Shown one piece after another: positions 1 through 64,000 of a stretch of DNA of 64,000 nt (the first letter of the stretch is position 1; each line of letters starts with the position of its first letter). The position numbers and the translations under genes were made by a program. The stretch comes from Lampropedia aestuarii (GTDB lineage Bacteria > Pseudomonadota > Gammaproteobacteria > Burkholderiales > Burkholderiaceae_C): assembly GCF_004803635.1 (NCBI RefSeq), contig NZ_SSWX01000002.1, positions 1 to 64,000 on the forward strand, given 5' to 3'. Below the pieces are notes generated by a model. That model saw only the letters and a program-made list of their open reading frames with translations. It had not been told where the DNA came from and made no database searches.

Positions 1-127
1 CGATTTAACGCCAGTAGCGCCTATTGCGCCCACCCCAGTTCCCACCCTCGGCGCATTCGGCCTCATGGGCCTAGCCGGCGCAATCGGCGCTGCTGGCGTT
101 GCGATGAATCGCAGACGCAGGCAGTAA
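1..127 (+). CDS. C-terminal end of an IPTL-CTERM type sorted surface protein (partial)
   Basis: Only the last 41 residues are in the window, read in the frame that ends with TAA at 125-127. A Pro/Thr/Ala-rich linker is followed by the motif VPTLGAFGLMGLAG, a hydrophobic Gly/Ala-rich membrane stretch, and a basic end NRRRRQ. This order (VPTL motif, one membrane helix, Arg cluster) is the IPTL-CTERM variant of PEP-CTERM signals, which exosortase-type enzymes are thought to cleave during export of surface proteins. It is common in Comamonadaceae. The nature of the protein body cannot be seen. A plain C-terminal membrane anchor is the alternative. Confidence 0.65.
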   Translation, partial: DLTPVAPIAPTPVPTLGAFGLMGLAGAIGAAGVAMNRRRRQ

Positions 128-141
128 GCCCCAATTAAGCC

Positions 142-168
142 AAGCCACTTTCGAGTGGCTTTTCTTTT
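142..168 (+). terminator. Rho-independent terminator after the surface protein gene
   Basis: A perfect 8-bp stem (142-149 with 154-161, AAGCCACT/AGTGGCTT) closed by a TTCG tetraloop is followed by a T-rich run at 160-168. It lies 15 bases after the stop codon and ends the unit before the phage-type genes begin. Confidence 0.85.
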
Positions 169-212
169 ATCAAGGCCCTGCACTAGCGGGGCTTTTTCAT
201 TTAGGAGTCTTC

Positions 213-509
213 ATGACCGCAAAACTGCAAGCACCAATCACAGTCGATTTGAAAATCAAGATCACCAACGACACCCAAATCGGTGAAGTGACCATCGGCA
301 TGCCCATGGGGCGATATATCACCGAGCAAGAGCTGCGCGACCGCGTTGCACAGTTTGAGAAGGAGGAAATGCCCGAAGGCTTCCGCCTGATGAACAAACG
401 CGAATGGTTCGATAGCGTCTTTGGCCTGTGCCATGACGGTGAAGATGACGATGGCAATCCTCAATATCTGAGCTATGCCATGCCTGGTGGAGATGAATGG
501 GATGAGTAA
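213..509 (+). CDS. phage-type hypothetical protein, 98 aa
   Basis: An acidic small protein of 98 residues preceded by a good ribosome binding site (AGGAG at about 203-207). I do not recognise a defined domain. The N-terminal half looks like a beta-rich segment with many hydrophobic-polar alternations (residues 8-30), the C-terminal end is very acidic (runs of Asp/Glu/Gly). It is flanked by its own terminators and is followed by genes typical of tailed phage early regions, so I read it as part of a prophage or prophage remnant. Function unknown. Confidence 0.55.
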   Translation: MTAKLQAPITVDLKIKITNDTQIGEVTIGMPMGRYITEQELRDRVAQFEKEEMPEGFRLMNKREWFDSVFGLCHDGEDDDGNPQYLSYAMPGGDEWDE

Positions 510-535
510 CCCAGCGCCAGCACCCCTTACAAACC

Positions 536-563
536 AAGCCCGCCATTGAGCGGGCTTTTTCTT
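536..563 (+). terminator. Rho-independent terminator between phage-type genes
   Basis: An 8-bp stem AAGCCCGC (536-543) pairs with GCGGGCTT (550-557) around a 6-base loop and runs into TTTTTCTTT. It lies only about 10 bases before the start of the next gene, whose ribosome binding site (GGAG) directly follows the T run. Confidence 0.8.
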
Positions 564-573
564 TGGAGAACCA

Positions 574-1164
574 ATGAAAGAAACCGGACTGATGTTCAAA
601 GCACCGCTGGTGCGCGCCATCCTCTCAGGGCAAAAAACGCAGACGCGGCGCATTGTGAAGCCTCAGCCAAGTGCCGGGAAAAGCTTTCAAGGATGGGTAA
701 TCAGTAGTAGTGGCGGAAAACATGACGGGAAAGCCGTCTGGGGTGCTGGCTCTGGCCATTTCATTTCGGAATCAGAACGCGCTCGCTGTCCCTACGGCAA
801 GCCCGGTGACCGCATCTATGTGCGTGAGACGTGGTGCCGACAAGTTGATGAGGATGGCTTTCTGTTGGATGCCTACTGGTATCGAGCCAGCACTCCAGAT
901 GTTGTGAACTCTGAGGATGGTGAGAAATCGCCTTGGCGACCCAGCATCCATATGCCAAAACATGTTGCCCGCATCTGGCTGGAAATCACCGGCGTGCGCG
1001 TTGAACGCTTGCAGGACATCAGCCACGACGACGCCATGGCCGAGGGAATGGCTTGGGATGATGCCATTCACGACTTCCAGAAGACATGGGAATCTACCGG
1101 CGGCGACTGGGATGCAAACCCTTGGGTCTGGGTGATTGACTTCAAGCGGATCGAAAAGCCATGA
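574..1164 (+). CDS. phage ASCH-like protein (KTQTRR family), 196 aa
   Basis: The N-terminus FKAPLVRAILSGQKTQTRR is the hallmark of a widespread phage and prophage protein family with an ASCH/PUA-like RNA-binding fold, sometimes labelled morphogenetic protein. Further family motifs are GDRIYVRETW near residue 90, PSIHMPKHVARIW near 125, a DDAMAEG segment near 155, and a C-terminal NPWVWVIDFKRI. The role is not established; binding of modified nucleic acid is only suggested by the fold. Its stop codon overlaps the start of the next gene (ATGA at 1161-1164), so the two are translationally coupled. A good ribosome binding site (GGAG) precedes the ATG. Confidence 0.75.
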   Translation: MKETGLMFKAPLVRAILSGQKTQTRRIVKPQPSAGKSFQGWVISSSGGKHDGKAVWGAGSGHFISESERARCPYGKPGDRIYVRETWCRQVDEDGFLLDAYWYRASTPDVVNSEDGEKSPWRPSIHMPKHVARIWLEITGVRVERLQDISHDDAMAEGMAWDDAIHDFQKTWESTGGDWDANPWVWVIDFKRIEKP

Positions 1165-1379
1165 GCTTCACCCGAAGCACGGTAGGCATGCCAGAAGACC
1201 AGGCCTACCTGCTCCACCACTTCGCCTGCCCCAGCTGCAGTGCAGCGGGAATCACACCAGGCACACAACAGCGCTGCGCCACCGGTGCTGCGCTATGGGC
1301 CCAATACCAGGGCGCATACAACGCCCGTGAACACGCCGAGCGCTCAGCGCCAGCGGCACAACTCAAATCAACACGATAA
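1161..1379 (+). CDS. small phage-type protein with a CxxC motif, 72 aa
   Basis: Starts inside the stop codon of the ASCH-like gene. The visible pattern is FACPSCSAAGITPGTQQRC, that is, CxxC plus a third Cys about 12 residues later, followed by an aromatic helix (ALWAQYQGAYN). This resembles short phage proteins with a partial zinc-binding knuckle. A fourth ligand is not obvious (His 19/20 precede the first Cys). Function unknown. Confidence that it is translated comes from the ATGA coupling and the phage neighbourhood. Confidence 0.5.
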   Translation: MSFTRSTVGMPEDQAYLLHHFACPSCSAAGITPGTQQRCATGAALWAQYQGAYNAREHAERSAPAAQLKSTR

Positions 1380-1398
1380 CAAACGAGAAAGGTCAATC

Positions 1399-1596
1399 AT
1401 GATGACCACAGAACCAGTCCGTACATATCGCGTGAACCGCGCAAGCGAATTGCTGGACGTCTCGCGCGCAACAATTTACCGGCTAGTGCGCGCCAAAAAG
1501 CTGGTGCTTGTAAAAGTAGGCGAGCGCGCCAGTGGAATAACCGCAGATTCCCTTGAGCGCCACATTGCCTCTGGGATGACCGAGAATGGCAGGTAA
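1399..1596 (+). CDS. excisionase-like helix-turn-helix protein, 65 aa
   Basis: The start at 1399 was chosen over an upstream in-frame extension because GAGAAAGG (1385-1392) is well placed before ATGATG and the extension has no homologous look. The sequence YRVNRASELLDVSRATIYRLVRAKKLVLVKVG is a MerR-type winged helix of the excisionase/AlpA (HTH_17) family: a small DNA-bending protein that directs phage integrase toward excision or acts as a regulator. It is the last phage-type gene before the housekeeping gene xthA, and no integrase is seen on this side, so the element must extend to the left or be decayed. Confidence 0.75.
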   Translation: MMTTEPVRTYRVNRASELLDVSRATIYRLVRAKKLVLVKVGERASGITADSLERHIASGMTENGR

Positions 1597-1624
1597 TTTG
1601 CGTGCGCCAAGGCCTAGCCTTGCC

Positions 1625-1661
1625 GGTAGCTACACTGGTAGCTAGTAAGAATATAGCTACC
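1625..1661. promoter_or_regulatory. cluster of GGTAGCTA repeats downstream of the excisionase gene
   Basis: GGTAGCTA occurs directly repeated at 1625-1632 and 1637-1644 (12-base spacing) and inverted at 1654-1661 (TAGCTACC). The spacing of about one helical turn and the added inverted copy look like protein-binding sites: arm or excisionase sites of an attachment region, or an operator. The sites lie between the excisionase gene and xthA, at the junction of phage-type and core DNA. Confidence 0.45.
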
Positions 1662-1702
1662 ACATGCATTCCCAATGAATTGATTTAGTTAGGTTTTTTT
1701 AA

Positions 1703-2494
1703 ATGATCATGCTTGCCAGCTGGAACGTCAACTCCCTGAACGTACGCATTGCCCATGTGCTGTCCTGGCTCGAAGCCAACCCCGTCGATGCGCTGGGCTT
1801 GCAAGAGTTGAAGCTGATTGACGCCAAATTCCCCACTACGGCGTTCAGTGAGCAGGGTTACCAGACCCACGCTTTTGGCCAAGCCACCTACAACGGCGTC
1901 GCAATCGCCCACAAGGCACAGGCCAAGGACATTGAACGCAATATTCCAGGCTATGCTGACAGCCAATCGCGCGTGATCAGCGCCACTTTGGTCTTTGACA
2001 CACTGGAGATACGCCTGATCAACGCCTATTTCGTCAACGGCCAGGCTCTGGATTCTGACAAGTTCACCTATAAATTGGAGTGGCTGGCACATTTGCAACG
2101 CTATGTCAGTGAGCAACTCGCCAGCCACAAACACGTGGTGCTGATGGGCGACTTCAACATCACCGCGCAAGACCAGGACTCCTGGGATCCAGACGGATTG
2201 CGTGAGACGATTCACCACAGCAGCATTGAACGCGCGGCATTCCAACAACTGATTGATGCCGGGCTGGTTGATACCTTCAGAGAATTCGAGCAAGTCGAGA
2301 AAAGCTTCTCGTGGTGGGATTACCGGATGCTGGGTTTTCAGAAAAACCGCGGCTTGCGCATCGACTATGTGCTGGTCAGCGAATCACTGCGCCCAGCCCT
2401 AACCCGCAGCTGGATTGACCGCGCACCAAGAAAATGGGAAAAGCCCAGCGACCATGCGCCGGTTGTGATTGAGCTGGATATAGACAGGCTTTAA
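1703..2494 (+). CDS. xthA: exodeoxyribonuclease III
   Basis: A 263-residue Mg-dependent AP endonuclease and 3'-5' exonuclease of the exonuclease-endonuclease-phosphatase fold, acting in base excision repair. Visible catalytic motifs are SWNVNSLNVR (residues 6-15), LQELKL with the metal-binding Glu, GDFNI with the catalytic Asp/Asn pair, a KSFSWWDYR segment for DNA contact, and the C-terminal SDHAPV with the Asp-His pair. The length is normal for the family. ATG codons at 1703 and 1709 are both possible starts; neither has a strong ribosome binding site. It marks the return to core genes after the phage-type segment. Confidence 0.95.
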   Translation: MIMLASWNVNSLNVRIAHVLSWLEANPVDALGLQELKLIDAKFPTTAFSEQGYQTHAFGQATYNGVAIAHKAQAKDIERNIPGYADSQSRVISATLVFDTLEIRLINAYFVNGQALDSDKFTYKLEWLAHLQRYVSEQLASHKHVVLMGDFNITAQDQDSWDPDGLRETIHHSSIERAAFQQLIDAGLVDTFREFEQVEKSFSWWDYRMLGFQKNRGLRIDYVLVSESLRPALTRSWIDRAPRKWEKPSDHAPVVIELDIDRL

Positions 2495-2605
2495 CTAGCA
2501 AGCGCTTATTCCTAGCGCTTGTTCACTATATATATGCATATGCGGCACAGACAGTTCGCCTAGGAGCGTCATCAGCAGCACGCCGCCTTGGTTGCAGTAC
2601 AAAGA

Positions 2606-2643
2606 AAAAGGGCTTGCCTGGCAATTGCTAGGCAAGCCCTTTT
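2606..2643. terminator. bidirectional terminator downstream of ettA and xthA
   Basis: A 14-bp perfect stem (2606-2619 with 2630-2643) beginning AAAAGGGCTTGCCT and ending in TTTT on either strand. It lies 18 bases after the ettA stop and serves that gene on the minus strand; it would also stop read-through from xthA. Confidence 0.85.
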
Positions 2644-2661
2644 CATGGCCGCACCGCAGCC

Positions 2662-4323
2662 TTATTTCAACGCTTTGAAACGCACACGTTTTGGTTGTGC
2701 AGCTTCATCACCCAATCGCTTGCGTTTGTCGGCTTCGTACTCTTGGTAGTTGCCATCAAAGAAAACCCATTGGCTCTCCCCTTCAGCGGCCAGGATGTGC
2801 GTGGCAATGCGGTCGAGGAACCAGCGGTCATGGCTGATCACCAACACGGAGCCGGCGTACTCCAGCAGCGCGTCTTCCAACGCGCGCAGGGTTTCAATGT
2901 CCAAATCGTTCGATGGCTCATCGAGCAGCAGCACGTTGCCGCCCTTGAGCAGGGTTTTGGCCAAGTGCAGGCGACCACGCTCACCACCGGAGAGGTTGCC
3001 CACTTTCTTCTGCTGATCACCGCCGTTGAAGTTGAAACGGCCTGCATACGCACGGCTGGCCATTTGGAACTTGCCCACATTGATGATATCCAGCCCACCT
3101 GAGATATCTTCCCAAACGGTTTTGTCGTCGGCCAGCTCATCACGGGCCTGGTCCACGTAGGCCATTTGTACCGTAGCACCGATATCGACCACCCCCGCAT
3201 CAGGCTGCTCACGGCCAGCAATCAGCTTGAACAGTGTCGATTTACCTGCACCGTTAGGGCCGATGATGCCGACAATCGCACCGGCTGGAATAGTGAAGCT
3301 CAGGTTGTCGATCAGCAAACGGTCTCCAAAGGACTTGCTGACATTTTTGAATTCGATTACTTTGGTGCCCAAGCGCTCGGCCACAGGGATGAAAATCTCC
3401 TGGGTCTCGTTGCGGCGCTGGTACTCGTGGTCTGACAGCTCCTCAAAGCGGGCAATACGCGCCTTGCTCTTGGCTTGGCGGCCTTTGGCGTTCTGGCGCA
3501 CCCACTCCAATTCTTTCTTCAGGGCTTTGGCACGGGCATCTTCGCCTTTTTGCTCAGCTTCAAGGCGGGTTTGCTTTTGTATCAGCCAGTCGCTGTAATT
3601 GCCTTTGTATGGAATGCCGTGGCCACGGTCGAGCTCCAAAATCCACTCAGCAGCATTGTCCAAAAAGTACCGATCGTGGGTAATGGCCACCACCGTGCCA
3701 GAGAAACGCTGCAGGAACTGCTCCAGCCAGTCGACGCTTTCCGCATCCAAGTGGTTGGTAGGCTCATCCAGCAGCAGCATGTCGGGTTTGGACAGCAGCA
3801 GTTTGCACAAGGCAACACGGCGCTTTTCACCACCAGACAGGTTGCCAACAATCGCATCCCAAGGTGGCAGGCGCAAGGCATCAGCGGCAATTTCCAACTG
3901 GTGCTCAGAGTCAGTGCCTGAAGTGGCAATAATTGCTTCGAGGCGTGCTTGCTCAGCAGCCAAGGCATCAAAGTCGGCATCTTCTTCTGCGTAAGCTGCG
4001 TAGACGGCCTCGAGCTTGTCTTTGGCCTCCATCACCTCGCCCATCGCCTCTTCGACGCTTTCGCGCACGGTTTGCTCTGGATTGAGCTGAGGCTCCTGTG
4101 GCAAATAGCCGATTTTCAGGCCCGGCATGGGCAGGGCTTCGCCCTCGATCTCCTTGTCAATGCCAGCCATGATTTTGAGCAGACTGGATTTGCCGGAGCC
4201 GTTCAGACCCAGCACGCCAATTTTGGCGCCGGGGAAAAAGCTGAGAGAAATATCCTTGAGGATCTGACGCTTGGGAGGAACCGTTTTGCTGACACGGTTC
4301 ATCGAATAGACGTATTGAGCCAT
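2662..4323 (-). CDS. ettA: energy-dependent translational throttle protein EttA (ABC-F ATPase)
   Basis: A 553-residue soluble ABC-F protein with two ATPase domains and no membrane segment. Domain 1 shows Walker A GLNGSGKS (39-46), signature NLSGGEKRR, and LLLDEPTNHLD. Domain 2 shows GPNGAGKS, NLSGGERGR, and LLLDEPSNDLD. A charged coiled linker between the domains (around 245-320) is the P-site tRNA interaction motif, and the arm insertion sits in domain 1. EttA binds the ribosomal E site and gates the first peptide bond according to ATP/ADP ratio. Length matches E. coli EttA (555). The gene stands alone and is divergent from rhlE. Confidence 0.95.
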   Translation of the reverse strand: MAQYVYSMNRVSKTVPPKRQILKDISLSFFPGAKIGVLGLNGSGKSSLLKIMAGIDKEIEGEALPMPGLKIGYLPQEPQLNPEQTVRESVEEAMGEVMEAKDKLEAVYAAYAEEDADFDALAAEQARLEAIIATSGTDSEHQLEIAADALRLPPWDAIVGNLSGGEKRRVALCKLLLSKPDMLLLDEPTNHLDAESVDWLEQFLQRFSGTVVAITHDRYFLDNAAEWILELDRGHGIPYKGNYSDWLIQKQTRLEAEQKGEDARAKALKKELEWVRQNAKGRQAKSKARIARFEELSDHEYQRRNETQEIFIPVAERLGTKVIEFKNVSKSFGDRLLIDNLSFTIPAGAIVGIIGPNGAGKSTLFKLIAGREQPDAGVVDIGATVQMAYVDQARDELADDKTVWEDISGGLDIINVGKFQMASRAYAGRFNFNGGDQQKKVGNLSGGERGRLHLAKTLLKGGNVLLLDEPSNDLDIETLRALEDALLEYAGSVLVISHDRWFLDRIATHILAAEGESQWVFFDGNYQEYEADKRKRLGDEAAQPKRVRFKALK

Positions 4324-4695
4324 TTTCTAAAAATTCCTAAAAACACGCTGCAAACAACAGGCATCTTGCAACAACATGCGCATTATCGATGCAAAGTACG
4401 ATACTGCGACAACATAGACGCCATGCCGCACAGGGACAAGTGCACAACAAGGCAGGCAATCGCCATTAAAAAAGCTGCAAAAACCAGCAACCTATGCGAG
4501 AATGGGGGCGTTTTGGGTTTCAGTCGCCCAAAAACACGGTGATTTCGCAGCGTTGGCTTGAGCCTTACTACAAGGTGTATCAACCGCACAATTTAAAAAA
4601 AACAACGCACATCGCCCGGTACTGAACAGCTCTTATCATTTTAGGGGCTGCGGGTAATAACCAAGAAGTCAGCACCTCAGCGTGCCAAATATACA
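4324..4695. other. intergenic region between divergent ettA and rhlE
   Basis: No convincing gene. It must hold the promoters for both divergent genes, but no near-consensus sigma-70 pair is clear. One hairpin (TTTTGGG 4511-4517 with CCCAAAA 4527-4533, 9-base loop) lies about 160 bases before the rhlE start and could be part of a long 5' leader, as is common for DEAD-box helicase genes. Confidence 0.4.
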
Positions 4696-6636
4696 GTGAC
4701 ATTTGAATCTTTAAACCTGTCTGCCGACATCGTATCGGCCGTGGCAGAGCTGGGCTACGCCCAGCCAACTCCTATTCAAGCGCAATCTATTCCGCTTATT
4801 CTGGCAGGCCATGACTTGCTCGCCGGTGCCCAAACAGGCACTGGCAAAACAGCGGCCTTTACCCTGCCTTTGCTGGAACTGCTCAGCCGTGAAGACAACC
4901 GCACCGGCCCACGCCCGGTGCGCGCATTGATCTTGACACCAACGCGCGAGTTGGCCGCTCAAATCGACGACAACATCAAGTCTTATAGCAAGCATTTGAA
5001 AATACAGTCGACAGTGATTTTTGGCGGTGTGGGCATGACCCCCCAAATTAACCGCATCAAAAAAGGGGTGGATATTCTGGTGGCGACTCCTGGGCGCCTG
5101 TTGGATTTGCATGGCCAAGGCTATGTGGATTTGAGCCAAGTGGGCTTTTTGGTGCTCGACGAAGCCGACCGCATGCTCGACATGGGCTTTATCCATGACG
5201 TGCGCAAAGTTCTGGCCCTGCTGCCAGCCCAAAAACAATCGCTGCTGTTCTCTGCCACCTTCAGTGACGAGATCAAGCAATTGGCCAGCACGCTGCTGAA
5301 CAATCCGCAGCACATCCAGGTGACACCGCCCAACACGACGGTTCAACGCATCGCGCAGGTGATTTACCCAGTTGGGCGCCAAAAGAAAAAAGCGGCGCTG
5401 CTGCACATCATCACCTCCAAAGAGTGGAACCAGGTACTGGTGTTCACGCGCACCAAGTTTGGTGCCAACCACATTGCGGACTACCTGAATAAGAACGGTG
5501 TCTCTGCGATGGCCTTGCATGGCAATAAAAGCCAGTCCGCCCGCACCCAAGCACTGTCGAGTTTCAAATCCGGCGAGTTGCGCGTCTTGGTGGCCACCGA
5601 TATTGCCGCACGCGGCATTGACATTGACGAGCTGCCACACGTTGTGAACTACGAAATTCCTAACGTCTCGGAAGACTACGTGCACCGCATTGGCCGCACA
5701 GGCCGTGCCGGCAACGAAGGCCATGCCGTCAGCCTGGTGTGCCTAGACGAAGAAGGCTTCATGATGGAGATTGAGCGCTTTACCAAGCAGGAAATTCCAG
5801 TGGAGATCCTGCCTGAGTTTGCGCCTGAGCCCGATGAAGTGCCCGAGCCGATTGCGATGGGTCGTCAAACCCTGTGGGGTGGTGCGGGCAAGCCGCCCAG
5901 CCGAGACGTCATGCAAGCGGCAGCGAAAGCAGCGCGCAAGGAAATGATGGAGCGTATCAACGCCAAGAAAACGCCCAAACCAGCGCGCAAAAAACCGGCT
6001 CACAACACGGAGCAGCCATTCAATGCCGCCGCCGATGCAGGCGACATGCGCGAGCAAGCCGACGGCGAGTCAGCTGGCCAAAAGCGTCCGCTCGATGCGG
6101 ATGGCAATCCAATCAAACGCCGCAACCGTTTCCGTGCAGGGAAAAATGGCCGTGCCGCTCGCGCCAGTAGCAATGGGGGCAATGACCAGGCACAGGCAGG
6201 CGGCGCAGACACACGCGCTGAAAAGCAAGAGGCGCCGCGCCGCAACAACAACCACGCTGGCAACGGGCAAAACGCAGCGCGCAATGGCAATTCCAGAGCC
6301 AACCACCAAGGTAATCGCTCACGCCAAGGCGGCGGCAATGGCAACAATGGGGGCTTTGGGGGCGGGCAGCAACCGCAACCACGCTCGCGTGAACCAATGC
6401 TCAGAGCCGACGCACATCTGGGTACGCAAACCGGCTTTTCGCTGGCCCCTGCGCAACGCGGCGACAGTGGCCGCCAACCTGACCCGATGCGCACCAGCGT
6501 AGACAGCATGACCGAGCGCAGCCGCAGAGGCAACGGAGGCAACCGTGGTGGCAACCGTGGCCGCTCAGGCGGTGGCCAGGGCATTTCCCCGCTGCAACAC
6601 AGTGGCACCTCTTTTTCCGGCCGCCGTAGACCGTAA
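4696..6636 (+). CDS. rhlE: DEAD-box ATP-dependent RNA helicase, RhlE type
   Basis: 646 residues, GTG start (no better ATG upstream of the conserved [11 protein letters not shown]). Helicase motifs in order: Q motif [12 protein letters not shown], Walker [33 protein letters not shown] box [19 protein letters not shown], then domain 2 with [16 protein letters not shown] and [10 protein letters not shown]. The core ends near residue 400. The remaining 240 residues are disordered, rich in Arg, Gly, Asn and Gln with RGG-like clusters, which is much longer than in E. coli RhlE. It unwinds RNA duplexes in ribosome maturation and mRNA decay; the tail probably gives unspecific RNA binding or condensation. 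Confidence 0.92.
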
Positions 6637-6642
6637 GCCACA

Positions 6643-6676
6643 GCGCTGTCTGCTCAATAATATTGGCAGACAGCGC
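6643..6676 (+). terminator. strong hairpin after rhlE (weak terminator)
   Basis: An 11-bp perfect stem GCGCTGTCTGC (6643-6653) with GCAGACAGCGC (6666-6676) starts 6 bases after the rhlE stop. No T run follows, so it may protect the 3' end or act as a Rho-assisted stop rather than as a classical intrinsic terminator. Confidence 0.45.
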
Positions 6677-6830
6677 CCCGCAGGCAGCCTCTGGAACACA
6701 TGATCAAGATGCTGCCTGATTTTTCAAACAATACGCAGGGCCTGGCTCGTCTGCCTATGTAATATTTTTCTTTTTTGCATCGCTGAAGTACTGGCAGCAC
6801 TGTTGACACACCAGTTTGCCGCCTTGAGCA

Positions 6831-8186
6831 ATGCCCAAAGCACCTATGACTGCTGCGCAAAGCTTGATAATTATCTTTGTTTTGATTGCCGCCAGCGCGT
6901 TTTTCTCGCTGGCTGAAATATCCCTTGCCGCTTCAAGACGCATACGGTTGAGACAGCTGGCAGCAGATGGTGATGCACGCGCACCTCGCGTGACGCAAAT
7001 GCAAGAGCAGCCAGGCGACTATTTCACCGTCGTGCAAATTGCGCAAAATGCCATCTCCATCATGGGCGGCATTGTCGGTGAAAGCGCATTCAGCCCATAC
7101 ATCACCAGTGTCCTGAGCCTGTGGTTGTCTGAGAGCAGCGCGCAAACAGTCGGTTTTCTGGTGTCGTTCCTGACCGTCACCTCGCTATTTATTGTGTTCT
7201 CTGACATTGTGCCCAAACGCATGGGCATGACAGACCCAGAACTGCAGGCGATGCGTGTTTATCGGCTGATGCAGTTTTTCACCACCGTACTCAAACCGCT
7301 GGTGTGGCTCTATAGCAAGATCAGCGATGGCATTTTCCGCATGCTGGGCATGAACACCGTGCGCGATGACCGCATCACCTCTGACGATATTCTGGCAATG
7401 GCCGAGGCCAGCACGCAAGCAGGTGGCTTGGCCCAAAGCGAACAACGCGTGATTGCCAACCTGTTCGACCTCGATAACCGCTTGGTCACCAGCACGATGA
7501 CCTCGCGTGATCGGATTGCTTTTTTCCTGCAAAACGACACCGATGCGCTGATCAGGGCCCGCATTGCAGAAGAGCCCTACTCGACCTATCCAGTCTGCGA
7601 CCGCGATATTGACCATGTGATTGGTTATGTCGATGCCAAAGACCTGTTCCAGCGCGCGCTGAACAACCAGGCGATTTCGCTCAAGGACGAAGGCCTGATC
7701 CATAAAGTCTTGGTCATCCCGGATCGACTCACACTGACTGAAACCCTGGACCAATTCCGCCAGGCACAGGAAGACTTTGCCGTGGTGGTGAATGAATACA
7801 GCCTGGTTGTTGGTGTTGTGACGCTCAATGATGCAATGAGTACCGTGATGGGGGGGTTGATTGGCCCCGACGACGAAGAGCTGATCGTGCAGCGCGATGC
7901 CAACTCCTGGCTGATCGACGGCATCACACCGATTGAAGATGTGGTGTATGCATTGTCGATTGAAGAATTCCCGCACTTTGAAGACTACGACACTTTGGCG
8001 GGTTTTTTGATGGTGATGCTGCGCCGCATTCCCAAGCGCACCGACAGCGTCAACTGGGGCGGCTTCAAGTTTGAGGTGATGGATGTGGACAGCTACCGCA
8101 TTGACCAGGTGCTGGTCACACGCCTGAATGCCCAAGGCCAAAGTCCGGAGACGACACCAGACAACAAGCGGCTCACAAGCGACTAA
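6831..8186 (+). CDS. paeA: CNNM/CorC-family inner membrane transporter, PaeA (YtfL) type
   Basis: A 451-residue protein with an N-terminal CNNM (DUF21) membrane domain (about residues 1-190, three to four helices; motif FFSLAEISLAASR), a CBS pair (about 200-345) and a C-terminal CorC_HlyC domain. Long stretches match what I remember of E. coli YtfL/PaeA (SAFFSxxEISLAASR, GGIVGxxAFSP, DPKRxGM-like, RIPKRTDSV). PaeA exports cadaverine and putrescine in stationary phase; other relatives move Mg or Co. The second Met (6846) aligns better with the usual start than 6831, and neither has a strong ribosome binding site. The gene is single. Confidence 0.85.
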   Translation: MPKAPMTAAQSLIIIFVLIAASAFFSLAEISLAASRRIRLRQLAADGDARAPRVTQMQEQPGDYFTVVQIAQNAISIMGGIVGESAFSPYITSVLSLWLSESSAQTVGFLVSFLTVTSLFIVFSDIVPKRMGMTDPELQAMRVYRLMQFFTTVLKPLVWLYSKISDGIFRMLGMNTVRDDRITSDDILAMAEASTQAGGLAQSEQRVIANLFDLDNRLVTSTMTSRDRIAFFLQNDTDALIRARIAEEPYSTYPVCDRDIDHVIGYVDAKDLFQRALNNQAISLKDEGLIHKVLVIPDRLTLTETLDQFRQAQEDFAVVVNEYSLVVGVVTLNDAMSTVMGGLIGPDDEELIVQRDANSWLIDGITPIEDVVYALSIEEFPHFEDYDTLAGFLMVMLRRIPKRTDSVNWGGFKFEVMDVDSYRIDQVLVTRLNAQGQSPETTPDNKRLTSD

Positions 8187-8195
8187 GCGCCAGCT

Positions 8196-8467
8196 CTAAG
8201 AACGTGTTTACGATCTTTTCATAGTCGCGCAAGGCACAAAAAAGAGGCAGTGCAAGGCGCCTGTTGCAGCTCATACGTCTGTATGAGCAAAACGGGTAAC
8301 GCCGCAATGCGCTTTTTTGTGCCTTGCCCTTCGGGTTGGAGCCCAAAAGGCGCACTGCTTTGTTAAAAATCCTCGCCGGGCAGATAGCCCGACTGCGATT
8401 TTTGCCGCGCACTGCATCCTTTTGGGCTCCAACGCGGTCTGCGCAAAGATCGTAAACACGTTCTAAG
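8196..8467. repeat. MITE-like structured repeat, long copy
   Basis: A 272-base non-coding element with near-perfect inverted ends: 8196-8218 and 8445-8467 match at 22 of 23 positions (core GAACGTGTTTACGATCTTT). Inside are two nested foldbacks: GCAAGGCACAAAAAAG (8229-8244) with its complement at 8312-8327, enclosing a small hairpin GCTCATAC/GTATGAGC (8269-8288); and a second foldback from TTGGAGCCCAAAAGG (about 8336) to its complement ending about 8433, enclosing CGGGC/GCCCG. There is no ORF. The same core is found at 23569-23733. It fills the gap between two convergent genes. Confidence 0.85.
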
Positions 8468-8475
8468 GGCCTGAC

Positions 8476-9267
8476 TCACACCTCAATCAGCCAATCTGCT
8501 CGGTAGGCCTGTCTTTCCTCTGGCTTTGGATAGCCGACCGGGTTGGCCATAACGTGGCAGCCCTGCTGCACATAGTCGAGGTGGCAGTGCAAATGGCCAT
8601 GCAACCAGGTGTCAACGAAGGGCAATAAATCGTCCCAGGCATTGCAAAAGCCAGCCGTACCGGGCACGAGGCCATAGCGCGGATCGGCACTCAACAGCGA
8701 GGGTGCGAAATGGCTGACCACGACCGTTTTGCCATCAAAGGGCTGCGCCAACTGCGCTTGCAGCCATTGGCGCGATTGCAAAGCCAGTGTGCGTATTTGC
8801 CGCGCTAAAAAAGGCTGGCCACGCCGGCTGATGTGCATGCGTGGCAAGTAGAAATTGGCGGCCCGCATGGCTTTGCGTCGCTGCACTTGGCGCACCAGCG
8901 CATTGTCTGTGGGTTTGACCAAGGCATCAAAGTCAGCCCATAGCGTGCTGCCCAGCCAGCGGATTCCGCCGAGCACTACACACTGCCGATCGAGCCACGT
9001 AATGCCCCACTGCGCGCAAGCGAGTTGTAGCTGGAGGTAGGTCTGGTCGTAGTCGCCATCGTCAAACTCATGGTTACCCGGCACATACAGCACAGGCACG
9101 GGCCAGCCTTTGAGCGGCGAGAAATAATCCAAGCCAAAATGGCCACCCTGAAAATGCCGCGACGCCAGATCACCTGCCAACACCAACAGCTCAGCGCCTG
9201 GCAAAGGCCGGGGCACAAACAGCGGGTCACTGTCCCAGTGCAGATCCGATATCAGCTGTATACGCAT
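8476..9267 (-). CDS. calcineurin-like metallophosphoesterase
   Basis: A 263-residue protein counted from ATG at 9267 (the TTG at 9285 only adds six residues before the conserved MRIQLISDLH). Metal-ligand motifs of the family are in order: ISDLHWDSD (DxH), LVLAGDLA (GD), PGNHEFDDGDYD (GNHE), VVSHFAPS (SH), and HGHLHCHLDY (GHxH). These build the two-metal site of Ser/Thr-phosphatase-like phosphoesterases. The substrate is unknown; such proteins include UDP-sugar and nucleotide hydrolases. It is the last gene of a probable proS, lytic transglycosylase, phosphoesterase operon (24-base gap upstream). Confidence 0.85.
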   Translation of the reverse strand: MRIQLISDLHWDSDPLFVPRPLPGAELLVLAGDLASRHFQGGHFGLDYFSPLKGWPVPVLYVPGNHEFDDGDYDQTYLQLQLACAQWGITWLDRQCVVLGGIRWLGSTLWADFDALVKPTDNALVRQVQRRKAMRAANFYLPRMHISRRGQPFLARQIRTLALQSRQWLQAQLAQPFDGKTVVVSHFAPSLLSADPRYGLVPGTAGFCNAWDDLLPFVDTWLHGHLHCHLDYVQQGCHVMANPVGYPKPEERQAYRADWLIEV

Positions 9268-9291
9268 GGCAATCGGTGGTGTCAACGTGCA

Positions 9292-10080
9292 TTACGCATC
9301 GTCATTGGACTGCACTACGGCAGCAGGCAGAGCTGCATCCGAGGCACGATGATCCAACTGCGCAAGACCTGAGGCGGCAGGAGCTGGTGGGTTTGCGGCA
9401 GGTGTGGCTGCACCGGCCTGGTGCACAGGTTCCCCAGGATCGTCAAACTCCCAAAAACGCTGCGCGGCAAACACCGCATTGGGGTAGGTTGCACGACCAC
9501 GGCTGCCGTTGTAGCGGCCTAAAGCCATGAAAAGATCGCCTTTTTCAATGTCCAGGTAATGGCGCAAAATCACATTACCAAAGCGTAAATTGGTCTGCAT
9601 GTGAAACAGCTTTGCCGCGTCGTCATCCCCAATCACCCGCGTCCAAAATGGCATGATTTGCATGAAGCCGCGCGCGCCCGCATACGAGATCACATGCTTG
9701 CGAAAGCCGCTCTCAACCTGGATCAGGCCCAGCACCATCGCGGTATCCAAACCCGCGCGCTTGCTCTCATACCAGACCGTTTGCAAAAACTCATGGCGCA
9801 AGCCAACATTGGGCATGCGCTTGGCCAATTTGTCACTGGTGGCTGTGAGCCATCGCAGATAAGCCAGGCGGCTGGCCGTATCCACGAAAATAGGCTCTGG
9901 CGGCGTCGCATTGGCAATTGCCGCCTGCAAGGCCGAGCGCACCGAATCGACCAAGGGCTCTTCCAACTGCTGGGCCTGCACATGCGGTGCAGCCGCCAAG
10001 AGCAAGCACAAAGCACCTGCAACACACCGCTGTTTAAGTCGCGCGCGTGCCTGGGCCTTGTTGAGATGAGAATTTGCCAT
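9292..10080 (-). CDS. soluble lytic transglycosylase, SLT domain
   Basis: The start at 10080 gives a signal peptide: charged N-terminus, then a hydrophobic segment (CVAGALCLLLAAAPHVQA) ending in a signal peptidase I-like AQA site. The SLT domain runs from about residue 100 to 210 with the catalytic Glu in IQVESGF, then YAGARGFMQIMPFW, and ALGRYNGSRG near the end. The enzyme cleaves peptidoglycan glycan strands to 1,6-anhydro-muropeptides in the periplasm. A disordered Ala/Pro-rich tail follows. It lies 38 bases after proS on the same strand. Confidence 0.88.
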   Translation of the reverse strand: MANSHLNKAQARARLKQRCVAGALCLLLAAAPHVQAQQLEEPLVDSVRSALQAAIANATPPEPIFVDTASRLAYLRWLTATSDKLAKRMPNVGLRHEFLQTVWYESKRAGLDTAMVLGLIQVESGFRKHVISYAGARGFMQIMPFWTRVIGDDDAAKLFHMQTNLRFGNVILRHYLDIEKGDLFMALGRYNGSRGRATYPNAVFAAQRFWEFDDPGEPVHQAGAATPAANPPAPAASGLAQLDHRASDAALPAAVVQSNDDA

Positions 10081-10118
10081 AAGACGTGCCTGATGCAATG
10101 CCCGGGGTGGTCCTGAAG

Positions 10119-11864
10119 TTAATAAACACCTTGCTCGCGCAAGAATGCGTCAACATGGTCTAAAGCCACTTTTTGCGACTCGGTTTGGCGGCGGTGTTGG
10201 TACTCCAACTGGCCTTCATTGAGGTTGCGCTCCGAAATAACGACACGATGCGGCACGCCAATCAACTCCCAGTCAGCAAACATCGCACCTGGCCGGCCGC
10301 CTCGGTCATCCAAAATGACATCAACACCAGCAGCTAGCAATTGCGCATGCAAACGCTCAGCTGCGGCTTGTACAGCCTCACTGCGGTCCATGGCAATTGG
10401 GCAGATCACCAAAGTAAACGGTGCAATGGCATCGGGCCAGATAATGCCGCGCTCGTCGTGGTTTTGCTCGACCGCAGCAGCCGGCAGGCGCGAGACGCCA
10501 ATGCCATAGCAGCCCATTTCAAAGAATGCGGGCTTGCCGTTGACATCCAAGAAGGTCGCATTCATGGCCTTGCTGTACTTGGTGCCCAAATAAAAGATAT
10601 GGCCCACTTCAATGCCGCGCTCAATCGCCAGCACACCTTTGCCATCGGGCGAGCGGTCACCTGCCACCACATTGCGCAGATCGGCTACCAGATCAGGTTC
10701 TGGCAAATCACGGCCCCAGTTCACGCCTGTGTAGTGGAAATCCACCTCGTTGGCGCCACACACCCAGTCGCTGAGCACAGCAACATCGCGGTCAGCAATG
10801 ATTTTGACCGGCTTCAACAAACCGACGGGGCCCAAGTAACCTGGCTTGGCACCAAAGTGCTCGAGAATTTCAGCTTCGCTGGCAAAGCGGAAGCCAGCAT
10901 TCAATCCTTCAATCTTGCTGACCTTGACCTCGTTCATGTCATGGTCGCCGCGCAGCAACAGCAGCCAAATCTGCACACCCGCTGGCTCGCCTGCATCATC
11001 GAGCAGCTCGGTTGCCAACACCAGTGACTTCACCGTATTCTGCAAGGGAATAGCCAACAGCTCAGCCACATCGGCGCAGGTGCTTTTGCCTGGCGTCGGT
11101 GTTTTCGTCAACGCAGCTGCTGCGGCTGGACGCGGCTCAGTTGGGGCCAGCGCCTCGGCTTTTTCGATGTTGGCGGCGTAATCGCTCTCAGGACAATAGA
11201 TGATCGCATCTTCGCCAGTTGCGGCAATCACTTGAAACTCTTCACTCAAGTCACCACCAATGGCGCCACTATCGGCAGCGACCGCGCGGTATTTCAAACC
11301 AAAGCGGTCAAAAATCTCGCGGTAGGCTTGGCGCATGGTTTGGTAGCTGATTTGCGCGGCAGCCGGGTCTTTGTCGAAGCTGTAGGCGTCTTTCATGATG
11401 AACTCACGCCCACGCATCAGACCAAAGCGCGGGCGGCGCTCGTCGCGGAACTTGGTTTGAATTTGGTAGAAATTCACCGGCAGTTGTTTGTAACTGCGCA
11501 ATTCATTGCGCGCCACATCGGTCACCACCTCTTCACTGGTTGGCTGAATCACAAAATCGCGTTCATGGCGGTCTTTCACACGCAGCAATTCCGCGCCCAT
11601 TTTTTCAAAACGACCAGTTTCCTGCCACAACTCACCAGGCTGGATCACCGGCATGCTCATCTCGACCGCATGGGCACGGTTCATTTCTTCGCGCACAATC
11701 GCCTCGACCTTGTGCAAAACCCGCAGGCCCATTGGCATGTAGTTATAAATACCTGCACTGACCTTGCGGATCAGGCCTGCGCGCATCATCAACTGGTGGC
11801 TGACCACTTCCGCATCGGCAGGGGCTTCTTTATAGGTGGAGACGAAGAAATTCGAGGCTTTCAT
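10119..11864 (-). CDS. proS: prolyl-tRNA synthetase
   Basis: 581 residues, class II aminoacyl-tRNA synthetase of the bacterial type. Motif 1 (around [16 protein letters not shown]), motif 2 ([25 protein letters not shown]) and motif 3 ([14 protein letters not shown]) are visible. The insertion (editing) domain between motifs 2 and 3, including the YLGPVGL and ADRDV segments, is present, so mischarged Ala-tRNA(Pro) can be hydrolysed. The C-terminal anticodon-binding domain ends in [10 protein letters not shown]. It heads a minus-strand operon and is divergent from rppH, an arrangement seen in other Burkholderiales. Confidence 0.96.
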
Positions 11865-11930
11865 GGAGACCTAAGCCGTCAATTAAAACGGCAAATCAAT
11901 GTGTTGGAGCTGCTCTTGGCCATTCGCCCA

Positions 11931-11959
11931 TTGGCTTAATGGGTCTATCGCGGCATAAT
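11931..11959 (+). promoter_or_regulatory. putative sigma-70 promoter of rppH
   Basis: TTGGCT (11931-11936) and CATAAT (11954-11959) are spaced by exactly 17 bases and lie 29 bases before the rppH ATG. The match to TTGACA/TATAAT is 4 of 6 and 5 of 6. Confidence 0.45.
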
Positions 11960-11987
11960 AAGGGCAATTAAAAATTAAGGTGCAATT

Positions 11988-12692
11988 ATGCTTGACAGAG
12001 AAGGCTTTAGGCCAAATGTCGGCATCATATTGCTCAACCAGCGAAATCAGGTTTTCTGGGGCAAACGTATCAGAACACACAGTTGGCAATTCCCGCAAGG
12101 TGGGATTGACCGAGGCGAGCGGCCTGAACAGGCCATGTTTCGCGAACTGCATGAAGAGGTGGGCTTACACCCCCACCACGTTCGAATCATTGCCCGAACC
12201 CGAGACTGGTTGCGCTATGAGGTGCCAGACCGATTCATTCGCCGTGATGCCAGGGGCCATTACAAGGGGCAAAAGCAGATTTGGTATTTGCTGCAGTTAG
12301 TAGGCAATGACTGGGATTTGAATTTGCGTGCCACCGACCATCCGGAATTTGACGCTTGGCGTTGGAATGATTATTGGGTGCCACTGGATGTGGTGGTGGA
12401 GTTCAAGCGAGGCGTGTACGAAATGGCCTTGACTGAGCTGTCTCGCTTTATCCCTAGAAATGAAGCACGCAACCGGTATCTGCGCGGGGGCTTCAGATCC
12501 AACCACAAAGGCTTGTCGTCTCCAGCCTCTGTCCACGAGGACTTGCAGCAAGCGCCTGAGGGGCATCCACAAGTGCTGAGAATGCGCAACCCGCTGATGC
12601 CGCGCACCAACTCTTTGCTGGTCAATAGCCATGTGGACTTGCCGCCCGGTGCCAGTTTTGACCCAGACCCCGGCCGCAACAACAATGCATAA
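11988..12692 (+). CDS. rppH: RNA 5'-pyrophosphohydrolase
   Basis: A 234-residue Nudix hydrolase that removes pyrophosphate from triphosphorylated mRNA 5' ends and so opens the way to RNase E decay. The N-terminus [17 protein letters not shown] is typical. The Nudix box is [23 protein letters not shown], with the REL-EE core, at about residues 37-59. WYLL and EFDAWRW segments follow. The Nudix domain ends near residue 160; the extra, low-complexity 70 residues are usual in Burkholderiales orthologues and absent in E. coli. Confidence 0.93.
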
Positions 12693-12726
12693 GCAGTTAG
12701 GCCAACCAAGCCCATATTGCCAACTG

Positions 12727-12766
12727 AAAAAAGCCATGTGAGAAAACTGTCTCACATGGCTTTTTT
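12727..12766. terminator. bidirectional terminator between rppH and the metal ATPase gene
   Basis: A 17-bp perfect stem (12727-12743 with 12750-12766) around a 6-base loop, starting with six A and ending with six T, so it can work on both strands for the convergent genes. Confidence 0.92.
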
Positions 12767-12778
12767 CATGCAGTGGGC

Positions 12779-15022
12779 TCAAGCGGTCGATTGTGCAGAT
12801 ACCGCATCAGAAGCTTGCGCCGCAGCAGCACTGGCAACAGCGGCCTCCCCGACCGGCGCACTGGACTTGTCGCTGCGCAGCCGCATGCCGTTGGCAACCA
12901 CCAGCAAACTGATGCCCAAGTCGGCCACGACAGCCATCCACATGGTCGCCATGCCTGCGACGGCCAACGCCAGGAAGATGGCTTTACCTGCCAGCGCCAA
13001 CACAATGTTTTGCCAGACAACAAAATGGGTTTTGCGCGCCAGGCGGAAAACACCTGGCAGGCCGCGCAAATTGCCACTCATCAGCACCACATCGGCGGTC
13101 TCGGCAGCAATATCCGTACCGTGGATGCCTCCAATGGCAATGCCCAAATTGGCTTGTGCCAAAGCTGGCGCATCATTGATGCCATCGCCAATCATGGCGG
13201 TAGGGGTTTGTTTGCTGTAAGCGGCAATCGCATCCAATTTGTCTTGTGGCAACAGGCCGCCTTGCGCTTTGGCAATGCCGATTTGCGAGGCGATGTATTG
13301 CGCAGCCGCAGGACTATCACCACTGAGCATCGCCGTTTGCATACCAGCTTGTTGCAAACTTTGTACCACCAGCGGCGCCTCGGCCCTCACTGTGTCCGTG
13401 ACTGCGAACAGTCCGACAATGTGCTCGTCTGCGGCCAAAGCGGTCACCGAAAAACCTTGATTGCGCCATTGCTCAACCTGCGCAGTCGCCTCAGCAGCCA
13501 CGCTCGCCTGCGCAGCTTGCTGCAACCAATGCAGGCTGCCTAAACGCCAAGTACGGCCTTGCCACTGCCCGCTCATGCCAGAGCCTGGCGCTTCTTGCAC
13601 AGCCAGGGCGGCATAGTCCGAAGCGGTCCACGCGCCAGCTTGCGACTGCAAGCCTTGTGCAATGGCCGTGGACACCGGATGCTTGGAATGCGATGCCAGT
13701 GCATAAGCCAAATGGCTGATCAATGCGCCATCAACACCGTCTTGACCAGCCTGGCTGGTGGGCAAGGCTTGCCAATTGTGCAGTTGGGGCTTGCCTTCAG
13801 TGAGCGTGCCCGTCTTATCGAATGCGATCAGTGCAATTTGGCGTGCTTTCTCCAGCGCTTGCCCACCTTTGAACAATACGCCTTGCTTGGCCGCATTGCC
13901 CAGTGAGCTGACCATCGCCACCGGGGTGGCAATCACCAAAGCGCAAGGGCAGGCAATCACCAGCAAAGCCAGCGCACGGTAAATCGCATCCATCCAGGCC
14001 CAACCAAACGCCAAAGGCAGCACCAAAGCAACCAACAAAGCCAACACCATCACAATCGGCGTATAGATCTGCGCGAAGCGATCCACTGTGCGCTGGATAG
14101 GTGCTTTGGCTTGCTGCGAACGCTCAACCATCTCGACAATCCGGTCCAGCAGCGTTTTGCCAGCCTCACCAGTGACCCGCATTACGATCGTGCCCGTAGT
14201 ATTGATACTGCCAGCAAACAACACATCTCCCGTGCTTTTGTCAACAGGCGTGCTCTCACCTGTGATCGGGGCCTGGTTTACCGCGCTTTGCCCATTGAGC
14301 ACTTCCCCGTCCAGAGCGATGCGTTCGCCAGCGGCCACACGCAGTTGATCGTCTGGCTGGACATCTCGCACGTTGACCTCCTGGGTGCGGCCATCAGCAA
14401 ATACCTTCAACACGGTTTGCGGCATCGTCACCATCAACTCACGCACTGCATTGCGTGCTCGCTCCATTGACGCGTCTTCTAATTTTTCAGCCGCGACAAA
14501 CAAGGCCATCACCATGGCGGCCTCGGCCCACTGACCAATCAGAAACGCCCCGGTCACGGCCACAGCCATCAAAGCGAGGATATTGAGCTGGCCACGCAGC
14601 AACGATTTCAAGCCCGACTGGTACACGCCAAAGCCTGCCATGACAATCGCCACGGCAGCCAAACCCATGCTCGCCCCCCTGACTGCAGCCGAGTCGCCAA
14701 GCAACATATGCAGCAATTCGGCTGACAAACCCAGCACCAGAGCCAAGCTCACACGCCACCATGGCGCCAAATCGCCATGGTCGTGGTCATCATGGTCAGA
14801 ACCACCTGCTTCACCACCATGGTCGTGATCGTGGCCCTGTTGACTATTGCCTTGCTGCGCCTTCTTTTTGCCACCCAACTGGAGAAATGGCGTGGTGGTG
14901 CAGCTGCCACAGCCAGCAGCGGTGCTGCGCGCGTCTTGCAGCTCGGCCTGCGCTTGCCCTTCTTCGCTGACAGGCCGACGCCGATGGTGGTGATGGTGAT
15001 GGTTACTTTTTGTCTGTTTCAT
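12779..15022 (-). CDS. cadA: P1B-type heavy-metal translocating ATPase (Zn/Cd/Pb type)
   Basis: 747 residues. The first 100 residues are metal-ligand rich: a natural run of six His at 9-14, a CGSC motif near 38, and His/Asp clusters (HDHDH, DHDDHDHGD) instead of a full HMA domain. Then come the P-type core: two leading helices, actuator TGES, membrane metal site CPC in IACPCALVIATP, phosphorylation site DKTGTLT, and GDGINDAPAL. The CPC site and the adjacent CadR-like regulator point to efflux of Zn2+, Cd2+ or Pb2+. Expression is probably induced by the divergent regulator through the operator at 15058-15088. The symbol is a family name; zntA would be equally fair. Confidence 0.9.
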   Translation of the reverse strand: MKQTKSNHHHHHHRRRPVSEEGQAQAELQDARSTAAGCGSCTTTPFLQLGGKKKAQQGNSQQGHDHDHGGEAGGSDHDDHDHGDLAPWWRVSLALVLGLSAELLHMLLGDSAAVRGASMGLAAVAIVMAGFGVYQSGLKSLLRGQLNILALMAVAVTGAFLIGQWAEAAMVMALFVAAEKLEDASMERARNAVRELMVTMPQTVLKVFADGRTQEVNVRDVQPDDQLRVAAGERIALDGEVLNGQSAVNQAPITGESTPVDKSTGDVLFAGSINTTGTIVMRVTGEAGKTLLDRIVEMVERSQQAKAPIQRTVDRFAQIYTPIVMVLALLVALVLPLAFGWAWMDAIYRALALLVIACPCALVIATPVAMVSSLGNAAKQGVLFKGGQALEKARQIALIAFDKTGTLTEGKPQLHNWQALPTSQAGQDGVDGALISHLAYALASHSKHPVSTAIAQGLQSQAGAWTASDYAALAVQEAPGSGMSGQWQGRTWRLGSLHWLQQAAQASVAAEATAQVEQWRNQGFSVTALAADEHIVGLFAVTDTVRAEAPLVVQSLQQAGMQTAMLSGDSPAAAQYIASQIGIAKAQGGLLPQDKLDAIAAYSKQTPTAMIGDGINDAPALAQANLGIAIGGIHGTDIAAETADVVLMSGNLRGLPGVFRLARKTHFVVWQNIVLALAGKAIFLALAVAGMATMWMAVVADLGISLLVVANGMRLRSDKSSAPVGEAAVASAAAAQASDAVSAQSTA

Positions 15023-15057
15023 GGAAACGCTCCCGCTGCTTTGGAATCAATGAGAGA

Positions 15058-15088
15058 ATTAAAAACATTGAAGCAGCTTTAATGTCAA
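15058..15088 (-). promoter_or_regulatory. MerR-type promoter/operator of the metal ATPase gene
   Basis: On the minus strand TTGACA (15083-15088) and TTTAAT (15058-15063) are separated by 19 bases, the overlong spacer typical of MerR-activated promoters. The spacer carries an imperfect dyad CATTAAAGC-T-GCTTCAATG (15066-15084), where a CadR/PbrR dimer would bind and untwist the DNA when metal is present. It lies about 40 bases before the ATPase start. Confidence 0.8.
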
Positions 15089-15259
15089 GCCCCCATATCC
15101 ACTGTGCATTGGCCTTATAGACCACAATGCGCTAAGAGCTACGCCACGATAGAAGACGCGCGTCCCAGTTTGCGACGGCCCTCAATTACGAACAAGTGTC
15201 AATGTAGCCAAACTGCGTCTGTATGCCGGTAGCAAACGGGGTTTTGCAAGGATTTCACC

Positions 15260-15733
15260 ATGAGCCCTCTTTCCCAAACGCCGCAATTTCGCATTGGCGA
15301 GGCGGCCCAAAAAAGCGGCGTCTCGACCGCCAATATTCGCCACTATGAACGCGAAGGTTTACTGCCAGCCGCCATCCGCGCAGACAATGGCTATCGTTTC
15401 TATAGTGAAGACGACATCCACCAACTACGCTTGATTCGACTGACGCGCTCGCTGGACATGTCGGCAGAAGAAATCCGACAAATCATCCATTTGGATGGCT
15501 CGAGCGCCGAGGCATGCGAGCAGGCATCACACACCATCGCCCAGCATTTGAGCCATGTGCGCGAACGCATTGCAGAGCTCTCGCAGCTGGAGTTGCGCCT
15601 GCAGTCTTTGCTGCACGCTTGCAACGGCCAGGCAACGACTTGTCAAATCATTGAAACCTTGCACCAGCAAGCCAATACACTGCAAGCGCATGAAAATGCT
15701 GCGCAGGCCAGTGCCCGCCCTAGGCATGTTTGA
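15260..15733 (+). CDS. cadR: MerR-family metal-responsive regulator, CadR/PbrR type
   Basis: 157 residues. The N-terminal winged helix (FRIGEAAQKSGVSTANIRHYEREGLL) is followed by the long dimerisation helix. Cys residues sit at the usual metal-site places: one in EACEQA (about 78) and a pair in HACNGQATTC (about 113 and 120), the pattern of Cd(II)/Pb(II) sensors such as CadR and PbrR. After the metal loop comes a short tail with His. It is divergent from the metal ATPase, whose promoter it very likely controls. Confidence 0.88.
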   Translation: MSPLSQTPQFRIGEAAQKSGVSTANIRHYEREGLLPAAIRADNGYRFYSEDDIHQLRLIRLTRSLDMSAEEIRQIIHLDGSSAEACEQASHTIAQHLSHVRERIAELSQLELRLQSLLHACNGQATTCQIIETLHQQANTLQAHENAAQASARPRHV

Positions 15734-15831
15734 CAGTGCAGGCAGTGCCGACAAGCATTTGGGCCGCAGCTGAATGACGCCATTTATTCACACCATCGCC
15801 ACTGGCAGTTTTTGCACCTCATACGCAGCGC

Positions 15832-16662
15832 ATGAAGCACCCTGAATCTCCCACCGCTTATGTCGACTCACCAACGCATGCCAGTGCGCCGTCTAACAGC
15901 GCGTGGAACCATGCCCAAGAATGGTGGTGGTTGTGGTGGAACAATGCCTATCTGGGCTGCGCCGCCTTGGTACTGCTGTTCACACCCGACCGGAATTGGT
16001 TATCGACCGCGCGGGTTGTGATCTTGCATACCTACCTGCGGCTGCGCTGGGCATTATTGGTTTTCGTCTTCATCATGGCCATGACGAACACCGTGATTAC
16101 CGCAATTGTCTCGAAAACACTGGCCCAGTTCGGCATGGGCACTTTGGCCTCGACACTGATGATTAGGGTCATGCTGGTTGAGGCCATTCCGATTGTGGCC
16201 GCTTTGACTATCGCCATCAAACTCAGCATCCCATTGGGCGCAGAGCTGTCCGACTTGCGCCGCAGCCGCCATCTCAACCGCTTGCATGATGCCGGCCTGG
16301 ATGCTTACCGTATGGAGTTCTTGCCACGCTTGCTGATGGGCATTTATGGCGTGGTGATGTTCTCGGTGATGGGCAGCGCCGTGGTCGTGCTGACGCTGTA
16401 CCAGGGGCTGTATGGCTTCACTTCGGCTGGTTATGACTCGTTCACCAATATTTTCTCCCGGGTCATGACGCCCTATTTCACATTCATTTTTGCGGGCAAA
16501 GCGATTGCGTTTGGTTATATTGTGGCGCTGATCCCCTTGACCTCGGCCTTCTCCAGATCCCGCTTTGGTCTGCGCCGCGATACCGAGTTGCTCACCCTGG
16601 CGCGCATGTTGTTCTTAATCATGGTAGTAGAGGTGTTATCCTTGGTGGTCAACTACTATTGA
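15832..16662 (+). CDS. MlaE-family ABC transporter permease
   Basis: 276 residues, MlaE (DUF140) permease fold: an N-terminal interfacial helix, then about five to six membrane helices, with the family-typical EAIPIVAALTIAIKLSIPLGAELSDLR segment (the conserved Glu and Gly-rich coupling region) and a YxxEFLPRLLMGIYGVVMF stretch. Such permeases pair with an MCE (MlaD) protein and an MlaF ATPase to move phospholipids between the inner and outer membranes. The MCE gene follows, but the ATPase gene that usually sits in these clusters is missing here. A weakly supported start; no strong ribosome binding site. Confidence 0.8.
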   Translation: MKHPESPTAYVDSPTHASAPSNSAWNHAQEWWWLWWNNAYLGCAALVLLFTPDRNWLSTARVVILHTYLRLRWALLVFVFIMAMTNTVITAIVSKTLAQFGMGTLASTLMIRVMLVEAIPIVAALTIAIKLSIPLGAELSDLRRSRHLNRLHDAGLDAYRMEFLPRLLMGIYGVVMFSVMGSAVVVLTLYQGLYGFTSAGYDSFTNIFSRVMTPYFTFIFAGKAIAFGYIVALIPLTSAFSRSRFGLRRDTELLTLARMLFLIMVVEVLSLVVNYY

Positions 16663-16670
16663 AACTGGCT

Positions 16671-16712
16671 CTTAGAACGTGTTTACGATCTAAGAACGTG
16701 TTTGCGATTTTT
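16671..16712. repeat. tandem solo ends of the MITE-like repeat
   Basis: Two direct copies of the terminal repeat of the 8196-8467 element stand head to tail: TTAGAACGTGTTTACGATC (16672-16690) and TAAGAACGTGTTTGCGATT (16691-16709). There is no internal core. They separate the permease gene from the MCE gene. Confidence 0.8.
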
Positions 16713-16748
16713 CTCAGAGCTACACCCACTGCCCCAATCCAAAGCCTG

Positions 16749-17762
16749 ATGAACCACTCTTCATCTCCTCCACAGAACAGCGCGGCTGCAGCGGAATCGT
16801 CCTTGGGAATTCCCTCGCTGAAACCGGTTTCAGGCTTGCACATCAAATCCATGCTGTTGATGGTCATCACCACCATCATGACGATTGGTGCGTTTGGCTA
16901 TGTGCTCTATGCCCGCGGCGTTTTTGAAGAACACCAAACCTTGATCTTGAAAGCCGATGACTCCGAAGGCGTCAGCATCGGCATGGATTTGACCTTCTCA
17001 GGCTTTCCAATTGGCAAAGTACGCCAGATCGAGTTGACCAACGATGGCACGGTGCGCTTTATCATCGACATCCCGACCCGCAATGCGCATCGACTGCGTG
17101 AATCCAGTATCTTCACGATGGTGCGCAACATCTTGGGCTCGACCAGCTTGAAAGCCTACACCAGCGACTGGGACGACCCACCGCTGCCAAATGATGCAGT
17201 GCGTTCGGTGCTGTATGGCGATGCCTCAGCAGAAATCCCCCAGTTGATGGCCTCAGCGCGTGGCCTGATCAACAATCTAACCACGTTGACTGCCTCGGAC
17301 TCCGCCTTGGCCCAAAGTCTGGCCAGCATTGAGGCTCTGAGCACCAATCTTTCGGGCACCGTCAGTGATGGCGGTGTGCTCAAACTGCTAGTGGGCGATG
17401 GCGCGCAACTCAAGCAACTGCAAAATGCGGTGGCCCAGTTGGATACCCTGATGGGCACGCTCAACCGCTTGGCCAGCAATGCGAATCAGCAAGTCTTTGG
17501 CAAGCAAGGCCTGATGGGTGAGACACAGGCAGCGGCGCAGCAACTAACGGCCCTGCTGGCACAAATCCAACAAAGCCTCAAGCAAGTGGATGCGGTGTTG
17601 CGCGATGTCAAAACCATTTCTGGCAACGTCAGCGAATCATCGGATGATCTGGGCGAGCTGCGCAGCAGCATTGAGAGCAATTTGCGCCAAATCGACAGCA
17701 TGGTCGGCGAGCTTCAAAACACCTGGCCATTTGCCAAGGACCACCGTATTCAACTGCCATGA
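16749..17762 (+). CDS. MlaD-family MCE protein (periplasmic lipid-binding)
   Basis: 337 residues from the ATG at 16749; the longer ORF begins inside the repeat and was rejected. One membrane helix (about residues 32-54, LLMVITTIMTIGAFGYVLY) anchors it in the inner membrane. The MCE domain follows (LILKADDSEGVSIGMDLTFSG style; GxxVGxV equivalent FPIGKVRQIEL). From residue 145 to the end is a long helical region with Gln/Ser/Leu heptads, able to form a helical barrel or needle as in PqiB-like MCE proteins. Its stop codon overlaps the start of the next gene (ATGA at 17759). Confidence 0.85.
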   Translation: MNHSSSPPQNSAAAAESSLGIPSLKPVSGLHIKSMLLMVITTIMTIGAFGYVLYARGVFEEHQTLILKADDSEGVSIGMDLTFSGFPIGKVRQIELTNDGTVRFIIDIPTRNAHRLRESSIFTMVRNILGSTSLKAYTSDWDDPPLPNDAVRSVLYGDASAEIPQLMASARGLINNLTTLTASDSALAQSLASIEALSTNLSGTVSDGGVLKLLVGDGAQLKQLQNAVAQLDTLMGTLNRLASNANQQVFGKQGLMGETQAAAQQLTALLAQIQQSLKQVDAVLRDVKTISGNVSESSDDLGELRSSIESNLRQIDSMVGELQNTWPFAKDHRIQLP

Positions 17763-18535
17763 TGCCAAGCCGCTTTGCCCTTCCCAGCACGCCCCATATC
17801 TGGTCTGTGCGCACCGCTCGCGCCTTGTCGTGCACAGCGGCCTTGAGCGCCATCCTTGCAATCAGCGCCTGCTCCAGCAAGCCGCCAACACCGGCTTGGC
17901 AAATACAGGCCAGCAGCGCGTTGAACGTCTCGCAATCGGCTTATCTGGATGGCAATGAGCGGGTTGCGGCATTTGAGCTGAATAAAGCGCGTGCCGATAT
18001 CTCCCGCACTGGCAGTCCCCAGGAATTGGCTCGGCTAGAACTGCACCAATGTGCAATGCAATTGGCCAGCTTGGACTTCCAAGCCTGTACTGCTTTCAGC
18101 CCATTGGCTTCCAGCGCCAGCGCGCAAGAGCGCAACTACGCACTGTATCTGCAGGGCCAGCACCTCGATGCTGGGCAACGCGCCACGCTGCCAGAGACAC
18201 AACAAACAATAGCGGCCTACAACACGGTCGATGCCCAAAGTCTGCAAACAGCCGCACGCATTGAAGAACCGTTGTCGCGCCTGGTGGCGATTGCGGCATT
18301 GAGCAGGCGTGCTCAAAGCACCCCTGCCCCGCTGCTAGAGCTGGCCATCAACACAGCCTCTCAGGCCGGTTGGCGCCGCCCCCTACTGGCTTGGCTGCTG
18401 GCGCAAAAAACATTTGCACAAGCGCAGCATTTGCCAGAGCTGGAGCAAAGCACTGATTTGCGCATTGCGATTGTCCAGCAACAGGGCCGCGCAATTGAGC
18501 ACCAGCCCGAGCAACAGGCACCAGCTACGCAATAA
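17759..18535 (+). CDS. lipoprotein of the Mla-like cluster, unknown function
   Basis: 258 residues, start coupled to the MCE stop by ATGA. An N-terminal signal with lipobox-like SAILAISACSS (Cys about residue 36) marks it as a lipoprotein. The rest is alpha-helical, Ala/Leu/Gln-rich, with possible TPR-like helix pairs, and not the DUF330 fold seen in PqiC. Operon position suggests an outer-membrane or periplasmic partner of the MCE protein. I do not recognise the family beyond this. Confidence 0.65.
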   Translation: MMPSRFALPSTPHIWSVRTARALSCTAALSAILAISACSSKPPTPAWQIQASSALNVSQSAYLDGNERVAAFELNKARADISRTGSPQELARLELHQCAMQLASLDFQACTAFSPLASSASAQERNYALYLQGQHLDAGQRATLPETQQTIAAYNTVDAQSLQTAARIEEPLSRLVAIAALSRRAQSTPAPLLELAINTASQAGWRRPLLAWLLAQKTFAQAQHLPELEQSTDLRIAIVQQQGRAIEHQPEQQAPATQ

Positions 18536-18542
18536 ACACCTC

Positions 18543-18567
18543 GCCCCCGTAGTGGGGCTTTGTTTCT
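18543..18567 (+). terminator. terminator after the Mla-like cluster
   Basis: A 5-bp GC stem GCCCC/GGGGC (18543-18547 with 18554-18558) followed by TTTGTTTCTT, 8 bases after the lipoprotein stop. The stem is short, but position and T-rich tail fit. Confidence 0.6.
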
Positions 18568-18607
18568 TACGCAGCTTGCTACCAGCTGCACAACCCATGC
18601 AACCACT

Positions 18608-19057
18608 ATGAAATTGGATATTCAAATTCTTGATGCGCGCCTGCGCGACCAACTGCCCGCTTACGCAACACCTGGCAGCGCTGGCCTAGACCTGCGTGCC
18701 TGCCTGGACAGCACGCTGCACTTGCAGCCAGGCGATGCGGCAGTGCTGGTACCAACCGGCATTGCCATTCACCTGAACAATCCCGAATACGCTGCTCTGA
18801 TCTTGCCGCGCTCGGGCCTGGGCCACAAGCAAGGCCTGGTGCTGGGCAATCTGGTCGGCCTGATTGACAGCGACTACCAAGGCCAGCTGATGGTCAGCGC
18901 CTGGAACCGCGGCCAACAAGCCATCACGATTGAGCCGCTTGACCGCATTGCCCAGCTGGTCATCGTGCCCGTAGTGCAAGTGCAATTCAATCTGGTCGAG
19001 CAATTTGACCAATCCACGCGTGGCACAGGGGGGTATGGCTCAACCGGCAGCCAATAA
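18608..19057 (+). CDS. dut: dUTP diphosphatase
   Basis: 149 residues from the ATG at 18608. A trimeric all-beta dUTPase that hydrolyses dUTP to dUMP and pyrophosphate, keeping uracil out of DNA and feeding thymidylate synthesis. All five motifs are visible: [11 protein letters not shown] (I), LILPRSGLG (II), [13 protein letters not shown] (III), [10 protein letters not shown] (IV), and the C-terminal [12 protein letters not shown] (V), which closes on the substrate. The length matches E. coli Dut. Confidence 0.96.
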
Positions 19058-19377
19058 TCCGTGAATAAAACTTGCATCTGCCCCTGACATCTTGCAACAA
19101 TAGCAGCACCAGCATCGGTCAACCCACTGCTGCTGGCAATCGTTTGAGAGACAAGTGTTTGTGAGCTTGTGGCGTCTTTGGCGTGCAATGCGCGTCACGC
19201 TGTGCGATTGTGGAGTGCCGATCAGCCGGTTGCTTTACCCGCCTTCACAATGGCCCTACGCTGCATACGCAAGACCTCGCTAACATGATTGATGCAATGG
19301 ATTTGCGCACAACAAGCGTCATATCTGGCGATTCAACGCCGGATGCACTAAAAAACCTCGGTCATTAGGAGAAACTC
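19058..19377. other. intergenic region upstream of the glycine-zipper lipoprotein gene
   Basis: About 320 bases with no supportable gene. It should contain the promoter of the lipoprotein gene; I could not pick out a near-consensus pair. A good ribosome binding site (TAGGAGAAACTC) ends the region. Confidence 0.4.
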
Positions 19378-19869
19378 ATGTCAAACATTCGCGTCACATT
19401 TATCACCGCCATTGTTGCAGCACTGGGCCTGGCAGGCTGCCAGTCCACCCCGCTGTACGCCAACAACCAATCGGGCAACGTGAACGGCTCGGTTTCGCGC
19501 GCCCCTGAGAATGTGCTGGAATACGGTTATGTCACCAATATCGAAACCATTCAAGGTGGCAACCGTGGCGGCTCAGGCGCAGGCATCTTGCTGGGCGCCG
19601 TAGTCGGCGGCTTATTGGGCAACCAAGTCGGTGGCGGCTCTGGCCGCACCGCAGCCACGATTGCAGGTAGCGTCGGCGGTGCGATGGCAGGCAATGCGAT
19701 TGAAGGACGCATGGATGGCGGTGCACAACAAGGCCAAGCCTACGGCTACCGCATCACCATTCGCGTTGACTCTGGCCAGACACGCGTATTTGATGTCACC
19801 AACACGGGTGACTTGCGCGTCAATGACCGCGTGCAAGTGCGCAACGGCCAGATTGCCCGCGTCAACTAA
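19378..19869 (+). CDS. SlyB/Pcp-type glycine-zipper outer membrane lipoprotein
   Basis: 163 residues. The signal peptide ends in a clear lipobox (LGLAGCQS, Cys 21). A glycine-zipper two-helix segment (about residues 60-105: GAGILLGAVVGGLLGNQVGG and TIAGSVGGAMAGNAIEG) is followed by a small beta domain (YRITIRVDSGQTRVFDV, VNDRVQVRNGQIARV). This is the domain order of SlyB/17 kDa antigen lipoproteins, which sit in the outer membrane and stabilise it under stress. Single gene with its own terminator. Confidence 0.88.
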   Translation: MSNIRVTFITAIVAALGLAGCQSTPLYANNQSGNVNGSVSRAPENVLEYGYVTNIETIQGGNRGGSGAGILLGAVVGGLLGNQVGGGSGRTAATIAGSVGGAMAGNAIEGRMDGGAQQGQAYGYRITIRVDSGQTRVFDVTNTGDLRVNDRVQVRNGQIARVN

Positions 19870-19887
19870 GCATCCGCTCAGACAAGT

Positions 19888-19919
19888 AAAAAGCGCTGTC
19901 TTATCGCAGCGCTTTTTTT
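19888..19919. terminator. terminator after the SlyB-type gene
   Basis: Stem AAAAAGCGCTG (19888-19898) with CAGCGCTTTTT (19907-19917) around an 8-base loop, flanked by A and T runs, so it can serve the plus-strand lipoprotein gene and, in reverse, the minus-strand slyD-like gene. Confidence 0.88.
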
Positions 19920-19959
19920 ATTGCTTCACTCTACTGATAACAACCAACAAATACTTGCG

Positions 19960-20487
19960 TCAATGCAGCGTAGGCGGCTTCAGGTCTTCGTCAGGGGAAA
20001 TCTTAAAAAAACCAATGCCAGTCGAGCCACGGCGTTGCTCATCGGCCGAGCTGGGTCGCACGCTCTTGATGGTGATTTCCAGCTGCAAAGCAATGCCAGC
20101 CAGCGGATGGTTGCCATCCAGCACCACATGCTCTGGATAGATCTCAGTGACGGAGAGTAGGATATCTGCATCCACATCGGAGACAGCGCCAACCGGTAGC
20201 GAGCGGCCTTCGAGCACCATGCCTTCTTCCATTTCCTCTGGAAACAGGTGGCGCGCCTCTAAATAGACGAGGTTTTCGTCATAATCACCAAAAGCATGCT
20301 CGGGCTCTAAATAGAGCGACAGCGTCTCACCCTCGCGCTTGCCCAGCAAAGCAGACTCAATACTGGGCAACAAATCCTCACCGCCCACATAAAATTCCAC
20401 TGGTTCATCCAGTGTATCGAGCACCTCCCCTAAACTATCTTTCATCGTCCAGGTCAATGCCACCACAGTTTGTTTCATGATTTCCAT
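19960..20487 (-). CDS. slyD: SlyD-like FKBP-type peptidyl-prolyl isomerase
   Basis: 175 residues. The FKBP part is split by an insert-in-flap chaperone domain, the SlyD layout: VVALTWTMKDSLGEVLDTLDEPVEFYVGGEDLLPSIESALLGKREGE, then EPEHAFGDYDENLV, the flap insert (about 70-120), and DGNHPLAGIALQLEITIKSVR at the end. The His/Cys-rich nickel-binding tail of E. coli SlyD is absent, so it is a SlpA/SlyD short form with folding but probably no Ni role. ATG at 20487 or 20478 may be the start. Confidence 0.85.
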   Translation of the reverse strand: MEIMKQTVVALTWTMKDSLGEVLDTLDEPVEFYVGGEDLLPSIESALLGKREGETLSLYLEPEHAFGDYDENLVYLEARHLFPEEMEEGMVLEGRSLPVGAVSDVDADILLSVTEIYPEHVVLDGNHPLAGIALQLEITIKSVRPSSADEQRRGSTGIGFFKISPDEDLKPPTLH

Positions 20488-20549
20488 GGCCGAATTGTCG
20501 CAGTTTTCAAAGCCTGCTGTACAGCCCTTCTTTTTTTGTTTTCACATCC

Positions 20550-21746
20550 ATGCCTGAACCACAATCCCCTCTGACCTTGCTGGGTGGTCTCACCCCTGCG
20601 CAGTTCATGCGCCACCACTGGCAGCGCAAGCCCCTGCTGATCCGCCAGGCGATCAAGGACTTCAGCGCGCCGGTGGATGCCCAAGCCTTGTTTGCGCTAG
20701 CTTCCCAAGAGGAGGTTCAGTCGCGCCTGATCATCAGCGAGCCTGATGGTGGCTGGGAGCTGCGCAATGGGCCATTCAAGCCCAAGCAAATCCCCACCCA
20801 ATCGCAAAAAGCCTGGACCATGCTGGTGCAAGGCGTGGACTTGTACCAGCAACAAGCCCATGCGCTGCTGCAGCAATTCTCGTTCATTCCACAAGCCCGG
20901 CTGGACGATTTGATGATCAGCTATGCAAGCGACCAAGGCGGTGTCGGCCCCCACTTTGACAGCTACGATGTGTTCTTGCTGCAAGCCAAGGGCACGCGCC
21001 GCTGGCGCATTGGCAAGCAAAAAGACCTGACACTGCAGCAAGGCGTACCACTGCGCATTCTGGAGCATTTTGAAGCCGAAGAAGAGTGGCTGCTCGAGCC
21101 TGGCGACATGCTCTACCTGCCACCGATGTACGCCCATGATGGCATTGCAGAAGGCAATGACTGCATGACCTACTCGATTGGCTTTCGCTCCCCCAACCGC
21201 GCCGAATTGGCCAGCACCTTGCTGGAGCGCTTGGCCGAACCCGATGACTGGGGCGACGACGACGAAGACGGCAACGAGCAAGCACCGGCGGCGCATGCGT
21301 CCGTGCTCTACAAAGACGCCAAGCAAACGGCCACGGCCACCAGCGGCGCGATCCCCGAAGCCATGCAGCAATTTGCACGCGCAGCCGTGATGCACAAACT
21401 GCAACAGCCCCATGCGATTGAACAATTGCTGGGCGAGTATTTGAGCGAGCCCAAAGCAGCGGTGTATTTCAGCGAAGCGGACCACCCCGACGCGGTGGAT
21501 GGCGAATGGGCGTTGGCACATGAGCCGACTGCCATCGCACTCAACCGCAAAACCCGCATGCTCTACGACGAGTATTTTCTCTACATCAACGGCGAAAGCT
21601 ACCGCGTCGCAGGCAAAGACAGCACCTTGCTGCGCCAGCTGGCGGACCGCCGTGCCTTGCCCTACCCGCAATTCAAGCAGCTGAGCAAACCGGCCCAAGA
21701 AATATTGCACGAGTGGATTGACCAGGGCTGGTTGTTCCAAGTCTGA
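20550..21746 (+). CDS. roxA: ribosomal oxygenase RoxA-like JmjC/cupin hydroxylase (50S L16 arginine 3-hydroxylase)
   Basis: 398 residues. An Fe(II)/2-oxoglutarate dioxygenase of the YcfD/RoxA family, which hydroxylates an Arg of ribosomal protein L16. The N-terminal FMRHHWQRKPLLIRQA, the iron ligands HxD in GPHFDSYDVFLLQ (His135, Asp137) and a later His in YLPPMYAHDGIAEG (about 197) are visible. The C-terminal winged-helix-like domain (about 260-398) matches the dimer and WH parts of RoxA. An acidic loop near 230-245 is unusually Asp-rich. Single gene, divergent from slyD. Confidence 0.9.
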   Translation: MPEPQSPLTLLGGLTPAQFMRHHWQRKPLLIRQAIKDFSAPVDAQALFALASQEEVQSRLIISEPDGGWELRNGPFKPKQIPTQSQKAWTMLVQGVDLYQQQAHALLQQFSFIPQARLDDLMISYASDQGGVGPHFDSYDVFLLQAKGTRRWRIGKQKDLTLQQGVPLRILEHFEAEEEWLLEPGDMLYLPPMYAHDGIAEGNDCMTYSIGFRSPNRAELASTLLERLAEPDDWGDDDEDGNEQAPAAHASVLYKDAKQTATATSGAIPEAMQQFARAAVMHKLQQPHAIEQLLGEYLSEPKAAVYFSEADHPDAVDGEWALAHEPTAIALNRKTRMLYDEYFLYINGESYRVAGKDSTLLRQLADRRALPYPQFKQLSKPAQEILHEWIDQGWLFQV

Positions 21747-21958
21747 GCATGTTCTGCGTCCGGTTTGCCAGAGCCCAAGACAGAGCGCTTGGTGTACTCA
21801 ACGAGCGCAGGACCCCATCGCGCGGATCGGCACTCATGTGATCAGGCTCCTAGAAGAGTAAAGCCCAGCAGCGATAGGGCAGCTGCTGGCTTGGCGTTGT
21901 TGGCTATGCGTGAGGACAAGAGCCCTCACGCAGCTCAGGTGCAGCCAACCTGACGCGA

Positions 21959-22360
21959 TTACACCGTGTTTTTTGTGCTGGGGGTGAGCAGCGCCAGCTG
22001 TAAAAACCCACCGCCGATGGCGATATTTTTCATGAACTGCAGCAAGTGCATTTTTTCAGCAAAATTGGAATGGAACGCCAAGGCCGATGCCACTGAAAAG
22101 ACACACAAAATCAATGCGCTCCAGCGGAGTTGATAGCCCACTACAAACGCCGCAGCGACCAATAACTCCACCACCAAAGCTACAGCATAGCCGAGCATGG
22201 GCAGCGGCAAACCTGCACTGGCGATGTACGCTATCGTCGCCTCTGGCGCCATCAGTTTGCCCCAGCCACTGTAGAGGAACAAAAAGCCCAGCATCAGACG
22301 GGCGACCAGAGACAGCATCGCCGTCTGCTTGTCATTCATGTGAAAGGCTGTGGATGGCAT
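21959..22360 (-). CDS. DoxX-family membrane protein
   Basis: 133 residues with four predicted membrane helices and the family start ARLMLGFLFLYSGWGKL, then GLPLPMLGYAVALVVELLVAAAFVVGY and a C-terminal MKNIAIGGGFLQLAL. DoxX proteins are quinone-associated small membrane proteins; many members have no proven role. It lies 13 bases downstream of the DUF4148 gene and is probably cotranscribed with it. Confidence 0.85.
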   Translation of the reverse strand: MPSTAFHMNDKQTAMLSLVARLMLGFLFLYSGWGKLMAPEATIAYIASAGLPLPMLGYAVALVVELLVAAAFVVGYQLRWSALILCVFSVASALAFHSNFAEKMHLLQFMKNIAIGGGFLQLALLTPSTKNTV

Positions 22361-22373
22361 TCAAAGCACCTCT

Positions 22374-22697
22374 TTACTGCTGTGCTTGCAGTTTCTGAAC
22401 CAGCGTTTGAAAGCTTGGGCTTTGGCGCAGCTCTTGGTAGTGTCTTAAACGGCGCTCGTAATCGGCCGAGTCAAAGCTGATGCCATCACCATAACCAAAA
22501 CGATCCATACCGGCTTGTTTCCACACTTGCAAATCAGCCCGCACTTCAGCCCTGCTGAGGCTTGTGCCGCTGGAGACGGGAGAACCTGGCCACAGCTCTT
22601 GTGGCAGGCTGCTGGTCTGGTTTGCCGCGAAAGCGACGCTTGCAATCAAACCAGCGGTCAAGACAGCGATGCCGCGCAAAGATGGTACAAATTTCAT
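22374..22697 (-). CDS. exported DUF4148-type protein
   Basis: 107 residues. A signal peptide (to about residue 24, ending SVAFA) is followed by a short helical domain with the DUF4148 pattern SLSRAEVRADLQVWKQAGMDRF and YERRLRHYQELRQS. Such small periplasmic proteins are abundant in Burkholderiales and have no known function. Confidence 0.78.
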   Translation of the reverse strand: MKFVPSLRGIAVLTAGLIASVAFAANQTSSLPQELWPGSPVSSGTSLSRAEVRADLQVWKQAGMDRFGYGDGISFDSADYERRLRHYQELRQSPSFQTLVQKLQAQQ

Positions 22698-22801
22698 AGC
22701 AGTAAGTCCTTAATCAATAGAAGCAGTTCTCGGTGTGAACTGCATGGACTACAGTGTCTGCATTTGCAACGCCAGCGTATGTGCCAAAGCGCACAGTTTT
22801 T

Positions 22802-23524
22802 TCAAACCGCCTGCCGTTTGGTCATGGCCACCAATGCCTCTAAGTCGGATACCGCGCAAATCCGCAAAAGCCGCGAGCCCTCTTTGCGAATCAAGCCTCG
22901 CTTGGTCAAGGCGCTGATCTCGCGCGCGACTTGCTCTCTGGTCGCACTGATCTTGCCAGCCAAGGCTGCGTGTGTGGGTGCAGGCTCAATGCGGGCACTG
23001 CCATCGGGCTCTATCGCCTGGGCCAAGCGCAGCAGCTCCATCTGCACGCGCGCTGGTACGTCGAAATTACTCAGCTCCAGCACACGATCGGTCAGCTTGC
23101 GCACCAACTGTGTCAAGTGCTGCATCATGCGCCGAGCAATCAAAGCGTCTTGGTCGAGCAGCGCCAAAAACTGTGCGCTGCTGATGCTGACCACAAGGCT
23201 GTCCTCGATTGCAATGACATCGGCTGAGCGCTGCTGTCCATCAATCGCTGACAAATCACCAAAATGCTCACCAGCCTCGTAGTCGCGAAATGACACTTCA
23301 CGGCCCTGCTCGGAATAGCTGGTAATTCGCACTCGCCCATTCAGCAAAAAATACACCTCGCCACCGCTGGACTCTCGGCTAAACAAAGAAGTCTTTGCCG
23401 CGACAGTGCGCCAGTTGCATAGCAAGGCGATATGTTGCAGTACCTCATCGCTGCAGCCTGCGAATAAATGAACACGACGCAAGGCCAGCGTAGACGGCAT
23501 GGAAGGCGCAAGCACAGTTGGCAT
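22802..23524 (-). CDS. CRP/FNR-family cyclic-nucleotide-type transcription regulator
   Basis: 240 residues from the ATG at 23524; a longer ORF reads through the repeat at 23569-23733 and was rejected. The N-terminal cNMP-binding beta-roll (residues 10-130, with GEVYFLLNGRVRI, GEHFGDLSAIDGQQRSADV) keeps the phosphate-binding-cassette look (FGDLSAIDGQQRSA), so cAMP or a related nucleotide is a plausible ligand. No FNR-type Cys cluster is present. The C-terminal Crp winged helix is KISATREQVAREISALTKRGLI. It is divergent from a membrane class III nucleotide cyclase, which suggests that the two form one signalling unit. Confidence 0.87.
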   Translation of the reverse strand: MPTVLAPSMPSTLALRRVHLFAGCSDEVLQHIALLCNWRTVAAKTSLFSRESSGGEVYFLLNGRVRITSYSEQGREVSFRDYEAGEHFGDLSAIDGQQRSADVIAIEDSLVVSISSAQFLALLDQDALIARRMMQHLTQLVRKLTDRVLELSNFDVPARVQMELLRLAQAIEPDGSARIEPAPTHAALAGKISATREQVAREISALTKRGLIRKEGSRLLRICAVSDLEALVAMTKRQAV

Positions 23525-23568
23525 CAGATCAACCCCAGTAAAAATGGATGAATCCAAATATCGCGGTA

Positions 23569-23733
23569 TAAGAGCCTGTTCAAAGTCTCGACGCAGTCGC
23601 GCAAGGCACAAAAAAGAGGCAGTACAAGAAGCCAGTTGCAGCTCATTCATCTGTATGAGCAAAACGGGCAACGCAGTCATGCGCTTTTTGGGGCTCCAAC
23701 GCGGTCTGCGTGGAGACTTTGGACAGGCTCTAA
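23569..23733. repeat. MITE-like structured repeat, short copy
   Basis: 165 bases with inverted ends (23569-23589 and 23713-23733; core AGAGCCTGTTCAAAGTCTC, 19 of 21 matching). The inner sequence is the same as the first foldback of the 8196-8467 copy (GCGCAAGGCACAAAAAAGAG, GTATGAGCAAAACGGG), but the second foldback is deleted: GCGCTTTTTG runs directly into GGGCTCCAACGCGGTCTGCG. The ends are a different sequence version from the long copy. It lies in the shared promoter region of the CRP-like regulator and the cyclase. Confidence 0.85.
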
Positions 23734-23864
23734 CAGCTCAATCAAGTTTGGCACAGTACAACACTGCGCTCCACTGAGAACTATGAACTTTTGCGCCGCA
23801 CTTGGTTCCATACCCGATTGCACTGCGACCGCAGTGGACGAAGGCAGCGGCCTGCCACTTCCCT

Positions 23865-25541
23865 ATGCCATTTTTTGTATTGCTTTCGTCAGGTTTGAGT
23901 GCCTTCAAGACCCGTTGTGCACAGGGTCTGTCGGTGCGCAGTTTGCGCTGGTACAGCGGCTGGATCCTGTTTGCATACGTCTTACTGCATTTACTCAACC
24001 ACGCCACAGGCCTGGTCTCTTTGTCAGCAGCTGAAACCATGCGCATTTGGGTGCACAGTCTGTGGCGCAGCACAGCTGGCACACTGCTGCTCTACGGCGC
24101 ACTGGTGCTACATGCTGCGCTGGCATTAGTCGCAGTGGCTCAGCGGCGCACCTGGCGCATGCCATTGGCCGAAGCCGTGCGTTTGGCATTTGGACTGATG
24201 CTGCCATTGCTGATGTCAGGGCACATCGTCGCAACACGGTGGGCCAGCGCTAACTTTGGAGTTATCAACAGCTATGAGCGCATAGTCGCTGCACTGTGGA
24301 CACCCTGGAGTGCCAGCATACAAACGGCTTTGCTCATCGTCGCTTGGGTGCACGGCTGTATGGGCCTGCATTTTGCCTTTCGTGCGCGGCGCGGCTGGCA
24401 ACACTACCAACCCATCCTGCTCAGCGCTGCAGTGCTGCTGCCAGTACTTGCCTCGCTTGGCGTGCTGGCCATGGGGCGTGAAATGGATGCGGCCAACACG
24501 GTCGCCCTGCCTGCATCAGCGGCGGCGGCGCAGAGTGCGAGATGGATGAAGTGGGGGCTGCGCTGGGGCTGGTGCCTGCTATTGGGCCTGGCACTGATCG
24601 GGCCATGGCTGCTGCGCCACTGGCGGCAGCGCACAACGCAGGCCCAGCGTATTCAAGTGCATTACCCAGAGCGCGTGGTCGCCGTGCCCGTCGGCTACTC
24701 CATCTTGGAAGCCAGCCGCGCACATGGCATCGCACACTTGTCTTTGTGCGGCGGACGCGCGCGCTGCTCCACCTGCAGGGTGAGAGTGCGCAGCGTCAAT
24801 GGCTTTTTGCCAGAAGCCAGTGCCGATGAGCGCAGAACCCTGGACCGCGTGCGGGCCTCTGCCGACGTGCGCTTGGCATGCCAGTTACGCCCCCAGTCCG
24901 ATGTCTACGTGACGCCGTTATTCAACAGCACAACAGCGAAGGCACACGCCCACGACAGCATTGAGCAAGAAGTGGTTGTTTTCTTCATCGACTTGCGCCA
25001 GTGGTCGGCACTGTCTGATCAGCAATGGCCCACCGACTTGTCATGGCTTTTGAGTGGTTACTTCAGCATAGTTGGCGCAGCGATTCAAGACAGTGGGGGC
25101 ATTGCCAACCAGTTCATCGGCGACAGCGTGATGGCGATTTTTGGCCACGATACTGAGTTGCCCACAGCGGCACAGCAAGCCTTGAAAGCGGCCGCCCGCA
25201 TCGAACAACAGATGGACGAATGGTCTGAAACCTTGATGGCTAAATTTGGCCAACGCTTGAACTTTGGCATTGGCATCCATGCCGGCAATGTTCTGCTGGG
25301 GCAAGTGGGCTTTGACAAGACCACCACCTTCACCGCCGTCGGCGAGGTGGTCAACACCACCAGCCGCTTGCAAGACCACTCGAAAATAGCGCAAGTGCGC
25401 CTGGTCGTTTCTGCCAAAGTCGCCGAGCTGGCAGGCATCGATCACCTGTTGGGCTATGCCCAAGCGGTGCAACTGCGCGGGCGCAGCCAAGCGCTGCAGG
25501 TCTACTCTGTTGCACACCCTAGCGCCTTGTATCAGCTGTGA
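23865..25541 (+). CDS. membrane-bound [2Fe-2S] ferredoxin-class III nucleotide cyclase fusion
   Basis: 558 residues from ATG 23865 (an upstream TTG is less likely). N-terminal membrane part with about six helices and His residues placed like haem b ligands (His42, 46, 83, 120, 163, 169; LHLLNHATGL, WVHGCMGLH). Then a plant-type ferredoxin domain with CGGRARCSTC (Cys295, 301, 304) and Cys339. Then a class III cyclase domain with metal Asp376 (FFIDLR) and Asp420 (FIGDSVMAIFG), Asn497 and Arg501. The usual substrate-selecting Lys is Gln416 and the usual Asp/Thr is Glu494. This suggests a redox-sensing cyclase; the product nucleotide is uncertain. Divergent from a CRP-family gene. Confidence 0.88.
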   Translation: MPFFVLLSSGLSAFKTRCAQGLSVRSLRWYSGWILFAYVLLHLLNHATGLVSLSAAETMRIWVHSLWRSTAGTLLLYGALVLHAALALVAVAQRRTWRMPLAEAVRLAFGLMLPLLMSGHIVATRWASANFGVINSYERIVAALWTPWSASIQTALLIVAWVHGCMGLHFAFRARRGWQHYQPILLSAAVLLPVLASLGVLAMGREMDAANTVALPASAAAAQSARWMKWGLRWGWCLLLGLALIGPWLLRHWRQRTTQAQRIQVHYPERVVAVPVGYSILEASRAHGIAHLSLCGGRARCSTCRVRVRSVNGFLPEASADERRTLDRVRASADVRLACQLRPQSDVYVTPLFNSTTAKAHAHDSIEQEVVVFFIDLRQWSALSDQQWPTDLSWLLSGYFSIVGAAIQDSGGIANQFIGDSVMAIFGHDTELPTAAQQALKAAARIEQQMDEWSETLMAKFGQRLNFGIGIHAGNVLLGQVGFDKTTTFTAVGEVVNTTSRLQDHSKIAQVRLVVSAKVAELAGIDHLLGYAQAVQLRGRSQALQVYSVAHPSALYQL

Positions 25542-25844
25542 CGCATGGAGTGACATAAGGCATGGTGGCTCTCTCAACGTGGTTACATGCCAATGCCACA
25601 AATAATAAAAAAAACACCGCCACCCCATCACGCAAGTGCAGAAGCGAATGCAAGCGAATGGACCAAGTCAACGCATTCACACCCTATGCCGTTAAGAGTG
25701 CAGCCAAGCGCAATCCAAGCCAGGACCTCAAGCCAGCCGGGCTCGCCCAAGTGCCGCATCTGCCGCATGGTGAGCTGCAAAGCCCAATCCTGCTGGTGCG
25801 TCGCTTGCTTCACGCATCTTCTTTGTTTTTGAAGGACCACTTAC
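25542..25844. other. intergenic region before the Ala-rich lipoprotein gene
   Basis: 303 bases with no supportable gene and no clear terminator for the cyclase. Short open frames here have no ribosome binding site and no recognisable pattern. Confidence 0.4.
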
Positions 25845-26465
25845 ATGAAATTCCACTATTTGGCGACTGCCGCCTGTGCCGCGGCGCTGCTGGTTGCTTG
25901 CGGACAAAAAGAAGAGCCCGCACAACCCACAACACCAGCCCCAGTAAGCCAGGCGCCAAGCGCAAGCCAAGAGGCCCTGGACAACGCGGCCAAAGCAGCC
26001 AAGGAAGCGGCCGAAAAAGCCACTGAAGCCGCCAAACAAGCAGGCCAAGCGGTTCAGGCAGCCACCAGCGAAGTCGCCGCAGATGCCAAAGCAGCTGTGC
26101 AAAATGCCTCTGAGGCGACGGAAAAAGCCGCCGCCGAAGCCATGGAGAAGGCCAAAGAAGCCGCCGCAGCTGCAAGCGCAGCTGGTCAGACTTTGGCCAG
26201 TGATGCAGTCAACGCCAGTAAAGAGGCCGTGGATGCCGCCAGCGCAGCAGCCAATGAGGCCGCCGCCAAAGCACAAGAAGCCCTCAATGCAGCAGTGAGC
26301 GCCAACAACACTCCAGGCAGCAACCAAGAAGCTGCGCAAGCGGCGCTGCATTCGGCCGAACAAGCACAGCTCGAAGCGGCCAAGGCACGTTTGGAAGCTG
26401 AAAACGCCGTCAAAGCAGCCACCGACAATAACGCTGCCAATAGCAACGCCACTGCAGCCCAATAA
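25845..26465 (+). CDS. Ala/Lys/Glu-rich helical lipoprotein
   Basis: 206 residues. The signal peptide ends in a lipobox (LLVACGQK, Cys 19). After a Pro-rich linker, residues 40-200 are an almost uninterrupted amphipathic helix made of imperfect 11- and 7-residue repeats (KAAKEAAEKATEAAKQAGQ, then similar units), like LEA proteins and apolipoprotein-type helices. Likely an outer-membrane- or inner-membrane-tethered periplasmic rod or membrane-binding helix. A role in envelope stress is possible but not shown. Its own terminator follows. Confidence 0.72.
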   Translation: MKFHYLATAACAAALLVACGQKEEPAQPTTPAPVSQAPSASQEALDNAAKAAKEAAEKATEAAKQAGQAVQAATSEVAADAKAAVQNASEATEKAAAEAMEKAKEAAAAASAAGQTLASDAVNASKEAVDAASAAANEAAAKAQEALNAAVSANNTPGSNQEAAQAALHSAEQAQLEAAKARLEAENAVKAATDNNAANSNATAAQ

Positions 26466-26520
26466 ACCTGGCAGTCGCCACCCCACACAGATGGTGTCGC
26501 TCAGCCACTCAGTGTGAAGT

Positions 26521-26560
26521 AAAAGCCCCGCGGCGGTTTAGACCACAACGGGGCTTTTTT
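26521..26560. terminator. bidirectional terminator between convergent genes
   Basis: AAAAGCCCCG (26521-26530) pairs with CGGGGCTTTT (26549-26558), loop of 18 bases, T run to 26560. It can serve the lipoprotein gene and the minus-strand MBL operon. Confidence 0.85.
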
Positions 26561-26606
26561 GACCGTAGCGGATGCAGCAACTAGCGCAAATGAAAGCTGC
26601 AACCAC

Positions 26607-27473
26607 TTAAGCCGCAAACACACTGAGGCTGCACTCATTGTGCAACGCGCTCTCAACAACCTGGTCAGGCTCAGGCGCCCGCAATACGACCCAAGGCGAG
26701 CCAGCTTCTTGCGTTGCAATATGCAGTGCTACAGCATGGCCTGCGGTAGCTTGCGCCATCCATTCCAGCACCTTGTGCTCCTGGTTGTTTTGCCGACTCA
26801 AATGCCCAGCAACCACATGGCCCAATTGCGGATGCAAGACTTGCTTGAGCAACTGCGCGGCAGCAGCATTCGAGAGGTGCCCTAAACGTCCACTGATGCG
26901 ACGCTTTAAAAAAGCGGGGTAACGTGACTTCGCCAGCAACTCAGGCTCATGGTTGAATTCCATCAACAATGCCTGGCAATCTTGCACATGCGCGACGACA
27001 TGCTCGGTCACATGGCCCAGATCGGTCACCAAACCCAGCCGCATGTCTTGGCTGCGAATCACCAATTGCAAAGGCTCGCGGGCATCATGCGGTACGGTAA
27101 ATGGTAGAGCCTGCATACCACCCCATTGAATGGCCAAGCCATCACTGGCCTGCTGCCATAGTCCAGCACAATCGGGCTCGCCGGCACCCAGCCACGTGCC
27201 ATAACTGCACCAGAGCGGAATGCCGTATTGCTTAGCCAGGCTAAAACTGGCTCCCACATGGTCCGAATGCTCGTGCGTGACAAAAATGGCCTGGATGTCT
27301 GAAGCATCCAAGCCATCTTGGGCCAAATGCTGTTTGAGCTGGCGCAGGTTCAGGCCGCAATCGACCAGCACCCGAAACACCGTGCCCGGCAAACTGCCGG
27401 GCCCCTCAATCAGCGTGGCATTACCAGAACTGCCACTGACCAGGCTACGAAAACGAAACCCGCTCACAGGCAA
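26607..27473 (-). CDS. MBL-fold metallohydrolase, YycJ/WalJ-like
   Basis: 288 residues, metallo-beta-lactamase fold. The start FRFRSLVSGSSGNATLIE and the metal motif VTHEHSDHVG (HxHxDH) are typical of the YycJ-like exonuclease-related group; further ligands lie in PHDAREP, TDLGHVTEH, and AGHLSRQNN. Some relatives degrade DNA or RNA 5' ends, but the Burkholderiales member has no fixed role. It is the third gene of the dapA-bamC-MBL set (16-base gap from bamC), an order often kept in this group. Confidence 0.85.
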   Translation of the reverse strand: MPVSGFRFRSLVSGSSGNATLIEGPGSLPGTVFRVLVDCGLNLRQLKQHLAQDGLDASDIQAIFVTHEHSDHVGASFSLAKQYGIPLWCSYGTWLGAGEPDCAGLWQQASDGLAIQWGGMQALPFTVPHDAREPLQLVIRSQDMRLGLVTDLGHVTEHVVAHVQDCQALLMEFNHEPELLAKSRYPAFLKRRISGRLGHLSNAAAAQLLKQVLHPQLGHVVAGHLSRQNNQEHKVLEWMAQATAGHAVALHIATQEAGSPWVVLRAPEPDQVVESALHNECSLSVFAA

Positions 27474-27489
27474 TCAGATCCCCATCGCA

Positions 27490-28617
27490 TCAACGCATGT
27501 CCTCGTACAGCAGCTTGATGATGCCGTCAGCCTCATTGGCAGGCACCAATTGGCCGGCTTCATTTTGCACTTGCACGTGCGAGACAGCACCTTGGCTTTG
27601 GACCTGCAAGCGGTAGCGCACCGGGGGTGGGGCGGACGTACCTTGCCCGAAGATACGGCCAAAAAAGCCTGGCTTCTCACGCTCTGCATTCGGAGCGATA
27701 TAGCGGACAAAGTACAAACCTTGGGAGCGGTCACGGTCCTCGACAGTAAAGCCTGTGCGGTCCAGCGCCGTACCTACGCGACGCCATGCGCGGTCAAAAT
27801 CGTCTTGCAATTCCAAGGATGGAGCACCGCTGACATTGACAATCGCCGCACCGCCAAAAGTGCTGGCACGCGAGCCACCAGAAACACCGCTGGCCTGCTC
27901 CGCTTGCACCACAGCCCGCGACTGCTCCTCGGTCAACCCCAACTGCACCATCAAACGGCGCAGGAATTCGGTCTCAAGCTCAGGATCTGCAGCGCGCGGC
28001 ACCCAGATGGTCGAATCTTTTGCGTTGTTCGTGTATTCCTCGACCATGCCGCGGTGCGTCACGTAAATGTCTGTGCCACCATCGCTGCGGCGCTCCAAAC
28101 GTGTACGAAACTTATCGCGCTCGCCCGTGGAGTACAGCGAATCGAGCACCCGGCCCAAGGTGTTGCGGATGAAATCCTGCGGTAATTTGGCGCGGTTTTC
28201 TGCCCAATCGGTCTCCATGATGCCGATCGAGGCCTGGTCCATGGTCAGCACAAAACCATTGTCCATCCAGAATTGGCGCACCGGCTCCCACAGCACATCA
28301 GGCTCGCGCGGCACACTCAGCCAGCGCACATTGCCCTCGCGGTGGATTTGCACATCGGCAACCTGGTCATTGGCCACATTCTTGCTATCGCCTTGGCGAA
28401 TTTGTGTCGCCAGCAGGGCATTGGCTGTCACAGCTCCGCCTGGCACGTTGTAGCGCGTGGAGCCAGACAGCTGAGTCAAGTCCGGCGGCACTTCCAAAGA
28501 GGTACCGCGCGAAGCGCTCTTGTAATCGATTTTATCGCCATCGAGCACCGAGCAGCCAGTCAATGCAGCTGCTGTGGCAGCCAGGCTCAGGGTGATAACA
28601 GCAGATTTGGTAGACAT
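27490..28617 (-). CDS. bamC: outer membrane protein assembly factor BamC
   Basis: 375 residues from ATG 28617 (two in-frame Mets upstream are possible). Signal peptide with lipobox ALTGCSV (about residue 22). The N-terminal unstructured piece, including the DYKSASRGTSLEVPPDLTQL segment that binds BamD, is followed by two helix-grip domains, the first about residues 100-215, the second about 250-365. A lipoprotein subunit of the BAM complex that inserts beta-barrel proteins. dapA lies just upstream, as in E. coli (dapA-nlpB). Confidence 0.92.
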   Translation of the reverse strand: MSTKSAVITLSLAATAAALTGCSVLDGDKIDYKSASRGTSLEVPPDLTQLSGSTRYNVPGGAVTANALLATQIRQGDSKNVANDQVADVQIHREGNVRWLSVPREPDVLWEPVRQFWMDNGFVLTMDQASIGIMETDWAENRAKLPQDFIRNTLGRVLDSLYSTGERDKFRTRLERRSDGGTDIYVTHRGMVEEYTNNAKDSTIWVPRAADPELETEFLRRLMVQLGLTEEQSRAVVQAEQASGVSGGSRASTFGGAAIVNVSGAPSLELQDDFDRAWRRVGTALDRTGFTVEDRDRSQGLYFVRYIAPNAEREKPGFFGRIFGQGTSAPPPVRYRLQVQSQGAVSHVQVQNEAGQLVPANEADGIIKLLYEDMR

Positions 28618-28759
28618 AGCAATCAAATGTGTCATGCGAAAAAGTGTAAGTCGAGCCGAGGAAAGAGAAGCTTAAAATTTCGCCAACAAGCACCTTAGCT
28701 CTGCGCCACCCTCAGCGGGTTGACCAAAACTGGGATTGTCTGCGAAAGAATCAGTTCCC

Positions 28760-29659
28760 TCAAGCCAATAAGCCCAGCGAGCGCAGCGCCTGCTCCAAAG
28801 GCTGGTGGTATTGCGGGGCCAGCTGAGTCATTGGTAGGCGCAATGTAGGGCCAATCAAGCCCATGCGATGCATTGCCCATTTCACAGGAATGGGATTGGC
28901 CTCATTGAACAGTGCCTTGTGCAGTGGCAGCAATTGGCGCTGAATCGCATTGGCCTCGCTCGCGTTGCCAGCAACTGCGGCTTTGCACAGCGCGCTCATC
29001 AGTGCTGGTGCAACGTTGGCTGTCACACTGATGTTGCCGTGACCTCCACAGAGCATCAATGCGATTGCGGTTGGATCATCACCAGAGTAGACGGCAAAAT
29101 CGTCTGGTACATCTCGGATCAGCCATTGCGCACGGGCGATATCGCCAGTCGCTTCCTTGATACCAATGATGCTCGGGATTTGTGCCAGACGCAGCACAGT
29201 TTCGTGCTGCAAATCAGCCACCGAGCGCCCCGGCACGTTGTAGAGGTAGATTGGCAGATCAGGGGTGGCTTCAGCAATCGCCTTGAAATGCTGGTACTGG
29301 CCCTCTTGGGTAGGTTTATTGTAGTAAGGCACCACCTGCAATTGGCTTTGTGCACCGACTTTCTTGGCGTACTTGGCCAAGGAAATCGCCTCTGCGGTTG
29401 AGTTCGCACCGCAACCAGCCATCACGGGCACGCGGCCTGCGGCATGCTCAACCGTGACGCGGATGACTTCGTGGTGCTCTTCATGGCTCAGCGTAGGGGA
29501 CTCACCGGTCGTGCCAACCACGCTGATGCAATCAGTGCCTTGCGCGATATGCCAGTCCACCAGCTTTCGCAAGCTTGGGTAATCGACGCTGCCGTCTTCA
29601 AGCAGTGGTGTGACAAGGGCGACGATACTGCCCGTTAATGCGATTGCAGAGGATGCCAT
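28760..29659 (-). CDS. dapA: 4-hydroxy-tetrahydrodipicolinate synthase
   Basis: 299 residues from ATG 29659. Condenses pyruvate with aspartate semialdehyde in the lysine and diaminopimelate pathway. TIM-barrel motifs seen: [29 protein letters not shown] (substrate-binding Thr pair), YLYNVPGR (catalytic Tyr), and GIKEATGD with the Schiff-base Lys (about 168). Full length. Followed by bamC 142 bases downstream on the same strand. Confidence 0.96.
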
Positions 29660-29764
29660 AAGAAAAATCAATTACCTGCCAAAAAAATACCATTCTAGTG
29701 CAGCCTCAACAGCCCCAATGCAGTTTAAGCAGTGCACCAGCAAAAACCACTGTGCGCAAACAGC

Positions 29765-29899
29765 CTAGCCAAAGCACGACCACAGCTGATTGGCCATGTA
29801 AACCATCAGCATAGGGTCGGCGTACAGCATAAACACCGCAGACAACACAGCGGCTGCGACCAAGGCCCACAGCAAACGCCATCCAAGCCTTTTGTCCAT
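29765..29899 (-). CDS. 44-residue small membrane protein
   Basis: A short ORF starting ATG at 29899 with an AAGGATGCG stretch upstream. The peptide begins MDKRLGWRLLWALVAAAVLS, has one membrane helix (about residues 8-26), then ADPMLMVYMANQLWSCFG. Tiny proteins of this form (a short helix followed by a motif close to MLANQVWxCF) are familiar to me from Comamonadaceae genomes, but no role is known. It stands between dapA and the MFS gene on the same strand. Confidence 0.6.
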   Translation of the reverse strand: MDKRLGWRLLWALVAAAVLSAVFMLYADPMLMVYMANQLWSCFG

Positions 29900-30000
29900 A
29901 ACGCATCCTTACAAAAAAAGCTGACAAAGCGGCCCTCTACCGGCCAAATATTCTGTGCGCAAGGCGCTTGGAGCCAGTTCACCATCTCCAGGCAGCCGCG

Positions 30001-30037
30001 GAGACTTTGAACAGGCTCTTAGAGCCTGTTCACGATC
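30001..30037. repeat. two MITE-like repeat ends back to back
   Basis: A perfect 11-bp palindrome GAACAGGCTCT-T-AGAGCCTGTTC (30009-30031) is formed by two oppositely oriented ends of the repeat family, one ending in GACTTT on the left and one in CACGATC on the right. It directly abuts the stop codon of the MFS gene. Confidence 0.8.
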
Positions 30038-32848
<2,811 letters not shown>

Positions 32849-32849
32849 A

Positions 32850-33863
32850 ATGGCAAAAATGACAATGATCCAGGCCCTGCGCTCGGCCATGGATGAAATG
32901 CTCGCGCGCGACTCCAACGTCGTCGTCTACGGTGAAGACGTTGGCTACTTTGGCGGCGTATTCCGCTGCACCGAAGGCCTGCAGGCCAAATACGGCAAGA
33001 ACCGGGTGTTTGATGCGCCCATCACCGAAAGCGGCATTGTCGGCGCTGGAGTCGGTATGGCCGCCTATGGCCTGCGTCCAGTCGTCGAGGTGCAGTTTGC
33101 TGACTATGTGTACCCGGCACTGGACCAAATCATGTCCGAAGCGGCCAGGTTGCGCTACCGCTCAGCGGGCGACTTCACCGCGCCGATGGTGATTCGCATG
33201 CCATGTGGCGGCGGTATTTATGGGGGCCAAACCCATAGCCAAAGCCCAGAAGCGCTGTTCACGCACACCTGCGGTATCCGCACCGTCATGCCCAGCAACC
33301 CGTATGACGCCAAAGGCATGCTGATTGCTGCGATTGAAAACAACGACCCGGTCGTATTCTTGGAGCCCAAGCGCCTCTACAACGGTCCGTTCGATGGCCA
33401 CCACGACAAACCGGTCGTGCCCTGGTCCAAACATGCATTAGGCGAAGTGCCCGATGGCCACTACACCGTGCCGCTGGAATCGGCCAAAGTCGTGCGCGAG
33501 GGCAAAGACGTCACCGTCATTGCCTACGGCACGATGGTGTATGTGGCTGAGGCAGCCGCCCAGGAAACCGGCGTCGATGCCGAAATCCTGGACTTGCGCA
33601 GCCTGTGGCCGCTGGACCTGCCCAGCATCGTCAAGTCGGTACAAAAAACCGGCCGCTGCGTGGTGGTGCACGAAGCCACCAAAACCAGCGGCTTTGGCGC
33701 AGAGCTGCTCGCGCTCGTGCAAGAGCATTGTTTTTATCACCTTGAGGCACCGATTGAGCGCGTAGCCGGCTGGGACATCCCCTACCCGCACGCGCAAGAA
33801 TGGTCGTACTTTCCAGGCCCTGGACGGGTTGGTGAAGCGCTCAAGAAAGTGATGGAGGCATAA
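32850..33863 (+). CDS. bkdA2: branched-chain 2-oxoacid dehydrogenase E1 component, beta subunit
   Basis: 337 residues from the ATG at 32850, one base after the E1 alpha stop, so translation is coupled. Transketolase-like fold: MIQALRSAMDEMLARD, VYGEDVGYFGGVFRCT, FDAPITESGIVGAGVGMAAYG, then the C-terminal domain from about residue 205 (VTVIAYGTMVY, DLRSLWPLD, VHEATKTSGFGAE). Forms the alpha2-beta2 E1 with the previous gene product. Confidence 0.95.
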   Translation: MAKMTMIQALRSAMDEMLARDSNVVVYGEDVGYFGGVFRCTEGLQAKYGKNRVFDAPITESGIVGAGVGMAAYGLRPVVEVQFADYVYPALDQIMSEAARLRYRSAGDFTAPMVIRMPCGGGIYGGQTHSQSPEALFTHTCGIRTVMPSNPYDAKGMLIAAIENNDPVVFLEPKRLYNGPFDGHHDKPVVPWSKHALGEVPDGHYTVPLESAKVVREGKDVTVIAYGTMVYVAEAAAQETGVDAEILDLRSLWPLDLPSIVKSVQKTGRCVVVHEATKTSGFGAELLALVQEHCFYHLEAPIERVAGWDIPYPHAQEWSYFPGPGRVGEALKKVMEA

Positions 33864-33864
33864 C

Positions 33865-35184
33865 ATGGGAATTCATATCATCAAAATGCCCGACATTGGT
33901 GAAGGCATTGCAGAGGTCGAACTGGTCGCCTGGCATGTCCAGGTCGGCGACACGATTAGCGAGGACCAAAACCTGGCCGACGTCATGACCGACAAGGCCG
34001 CCGTCGAAATCCCTTCGCCCGTTGCAGGCAAGGTCCTGGCGCTGGGCGGCACATTGGGCGAAATGATGGCGGTGGGCGCCGAGCTGATTCGCATCGAAGT
34101 CGAAGGCGCAGGCAATACCAGCGCACAAGCCGCCGCAGAATCTGCTGCGCCAGCAGCAGAGGCCGTTGCACCAACGCCAGCGCAATCACCAGCGGCTGCA
34201 AGCAAAGCACCTGCCCCAGCAGCCAAAGCACCTTCTGCGCCAGCTGCCGCAGGCAGTGCGCGTGCACCCGCAACGCCTGCACCTGTGGCAACACGGCAAT
34301 TTGGCGAAGCGCCACTGGCCTCGCCCGCTGTGCGCAGACGCGCCTGGGACCTGGGCATTGAGCTGCAATACGTGCATGGCAGCGGCCCACAAGGCCGCAT
34401 CCTGCACGAAGATCTGGATGCCTACATCCAGGCCCAGCAAGGCCATAGCGCGATGGCCGCTTGCATCACACAGTACGCACCACGCACGGGCAGCCAGCAA
34501 GTACCAGTGATTGGCCTGCGTCGCAAGATTGCCGAGAAGATGCAAGAAGCCAAGCGCCGCATCCCGCATTTCACCTATGTGGAAGAAGTCGATGTGACCG
34601 AGTTGGAAGCGCTGCGCAACAAGCTCAACAATCTGCACGGCGCAACACGCGGCAAGCTCACGCTGATCCCGTTGATTGCGCGCGCGATGGTGGTGGCGCT
34701 GCGCGACTTCCCGCAAATCAATGCCCGTTATGACGACGATGCCGGCGTGGTGACACGCTACGAAGGCGTGCACCTGGGCATTGCCGCGCAAACCGACAAC
34801 GGCTTGGTCGTTGCCGTATTGCGCCATGCCGAATCACGCGATTTGTGGGGCAATGCCAGCGAAGTCGCCCGTTTGGCTGAAGCCGCACGCAGCGGCAAAG
34901 CCACGCGCGATGAGCTGACCGGCTCAACCATCACGCTGACCAGCCTCGGGGCGCTGGGCGGCATTGTCAGCACACCGGTGATCAACTATCCCGAAGTCGG
35001 CATTGTTGGCGTGAACCGCCTGGTTGAAAAACCCGTCGTGATGAACGGCCAGATTGTGGTGCGTAAAACCATGAATCTGTCGTCCTCGTTCGACCACCGC
35101 GTGGTCGATGGCATGGATGCGGCGCGCTTCATCCAGGCTGTGCGCAGCCTGCTGGAGACGCCAGCGACGCTGTTTATTGATTGA
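33865..35184 (+). CDS. bkdB: branched-chain 2-oxoacid dehydrogenase E2, lipoamide acyltransferase
   Basis: 439 residues. One lipoyl domain (residues 1-78) with the lipoylated Lys in MTDKAAVEI; an Ala/Pro-rich swinging linker (80-140); a peripheral subunit-binding domain (about 150-190, ASPAVRRRAWDLGIELQYVHGSG, then GRILHEDLDAYI); and the catalytic domain (about 215-439) ending with the active site HRVVDGMDAARFI (HxxxDG). Transfers the branched acyl group to CoA. One base separates it from the E1 beta stop. Confidence 0.95.
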   Translation: MGIHIIKMPDIGEGIAEVELVAWHVQVGDTISEDQNLADVMTDKAAVEIPSPVAGKVLALGGTLGEMMAVGAELIRIEVEGAGNTSAQAAAESAAPAAEAVAPTPAQSPAAASKAPAPAAKAPSAPAAAGSARAPATPAPVATRQFGEAPLASPAVRRRAWDLGIELQYVHGSGPQGRILHEDLDAYIQAQQGHSAMAACITQYAPRTGSQQVPVIGLRRKIAEKMQEAKRRIPHFTYVEEVDVTELEALRNKLNNLHGATRGKLTLIPLIARAMVVALRDFPQINARYDDDAGVVTRYEGVHLGIAAQTDNGLVVAVLRHAESRDLWGNASEVARLAEAARSGKATRDELTGSTITLTSLGALGGIVSTPVINYPEVGIVGVNRLVEKPVVMNGQIVVRKTMNLSSSFDHRVVDGMDAARFIQAVRSLLETPATLFID

Positions 35185-35196
35185 GGACATACTCCT

Positions 35197-36615
35197 GTGC
35201 AAACCATTCATACCCAACTACTGGTCTTGGGCGGCGGGCCCGGTGGCTATATTGCCGCGATTCGCGCCGGCCAGCTCGGCCTGCAAACCACCTTGATCGA
35301 AGGCGCAGCCTTGGGCGGCACTTGCCTGAACATCGGCTGTATTCCGTCCAAGGCGCTCATCCATGCGGCCGGTGAATTTGCCCGAGTACAGGCCTATGCC
35401 GAGCAAGGCTCGGACCTAGGCATCTCGCTGCAGCAACCCGCGCTCGACTGGACCAAAACCTTGGCCTGGAAAGACGGTATTGTCAAGCAACTGACCAGCG
35501 GCGTAGGCGCTTTGCTCAAGCGCCAAAAGGTCCAGGTCATTGAAGGCTGGGCGCAGATCATCGACGGCAAAACCGTGGAGGTGCGCGATGCCGCTGGAAG
35601 CACCACGCACCGCATCCAGTGCGAGCACCTGCTGCTGGCCAATGGCTCAGTGCCGATTGCGCTGCCTATCTTGCCGTTTGATGGCAAGACCACCATCTCC
35701 TCAACCGAGGCCTTGTCACCGCGCCAATTGCCGAACAAGCTGATTGTCGTGGGCGGCGGCTATATTGGTCTGGAGCTGGGCATTGTTTACCGCAAGCTGG
35801 GCGTACAAGTAGCCGTGGTCGAAGCGGCTGAGCGCATCTTGCCCGCTTACGACGCGGAGTTGACAAAGCCCGTACACACCCGTTTGGAGAAACTGGGCAT
35901 TGAGCTGTATCTGAAACACCAGGTTGTGGGCCCAGCCAAAGGCAAGGCCACAGGCGTTGAAATACGCCCTGCTGGCGACGAAAACGCCAAAACCACCACG
36001 CTCAAAGCCGACCAGATTCTGGTGGCAGTAGGACGCAAACCGCGCACCGAAGGCTTTCAACTAGAGAGCCTGCAGCTGACGATGAAAGGCCGCGCTGTGC
36101 TGGTCGATGACCAATGCAAAACCAGCATGAAAAATGTCTGGGCGATTGGGGACATCACCGGTGAGCCGATGCTGGCGCACCGCGCGATGGCCCAGGGGGA
36201 GATGGTGGCCGAAATCATCAGCGGGAAAAAACGCCACTTCCAGCCCCAGCAAATTCCGGCCGTGTGCTTTACCGATCCGGAAATTGTCAGCGTCGGCCTA
36301 TCGCCTGCAGAGGCCAAGGCAGCTGGCCACGAAGTGCTGAGCGCGCAGTTCCCGTTTGCCGCCAATGGCCGCGCCATGACGCTGGAGGACACAGGCGGGT
36401 TTATCCGTGTTGTTGCCCGCAAGGACAACCACCGTATCCTAGGCTGGCAAGCCGTCGGCGGCCATGTGGCCGAACTGGCCGCGGCATTTTCCCAATCACT
36501 GGAAATGGGTGCTTATTTGGAAGATGTGGCCCACACCATCCACGCGCACCCAACCTTGGGTGAAGCGATTCAGGAAACCGCTTTGCGTGCGCTGGGCCAT
36601 GCGTTGCATGTGTAA
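35197..36615 (+). CDS. lpdA: dihydrolipoyl dehydrogenase (E3) of the bkd complex
   Basis: 472 residues with GTG start at 35197 and a GAGGA box upstream. FAD-binding [17 protein letters not shown], redox disulfide [15 protein letters not shown] (Cys pair CxxxxC), NAD domain [11 protein letters not shown], second FAD motif [17 protein letters not shown], and the interface His-Glu in [12 protein letters not shown]. Reoxidises the dihydrolipoyl arm with NAD+. Last gene of the operon, followed by a strong terminator. Confidence 0.95.
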
Positions 36616-36636
36616 AAGCAGCCTATAAACATAAAG

Positions 36637-36666
36637 AACGACGGCTGTTAAGCCGTCGTTTTTTTA
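36637..36666 (+). terminator. Rho-independent terminator of the bkd operon
   Basis: A 10-bp perfect stem AACGACGGCT (36637-36646) with AGCCGTCGTT (36651-36660), GTTA loop, then a T run to 36665. Confidence 0.93.
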
Positions 36667-36671
36667 TGTAC

Positions 36672-36696
36672 TAAGAGCCTGTTCATCATCTCCGCG
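36672..36696. repeat. solo end of the MITE-like repeat
   Basis: TAAGAGCCTGTTCATCATC (36672-36690) plus a few bases of the usual following sequence (TCCGCG). No matching opposite end is found nearby. The remaining 36697-36841 shows no gene. Confidence 0.6.
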
Positions 36697-36841
36697 ACAA
36701 CGCATACACGGCAAAAGTCCGCCGCCGCATGCCTGGCTCACTTCGCATTGGGCGCACACGGACTTCACCCGGCATTCACCTGCATTTCTCAACAGATTTG
36801 CACACTCGCTGTCTGACAAACCACACAGACCAGGAGTCAGG

Positions 36842-37009
36842 ATGCCCTACCACCCCAGCACAACAGACCGCCGCAATGGCGCGTCAGCACCCCAGCCCAG
36901 CACACAAAGGCCAACCAGCAGTGGCCACAGCTACCAGCTGAGCGCAGGCGGCCAATTCATGCACAAGCCGCTGCATCCCTCGCAGTTGCACCACGATGCA
37001 AAGGTCTGA
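36842..37009 (+). CDS. small ORF coupled to the glycosidase gene, 55 aa
   Basis: ATG at 36842 follows CAGGAGTCAGG, a well-spaced ribosome binding site. The 55-residue hydrophilic product is rich in Ser, Thr, Pro, Gln and His (for example SGHSYQLSAGGQFMHKPLHP) and has no membrane segment. Its TGA (37007-37009) lies one base before the ATG of the next gene (TGATATG), the usual geometry of translational coupling. It may be a leader peptide or a true small protein. No homology recognised. Confidence 0.45.
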   Translation: MPYHPSTTDRRNGASAPQPSTQRPTSSGHSYQLSAGGQFMHKPLHPSQLHHDAKV

Positions 37010-37010
37010 T

Positions 37011-38519
37011 ATGCCACCTATCCACCCTACCTTACACGCGCTGCAACAACGCACACTGCCCAAGCGCTCGCTGCATCTGATCCGTTTAACTGCATGGCTG
37101 CTCGTTCCGATCACTGTGGTGCTGGCTTGGGCACCACTGAGTCCTTATTTGCTGATTATCCGCACATGGGTTCTGCCCATGGCGCTGGGCCTGTGCCTGC
37201 TGGGCGGCATTGGTGCCTGGTGCTTGCTGCGACGCTGGCTGCTCGCAGACGCTTCAGCGATTGCACCCGCCAAACAATGGCGGCGTATGGTATCGATGCT
37301 GGAATGGGCATTGCTGCTGTTCTGTTTTACTGGCTGCGCCATCGCTGCCAGCTGGCAAGTCTGGGGCTTCGCACAAGCCAAGCGCAGCGTGTTGGAGCAT
37401 GCATCCGAGAGCCCAAACCTGAACACTCTGGGCCGCCACTTCATCATCAGCTACCGCGATTTCAAAGAAGCGGCCGTCTTGGCCGAACGCGGCGCCATTG
37501 CAGGCATTTATTTACGCAGCGCCAATGTGCGGGACAAATCCGCCTTTGAAATCCGCAGCGAGATCATGGCCCTGCAACGCTTGCGCCATCGCAATGGCTT
37601 GCCTGAGCTGATCATCGCCGCCGACCAGGAAGGCGGAGCGGTCGAGCACATGAGCCCACCGCTGCAAAGCCGCCCTTCCCTGGCCGAATTGCTCATCGAT
37701 TTGCCCACTTCGCTCGAAGACGAAATGGCTGGCCCAACTGGCGCACACAAAGCCGCCGCCGATGCCTTGCTGGCGGTGTACAACTACGGCCATGAACAAG
37801 GGCGAGAACTGCGCGGCTTGGGCGTCAATCTCAACTTGGGTCCCATTGCTGACCTCAGCCCCAGCGCGGATACCAAGGTCGGTTTTGACACCCATACCCT
37901 GTTATCCAAGCGCGCCCTGAGTGCTTCGCCCTACGTGGTCGCACAAGCCACCAGCGCCTATATTGACGGCCTCAACAGCAGTGGCATCCAAGCGACTTTG
38001 AAGCACTTCCCTGGGCTGGCCCGCGTCACCACCGACACCCACCACTTCACCGCCAGACTGGACACGCCCAGCGACTGGCTGCAACAAAGCGACTGGCTGC
38101 CGTTTCAACACAGCATGCCGCAGGCAGCAGCGACAATGCTGGGGCATGTGATCGTCCAAGACCTTGACCCCAATGCCCCAGCCTCGCTGTCACCCAAAGT
38201 GGTGGCGATGCTGCGCCAAGACTGGGGCTACCAAGGCTTGCTGATGACCGACGACATCAATATGGGCGCGCTCTACCACCGCTATGGCATTTGCGAAAGC
38301 ACAGTGCGTGCACTCAATGCAGGCGTGGACCTGGTGCTCATTTCGTATGACTCTGACCAGTACTACCCAGCCATGGACTGTGCTTTGACAGCGATGGCAC
38401 GAGGTGAGCTGCAATTGAGCCAAAGCCCGCAAACCCATGCACGCATTGCGCGCTTCTTCCGCCCCACTGCAATGGCTACTGCAGAGCAAGAAAAGACCCT
38501 TTTGCACGCTCAGTTATAA
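37011..38519 (+). CDS. membrane-anchored family 3 glycoside hydrolase (NagZ-like)
   Basis: 502 residues from ATG 37011, chosen because it is coupled to the preceding small ORF. Two or three membrane helices (about residues 15-120) come first, unlike cytoplasmic NagZ. The GH3 barrel follows with AADQEGGAVEHMSP, LGVNLNLGPIADLSP, KHFPGLARVTTDTHH, and the catalytic Asp in LLMTDDINMGAL. In NagZ the KHFPG motif continues as HGD with a catalytic His loop; here it continues as LARVTTDTHH, so the acid/base loop is changed. Probable beta-N-acetylhexosaminidase-type hydrolase facing the periplasm, perhaps in cell wall turnover. Confidence 0.82.
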   Translation: MPPIHPTLHALQQRTLPKRSLHLIRLTAWLLVPITVVLAWAPLSPYLLIIRTWVLPMALGLCLLGGIGAWCLLRRWLLADASAIAPAKQWRRMVSMLEWALLLFCFTGCAIAASWQVWGFAQAKRSVLEHASESPNLNTLGRHFIISYRDFKEAAVLAERGAIAGIYLRSANVRDKSAFEIRSEIMALQRLRHRNGLPELIIAADQEGGAVEHMSPPLQSRPSLAELLIDLPTSLEDEMAGPTGAHKAAADALLAVYNYGHEQGRELRGLGVNLNLGPIADLSPSADTKVGFDTHTLLSKRALSASPYVVAQATSAYIDGLNSSGIQATLKHFPGLARVTTDTHHFTARLDTPSDWLQQSDWLPFQHSMPQAAATMLGHVIVQDLDPNAPASLSPKVVAMLRQDWGYQGLLMTDDINMGALYHRYGICESTVRALNAGVDLVLISYDSDQYYPAMDCALTAMARGELQLSQSPQTHARIARFFRPTAMATAEQEKTLLHAQL

Positions 38520-38617
38520 TGATGGGTTTGCCGAAAGAACCGTCATGGTCAGGGGACTTTAGAGCGCCTCCTACATGCCATGAAGGGCTTTCATTCTTGC
38601 AACCAAGGGTGGTTAAG

Positions 38618-39529
38618 ATGAACAAGCCTTTCATTTCGCTGTGTCCGGAAATTACCCGGACCCATGCTTTCACAATGGTCGATTGGATGCGCGACGACGA
38701 TGTGACTCGCTACCTGAGCGATTCACACCACAGCGCCCAATCGATCGAACAAGCGATCAACAGGGTGCAGCTGCCCATTGTCACGCACCTCTTCAACCAG
38801 GGTGGCCGTTTCTTCATGGCCTGCGACAGCAGCGACAAACCAGTTGGTTTTGTACGCCTGATCAAAAATGGCAGCGATTGTGAGATCGTGTTGGTCATTG
38901 GCGATCAGTACAACTGGGGCCGCCGCTTGGGTGCGAGTACTTTGCATGAAGGCATGAAGCTGGCATTTTTTGAAATGCGTGCCGAGCAGTTGATTGCCAA
39001 AATCCACACGGACAACACGCGCTCGGTCAAGACCTTTGAGCGCTGCGGTTTCGAGCTCAGCAGCCAGACACCCAAGCTGCATTCGTACACGATCGATGCC
39101 GCCCGCTATCTGCGTCAACTGCGCAATGGTGCTGCCGCTGGCAGCAACCACATCGTCATGACTGAGTTGGACCAAGCACGGTTGCGGCAGCTGGTCGAGA
39201 TTGAGCACAACCCATCGCTGTTTGAGCTAGAGCACGAGATCGCGCGTGCGATGGTGGTCGAGCCCAGCCAGGTCCAACAGCAAGTGGTCACAATGAACTC
39301 CAGAGCTTTGCTGCGCATGAACCAGCAAGAGCTGGATGTCGCCCTGGTCTACCCGGAAGATGCCGACTACAGCGCCCATAAGCTGTCGATCTTCTCGGAT
39401 ATTGGCACCGCCATTCTGGGCTACCGCGAAGGCGATTGCGTCGATTGGCGTGTGAATGGCCAGACGCAGCAAATTCAGATTCAGAAGGTGTTGTACCAGC
39501 CCGAAGCAGCTGGCCACTATCACTTGTGA
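38618..39529 (+). CDS. GNAT acetyltransferase-Rnk fusion protein
   Basis: 303 residues from ATG 38618. Residues 1-165 are a GNAT acetyltransferase: MVDWMRDDDVTRYL, VGFVRLIKNGSDCEIVLVIGD, WGRRLGASTLHEGMKLAFFE, and KIHTDNTRSVKTFERCGFE. Residues about 178-303 match the whole of Rnk, the nucleoside diphosphate kinase regulator with a GreA/B-like C-terminal domain: VVTMNSR, LVYPEDADYSAHKLSIFSDIGTAILGYREGD and the ending YQPEAAGHYHL. Rnk-type domains bind in the RNA polymerase secondary channel. Acetylated target unknown. A TATAAT box sits at the stop of the previous gene (38515-38520). Confidence 0.88.
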   Translation: MNKPFISLCPEITRTHAFTMVDWMRDDDVTRYLSDSHHSAQSIEQAINRVQLPIVTHLFNQGGRFFMACDSSDKPVGFVRLIKNGSDCEIVLVIGDQYNWGRRLGASTLHEGMKLAFFEMRAEQLIAKIHTDNTRSVKTFERCGFELSSQTPKLHSYTIDAARYLRQLRNGAAAGSNHIVMTELDQARLRQLVEIEHNPSLFELEHEIARAMVVEPSQVQQQVVTMNSRALLRMNQQELDVALVYPEDADYSAHKLSIFSDIGTAILGYREGDCVDWRVNGQTQQIQIQKVLYQPEAAGHYHL

Positions 39530-39550
39530 TCTGCGTGTGCATTGCCAGCC

Positions 39551-39602
39551 TTAGAGCCTGTTCAAAATCCCCACGCAGTCACGTCGGTATTGTGAACAAA
39601 AT
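39551..39602. repeat. degenerate short copy of the MITE-like repeat
   Basis: Left end TTAGAGCCTGTTCAAAATC (39551-39569) with the usual following CCCACGCAGTC, and a degraded right end (GTGAACAAAATCTAAG, 39592-39607) that runs into the hisE stop codon. The core is lost. Confidence 0.6.
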
Positions 39603-39989
39603 CTAAGCGTTGCGCGAGGCTTTCTCAACCAAACCGCTCACACCTTCTCTGCGCGCCAGCTCAGCCACCACATCTTGGGCGCTGATATCGAAATGGGTCA
39701 GCGCCACCAGTGTATGAAACCACAAATCGGCCACTTCATACACCAGATCCGCTTTGCTCTTGTGGCCTTGCTCTACATCTTTGGCAGCCATGATGACCTC
39801 GGCGGTTTCCTCACCAATCTTCTTCAAAAAAGAATCGGGTGCCTTGCCTTCAGCCAGCAGCTTGGCCACATAGCTGGCCGCTGGATCGCCACCATTGGCT
39901 GGTTTGCGCGCATGCAGCACCTGGCTGAGATGTGCAAACAAAGCATCTGCGCTGACAGCGTCAGCCTGAGAAACGGGCGTTGAGCTCAT
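39603..39989 (-). CDS. hisE: phosphoribosyl-ATP pyrophosphohydrolase
   Basis: 128 residues, all-alpha MazG-like fold. Hydrolyses PR-ATP to PR-AMP in histidine synthesis. Visible are [32 protein letters not shown] (with the EExxE metal site) and [20 protein letters not shown] (second acidic cluster). Separate from hisI here, as in many betaproteobacteria. Last gene of the minus-strand his operon. Confidence 0.95.
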
Positions 39990-40007
39990 GAATCGTACTT
40001 TCTGGAT

Positions 40008-40412
40008 TTACTTGTAAATGCTACCCGGGTCTTTGAGCACGGGCGTGGCGGCCTGCCACTGCCCCGCTTCCAGACGTTGGTAAAAGCAGCTATGGCGCCC
40101 GGTATGGCAAGCAATCGAAGGCGTATGGCCGTGTTGCGTGATAGTCAGCAGCACCACATCGTTATCGCAGTCAAGACGAATCTCGTGCACGTCCTGGAAA
40201 TGCCCGGACTCTTCCCCCTTGTGCCACAGTTTATTGCGCGAGCGGCTGAAATAAACGGCCTGACCAATGGCTGCCGTTTGCGCCAAGGCTTCGCGGTTCA
40301 TCCAGGCAAACATCAACACATCGCCCGTGCCTTTTTCCTGCGCAATCACTGGCACCAGGCCCTTGTCGTCCCAGGCCACGGCATCCAACCAGCTGTTGTC
40401 ATTGCTTGTCAT
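40008..40412 (-). CDS. hisI: phosphoribosyl-AMP cyclohydrolase
   Basis: 134 residues. Opens the adenine ring of PR-AMP. Family motifs: [38 protein letters not shown], and the metal ligands in [13 protein letters not shown] and [10 protein letters not shown]. Sits between hisF and hisE with an 18-base gap to hisE. Confidence 0.95.
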
Positions 40413-40467
40413 CTTGCGTTTGCTTTCCTATTGAGATTCGTATCGCCCACACCGCTTTGCGCGGTGC

Positions 40468-41268
40468 TTACAGACGCACCGAAATGCCACGCTCGGCCAT
40501 GTATTGCTTGGTTTGCGCAACAGTGAACGTGCCAAAGTGGAAGATACTGGCCGCCAGCACGGCATCGGCTCCCCCTTCGGTAATGCCATCGGCCATGTGC
40601 TGCAAGGTGCCCACCCCGCCCGAGGCAATCACAGGCACCGGCACCGCATCGCTGACTGCCCGGGTCAAGGCCAGATCAAAACCGCTTTTGGTGCCGTCCT
40701 TGTCCATACTGGTCAGCAAAATCTCGCCCGCGCCGCGCCGCGCCATTTCCTGCGCCCATTGCAGCGCATCAAGCCCAGTGTCTTTGCGTCCACCATGGCT
40801 GAACACATTCCAGCCGGGCCCGACGGGTTGGCCTTGGGCATTGAGTACCTGCTCGGCCTCTGCACTGCGGCGCTTGGCATCAATGGCCACCACAATGCAT
40901 TGTGAGCCGTACTTGCCAGAGGCCTCATTGATCACATCTGGATTGGCAATGGCGGCCGAGTTGAAACTGGTTTTGTCCGCGCCCGCATTGAGCAGGCGGC
41001 GCACATCAGCAACCGTGCGCACCCCCCCGCCCACCGTCAACGGAATAAACACTTGTGAAGCGACCGCTTCGACGATGGGCAAGATCAAATCGCGCCCATC
41101 GCTGGTGGCTGTGATGTCTAAAAAAGTCAGCTCGTCAGCGCCTTGCTCGTTGTAACGTGCTGCAATCTCGACCGGGTCGCCCGCATCGCGCAATTCGACA
41201 AAGTTGACCCCCTTCACCACGCGACCGCCAGTCACGTCAAGGCATGGAATGATGCGTTTGGCCAGCAT
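40468..41268 (-). CDS. hisF: imidazole glycerol phosphate synthase, cyclase subunit
   Basis: 266 residues from ATG 41268; upstream in-frame codons were rejected because [20 protein letters not shown] is the conserved start. TIM barrel with catalytic Asp11 (CLDV) and Asp in [14 protein letters not shown]. Works with HisH, which feeds ammonia into the barrel, and gives IGP and AICAR. An 81-base gap upstream separates it from the epimerase gene. Confidence 0.96.
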
Positions 41269-41350
41269 AAGATGTCCTGTTGTAGTCAAAGAAAAAAAGA
41301 TGGTGCCCTGCGATGCACACGACGCCAATAGCGCTGCGCATCGCTATTGC

Positions 41351-42205
41351 TCAAGCATTCCAATGGAACGCCTGCCAGGCCTGCCAGCTGTGTTGCGGAG
41401 CCAACTCAATGGGCGAATCAATGCTGGCCGCTTCGACGCACAGCATCTCACGCCAGCCGTCTTGCGGCATATCGCGCAATGTCTTGCACAAGGTTTGGCC
41501 AGGGTTCCAGACCACGGTTTGCAAACAACTAGTGCTTTGCGTGATGTCCAATACCCCAGCGGCCTGCTGGGCAGCGCCAATCTGCCTCAAACGCAGCATT
41601 TGCTGGGCTTGGGCTTGAAAAACGCTGTCAAATTCTGCCCCAAAACGCACTGGGCCAGCCTGCCTGCCGTGCACATCATGCACGGCGTCCCACACTGCCG
41701 TATCCTCCAGGCCCAACAGTTCCATGCGGGTCACGTCTGGCACCCGCAAATAGGTATGCAGCGCACTGGTAAACGACCACGGCCGCACATCGGTATTGCG
41801 AACAAGCAGGTCGATACGCAGTGCGTTGGGATTCAGTGTGACGTCGAGCTCAAGCGCAAATGCATAAGGCCACTGCTGCCTGGACATCGCCCCATCGGCC
41901 AATGTAAAGCGCAAGCGCTCTGGCTCAATACTGCGCAATTGCCAGGGCAAATGGCGCGCAAAGCCATGCTTCATCAGCGGGCCGCGCTGGTTGAATTGCG
42001 GAAAGCACACCGGCACGCCCCCGCGCACGGCATCTTGGCCGTTCAAGCGGGCCTGGGGGCTGCAATACAGATGTTCGTAGCCATCGCTGGTTTGCCATGA
42101 CACCAATTGGGCGCCATGCAGCAAGACGGTGGCCCGATCTCCCCAGGGAGTCTGCAGGCCAACCGCAGGTTGGCCGTGAAAATCGAGCCAGCGCGACGCC
42201 ATCAA
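41351..42205 (-). CDS. D-hexose-6-phosphate mutarotase (aldose 1-epimerase-like)
   Basis: 284 residues, galactose mutarotase fold of the YeaD group: [50 protein letters not shown], the catalytic His region [10 protein letters not shown] and WNP in VVWNPGQ, and REMLCVEAA with the catalytic Glu. Interconverts hexose-6-phosphate anomers. It overlaps the hisA stop by 4 bases, so it is inside the his transcription unit although it has no histidine role. Confidence 0.88.
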
Positions 42206-42948
42206 AGCGAATCAGAGAGTTCGTCGGCGCGCTCTTGACCGCGGGCAAAGTCCAGATCGCCTGTGTAGATCGCACGGCCACAAATCACGCCTGCAACGCC
42301 TTCAGACTCGACTGCCACCAGTTGCTCGATGTCGTGGATGTCTTTCAGACCGCCGCTGGCAATCACAGGAATATCCACGGCCTGAGCCAGGCGCACGGTC
42401 GCCTCAATATTGATACCGGTGAGCATGCCGTCACGGCCAATATCGGTGTAGATGATGGACTCGACACCGTAATCTTCGTACTTCTTCGCCAGATCCACGG
42501 CTTCAACGCTGGAGATTTTGGCCCAGCCATCAGTGGCGACCTTGCCATCCTTGGCATCAATACCGACGATGATGTGACCACCAAACGCACTGCAGGCATC
42601 ACGCAGGAAACCAGGATTTTTCACCGCCGCCGTGCCAATGATGATGTAGCGCATGCCTGCATCAATGTATTGCTCGATGGTATCCAAATCACGGATACCG
42701 CCGCCGAGCTGTACCGGAATCTCGCCGTCCACTTCTTTCAAAATCGACTTGATCGCAGCGAGGTTTTTCGGCTTACCGGCAAACGCACCATTGAGATCGA
42801 CCAAGTGCAAGCGCCTGGCCCCTGCATCCAGCCAACGTCTGGCCACCAGCGCAGGTTCTTCTCCGAAAGTAGTGGATTGCTCCATATCGCCTTGTACAAG
42901 GCGCACACAGTGCCCATCTTTAAGATCAATGGCAGGGATCAACAGCAT
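42202..42948 (-). CDS. hisA: ProFAR isomerase
   Basis: 248 residues. Isomerises the aminoaldose of ProFAR to the aminoketose. TIM barrel with [17 protein letters not shown] (catalytic Asp8), [45 protein letters not shown] (second Asp), and [11 protein letters not shown]. Lies between hisH (77-base gap) and the epimerase gene (4-base overlap). Confidence 0.96.
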
Positions 42949-43025
42949 GGTCGGTCAGAGGAAAATTCAGCACGCACAGCGCGCACAAAGGTTGAAAAAG
43001 CATTCGCATGGAGTTGCCAATGCAC

Positions 43026-43697
43026 TTACGGATTCCAGGAGAGAAAGTTGCGGTAGAGGGCAATGCCTTGGTCAGCACTTTTCTCCGGATGGAATTGCGT
43101 CGCAAACAGATTATCGCGTGCGATTGCAGAGGCAAAGCGCGCACCATATTCAGTCTCGCCTGCACAATGGGCCGGATCGGCCAGATCCGCGTAATAGCTG
43201 TGTACGAAATAATACCAACTGCCATCTGCAATGCCGGCCCACATTGGGTGCTCAGCATGGCTTTGCGGGCGGTTGACGCGGTTCCAGCCCATTTGTGGAA
43301 TTTTGTAGCGGCTGCCATCGGCCTGGCGGCGGCCTGCCAGTTCAAAGCGCTTGACTTGGCCTGCAATCAAACCCAGTGCATCGATATCGCCCTCTTCACT
43401 GTGGTCCAGCAGCATTTGCATGCCCACGCACACACCAAACAAAGGCACGGTCTGCGCTGCCTGCAACACCGTCTCCAGCAAGCCCGATGCGTGCAGCTCC
43501 TGCATACAATCGGCCATTGCGCCTTGACCGGGCAGAATCAGGCGCTGCGCCTGGGCGATCACTTTGGCATCGTTGGTCAAGACCACCTTCCACTCGGTAT
43601 CAAGGGCCGCGTGGCTGGCAGCTTGCCACACCGAGCGCAAGTTGCCAGAGCCGTAGTCAACCACAGCAAGAGTGCGGCTAGCAGTCAGGGAGTTCAT
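43026..43697 (-). CDS. hisH: imidazole glycerol phosphate synthase, glutaminase subunit
   Basis: 223 residues, class I glutamine amidotransferase. [12 protein letters not shown] start, oxyanion [11 protein letters not shown], nucleophile [17 protein letters not shown] (Cys about 87), and the His-Glu pair in [11 protein letters not shown]. Supplies ammonia to HisF. The 123-base gap to hisB is longer than the other gaps and may hold a secondary promoter. Confidence 0.96.
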
Positions 43698-43820
43698 CGC
43701 AAAGTGATACTTTTTTGGGCACTATTGCCACAATACAATCGCGCACAACAGGCTGCATTGTCGCGCGTTCAAAGCCCTGTTGACAAGCACAGAGACAACA
43801 CCAATTGAGCACAGAAGCTA

Positions 43821-44453
43821 TTACAGCACGCCTTTGGTCGAGGGAATCATACCGACCATGCGGGCATCGCGTTCAACAGCCATGCGCAAGGCACGGCCAA
43901 ACGCTTTGAATGCTGTCTCGGCCTGGTGGTGCGCATTGATGCCTTTGAGGTTGTCAATATGCACCGTCGCCAACGCATGGTTGGCAAAGCCTTGGAAGAA
44001 TTCATAGGTCAGCTGGGTGTCAAACTGTCCCACCATGGCGCTGGTAAACGCGATATCAAACGACAAGCCAGGTCGGCCAGACAAGTCAATCACGGCGCGG
44101 CTGAGCGCTTCATCCAGCGGCACATAGGCGTGGCCATAGCGGCGCAGGCCTTTTTTATCGCCCACAGCCTGGGCTATCGCCTGGCCAATCGCGATCCCCA
44201 CATCTTCTACCGTGTGGTGCCCGTCAATGTGCAAGTCACCATCGCAGTGCACATCCAGGTCGATCAGGCCATGGCGGGCGATCTGGTCAAGCATATGGTC
44301 AAAAAAGCCAATGCCTGTGTGCAAATTAGCCACACCGCTGCCATCGAGATTGACGCGCACATGGATGCGCGTTTCTGCCGTGTGGCGATTCACCTCGGCA
44401 ATACGGTCGGCTTTATCGGTTCCTTGCGTGGGGACTAAGGCGGAAGAGGTCAT
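43821..44453 (-). CDS. hisB: imidazoleglycerol-phosphate dehydratase
   Basis: 210 residues, the monofunctional dehydratase (no phosphatase half). Mn-binding motifs [38 protein letters not shown] and the second half [25 protein letters not shown] and [15 protein letters not shown] are complete. First his gene in this unit; hisG, hisD and hisC, which precede it in many Burkholderiales, are not next to it. Confidence 0.96.
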
Positions 44454-44921
44454 TCAATGGGTCTTTAACTCAGGGGCGATTGATCAAGTATTGGCTGCAT
44501 TGTAAGCACCAATGCCAAGCCGGTAGCGAATGCGCGATCAAATATAGGCCTTCTGTACGTGATCTGCTGCCATGAGATTTTTTTGGGATAGTCAAAAAAC
44601 TCTATGTTTCGCCATTCTGCCATTAGGATTTACTACAGTATGATATGCAGCGTTTTAGGGTCTGCGCATGACGCCTGCTTTGGCTGGACTGTAATGGGTG
44701 TTGGTAGGGGACACAACGCAGACTATAAACACAGACAGCAGCATCTACGGCGGCTGTCACGCCTTGCCCTGTCAGATTTTCCAAACAAGCAACATTTACT
44801 CTCAAAAATCGCTGTTTCTGTCGCCACATCAATAAAGACGCCACAGCCCTTTTTAGAGGCCGACAAGCCCGCTCTTTGCTCGCCCAAGGCATTGCATTCA
44901 TTATTTCAATCTGGAGAAAAC
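44454..44921. other. intergenic region between divergent hisB and lipoprotein genes
   Basis: 468 bases with no supportable gene; the AT-rich middle (44560-44660) is the likely place for promoters of both sides, but no near-consensus pair is clear. A good ribosome binding site (CTGGAGAAAAC) closes the region. Confidence 0.4.
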
Positions 44922-46658
44922 ATGAAAAAAACCGCTCTCTTCTTGGCCGTTGCACTGGCACTGGCTGCCTGCTCCAACAAAGACGAACCAGCAAGCCCTA
45001 AAGCGGCTGCAGCAGCAGACATTCCGCTGTCGTTCGCGCCCGTAAACACCGCTTTTGCCATGGGCAATTTCGAGCCTGCACCACAGTCGTATATCGATGC
45101 GATTTCGCCAATGCTCGATTCGATGAAGGCCGGTTTTGTGCAATCGCTCGACCGTGCCAAGGAAGTAGCAGCAGACGAAGCACCTGAGCAAGAGCTGACC
45201 AAAATCAACGCCTTGATCGACCTGTTCAAGGAGCGCCTGCAAAAACCAGACACCCTGGCCAGCATGGGCATCAAGCTCAATGGCCTGCAAGCGGCCTATG
45301 AAGTCAGCGGCGCACCGGTGCTGCGCCTGGAGCTGGCCGACCCAGCGCTGTTCACAAGCTTTGTTGCCGAAGTCGAGACCCGCGCCGGTGAAAAACTGCC
45401 AACAGCCGAACTCAATGGCCAGGCCTACTGGCACTTGCCATTGGGCGACAAGGCAGCAGAAACCACTACCGCCATCAAGCCACGCTTGGTCGCGGCAATT
45501 GTGGGCAAGCAACTGGTTGTCGCATTCGACCCACAAATCGCTGAATTGCCATTGGCACAGCTGATTGGTCTGGAGCGCCCAGCCAAGTCGTTTGTCGATG
45601 GCGGCGAATTGCAAGCCATCAACAAACAATATGGCTACCAAAACTACGGCAGCAACGGCGTAGTGGATCTGCGCCGCGTTGTCGGCCTGTTCGCTCCAGC
45701 TGAAGGCAGCACCACCTGGCTGAGCAAAGTGGCTCAAGAAAATGGCAATACGCTGTCGGCTGTTTGCCGCACCGAGTTCCTGTCAATTGCTGACAAGGCC
45801 CCACGTTTTGTGTTGGGTGCCAAAGAAATCACCGCCAAGAAATTCGACATGGGCGGCGTGCTGGAAGTCGAGAGCAAGCTCGCTGGCGAGCTGAAAAAAA
45901 TCACCGCTCCTGTACCAGGCCTGGGCACCGACACAACCGGCGTGGAATTTGGCATGAGCTTGAAAGTCGACCAATTGGCCGGTTTCCTGCAAGCCCAAGC
46001 GGCCGCTGTGCAAGCAGCGCCCTACCAGTGCGAACAGCTGCAACCGCTGAACGAACAAATGGCTGAGCTGACACAAAACCTGGCCGGTTTGTACGCTGCA
46101 GCTGGCTGGCTGACAGGCGCGCGCGCCAGCCTGAGCGAGTTTGACATTGAAAACCAAATTGTCAAAGGCACTGTCGTGCTGGCCTCGCCCAACCCGATGG
46201 GTCTGATTGGCATGGCACAAGGTTTCTTGCCAGAGCTGGGCCAGTTGGGTCTGACACCAGACGGCAAGGCCAAAGAGCTGCAATCACCAATGGTTGCTGG
46301 CACGATGGGACCAGATAGCCAAGTCTGGGTTGCGATGAACGACAAGGCCGTTGGCCTGGGCATTGGTGCAGGCACCCAGGCAGCCGTTGAAGCGGCAATC
46401 AAAGCCAGCCCAGCCAACCCTGAGCCACTGCTGTACTACGGCTTCAGCGGCCAGAGCTACCTGAAGATGACTGGCGGCCTGGACGAAGATACCTTGGCAC
46501 AAGCGGCTGAAAGCGATGCAGAGGCAGCGGCCAATTACGTGATGTGGCCCGTGCTGCAAAGCGCGATGAATTTCTACAAATCGGTGGACTTTGTCAGCAT
46601 GTCTTACTTGCTGACCGACCGTGGCGTGGAAATGAAACAAACCATGACACTGAAATAA
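44922..46658 (+). CDS. lipoprotein of unknown function, first of a tandem paralogous pair
   Basis: 578 residues from ATG 44922 with a clear ribosome binding site. Signal peptide with lipobox LALAACSN (Cys 17). The mature part starts with a PVNTAFAMGNFEP motif; the shape of the sequence (two repeats of helix-plus-sheet segments) recalls large periplasmic lipoproteins of Proteobacteria with PADTPYVLAN-type openings. Two Cys (in SAVCRTEF and YQCEQL) are conserved with the next gene and could form a disulfide. Motif ASPNPMGLIGMAQGFLPELG is shared too. Function unknown. Confidence 0.72.
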   Translation: MKKTALFLAVALALAACSNKDEPASPKAAAAADIPLSFAPVNTAFAMGNFEPAPQSYIDAISPMLDSMKAGFVQSLDRAKEVAADEAPEQELTKINALIDLFKERLQKPDTLASMGIKLNGLQAAYEVSGAPVLRLELADPALFTSFVAEVETRAGEKLPTAELNGQAYWHLPLGDKAAETTTAIKPRLVAAIVGKQLVVAFDPQIAELPLAQLIGLERPAKSFVDGGELQAINKQYGYQNYGSNGVVDLRRVVGLFAPAEGSTTWLSKVAQENGNTLSAVCRTEFLSIADKAPRFVLGAKEITAKKFDMGGVLEVESKLAGELKKITAPVPGLGTDTTGVEFGMSLKVDQLAGFLQAQAAAVQAAPYQCEQLQPLNEQMAELTQNLAGLYAAAGWLTGARASLSEFDIENQIVKGTVVLASPNPMGLIGMAQGFLPELGQLGLTPDGKAKELQSPMVAGTMGPDSQVWVAMNDKAVGLGIGAGTQAAVEAAIKASPANPEPLLYYGFSGQSYLKMTGGLDEDTLAQAAESDAEAAANYVMWPVLQSAMNFYKSVDFVSMSYLLTDRGVEMKQTMTLK

Positions 46659-46687
46659 GCCCTGCATAGCCAGTTTGGCTCCCTGCC

Positions 46688-46727
46688 AAAGCCGCTTTGA
46701 CTGCGCTCAGCCAAAGCGGCTTTTTTT
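46688..46727 (+). terminator. terminator between the tandem lipoprotein genes
   Basis: A 12-bp perfect stem AAAGCCGCTTTG (46688-46699) with CAAAGCGGCTTT (46712-46723) and a T run to 46727. It suggests that the two paralogues are at least partly separate units. Confidence 0.88.
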
Positions 46728-46780
46728 CATACCCAGCGTGTCTGTCGCACGCAGCAACAATCACCCAAAGGCCCTTCGCA

Positions 46781-48526
46781 GTGAAACACCTCCTCATCCC
46801 CACCACATTGGCTGCCGCCTTGGCACTGGCTGGCTGCGCCAGCCTCGGCGGCGCCAGCAGTCCGGCACAATCGCCATTGGCTTACGCGCCAGTTGGCAGT
46901 GCTTTCGTATTTGGCAATTTGACTGCGCCGCCCAAAGAATATGCTGAGCTCAATGCCCGTTGGTACCAGCATATCAATACCGGCATTGTGCAAAGTTTGG
47001 AGCGTTTTGAGCAAATCAGTGCAGAAATCTTTCAAGACCCCAATGCACGCCAGCGCGCCAATGCTTTTGCCCAGGTTCTGAGTGAGCAACTGAGCCAACC
47101 AGAAGGCTTGGCCACGCTGGGGCTGAATGTGAATGCACGCGTGGCTTTGTATGAAGTCAATGCCTTGCCGGTCCTGCGCATGGAGCTGGACGACACAACG
47201 CGTTTCAACAACTTTATCAAAGCCGTAGAAACCAAAGCTGGCGAGCCATTTGCACGTTCCGAAGTCGATGGCCAAGCGTTCTGGCACTCCGCCTCTCCAG
47301 CCGATGCGGATGCGATGGTCAGTCCTCGCTTCGTCGTGGCCATCGTCGGCAAGCACCTGGTGTTGACCGCCGATAGCCAACACGCCGACACACCGCTGCT
47401 GGCCCAGCTGGGTGTGAAAAAACCAGCGCAATCGGTGGTCGATACGGGGGTTATCGAAGCCTTGAACACCCAGTACGGCTTCCAGCCCGGCATGGCTTCT
47501 GGCTACATCGACTTGCAGCGCGTGCTGACACTGGCCACCGATGCCGAGCAAACCCAGCCCTGGATTGCCGGTTTGCTGCATGACGCGGATGCGCCTTTGA
47601 GTGCCAGTTGCCAGTCCGAATTGGGCGCAATTGTCGCCAAGGCTCCACGCATTGTGGGTGGCGCAACGCAGTTGCTCCAACCTGACCTGAAGATCAATGT
47701 CATTTGGGAACTTGAGCCCAACCTGGCCAAAGACTGGAGCACACTGCCTGCGCCAGTGCAAGGCCTCGACAACCAAACCCGCGGCAATGTAGTATTTGGT
47801 GCTGGCGTCAACCTCAGCGCCACAGCCGCCTTTTTGCAAAAGCAAGCTGCAGCCATCGCGGCCCAACCCTACGAGTGTGAGCTGCTTGAGCCCCTCAATG
47901 CATTGGCAGCCGAGGCCAATTCGGGCATTGCCGCCTTGTATGCCGCCTCCAGCTGGGTGCAGGGCTTCCGCGCCCAATTCAGCACCATTGATCCGAAGAC
48001 CGAAGATGTGACTGGCAGCTTGCTGCTGGCGTCACCCAATCCAGTCGGCTTGGTCGGCATGGCACAAGGCTTCATGCCCGAACTGGGCAAACTGGGCTTG
48101 GTGGTGGGCGGCCCCGCCATGCCACTGGCGGTGTCTGAGAGCGCCCTATTCAGCGGCTGGGACCAGCCCGCCTGGGCCATTGTGGGCAAGAATTCCTTAG
48201 GTGTGGCCGTGGGCGCGAATGAAAAGGCCCAATTGGAGCAAGACATCCAGGCGCCGATGCCTGCAGTGCCGCCTCTGATGTATTTTGGCATCACTGGCCA
48301 AGCCTTTGCAGCGCTTATGAATACATACGAAGAGCATGAAGTGCCCCTAATCACGGACAGCCCATGGGAGCGGTGGTACAACTTTCTGGCCTGGCCAATA
48401 AGCGTCTCCTACAACGAACTCTACCAAGAAGTGGATTACATGGATGCACAGTGGCTTGCCACCGAACGCGGTCTTGAATTCCCGCAGACCACCGTGTTCA
48501 AGCCCCAGCCAGCCAAGGCAAAATAA
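46781..48526 (+). CDS. lipoprotein of unknown function, second of a tandem paralogous pair
   Basis: 581 residues from GTG 46781, which directly starts the signal peptide (VKHLLIPTTLAAALALAGCAS, lipobox LALAGC). Collinear with the preceding protein along its whole length: APVGSAFVFGNL matches APVNTAFAMGNF; SASCQSEL and YECELLEPLN keep the two Cys; ASPNPVGLVGMAQGFMPELG is nearly identical. The two therefore arose by tandem duplication. The weak ribosome binding site suggests low expression. Function unknown. Confidence 0.72.
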   Translation: MKHLLIPTTLAAALALAGCASLGGASSPAQSPLAYAPVGSAFVFGNLTAPPKEYAELNARWYQHINTGIVQSLERFEQISAEIFQDPNARQRANAFAQVLSEQLSQPEGLATLGLNVNARVALYEVNALPVLRMELDDTTRFNNFIKAVETKAGEPFARSEVDGQAFWHSASPADADAMVSPRFVVAIVGKHLVLTADSQHADTPLLAQLGVKKPAQSVVDTGVIEALNTQYGFQPGMASGYIDLQRVLTLATDAEQTQPWIAGLLHDADAPLSASCQSELGAIVAKAPRIVGGATQLLQPDLKINVIWELEPNLAKDWSTLPAPVQGLDNQTRGNVVFGAGVNLSATAAFLQKQAAAIAAQPYECELLEPLNALAAEANSGIAALYAASSWVQGFRAQFSTIDPKTEDVTGSLLLASPNPVGLVGMAQGFMPELGKLGLVVGGPAMPLAVSESALFSGWDQPAWAIVGKNSLGVAVGANEKAQLEQDIQAPMPAVPPLMYFGITGQAFAALMNTYEEHEVPLITDSPWERWYNFLAWPISVSYNELYQEVDYMDAQWLATERGLEFPQTTVFKPQPAKAK

Positions 48527-48566
48527 AGCGTGAAGCGGCGGTGCGCCAACACCGCCAAAACCAATT

Positions 48567-48603
48567 AAAAAGCCCACCGACAACCATTGTCAGTGGGCTT
48601 TTT
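48567..48603. terminator. bidirectional terminator between lipoprotein and RND genes
   Basis: AAAAAGCCCA (48567-48576) pairs with TGGGCTTTTT (48594-48603); the stem continues inward with one mismatch to a 3-base loop. It can stop both convergent units. Confidence 0.9.
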
Positions 48604-48667
48604 CTTGCCTGCGACAGCACGTTGCAATCAATGCTGCAGACGCCAATCGCCAAGCTAACAGAGGGTT

Positions 48668-51600
48668 TTAATGCGACAAGGCAGCTTCAGCCGATGGCTG
48701 CGCCACCTCTTTGGTACGCGGCCCAGGCACGCGCGCACGCGCAAACAGCAAATACACAGTGGGCACGACAAAAATGGTCAATAAGGTACCAATCGTCATG
48801 CCACCCACAATCACCCAACCGATTTGCACACGGCTCTCGGCACCAGCACCTGTGGCCAAGGCCAATGGCATAGCGCCCAGTACCATCGCACCTGTGGTCA
48901 TCAAAATCGGACGCAAACGCTGGCGCGCAGCCTCGACCACGGCTTGCACACGCTCTGTGCCTTGCTGGCGCATCTGGTTGGCAAACTCCACGATCAAAAT
49001 ACCGTGCTTGGTAATCAGGCCGACCAAAGTGATCAGGCCAATTTGCGAGTACACGTTCATCGTTCCGCCGCTCCATTTGAGCGCCAGCAAGGCCCCCGCC
49101 ATCGACATAGGCACCGACACCATGATCACGAGTGGGTCCACAAAACTCTCAAACTGCGCAGCCAACACCAAATAAATGAATACCAAAGCCAGCGCAAACA
49201 CCAAAGTCAGCGCGCCTTGCGAGCTGCGGTACTCCCTGGAGGTGCCGTTCAAGTCGGTGGCGTAACCCACTGGCAAAACCCGGGCGGCGACCTCGTCCAT
49301 GAAATCCAAGGCCTCACCCAGAGAATGGCCAGGATTGATACGCGCAGTCAAGGTCGCAGAACGCCGCTGGCCAAAGTGGTTGAGTTCGCGCGGACTGGCA
49401 GTTTCTGTCAACGTCACGACGGCCGACAGCGGCACCATGGCGCCAGAGCTTGAACGCAGATGGATTTGTTCAATGCTTTGCGGCGTCATGCGATCGCCAG
49501 CGGCCACCTGAACCATCACATCGTATTGCTCAGAACCTTTTTTATACCGCGTCACGACCCGGCTGCCGAGCATGGTCTCCAAGGTCCGTGCCACGGTCGA
49601 TGCGCTAACGCCCAGATCTGCGGCCCGCTCCCGGTCCACCTGAATGCGCAGCTCGGGCGTGTTCATGCGCAAATCCACATCAGGCCCGTCAATCGCCGGG
49701 TGGGTCGCCATCTCCTGCATGAATTCCTGCACCACCGCATACAGGTCTTCGTAACTTTCATTGGTCAAAATCACAAACTGCAAAGGCCGCGAATTCATGC
49801 CCATGCCCAGCGGCGGCGGGGTATTGAGAATGGTGTAGACGCCGGGAATATCACGCACCTCGCGGCCAATTTCACTCGACAAGTCATTCACACTGCGGCT
49901 GCGCTCAGCCCAGTCCACCGTGCGCAGCATGACATTGCCATTGACCACAGACGGGTAGCCAATGTTGGCAAACACCGTGTCGAACTCTGGGTACTTTTTG
50001 GCCAACTCTTCGGCTTGGCGTGCGTAGCTGTCGGTGTACTCCAGCGAAGCACCATCGGGCGCCGTCATGCGCAGCTGCAAGGTACCACGGTCCTCCATCG
50101 GCGCCAGCTCCGATGGAATGCGCGGATACAGCCAAACCAGCAGCACGCTGCAACCCAGCATCACCAGTAGTACCAAGCTGCGCGCTTGCAGCACGACTCC
50201 CCAGGCGCCACGCACCCTGGCCGTCAATGTCCAGCGCAATAAACGGGCGTAATTATCCGACAAGCCATTGAGCGAGCGCTCCATCAAGCGGTCAAAACGG
50301 TTCGGTTGTGGATTGTGCTTGAGCAATACCGAGCACAGCATCGGCGAGAGCGTCAGCGCCACCACCCCTGAAATCAGCACAGCACCTGCCAAAGCCAGCG
50401 CAAATTCGGCAAACAAGCGGCCGGTGCGCCCCGGAGTAAAGGCCAGCGGCGCATACACCGCAACCAAGGTCATGGTCATCGCAACAATCGCAAAACCGAT
50501 TTCTTTCGCTCCCACAATGGCTGCGGCAAACGGCTCCATGCCCTCCTCGATGTGGCGGTAGATGTTCTCGAGCATCACAATCGCATCATCAACGACCAAG
50601 CCAATCGCCAATACCATCGCCAACAAGGTCAGCGTATTGATGGTAAAGCCCGCCAACGACATCAAGGCAAAAGCACCAATCAAACTCACTGGAATCGTGA
50701 TGATCGGGATGATCGAGGCGCGCAGCGTACGCAAAAACACAAAAATCACCAACACCACCAACACCACCGCTTCGACAATGGTGGTGTAGACACTGGCAAT
50801 CGAGCGCTCAATGAACACCGAGCTGTCATTGGCAATCGAGACTTGCACATCTTCGGGCAATTCCTGGCGCAAAACCTCAAGTTGGGCGCGCACACCAGCC
50901 GAGACATCCAATGGGTTGGCGGTTGCCTGGCGCACGATGCCCATCGAGACTGAGTCGACGCCATTAAAACGCACACGGCTGCGCAAGTTGGCAGCGCCCT
51001 CTTCAATCCGCGCCACATCCTTCAGACGCACGGCATACCCTTGCACAGTCTTGATGACGATATTGGCAAACTGCTCAACGCTGGCCAGATCGGTCTGTGA
51101 GACTACATTGAATTCGCGTTGCGCCGACTCGATACGCCCGGCTGGCAGCTCCAGATTATTGGCGCGGATCGCGGCCTCTACCTCATCCACCGTCAGGCCG
51201 TAAGCGGCCAGGCGCTGGGGCTCGAGCCAAATGCGCATCGCATAGTCGCGCGAGCCGTAAATGGGCGTATCAGCCACGCCAGGCACGGTTTGCAAGCGGG
51301 GCTTGGCAATCCGGATCATCAAATCATTGATCTCCAACTGGTTGCGGCTGTCTGAACTGAACGCCAGCCAGAGCACAGGAAACGCATCAGCCTCGACCTT
51401 GGCAATGACCGGCTCGTCTATTTCGTCTGGCAGCCGGTTGCGCACGCGCGAGACGCGGTCGCGCACCTCAGCTGCGGCGGTATCGGGGTCTTTGGCCAAC
51501 AAAAACCGCACTGTGATCTGGGCCTGCTCGGCCCGGCTGATCGAGCTGATCACATCGACACTGTCAATGCCTGCAATCGAGTCCTCCAGGGGCTTGGCCA

Positions 51601-51787
51601 CCTGGGTCTCAATCACCTCAGCCGACGCACCCGCGTATTTGACCCGCACGGTCACCACAGGCTCGTCGATTTGTGGGTACTCACGCACCGTCAGGGTGTA
51701 AAAACTGACCATGCCAATCAGCACAATCAGCAGCGACAGCACAGTGGCAAAGACCGGGCGGCGAATCGAGGTTTCTGAGATTTGCAT
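48668..51787 (-). CDS. RND-family multidrug efflux permease (HAE-1/MdtB-like)
   Basis: 1039 residues with 12 membrane helices and two large periplasmic loops. Start ISETSIRRPVFATVLSLLIVLIGMVSF is typical. The proton-relay region GLVVDDAIVMLENIYRHIEEG in helix 4 has the Asp-Asp pair; the C-terminal half has GLITKHGILIVEFANQMR and RLRPILMTTGAMVLGAMPLALATGAG. Uses the proton gradient to pump hydrophobic compounds through a tripartite complex. Follows the adaptor gene (17-base gap); no outer membrane channel gene is next to it, so it probably shares a TolC-type partner encoded elsewhere. Confidence 0.94.
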   Translation of the reverse strand: MQISETSIRRPVFATVLSLLIVLIGMVSFYTLTVREYPQIDEPVVTVRVKYAGASAEVIETQVAKPLEDSIAGIDSVDVISSISRAEQAQITVRFLLAKDPDTAAAEVRDRVSRVRNRLPDEIDEPVIAKVEADAFPVLWLAFSSDSRNQLEINDLMIRIAKPRLQTVPGVADTPIYGSRDYAMRIWLEPQRLAAYGLTVDEVEAAIRANNLELPAGRIESAQREFNVVSQTDLASVEQFANIVIKTVQGYAVRLKDVARIEEGAANLRSRVRFNGVDSVSMGIVRQATANPLDVSAGVRAQLEVLRQELPEDVQVSIANDSSVFIERSIASVYTTIVEAVVLVVLVIFVFLRTLRASIIPIITIPVSLIGAFALMSLAGFTINTLTLLAMVLAIGLVVDDAIVMLENIYRHIEEGMEPFAAAIVGAKEIGFAIVAMTMTLVAVYAPLAFTPGRTGRLFAEFALALAGAVLISGVVALTLSPMLCSVLLKHNPQPNRFDRLMERSLNGLSDNYARLLRWTLTARVRGAWGVVLQARSLVLLVMLGCSVLLVWLYPRIPSELAPMEDRGTLQLRMTAPDGASLEYTDSYARQAEELAKKYPEFDTVFANIGYPSVVNGNVMLRTVDWAERSRSVNDLSSEIGREVRDIPGVYTILNTPPPLGMGMNSRPLQFVILTNESYEDLYAVVQEFMQEMATHPAIDGPDVDLRMNTPELRIQVDRERAADLGVSASTVARTLETMLGSRVVTRYKKGSEQYDVMVQVAAGDRMTPQSIEQIHLRSSSGAMVPLSAVVTLTETASPRELNHFGQRRSATLTARINPGHSLGEALDFMDEVAARVLPVGYATDLNGTSREYRSSQGALTLVFALALVFIYLVLAAQFESFVDPLVIMVSVPMSMAGALLALKWSGGTMNVYSQIGLITLVGLITKHGILIVEFANQMRQQGTERVQAVVEAARQRLRPILMTTGAMVLGAMPLALATGAGAESRVQIGWVIVGGMTIGTLLTIFVVPTVYLLFARARVPGPRTKEVAQPSAEAALSH

Positions 51788-51804
51788 CGCGACTGCTCCG
51801 GGCT

Positions 51805-53127
51805 TTAAGGCCGCACGCCAGCAGCCAAGGCCTGCGGATGGGCAGCTGCGCCAGTGACATCCTCTGGCTCGACAATGGGTACGGCCTTGGGTTGCTCCAG
51901 GCCTTCTACCGTCTCATCCGCAGCTTCTGCACCGATGGGTTTTAGCGGCGTTGCATCCTGCGGGTTACTCCATGCCAGCAATGCGCGCTGGTCAGAGCGG
52001 TTGATGCGGTGCTGGCCAGCGGTCATGATGACATCTCCGGCCTCCAAACCTGAGCGTATTTCCACCAAACCCGGCTCGCGCAAGCCCAGCTCAACCGGCA
52101 CACGCTCACTGCGGTAGAGCGCATTGTCGGGCAGCTCGGAGGGGTCCTTGCCGGCATCGGCTTCTTGCCAGGGCGTCAGGCGAATCACGGCAGCGCCCTT
52201 GGCATCGACCAGCAAGGCCTGCTCGGGCACCATCACAGCGTGGTTGCGTTCTGCCAATATCAAATTGACGCGGGCAAACATGCCTGGGCGCAGGCGTTGC
52301 TCGGTATTGGGCAGGCTGGCGCGCAAGGCAATCGAGCGGCCTTGCGCATCAATCAACGGATCGATTGCGATGACTGTTGCGGCAAAGCGCTCTTGCGGCC
52401 AGGCATCAAACTCCAATTCAATGGTTTGGCCAGTCTGCACGGCCGAGCTCAAGCGCTCAGGCAGTCTGAAGTCGACATAGAGCACCTGCAAATCCTGCAG
52501 TTGAACCAAAGGATCACCTTCGCGCAAGTAATCGCCCAGATTCACATTGCCAATCCCTGCGGTCGCATTGAATGGCGCAATAATGCGCAGCCGCTGCAGT
52601 TGGGTTTGCGCCAGCGCGCGGCGCGCTTGTGTGACTTTCAAATTGGCCGCCGACTCATCCAAGGCGGCTTTGCTGATAAAGCCCTTACCCACCAATTCCC
52701 GGCTGCGCTCGAACTGCGCTTGTGCCAGTGCCAGCTCAGCTTCGACTTGCGCAAGCTGGGCGCGCTCGAGCTGGTCATCGAGTTGCAGCAAGACCTGGCC
52801 TTTACGCACGTGCTGGCCGTCTTTGAAGTTCAGCGCAGTAACGCGGCCACTGGCCTCTGGCCGCAGAGTCGTGCTTTGTCTGGACAGCAGATTGCCTACG
52901 GCCTGCACGCTATCGCGCACGGTTTGCGCGCGCGCGCGTGACACCTCAATCAATGCCGGCGGCGGCTGTGCGCTGTCGGCTGAAGCGGAACCCGCAGGCG
53001 CTGTGCCTGCTGCCGCTGCGGGCTTGGGCGCTAGAAATACGTTGCTGCGGTGTTGCTGTAGCCACCAAGCGCCCGCCACGGTGGCCGCGATTACGCCTAG
53101 CAAAAAGACCTTGGTTGCTGCTCGCAT
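51805..53127 (-). CDS. RND efflux periplasmic adaptor subunit (membrane fusion protein)
   Basis: 440 residues. N-terminal membrane helix (about 5-25). The HlyD/AcrA order is present: barrel-sandwich half (RVTALNFKDGQHVRKGQVLLQLDD), a short helical hairpin (ERAQLAQVEAELALAQAQFERSRELVGKGFIS and following), the second sandwich half (RIIAPFNATAGIGNVNLGDYLREGDPLVQL), then beta-barrel and membrane-proximal domains (PGMFARVNLIL, VPEQALLVD). Links the inner membrane pump to the outer channel. Confidence 0.93.
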   Translation of the reverse strand: MRAATKVFLLGVIAATVAGAWWLQQHRSNVFLAPKPAAAAGTAPAGSASADSAQPPPALIEVSRARAQTVRDSVQAVGNLLSRQSTTLRPEASGRVTALNFKDGQHVRKGQVLLQLDDQLERAQLAQVEAELALAQAQFERSRELVGKGFISKAALDESAANLKVTQARRALAQTQLQRLRIIAPFNATAGIGNVNLGDYLREGDPLVQLQDLQVLYVDFRLPERLSSAVQTGQTIELEFDAWPQERFAATVIAIDPLIDAQGRSIALRASLPNTEQRLRPGMFARVNLILAERNHAVMVPEQALLVDAKGAAVIRLTPWQEADAGKDPSELPDNALYRSERVPVELGLREPGLVEIRSGLEAGDVIMTAGQHRINRSDQRALLAWSNPQDATPLKPIGAEAADETVEGLEQPKAVPIVEPEDVTGAAAHPQALAAGVRP

Positions 53128-53413
53128 GACTTACCCTTACCCATTCATCCGTATAAAACATGTCCAGTCCGTACGTGTCTGACAAGCCCAATCAGCATGG
53201 CTGCTCAGGCTTTCAGGTCAAACCGGCTCAACCAATGCAATACATTCAAGCAGGGCCTGCAGCGACAGACGGAAACACCACACCTTAGTGATTTTCCGTG
53301 GCAGAGATAAGAAATTATTAAAGGTTTACCTAATATTTACGCAATTTGATGATTAAAGCCAATAATTAGTCAATTTTTTGCAAATTCGGGCCACACCGTT
53401 GGCCCATCCGACC

Positions 53414-54385
53414 TTAATCACCAGTCGGCAATTCTGGGCCGACACGCTCAGGTGCCCACAGCCAAGTGCCTCGCCCGCTGGCCTTGGCGGCATACAAAGC
53501 CTGATCTGCGCGGTGAAACAGCGAATCCCAGTCAAGCGCTTGCTCAGGAAATTGGCACACGCCCATGCAAGCCTGAATATGCAACACCTCGCCTTCAATC
53601 TGAATCGCACGGTGCAGATTGTGCGCAATGCGTGCGCAAACGGTTGCCACGGTTTCCGCATTACCGGGGCGGCGCAGCATCACCACAAACTCATCGCCCC
53701 CCAGGCGGCAGACCAAATCACGGTCGCGCACGGTTTTTGTCAAACGCTCGCCCAGTCGGCGCAACAAGGCGTCGCCAGCCGTGTGCCCCAAGCGGTCATT
53801 GATTGGCTTGAAGCCATCCAGATCAATCAAGACCAAGGCCACAGAATGCTTTTCAGGCCAAATCTCGCGCTCCCACCACTCTTTGAGCGCTCGGCGATTG
53901 GCCAAGCCTGTCAGCGGGTCCTTGTACGCATATTCACGCAATAGTTGGTGGTTTTGGCGAATCGAGGTGATGTCCATGTAAGTCATGACCAACAATTGCT
54001 GGTCATGCAGCACCTTGCCATTTTGCAAAATGGTTTTGAACTCGTCCTCGCCGCTCCAAATATCCAGCTCTCTGCCAGGCAGCGCCGTACACCGCTGGCC
54101 GACCTGCGCGGCCGCATCCACCCAGGTTTGCCGCAGTTGCTCTCGCTGCACGTCAAAACGCATCGTCTCTTCCAACAACTGGTCAAGACTGGTAAACCTG
54201 CCCTTTGGGTAGCCAAAGATCTGATCAAACGCAGGATTGCTAAACAGCACTTGCCCCTCTGGCAACTGCACCCACAGCACCCCAATGGGCATGGCGCACA
54301 TGACCTGCTCAAGATGGGGCAGCACGTACTTCAGCGGCAAAGACATGCTGGCGGCAGAGTCAGTCTCTGAGGAAATTACCGTCAT
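53414..54385 (-). CDS. PAS-GGDEF diguanylate cyclase
   Basis: 323 residues from ATG 54385, chosen for the GGGGGAAC ribosome binding site just upstream. A PAS domain (about 20-140: MCAMPIGVLWVQLPEGQVLFSNPAFDQIFGY) leads by a short coiled helix (DITSIRQNHQLLREYAYKDPLTGLANRRAL) into a GGDEF domain. Active site RLGGDEF is intact; the inhibitory I-site RDRD lies five residues before it, so product feedback is likely. It makes c-di-GMP from GTP. No membrane segment, so the PAS senses a cytoplasmic signal. Confidence 0.92.
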   Translation of the reverse strand: MTVISSETDSAASMSLPLKYVLPHLEQVMCAMPIGVLWVQLPEGQVLFSNPAFDQIFGYPKGRFTSLDQLLEETMRFDVQREQLRQTWVDAAAQVGQRCTALPGRELDIWSGEDEFKTILQNGKVLHDQQLLVMTYMDITSIRQNHQLLREYAYKDPLTGLANRRALKEWWEREIWPEKHSVALVLIDLDGFKPINDRLGHTAGDALLRRLGERLTKTVRDRDLVCRLGGDEFVVMLRRPGNAETVATVCARIAHNLHRAIQIEGEVLHIQACMGVCQFPEQALDWDSLFHRADQALYAAKASGRGTWLWAPERVGPELPTGD

Positions 54386-54790
54386 ATAGATTGTTCCCCC
54401 AGTAACAACACAAACGCATAACTTCCGACGAAAGTCAGGCACCACTTGCAACCACAACGCTTGCTCATTGCAAGAGAGGTCAGAAAGTCCCTCGCAAACC
54501 GATGCCAGACAAGCAGGTTTGAAGTGCAATTTTTTTGCGTAAAAAATCGCGATTAATCATTCCACTTGCATTTGCTTCTCGTCGCCTCAGCCAAGGCCTC
54601 AACGTCATCCATCTGCTCGTTTTTTAAGCGATTAAATAAAAGAGGCGAAGCATAGTCGATACGTATTTCAAATGCAAGTACTTGTTATTTGAATCTAATT
54701 CTGTTTCAGCCAAAAACAACCTGGCGATGCTCTCAGCGCCTGTTCAACATCTGCGCGGTGGTGATGAACAGGCTTTAATGCCAGCGTTGC
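54386..54790. other. intergenic region between rlmB and the diguanylate cyclase gene
   Basis: 405 bases, AT-rich in the middle, with no supportable gene. A separated inverted pair ACTTGCATTT (54564-54573) and AAATGCAAGT (54670-54679) is present, and a short repeat-family copy lies at 54735-54778. The cyclase promoter should be here. Confidence 0.4.
54735..54778. repeat. minimal copy of the MITE-like repeat
   Basis: GCCTGTTCA (54738-54746) and TGAACAGGC (54765-54773) form a perfect 9-bp inverted pair separated by 18 bases (ACATCTGCGCGG and following). Only the ends of the family are kept. It lies 13 bases beyond the rlmB stop codon and may form a terminator-like hairpin. Confidence 0.65.
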
Positions 54791-55531
54791 TTAACCCGCA
54801 ATGCGCTGGCGCAAGGCCTCATACAGACACACGCCACTGGCGACCGAGACGTTCAAGCTCTCAACAGCCCCCATCATCGGAATATTGACCAACTCGTCAC
54901 AGGTCTTTTTGGTCAATTGGCGCATGCCCGGTCCTTCAGCGCCCAACACCAGCGCTGTGGGTGTGGTCAGATTGACTTGGTAGACCGTCTTAGGCGCATC
55001 TTCGCTGGTACCAATGACCCAGATATTGCGCTCTTTGAGCTCGCCCAAAGTGCGCGCCAAATTGGTCACCATGAAATAAGGCACGGTCTCGGCCGCGCCA
55101 CTGGCGACCTTGGCCACCGTTGCATTGATGCCAGCCGCATGGTCCTTGGGCGCAATCACCGCATGGGCACCAGCGCCATCGGCCACACGCAAACAAGCCC
55201 CTAAATTGTGCGGATCGGTCACGCCATCGAGCACCAGTAGCAACGGAGGCACGCTCAGGCCATCGAGCAAATCGTCCAGGCTGCGCGCCACTGCCAGCTC
55301 TTTGACACGGGCGGCAACACCTTGGTGACCGTGGCTGCCGGCCAACTTCGCAATGCGGGTGCTATCGGCCTCAATCAGACGCACCTCAGCCTCTTTGGCA
55401 CGCATCAGAAACTGTTTCATACGGGCATCACGGCGTCCCGAGTCAAACAACACTTCGATCACGGAGTCGGGCGCGGTCTTGATTCGCACGGAGACGGCAT
55501 GGAAGCCGAATAAAACTTTGTTTTCAGACAT
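54791..55531 (-). CDS. rlmB: 23S rRNA (guanosine(2251)-2'-O)-methyltransferase
   Basis: 246 residues, SpoU/TrmH family with a trefoil knot. N-terminal substrate-binding domain (VLFGFHAVSVRIK, ESDSTRIAKL-like LIEADSTRIAKLAG) and catalytic domain with motif 1 VLDGVTDPHNLGACLRVADGAGAHAVI (Asn-Arg), motif 2 VLGAEGPGMRQLT and motif 3 IPMMGAVESLNVSVASGVCLYEA. Uses SAM to methylate G2251 in the peptidyl transferase P-loop of 23S rRNA. The length is normal. Confidence 0.95.
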   Translation of the reverse strand: MSENKVLFGFHAVSVRIKTAPDSVIEVLFDSGRRDARMKQFLMRAKEAEVRLIEADSTRIAKLAGSHGHQGVAARVKELAVARSLDDLLDGLSVPPLLLVLDGVTDPHNLGACLRVADGAGAHAVIAPKDHAAGINATVAKVASGAAETVPYFMVTNLARTLGELKERNIWVIGTSEDAPKTVYQVNLTTPTALVLGAEGPGMRQLTKKTCDELVNIPMMGAVESLNVSVASGVCLYEALRQRIAG

Positions 55532-55586
55532 AAATCAACCAGAGAGGGAGATGGCGGGCAGGCGATGCCTGCGGCGCCGAGCAATC

Positions 55587-55622
55587 AAAAAGAAAAAACA
55601 AGCCCCGCACAACGGCGCTTGT
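55587..55622 (-). terminator. terminator of recQ
   Basis: On the minus strand ACAAGC (55622-55617) pairs with GCTTGT (55603-55598) with an inner CCG/CGG, a single mismatch, and a T run TTTTTTCTTTTTG to about 55587. It lies about 90 bases after the recQ stop. Confidence 0.55.
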
Positions 55623-55660
55623 AGGAACTGGGCGTGGACAAGGCAGGCACTATAGACGCA

Positions 55661-55693
55661 AGCGCCTGTTCAATGGGCCTGTTGACAATTTTT
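55661..55693. repeat. degenerate half copy of the MITE-like repeat
   Basis: GCGCCTGTTCAATGGGCCTGT (split as GCGCCTGTTCAA at 55662-55673 and GGCCTGTTGACAATT at 55678-55692) keeps two partial ends in direct order. Weak, listed for the family count. Confidence 0.35.
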
Positions 55694-55712
55694 CAGCGAA
55701 ACAAGCATAGCA

Positions 55713-57593
55713 CTAAGCGTTTTGGCAAACACGCAGTATTTCTGCGCCATAGGCATCGAGCTTTTTCTGCCCTACGCCAGAAATTTGGCTCAAAGCCCCC
55801 AAGCCCGCAGGATTCTCAGCGGCAATGCTGATCAAGGTCGCATCATTGAACACCACAAACGCGGGCAATTGATTTTGCTGGGCCACTTCACGGCGCCAGG
55901 CTTTGAGGGCGTCGAGCCGGCTGCGCGCCTCAGGCCCCAAAGACTCCAGCGCAGCTGAAGCAGGACGGCGCCCTGTCGATGTCGCCGTTTTGCGCATCCG
56001 GCCACGCCCGCTCGCAGCCACACGCTCAGACTCACGCAGGAAAACCTGAGCTTGCCCACTCAGCAAGGTTTTGGCCGCAGGGCCTAAACGCATGGTGTTA
56101 AAGGCCTGGGCATCGGCCACCACGGCATCGCGTGCGACCAGCTGGCGCACCACCGCGCCCCACTGCTGCTGGCTCAAACCCTCGCCAATGCCAAACGTGC
56201 TCAAACTCTGGTGCTCGTACTGCTGTACTTTGTCGGTCATTTTGCCGCGCAAAATATCAATCAAATGGCCGGCGCCAAAGTGCATATCGCTTTTTTGTTG
56301 CACGCGGTATATGCAGCTGAGAAACATCAGCGCGGCCTTGGTTGCATCCCAGGTCTTCGGTGGGTTCAGACAGTTGTCGCAGTTGCCGCAAGGCTTGGAA
56401 GGCTCATCGAAATACGCCAGCAGCCGCACACGCCGGCAATCGGTGGTCTCGGCCATTGCCAGCAAGGCATCGAGCTTGGTGCGCATGACCTGGCGATAGG
56501 CTTCGCTGGCCTGGCTTTGCGGATCATCGATCATGCGCCGCTGGTTGACCACATCGGCCAGGCCATAAGCCATCCAAGCGTCAGCGGCTTGGCCATCGCG
56601 CCCGGCGCGACCAGTTTCCTGGTAGTAGCCCTCGATGTTTTTGGGCATGTCCAAGTGCGCGACAAAGCGCACATCGGGCTTGTCGATGCCCATGCCAAAC
56701 GCAATCGTGGCAGTCATCACCAAACCTTCTTCGCGCAAAAACCGGTCTTGGTGCAATTGCCGCATCTCGGCCGGCAGGCCCGCATGGTAGGGCAAGGCAT
56801 TAATGCCCTGCTCTACCAACCACTGGGCGGTTTCCTCGACTTTTTTACGGCTTTGGCAATACACAATGCCTGCGTCGTCAGGATGTTCGTCTTCAATAAA
56901 GCGCAGCAATTGCTTGCGTGGGTCGGTTTTCTCCACCACCTGGTAACAAATATTGGGACGGTCAAAGCTGCTGACATACACCTGCGCCTCTTGCAGCTGC
57001 AAGCGCTCAATGATGTCTTCGCGTGTCACCGCATCGGCCGTGGCGGTGAGCGCCATGCGTGGCACCTGCGGGTAGCGCTGGTGCAGCAGCGCCAACTGGC
57101 GGTATTCGGGGCGGAAGTCATGGCCCCACTGGCTCACGCAATGGGCTTCATCAATCGCAAACAGCGCCAGCTGGCCCTTGCTGGCCAAATGGTCCAAAAA
57201 ATCCAAAAAATGGGGGGTCGTGATGCGCTCTGGCGCAGCATACAGCAGCGTGGTTTCACCATTTCTGGCGCGTTGCTGCACCGCCTGCACCTGCGCATAG
57301 TCCAGCGCCGAATGCAGGCAATCGGCGGCCACGCCAACCTCTTGCAAAGCCCGCACCTGGTCATACATCAAGGCGATCAAGGGCGAGACGACCACCGTCA
57401 AGCCTTGGCCATTGCTGCGTCTGGCAATCGCCGGAATTTGGTAGCACAGCGACTTGCCGCCGCCAGTGGGCATCAGCACCAGCGCGTCATCACCAGCAAT
57501 CGCGCCGCTGACAATATCAGCCTGCAAGCCTCGAAAGCGGGGATAGCCAAAAACTTGCTGCAGGATCTGCAGCGCTTGTTGAGAAGAATTCAC
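55713..57593 (-). CDS. recQ: ATP-dependent DNA helicase RecQ
   Basis: 626 residues. Superfamily 2 helicase motifs: [36 protein letters not shown] (0 and I), [34 protein letters not shown] (DEAH and aromatic loop), LTATAD, and GRAGRDG (VI). Then the zinc-binding RQC part with [22 protein letters not shown], the winged helix, and a C-terminal HRDC domain (about 545-620). Unwinds DNA 3'-5' in RecF-pathway repair. Standard length. Confidence 0.96.
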
Positions 57594-57783
57594 AAAAAAC
57601 CGAATGCAATAAAGCGCTGGAGATTCCCAAGCGCACTTTTAAATCATACAAATAAAGCCCGTGCAGCCTCTGGCAGGGCCGACAGGGCAAGCGCAGCCAC
57701 GGAGCTGGCAATCAATGCGCGCGCGCAGCCTTGGACCGAACGGCTGCCTGCCCACGCACCATAACGGCAGCTATCATAGTCCT

Positions 57784-57975
57784 TCATGATGGCCCTTGAT
57801 GCATTCTGGTCGCCGCCGCCAGCAGCATCTGCAGCGCCTGCACCAGGTGGGGGCAATCATGGCGCATAATCTCATGGCCTGTTTCGCGCATCCTGGAGAC
57901 ATCCTCTGCGCGCAGGCACATTCGCAAACTATCTCGGTTGCAGGTCTGCACGGATGTAGCGATGGCATGGCTCAT
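57784..57975 (-). CDS. possible small Cys/His-rich protein, 63 aa
   Basis: ATG at 57975; the ORF has no clear ribosome binding site. The product begins MSHAIATSVQTCNRDSLRMC and has further Cys/His/Met (HEIMRHDCPHL, MHQGPS), a pattern reminiscent of the four-helix copper-binding proteins but too short and lacking most of their Cys. It may be a decayed copy or a chance ORF. Low confidence. Confidence 0.3.
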   Translation of the reverse strand: MSHAIATSVQTCNRDSLRMCLRAEDVSRMRETGHEIMRHDCPHLVQALQMLLAAATRMHQGPS

Positions 57976-58049
57976 AGCAGCAGTGCGTCCGTGCATTCAA
58001 TTCAGCGCTCAACCGCCCTCGAACGCATTGCACAAGGACGACTGCAGCC

Positions 58050-58395
58050 ATGACTTATCTCGCGACGCTCGAGTCCATCGTCATCCCTATGATTGCCCCC
58101 GTGGCACGGACCTGCGCCCACATCACCCACGGCCGTCTTGCCGCAAGCAGCAGCCACCTGTCGGACTTGCCCACCCGTTGGCGTGTATTTGGCACGCGCA
58201 AACATCGGCTTCAACCTGGCCTGCATCGCCATGGGCATATGCGCTGGCGCAGCCTTACGAAAAAAAGCGGGCATTGAACGTTTATGGCGCAATGCACGTG
58301 CCGCCTCAATCCTGGCGCCGACCTCGGATCTCCTACCTGCGCCCATTGGCACAGCACTCTGCGATGCCGAGGCAGAACAACAGGCACCGTCTTAA
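58050..58395 (+). pseudogene. decayed acyl-CoA dehydrogenase-like gene fragment
   Basis: Two frames hold pieces matching the C-terminal half of the intact gene at 60570-61685. From 58050 the peptide MTYLATL, then CAHITHGRLAASSSHLSDLPT, matches MPYFATL and IAHITASRFAESGSALADLPT. After a frameshift near 58180 the second frame reads YLARA (matching YLAKA) and then, after loss of about 40 residues, CAGAALRKKAGIERLWRNAR and ILAPTSDLLPAPIGTALCD (matching CGGAAFRKELGIERLFRDAR and VMAPTSDVLFDKIGTLLCD). So it is a diverged, broken paralogue of the downstream gene. The 5' half is not recognisable. Confidence 0.8.
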
Positions 58396-58451
58396 GAGCC
58401 TGTTCACAACCGCTACGCAATCCGCGGAGTGATTTTGAGCAAGCTCATCAA
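58392..58451. repeat. short copy of the MITE-like repeat upstream of the PhnD-like gene
   Basis: Left end TTAAGAGCCTGTTCACAAC (58392-58410) and a degraded right end GATTTTGAGCAAGCTC (58431-58446), with 20 bases of the usual CGCTACGCAATCCGCGG spacer. It follows the pseudogene stop immediately and covers the GTG codon at 58429 that would otherwise extend the next gene. Confidence 0.65.
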
Positions 58452-58506
58452 CCATCTCCCACGCAGCATGCATGCCTGGCATGCCCCCTCAACCACACTG
58501 ACTACG

Positions 58507-59370
58507 ATGCACACCTCTGCTTATATTCTTGGCGCCGTCGCCTACGCCCCCAAAGTCATCACGATCTGGGAAGGCTTTAAAACCTATTTGGCCGAGCGCG
58601 ACTTTGCCATCGACTTCATTCTGTACTCCAACTACGAAACCCAAGCCGAGGCGATGATTGCTGGCGACATCCAATTCGCCTGGAACTCGCCACTGGCCTG
58701 GGTGCGCACCGAGCGCCTGGCCCGCGCGCAAGGCCGGCAAGCGGGCGTGGTCGTGATGCGTGACACCGATATCGACCTGCAATCGGTGCTGGTAGTTAAA
58801 GCCGAGAGTGCTCTCAACAACCTGGCCGATTTACGCGGCCAGACCGTGGGGTTTGGAGCAATCGACTCACCACAAGCCACGCTGATTCCGCTGGACCATA
58901 TGCAGCATGTCGGCGGCCTGCAACCCCATAAGGACTTCAGCGTACGCCGCTTTGATGTGCTGGGCGGCAAACATGGCGACCACATCGGTGGTGAACGTCT
59001 GGCCGCAGCGGCCATGCTCAAAGGCGAGATTGCCGCCAGCTGGATGATTGCCAAGAACTACAGGGCTTTTGCCAACGAAGGCCTGCTGCCAGCAGGCGCA
59101 ACACGTGTGCTGGACTCTACCGGTTTGTACGACCACTGCATTATGAGCGCAGCACCTGGTGTGGATGCGGCCGTCAGCCAGCGCTTTGGCGATTTGCTGC
59201 TGGCGATGGACTGGAATGATCCACCAGTGCGCGCCTTACTCGAACTCGAAGGTCTCAAGCAATGGCAGCCCGCGCGCACAGAAGGCTTTGCACTGCTGGA
59301 ACGTGCAGCGACTGAACAAGGTTTCTACGATGAACAAGGCCGCATTGTTGCCCAAGACTATCGCTATTGA
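58507..59370 (+). CDS. PhnD-like substrate-binding protein without visible signal peptide
   Basis: 287 residues from ATG 58507; GTG 58429 and ATG 58468 are other in-frame starts, but the first lies in the repeat and none adds a proper signal peptide. Type II periplasmic-binding fold of the PhnD/phosphonate group: AYAPKVITIWEGFKTYL, FILYSNYETQAEAMIAGDIQFAWNSPLAWV, VVMRDTDIDLQSVLVVK, LRGQTVGFGAIDSPQATLIPL. No permease or ATPase gene is near, and the neighbours are enzymes, so it may act as a cytoplasmic ligand-binding or catalytic protein. Overlaps the next gene by 41 bases. Confidence 0.78.
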   Translation: MHTSAYILGAVAYAPKVITIWEGFKTYLAERDFAIDFILYSNYETQAEAMIAGDIQFAWNSPLAWVRTERLARAQGRQAGVVVMRDTDIDLQSVLVVKAESALNNLADLRGQTVGFGAIDSPQATLIPLDHMQHVGGLQPHKDFSVRRFDVLGGKHGDHIGGERLAAAAMLKGEIAASWMIAKNYRAFANEGLLPAGATRVLDSTGLYDHCIMSAAPGVDAAVSQRFGDLLLAMDWNDPPVRALLELEGLKQWQPARTEGFALLERAATEQGFYDEQGRIVAQDYRY

Positions 59371-60544
59371 ATCGCTGGGCTTTGATGCGGGCGCACATTT
59401 GCTGGTCAAACATGCTTTGACCGGCTTGGCCCCAGGCCAAAGTCTGCGCGTCACCAGCCAAGTACCAGGCTGGCAAGCCTTGCTTGCCGCATGGGCGCGC
59501 AGCCAGGGTCACCCACTGCAGTGGGAGCCGGGGCAGCAAGCGGCTTTGCTGCAAACAGGCAGCGCAGAAGCCGGCCGATGGCGCGATGCAGCCCACACCG
59601 GCCATGCCAACCCCAGACTGGACGGCGCGGTACTGGAACACGCACCAGCCGGTTGGGGACTGGCTGCACGCGGCGCGCGCGTCGAAGCCGGCGGGCCGCA
59701 ATGGCATTTTCAACTCGACCACAAACAAGACTTCTGGACCGACAGCGCCGCCGACCTCTACGCCCAGGCCGTGCAAGCACAATGGAATCCGGATACCGCG
59801 CTGGACTGGGATGTGGTGCTGGACCACCCGCCTGAAATCGAAGCGGCCGTCGTACAAGTCATGACCTATATGATCGAGAACGAAAATGCGGCCTTGCTGG
59901 TGCCGGCGCGTTTTCTGGGCCAGCTGCATCCGCACTACCGCGAAATGCAAGCGGCGCTGGCCATGCAAGTGGCCGATGAAGCCCGCCATATCGAGGTGTT
60001 CACGCGCCGCGTACGACTGGGTGGCTCAGAGCCTGCACTGTCCACCGCAGGTGGGCAAACCTCACTCAAAAGCCTGCTAGACGAGCCTGATTTTTCGATT
60101 GCCAGCTTCTTGCTGTCGGTGCTGGGTGAGGGCACGTTCGTTAACCTCTTGCAGTTTTTGCAGGCCTACGCGCCCGACCCCCTGACGCGTGCAATGTGCC
60201 GTTTGGCCGCGCGCGATGAAGCTCGCCACGTCGCCTTAGGCATGTCTCACCTGCTTTACCGCTTGCACAGCGAGCCCGCATTGCGCAGCCGCTTGGCGCA
60301 AGCCGTTGAAGCACGCCACGACCTACTGGCCGGCAGTGCAGGTCTGAACGAAGAAGTGTTTGACTCGCTGATTCTGATTGGCGCTGGCGCGCTGGCCCCG
60401 GCTGCAATCCACACAGGTTTTGAACGTGTGCAGCAGCTGGTGCGCGACATGGGCGATGGCCGTTTTACGCGCCTATTGCGGCTTGGCTTTGAGCGCGACG
60501 AAGCCGAGCGCCTGTCTGCGCTGCACACCCGCAACTTCATGTGA
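59330..60544 (+). CDS. TusA-like domain fused to a ferritin-like diiron domain
   Basis: 404 residues. Residues 9-70 look like a TusA/SirA sulfur-carrier domain (IESLGFDAGAHLLVKHALTGLAPGQSLRV in line with TusA LDALGLRCPEPVMMV), but the catalytic CP pair is AG. A linker (75-130) leads to a ferritin-like four-helix domain with diiron ligands: Glu183/185 in MIENENAA, Glu217-x-x-His220 in DEARHIE, Glu267 in GEGTF, and Glu297-x-x-His300 in DEARH. That points to an O2-using oxidase or oxygenase. ATG 59330 overlaps the preceding gene. No function is known to me. Confidence 0.8.
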   Translation: MNKAALLPKTIAIESLGFDAGAHLLVKHALTGLAPGQSLRVTSQVPGWQALLAAWARSQGHPLQWEPGQQAALLQTGSAEAGRWRDAAHTGHANPRLDGAVLEHAPAGWGLAARGARVEAGGPQWHFQLDHKQDFWTDSAADLYAQAVQAQWNPDTALDWDVVLDHPPEIEAAVVQVMTYMIENENAALLVPARFLGQLHPHYREMQAALAMQVADEARHIEVFTRRVRLGGSEPALSTAGGQTSLKSLLDEPDFSIASFLLSVLGEGTFVNLLQFLQAYAPDPLTRAMCRLAARDEARHVALGMSHLLYRLHSEPALRSRLAQAVEARHDLLAGSAGLNEEVFDSLILIGAGALAPAAIHTGFERVQQLVRDMGDGRFTRLLRLGFERDEAERLSALHTRNFM

Positions 60545-60569
60545 ACACCCAAAAAATGGATAGACGACG

Positions 60570-61685
60570 ATGACTGTTTTAGAGCAACTCGAACCCATCA
60601 TGCGCGAGCTGATCGCACCGCAAGCCATGCACACCGACCGCAGCGCCAGCTACCCGCGCGACGCGCTGCAGGCGTTGGGCCAAGCTGGTTTATTGGGACT
60701 GATCAGCAACCCCACAGTCGGCGGCTTGGGCCACGGCTTACCAGAGGCCGTGCAAGTGGTCGAGCGCATTGCCCAGGACTGCCCCTGCACGGCGATGGTG
60801 CTGACGATGCATTACTGCGGCACAGCCTACATCGAACCACTGGGCCCGCTGGCGGTCCGCCAGGCGATTGCAGCGGGCGAGCACATCACGACGCTGGCCG
60901 TATCCGAGACCGCCACGCGCAGCCACATCTGGGCAATGACCAGTGAAGCCGCAGCGCAAAGCGATGGGCGCGTGCTGATCTCCGGTGAAAAAAGCATGAT
61001 TACCTCTGCTGGCCAGGCCGACTCCTACGTCTGGACCACGCGTGCGATGCAGGGTCAAGGCAATACCTTGTGGCTGCTGAACGCCAAAGACGCCGGCTTT
61101 AGCGTGCCACGCCCCTTCGATGGCCTGGGTCTGCGTGGCAACTACTCGGCCCCAATCAGCGCCCAGCAAGTGCCAACCAGCTTGGCCAGCCGCTTGGGCG
61201 AAGATGGCCAGGCCGAGCCGCTCAAAGCCCAGTACCTGATGCCGTATTTCGCCACCTTGATTGCCACGACCTCCATCGGCTTGATGCAAGGCATTTTGCG
61301 CCGCGCGATTGCCCATATCACTGCCAGCCGATTTGCCGAAAGCGGCAGCGCGCTGGCCGATCTGCCCACAATCCGCGCTTATTTGGCCAAAGCCCAACTC
61401 AAGGCCGAGCAGGCCCGCTTGCTGCGCGACGACACTGTGGCCGCGGTGCTGGCAGCGCGTGCAGACAAAGGCATGCGGCTGCTACAAGTCAAAGCCGCCG
61501 CCGCAGAGGCGGCGCTGGAAGTGTCTGATACGGCGATGCGCATATGTGGAGGCGCGGCGTTTCGCAAAGAACTGGGCATTGAGCGCTTGTTCCGCGATGC
61601 CCGCGCCGCCTGCGTGATGGCGCCAACCAGCGATGTGCTGTTTGACAAGATCGGCACGCTGCTGTGTGATAGTCCCACCTCTTGA
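60570..61685 (+). CDS. acyl-CoA dehydrogenase-like flavoprotein lacking the catalytic Glu
   Basis: 371 residues with the three domains of the acyl-CoA dehydrogenase fold: helical N-terminus (ELIAPQAMHTDRSASYPRDALQALGQAGLLGL), beta domain (TTLAVSETATRSHIW, EKSMITSAGQADSYVWTTRA), C-terminal helices (CGGAAFRKELGIERLFRDARAACVMAPTSD). In classic enzymes the last motif reads RDAKIYQIYEGTS with the catalytic Glu; here that position is Ala351 (APTSD). This is the pattern of flavin monooxygenase-like members such as the DszC/SfnB group. 25 bases after the diiron gene and 9 before selD: one operon. Confidence 0.85.
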   Translation: MTVLEQLEPIMRELIAPQAMHTDRSASYPRDALQALGQAGLLGLISNPTVGGLGHGLPEAVQVVERIAQDCPCTAMVLTMHYCGTAYIEPLGPLAVRQAIAAGEHITTLAVSETATRSHIWAMTSEAAAQSDGRVLISGEKSMITSAGQADSYVWTTRAMQGQGNTLWLLNAKDAGFSVPRPFDGLGLRGNYSAPISAQQVPTSLASRLGEDGQAEPLKAQYLMPYFATLIATTSIGLMQGILRRAIAHITASRFAESGSALADLPTIRAYLAKAQLKAEQARLLRDDTVAAVLAARADKGMRLLQVKAAAAEAALEVSDTAMRICGGAAFRKELGIERLFRDARAACVMAPTSDVLFDKIGTLLCDSPTS

Positions 61686-61694
61686 TTGCACGCT

Positions 61695-62774
61695 ATGAAC
61701 TCTACCCCCTCCTCCAACGCATCCTCCCCACGCCTGACCTCGCTATCGCACGGCGGTGGCTGCGGCTGCAAAATCGCCCCCGGCGTGCTCAGCAGCCTGC
61801 TGGCCCAAAGCAGCCTGCCCAAAGCCTTTTACGAACACCTGTTAGTCGGCACCGAAACCGCCGACGATGCTGCGGTCTACCAAATCAACGAACAACAGGC
61901 GATTGTCGCAACCACCGACTTTTTCATGCCCATCGTCGACGATCCGTTTGACTTTGGCCGCATCGCCGCCACCAATGCCTTGTCTGATATTTACGCCATG
62001 GGCGCAACGCCCTTGTTTGCACTGGCCATTGTTGGCATGCCAATCAATGTGCTGCCGCACACCGTGATTGCGAAGATCCTCGAAGGCGGTGAGTCAGTCT
62101 GCCGCGATGCCGGCATTCCGCTCGCAGGTGGGCATTCCATCGATTCGGTGGAACCCATTTATGGACTGGTAGGCATTGGCATCGTCAACCCGGCCCAGCT
62201 CAAACGCAATGCCAGCGCCCAGGCTGGCGATGTACTGATTCTAGGCAAACCGCTGGGTGTAGGCATTTTGTCTGCGGCCTTGAAAAAGAACATTCTGGAT
62301 GAAGCAGGCTACGCCGCAATGATCGCAGCCACCACCCAGCTCAACCGTCCAGGCAGCAGCCTTGCTGGGCTCGAAGGGGTGCACGCGCTCACCGACGTCA
62401 CCGGCTTTGGCCTGCTGGGCCACAGCCTGGAGCTGGCACGCGGCGCAGGCCTGACGGCAGAAATCGACAGCACCGCCTTGCGCCTGCTGCCACAGGTGCT
62501 TGAGCTCGCAGAACAAGGCATCATCACTGGCGCGTCTGGCCGCAACTGGCAGTCGTATGGCAGCCAGGTCGAGCTGTCAGCCCGTATTCAACGAGAAGGC
62601 AGTGGTGCAACCCAGGGCATTTTGACCGACCCGCAAACCTCGGGTGGACTGCTGGTGGCCTGCGCGCCAGAAGCGGCTCAGCACGTCTTGGAACTCTTTG
62701 CACAGCAAGGTTTTCAAGATGCCGCTATCGTCGGGCGCATGGTGGCAGGAGATGCCAAGGTCGTGGTGCGATAA
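61695..62774 (+). CDS. selD: selenide, water dikinase (selenophosphate synthase)
   Basis: 359 residues from ATG 61695. Makes selenophosphate from selenide and ATP, the Se donor for selenocysteine tRNA and selenouridine. Active-site SHGGGCGCKIAP contains Cys where other organisms have selenocysteine, and the Lys. ATP-binding DDAAVYQIN, TTDFFMPIVDDPFDFGRIAATNALSDIYAMGA, GGHSID, LTDVTGFGLLGHSLE, LTDPQTSGGLL are all present. Last of four co-oriented genes; fdhD nearby fits use in a selenocysteine formate dehydrogenase. Confidence 0.96.
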   Translation: MNSTPSSNASSPRLTSLSHGGGCGCKIAPGVLSSLLAQSSLPKAFYEHLLVGTETADDAAVYQINEQQAIVATTDFFMPIVDDPFDFGRIAATNALSDIYAMGATPLFALAIVGMPINVLPHTVIAKILEGGESVCRDAGIPLAGGHSIDSVEPIYGLVGIGIVNPAQLKRNASAQAGDVLILGKPLGVGILSAALKKNILDEAGYAAMIAATTQLNRPGSSLAGLEGVHALTDVTGFGLLGHSLELARGAGLTAEIDSTALRLLPQVLELAEQGIITGASGRNWQSYGSQVELSARIQREGSGATQGILTDPQTSGGLLVACAPEAAQHVLELFAQQGFQDAAIVGRMVAGDAKVVVR

Positions 62775-62820
62775 ACTGCACCCCGCTCTTAGCTCTCAGC
62801 CCCCAATTGCATAAAGCCAT

Positions 62821-62843
62821 GCAAGCCGGTCCGGCTTGCTTTC
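62821..62843 (+). terminator. hairpin after selD
   Basis: GCAAGCC (62821-62827) pairs with GGCTTGC (62833-62839) around a 5-base loop, followed by TTTCCTATTTCTT. It ends the selD operon shortly before the next ribosome binding site (AAGGAG). Confidence 0.6.
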
Positions 62844-62864
62844 CTATTTCTTCAAGGAGTCACC

Positions 62865-63491
62865 ATGAAATTGACGAGTCAAAGCATTCAAGACGGCCAG
62901 CCGATTGCTGGCGAGTTCGCGTTTGCCGTGCCCGATGCTAGCAACCACGTCGCGCTGTCGAGCAACCGCAACCCGCACCTGGCTTGGAGCGATGTGCCGG
63001 CTGGCACGCAATCGTTTGTCGTGGTCTGCCATGACCCTGATGTACCCAGCAAAGGCGATGACGTCAACCAAGAAGGCAAAACCGTGCCCGCCGATTTGCC
63101 CCGCGTTGATTTCTACCACTGGCTGCTATTGGATATTCCAGCTGCGACCACCGAAATCCAAGCTGGCAGCCAGGCAGATGGTGTAATTGCTCGCGGCAAA
63201 AGTGGTCCTGCAGCGCCGCATGGCCTGCGCCACGGCATCAATGACTACACCGGCTGGTTTGCCGGCGATGCGCAAATGGGTGGCCAGTATTTTGGCTACG
63301 ACGGTCCTTGCCCACCATGGAACGACTCGATCGTGCACCGCTATATTTTCACCGTCTACGCGCTGGCCACACCTACGCTGCAGGTTGAAGGCGAGCTCAA
63401 CGGCGCCAATGTCAAAGCCGCATTGGCCAAAGCCCAGGTGCTGGGCCAGGCCAGCATCACTGGCACTTACAGCCTCAATACCGCACTGTAA
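62865..63491 (+). CDS. YbhB/YbcL-family PEBP (Raf kinase inhibitor-like) protein
   Basis: 208 residues with a strong AAGGAG box. PEBP fold: HLAWSDVPAGTQSFVVVCHDPDVP, DFYHWLLLDIPA (anion-binding His), GKSGPAAPHGLRHGINDYTGWF, GQYFGYDGPCPPWNDSIVHRYIFTVYAL. Bacterial members have no clear physiological role; they bind anionic ligands and may modulate proteases or kinases. No signal peptide, so cytoplasmic. It converges with fdhD with 3 bases between the stops. Confidence 0.92.
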   Translation: MKLTSQSIQDGQPIAGEFAFAVPDASNHVALSSNRNPHLAWSDVPAGTQSFVVVCHDPDVPSKGDDVNQEGKTVPADLPRVDFYHWLLLDIPAATTEIQAGSQADGVIARGKSGPAAPHGLRHGINDYTGWFAGDAQMGGQYFGYDGPCPPWNDSIVHRYIFTVYALATPTLQVEGELNGANVKAALAKAQVLGQASITGTYSLNTAL

Positions 63492-63494
63492 GTT

Positions 63495-64000
63495 CTATAG
63501 TGTGTAGCGCACCGCCCGTGGTGCGCGCACCAGCCCCCACAATTGCAAACCTGCTGTTTTGGCCACTTGAATCGCCAACGACGTGGGGGCAGAAATCGTC
63601 GCCAACAAGGGAATGCCCAAGCGCGAGCATTTGCGCACCAGCTCATAGCTGGCGCGGCTGGACATCACGACAAACCCCTCATCTGGCCAAGGCTGGCCAT
63701 GCAAGCCCAGCGCCCGCTCAGGGTGCGAAGCACGTGCAGCCAAAGCCTGCGCACGCGCGCCCAACAGCTTGTCCAAGGCATTGTGGCGGCCCACATCTTC
63801 ATATACCGCAATCAATTCACCCTCCGGGCTGGCGAAGCCTGCGGCGTGCACGGCCCCAGTCGCCTTGTTCAAATGCTGCTGCGCTGGCATCGCAGCCATG
63901 GCCTTGAACAGCGTTAGAACATCGACCTGCGCCAACCAAGCGGGGCGTTGCTGCTGGGGTGGCAGCATATCCAAGGCCTGCAAATTGTCGATACCGCAGA
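63495..64000 (-). CDS. fdhD: formate dehydrogenase accessory sulfurtransferase FdhD (N-terminally cut by window end)
   Basis: The C-terminal 168 residues are visible; the frame continues to the window end, where CGIDNLQALDM fits the part just after the FdhD CxxCG motif. Conserved pieces are FASPEGELIAVYEDVGRHNALDKLLGA, VVMSSRASYELVRKCSRLGIPLLATISAPTSLA and IQVAKTAGLQLWG. FdhD moves sulfur from the cysteine desulfurase to the molybdenum cofactor of formate dehydrogenase. Placement beside selD suggests that a formate dehydrogenase is encoded nearby. Confidence 0.93.
   Translation of the reverse strand, partial: CGIDNLQALDMLPPQQQRPAWLAQVDVLTLFKAMAAMPAQQHLNKATGAVHAAGFASPEGELIAVYEDVGRHNALDKLLGARAQALAARASHPERALGLHGQPWPDEGFVVMSSRASYELVRKCSRLGIPLLATISAPTSLAIQVAKTAGLQLWGLVRAPRAVRYTL

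Follow-up and report, generated by a model that had tools for sequence, protein, structure and literature searches.

Why should a binding protein, a diiron fusion protein and an acyl-CoA-dehydrogenase-like flavoprotein be encoded directly upstream of a selenophosphate synthetase gene? The question is raised by a 64,000-nt stretch of the Lampropedia aestuarii genome (the window), where four co-directional genes encode an SBP-like protein (SBP), a fusion of TusA-like and diiron domains (FER), a flavoprotein lacking the dehydrogenase Glu (ACAD) and SelD (Table 1). SBP and FER overlap by 41 nt, and gaps of 25 and 9 nt separate FER from ACAD and ACAD from selD; on re-reading the window, these spacings, the coordinates, the frames and the co-orientation all agreed with an earlier, sequence-only reading of the same DNA. 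The four genes are under purifying selection, with dN/dS of 0.048-0.079 against L. puyangensis (dS 1.1-1.7). A promoter consensus scan gave one match against 1.5 expected, a chance-level and uninformative result. The YbhB/PEBP gene on the far side of selD adjoins selD in L. puyangensis too; of four further Lampropedia stretches read, two cassette-less ones (L144, L147) have it beside selD, and it was not found in the other two (L145, L146). Beyond fdhD, the same contig carries what we take to be mobB- and moaA-like genes.

Table 1. Features at the selD end of the window
Feature	Coordinates	Strand	Evidence
Decayed relic of an ACAD gene in the ancestral location; retains only the C-terminal part and contains deletions	~58050..58371	+	tblastn, profile match, DNA alignment
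SBP; PhnD-fold protein without signal peptide, Rv1680-like	58507..59370	+	Pfam, NCBIfam, fold matches
FER; Cys-less TusA-like domain fused to ferritin-like diiron domain	59330..60544	+	hhalign, conservation, fold matches
ACAD; acyl-CoA-dehydrogenase-fold flavoprotein without catalytic Glu, Rv1679/FadE16-like, second copy	60570..61685	+	Pfam, NCBIfam
selD; selenophosphate synthetase	61695..62774	+	TIGR00476
YbhB/PEBP-family gene	62865..63491	+	profile match
fdhD; formate dehydrogenase sulfurtransferase, truncated by the window end	63495..63998	-	profile match

The fourth gene is a genuine selD, as the sequence-only reading had proposed: it scores 426 bits with TIGR00476 (cut-off 125) and is the only SelD match in its genome at E = 1e-30. 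The genome contains everything expected of a selenocysteine (Sec) user at the protein level, namely SelA and SelB from a selA-selB pair, SelD, and a Sec-type formate dehydrogenase whose gene contains one in-frame TGA. MnmH was not found in this genome, and tRNA-Sec was detected neither by ARAGORN in the window and stretch L104 nor by Rfam in L104 alone.

SBP matches the Pfam Phosphonate-bd family (E = 1.5e-29), and its predicted fold resembles binding proteins of the PhnD/PtxB/AioX type, the closest solved folds including proteins that have bound phosphate, phosphite, methylphosphonate, hypophosphite, arsenate and arsenite. It does not have the attributes of a periplasmic ABC substrate-binding protein, because it lacks a leader and no permease or ATPase gene adjoins it in the window. 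The absence of a signal peptide, claimed earlier for the window protein, extends to its relatives: only 1-22 residues (median 7) precede the GAVAY motif in 75 of the 78 relatives in which it could be located, with start codons picked by a simple nearest-start rule. The parallel claim that ABC partners are missing holds for the window but not for some relatives, which have tauABC-type genes (upstream of the cassette in L. puyangensis) or relatives of the TIGR04553 protein nearby. A phosphonate substrate, also suggested previously, is disfavored by changes in the oxyanion cradle typical of PhnD: in SBP, D-S-P-Q occupies the aligned place of PtxB's Ser/Thr cradle, and the next loop carries H156 and D158, which are invariant, as are H210 and C211. 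No phosphonate-pathway genes were recognized among the recurrent neighbors of the cassette, and we rejected a phosphonate pathway on both grounds.

The N-terminal 90 residues of FER match a profile of 20 TusA sequences from related genomes by hhalign at 94.8% (E = 4.8e-8 for a single comparison), compared with 0.1% for the C-terminal part used as a control; Pfam alone gives a sub-threshold TusA match (E = 0.12). The TusA CP motif is replaced by DAGAH or a similar sequence. The remainder of the protein is a ferritin-like diiron domain with the ligand set E183, E217/H220, E267 and E297/H300 (E, ExxH, E, ExxH), and all six predicted ligands are invariant across 53 alignment rows. The structural model adopts a ferritin-like diiron fold and matches diiron oxygenases, with the azoxy synthase VlmB among its predicted fold neighbors. 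The two-domain architecture deduced from the bare sequence, a TusA-like domain without its Cys pair joined to a diiron four-helix domain, is thus borne out.

ACAD is predicted to have the acyl-CoA-dehydrogenase fold, its N, middle and C domains all scoring above Pfam cut-offs (43.8, 49 and 61.7 bits). At what we take to be the site of the catalytic-Glu motif in the C-terminal domain, all 78 aligned sequences have M[A/G/S]PT, in agreement with the earlier observation that the Glu is missing, and the family has a conserved motif of its own, R117-S118-H119-x-W121. With 309 bits against NF049984 (Rv1679/FadE16; curated cut-off 600), ACAD is related to that protein without being the same equivalog; likewise, SBP scores 216.5 bits with NF049985 (Rv1680; curated cut-off 400). 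Models of SfnB, DszC and 3-sulfinopropanoyl-CoA desulfinase are among those that ACAD matches, far below cut-off, a weak family theme. Upstream of SBP lies an ACAD relic that the sequence-only reading had passed over. It matches ACAD by tblastn in two segments (49% over 45 aa at 58050-58175; 55% over 62 aa at 58183-58368), was recovered at 58183-58371 in a search of its own genome, scores 35.7 bits with NF049984 (model positions 316-366), and aligns at the DNA level with the first ACAD gene of L. puyangensis L024, which is intact.

We compared the best 80 of 293 related loci, whose counts are not independent because the loci are related. The first three genes do keep together: the order ACAD-SBP-FER occurs in 71/80, and this three-gene unit is the conserved core. 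We found no published description of it in the literature searched. The last gene of the operon described earlier, selD, lies within the flanks of 27/80 loci, and we rejected it as an obligatory fourth gene. Where it directly follows the cassette (12/80), it does so within ~60 nt, and 14/80 cassettes sit between selA and selB in formate-dehydrogenase operons at spacings of up to ~125 nt (both BLAST-match distances). Variovorax paradoxus has its cassette in this selA-selB position. By tblastn, selA, selB, selD or mnmH was present in the flanks of 40/80 loci and, among 60 loci with long flanks, present in 33 and absent in 27; the chance expectation for such a neighbor is ~1-2% (a rough estimate from 3-4 loci, 22 kb and 5 Mb). 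Unguided clustering of flanking ORFs from the 80 loci and part of the window ranked SelA (25), SelB (25), FdnH (24), SelD (23), FdnG (23), FdhE (21) and FdnI (19) highest, with MnmH (14) and FdhD (12) further down, once the cassette genes and one 36-locus antisense/mixed cluster were excluded.

Other selenium functions also recur beside the cassette. Three of the 80 loci adjoin egtD-senA-senB, the selenoneine genes: in Hydrogenophaga L091 they lie directly upstream, with SenA at 506 bits (cut-off 420) and SenB at 444 bits (cut-off 300), and in L101 SenA and SenB, also directly upstream, exceed their cut-offs; egtD, senA and senB were found by tblastn in L088 and L101. Near 12/80 loci stands a protein related to the putative selenate transporter TIGR04553, the cut-off having been checked for L101 alone (403 vs 250 bits). 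The suspicion that selD adjacency might be peculiar to the Lampropedia lineage is dispelled by its occurrence in several arrangements and genera. No selenium gene was recognized in the short stretches examined around four weak FER relatives (L014-L017).

At the genome level, SelD is encoded by 49 of 50 hand-thinned cassette genomes compared with 179 of 250 background genomes of the order. These genomes are therefore not ones that mostly lack selD, and together with the flanking genes this ties the cassette to selenium, as the sequence-only reading had supposed. Eighteen of the 50 have SelD in the flank by construction; SelD is present in 31 of the other 32. SelB exceeds its cut-off in 44/50 and is found in 40/50 at a 1e-70 limit, compared with 67/250 background genomes at that limit, and it occurs outside the cassette flanks in 25/31. 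Every genome tested (51/51) has SelB or MnmH, ten having SelB without MnmH and six MnmH without SelB over cut-off; because of these six (6/50), we rejected a helper dedicated to Sec or to formate dehydrogenase alone. With SelD in 49/50 genomes and SelB or MnmH in 51/51, the cassette tracks selenium use in general and not one product. Most selenium users manage without it: full-length FER occurs in 4/250 genomes of the order, SelD in 179, and in the genus Lampropedia the cassette is found in 2/10 and SelD in 7/10.

The ACAD-SBP pair extends further. Actinobacterial plasmids carry it without FER on the plasmid, and for the two most distant plasmid SBPs (35-36% identity) no annotated selD adjoins in an incomplete plasmid gene table; one of these plasmids encodes an Rv1681-type radical SAM protein. 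Because such pairs occur without FER or annotated selD, what the pair does may be broader than, or distinct from, selenium supply. To our knowledge M. tuberculosis lacks SelD. A Miltoncostaea stretch combines ACAD-SBP with selD, radical SAM and glycosyltransferase-like genes, and the third gene of this cluster is not a FER relative.

The three genes travel together and recur inside selenium-use clusters, and therefore probably represent a previously undescribed step in cellular selenium supply. On balance, we favor a cytosolic, O2-using selenium-supply module acting upstream of selenophosphate synthetase, for which we infer both substrate and chemistry. In the cytosol, SBP would hold a selenium compound, which FER and ACAD would oxidize or otherwise activate with the help of flavin and O2; the TusA-like domain would dock to, or accept, the product, so that selenium is freed for SelD and the abundant sulfur analogue is left untouched. 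The earlier suggestion that SelD supplies selenophosphate to the cassette seems less likely than this order, because the same cassette accompanies three different selenophosphate uses. A more specific version, which we put forward tentatively and consider rather unlikely as a whole, is that the cassette is the missing O2-dependent selenium route of aerobes: FER and ACAD would oxidize an organoselenium compound, the C-Se bond would break, and SelD would thereby gain both its selenium and its discrimination against sulfur, SBP being a metal-binding enzyme or ligand-holder (H156xD158...H210-C211) and not part of a transporter. Selenoxide elimination breaks C-Se bonds, and sulfur analogues are far less prone to it.

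The same neighbors, makers and users of selenophosphate, could instead mean that the module works downstream of SelD, SBP binding selenophosphate in the cytosol and handing it to SelA, MnmH or SenB while FER and ACAD scavenge O2 or peroxide. Such a carrier or protector would suit the SBP fold neighbors, which include proteins with phosphite or methylphosphonate bound, X-PO3 anions like selenophosphate, but we regard it as unlikely given the D-S-P-Q replacement of the PtxB cradle and the invariant H156, D158, H210 and C211, residues that two Actinobacterial SBPs keep without an annotated selD adjoining (in that incomplete gene table). The senA-senB loci, the Miltoncostaea stretch and the VlmB-like fold of FER would fit three enzymes that convert SelD's selenophosphate into a further organoselenium natural product. 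We think this quite unlikely: the 14/80 insertions between selA and selB, and genomes that, like that of L. aestuarii, have Sec and lack MnmH, point to a shared input rather than a separate product.

Oxidation of excess selenide or alkyl selenides, that is, detoxification, would accord with the predicted O2-type cofactors and with hosts that we take to be mostly aerobic genera. It is an improbable role, however, because a co-directional position tens of bases away from selA, selB or selD suggests that the cassette is expressed during selenium use rather than excess. The 38/80 loci without selA/B/D, mnmH or a formate dehydrogenase gene in their (in some cases short) flanks might suggest that the cassette is unconnected with selenium and has come to lie beside selD or formate dehydrogenase genes fortuitously. 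Hitchhiking of this kind is highly improbable in view of the several distinct arrangements in several families, the single-operon placement between selA and selB, the selD link that persists in SelB-less Hydrogenophaga (L087, L091), and the presence of SelD in 31/32 sampled genomes without selD in the flank.

How selenium is delivered to SelD and discriminated from sulfur is poorly understood. As a conserved module that selenocysteine, selenouridine and selenoneine loci have in common, the cassette is a concrete candidate, open to genetic tests, for a shared entry step. Variovorax and Hydrogenophaga are among the culturable genera that carry it.

Among the closest known systems are the selenium accessory genes yedE, yedF, LysR_Se and DUF3343, which the available sections of the source describe as proposed from selD context, as here, with YedF carrying a SirA/TusA-like domain that resembles that of FER (PMC5322559). 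Unlike the cassette, the set described there includes no diiron, ACAD or PhnD-type protein, and the terms acyl-CoA dehydrogenase, ferritin, PhnD, TusA and phosphonate do not occur in those sections. The TIGR04553 putative selenate transporter is related to SBP and is found near selD or mnmH, but it has an N-terminal extension and accompanying permease and ATPase genes, whereas SBP is leaderless and falls below the cut-off (56 vs 250 bits). The Rv1679/FadE16 and Rv1680 families are homologous to the window ACAD and SBP, which score below their cut-offs; no function for either was found in the literature searched. The pairs on Actinobacterial plasmids have the MAPT motif without Glu in common with the window proteins, as well as the invariant His/Asp/Cys residues, but adjoin DoxX and/or radical SAM genes where FER is found here. 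Aldehyde-deformylating oxygenase, VlmB and R2lox have the E, ExxH, E, ExxH ligand pattern and share the ferritin-like diiron fold with FER, but show 15-20% identity among the matches listed and a different gene context, and we know of no TusA-like domain in them. Finally, SfnB and DszC, annotated in sulfur scavenging, share the fold of the window ACAD, which scores 50 and 42 bits with their models (cut-offs 431 and 850) and whose family is set apart from them by its R117-S118-H119-x-W121 motif.

The cassette, made up of SBP (PhnD-fold binding-protein-like), FER (a TusA-like/diiron fusion) and ACAD (an acyl-CoA-dehydrogenase-fold flavoprotein), precedes selD in the window, and the four genes are co-oriented with the coordinates given by the sequence-only reading, as are the 41-base overlap and the intervals of 25 and 9 bases that separate the later genes. 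On the opposite strand, recQ lies upstream; 3' of selD are a PEBP/YbhB gene and then fdhD on the opposite strand, and farther along the contig are genes that, from their sequences, we take to be mobB- and moaA-like. Relative to Lampropedia puyangensis, whose FER is the closest named relative (85% identity, among the best 80 of 293), dN/dS is low for all four genes (0.063, 0.048, 0.071 and 0.079; dS 1.1-1.7). The cassette stretch of G675, a genome assigned to this genus, matches the L. puyangensis locus.

Features of the window and of stretches from relatives
Feature	Stretch	Positions	Remark
C-terminal relic of a further ACAD gene	window	about 58050-58371	missed by the sequence-only reading; ancestral position
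SBP	window	58507-59370	co-directional with FER, ACAD, selD
FER	window	59330-60544	41-nt overlap with SBP
ACAD	window	60570-61685	25-nt gap after FER
selD	window	61695-62774	9-nt gap after ACAD
tauABC-type sulfonate ABC transporter	L024 (L. puyangensis)	4863-7741	immediately 5' of cassette
ACAD1	L024	7963-9063	intact counterpart of the decayed ACAD
YeiH-like and large uncharacterised protein, between selB and selD	L144 (cassette-less Lampropedia)	7426-10435	
YeiH-like and large uncharacterised protein, between selB and selD	L147 (cassette-less Lampropedia)	3019-6049	
Decaying cassette	L021 (genome G084)	11481-12640	
egtD-senA-senB	L088, L091, L101 (Hydrogenophaga)	about 4000-7800	directly 5' of cassette
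ACAD-SBP plasmid stretch	L106 (Mycolicibacterium vanbaalenii)	333-11853	
ACAD-SBP plasmid stretch	L105 (Miltoncostaea oceani)	1-10841	selD, DoxX, AhpD-like, Rv1681-type radical SAM, glycosyltransferases, ACAD, SBP, second radical SAM/SPASM

The proposal that the three genes track with selD held: SelD is found in 49/50 cassette genomes, sampled from those of the best 80 FER relatives, compared with 179/250 in the order, although the sampled genomes are related and these counts are not independent events. The only miss is a MAG (L076) that carries SelB. SelB scores above the cut-off in 44/50 cassette genomes, and at E 1e-70 with equal limits in 40/50 compared with 67/250 of the order, the drop from 44 to 40 reflecting four genomes with SelB only as split matches. 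When genomes with the gene in the cassette flank are left out, SelD remains in 31/32 and SelB in 25/31. MnmH (tRNA selenouridine) is present in 41/51 genomes, and none of the 51 lacks both SelB and MnmH. The L. aestuarii genome itself has selA-selB (selenocysteine), one SelD match and a gene for the alpha subunit of formate dehydrogenase that contains a single in-frame TGA; MnmH gave no match there. Two Hydrogenophaga genomes (G294 and G295) have second, weaker SelD paralogues elsewhere (292-294 bits). The cassette is rare, with a full-length FER match in 4/250 genomes of the order, in 2/398 of a phylum draw that includes the own genome (E 1e-60), and in 2/10 of the genus compared with 7/10 for SelD. 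Five further matches in the order comprise four weak ones and a broken copy in G084, where SBP is in two pieces and FER matches in its N-terminal part only and has an internal stop.

Gene context was read from the best 80 of 293 FER relatives in 84,980 species genomes, two of the 80 (L026 and L027) sharing a strain designation. Unguided clustering of flanking ORFs, in which clusters not put through a family search bear names presumed from their sequences, recovered chiefly SelA (25 loci), SelB (25), SelD (23), MnmH (14), formate dehydrogenase subunits (19-24), FdhE (21) and FdhD (12), as well as a group at 36 loci that is antisense or mixed, a short-chain dehydrogenase (10) and what looked like assorted ABC ATPases (17). 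By tblastn the flanks hold SelA (28), SelD (27), SelB (27), MnmH (15), FdnH (27), FdhE (27), FdnI (26), FdnG (25), FdhD (12) and a TIGR04553-type binding protein (12). At least one of selA, selB, selD and mnmH is present at 40/80 loci (33/60 with long flanks); at 38/80, some with short flanks, tblastn found no selenium or formate dehydrogenase gene. The cassette sits between closely spaced selA and selB at 14/80 loci (Variovorax, Hydrogenophaga flava, Rhizobacter, Roseateles and Ideonella), a fifteenth, L096, being distant. A co-directional selD follows within ~60 nt at 12/80 (L. puyangensis, Xenophilus and kin, Hydrogenophaga and Methyloversatilis), selD is convergent in Luteimonas kin and Novimethylophilus, and in Hylemonella and Ideonella the cassette lies 3' of selB. 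Three Hydrogenophaga loci have the selenoneine genes egtD-senA-senB 5' of the cassette, with SenA and SenB family cut-offs checked in two of them, selD 3' of it and a TIGR04553-type ABC transporter beyond the sen genes.

The order ACAD-SBP-FER prevails among these 80 best relatives (71 loci), the remainder including SBP-ACAD-FER (3), SBP-FER (3) and FER alone (2, at contig ends). L. puyangensis carries an extra ACAD copy, in the order tauABC-type genes, ACAD1, SBP, FER, ACAD2, selD, PEBP, fdhD; its TauA scores above the family cut-off and TauB and TauC below, and tauABC-type genes were not seen at the corresponding position in the window. In the tree, the window ACAD joins L. puyangensis ACAD2 and next the ACADs of Comamonas, Delftia, Diaphorobacter and Acidovorax (100/100). 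Retention of ACAD1 in L. puyangensis, the usual ACAD-first order and this grouping indicate that the working ACAD of the window is a second copy, the original having decayed. Stretches around selD were read from four of the five cassette-less Lampropedia genomes that have selD. Two of them (L144 and L147) have the same PEBP gene after selD, with selB ~3.5 kb from selD; in L145 and L146 the PEBP gene was not found near selD. From these stretches, the cassette probably joined a selD that was already resident, a direction of change that we infer. Between selB and selD in L144 and L147 lie a membrane protein, presumably YeiH-like, and a large uncharacterised protein.

An ACAD-SBP pair also occurs on plasmids of three Actinobacteria, on which no FER relative was found. 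In M. vanbaalenii it is found with a radical SAM protein of the Rv1681 family (536 bits, cut-off 380) and with two proteins that score below cut-off, one deiodinase-like and the other TrsS-like; in Rhodococcus opacus it accompanies DoxX. The Miltoncostaea SBP is 52% identical, with selD ~6 kb away and TIGR04282/TIGR04283-like glycosyltransferases below cut-off, and this stretch is possibly a metalloid- or selenium-sugar cluster. These FER-less pairs weaken the case for a role of the pair confined to selenium.

Titles and abstract openings in the open-licence literature yielded no description of the cassette under Rv1679/Rv1680/MoeX, new candidate selenium genes (20 of 35 entries), selenophosphate with acyl-CoA dehydrogenase and ferritin-like proteins, selenate ABC transporters, selenoneine clusters, selA/selB in Burkholderiales or selenium assimilation with an oxygenase, which is not proof of absence. 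The terms 'acyl-CoA dehydrogenase', 'ferritin' and 'phosphonate' are absent from the accessible portions of the main text of PMC5322559, PMC9312934 and PMC13188914.

A domain family search assigns the window ACAD to the ACAD fold, and the lack of the catalytic Glu noted from sequence extends to the family, with M[A/G/S]PT at its place in 78/78 sequences; conservation is 97% or higher at R117, S118, H119 and W121. The fusion of a Cys-less TusA-like domain to a diiron domain was likewise upheld, hhalign against TusA giving 94.8% for the N-terminal part of FER and 0.1% for a control part. Beyond the N-terminal part FER is ferritin-like, and its model (mean pLDDT 86.6) best matches the solved structures of aldehyde-deformylating oxygenase (E 4.9e-5), VlmB and R2lox. 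All 53 aligned rows share the ligand residues E183, E217, H220, E267, E297 and H300; a stricter text pattern matches 75/79 stop-free sequences, and the four misses are all among these 53 aligned rows.

What selA-selB, mnmH-selD and senAB loci have in common is selenophosphate and what feeds it, and because the cassette is found with all three selenium uses, it is best placed at the input. The predicted diiron and flavin cofactors, together with hosts that we take to be mostly aerobic, point to O2 chemistry. We lean towards the cassette supplying selenium through an oxidative step that precedes SelD; its substrate, the direction of the redox reaction and what the TusA-like domain does are inferred.

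The window SBP is leaderless, as the sequence-only reading had it, and its model (pLDDT 94.3) is nearest to the folds of PhnD, PtxB, ArrX, HtxB and AioX. All 55 aligned rows, three of them Actinobacterial, carry H156, D158, E163, H210 and C211, which may form one metal or selenium site. Where PtxB has a Ser/Thr stretch, in contrast, the window SBP has DSPQ aligned.
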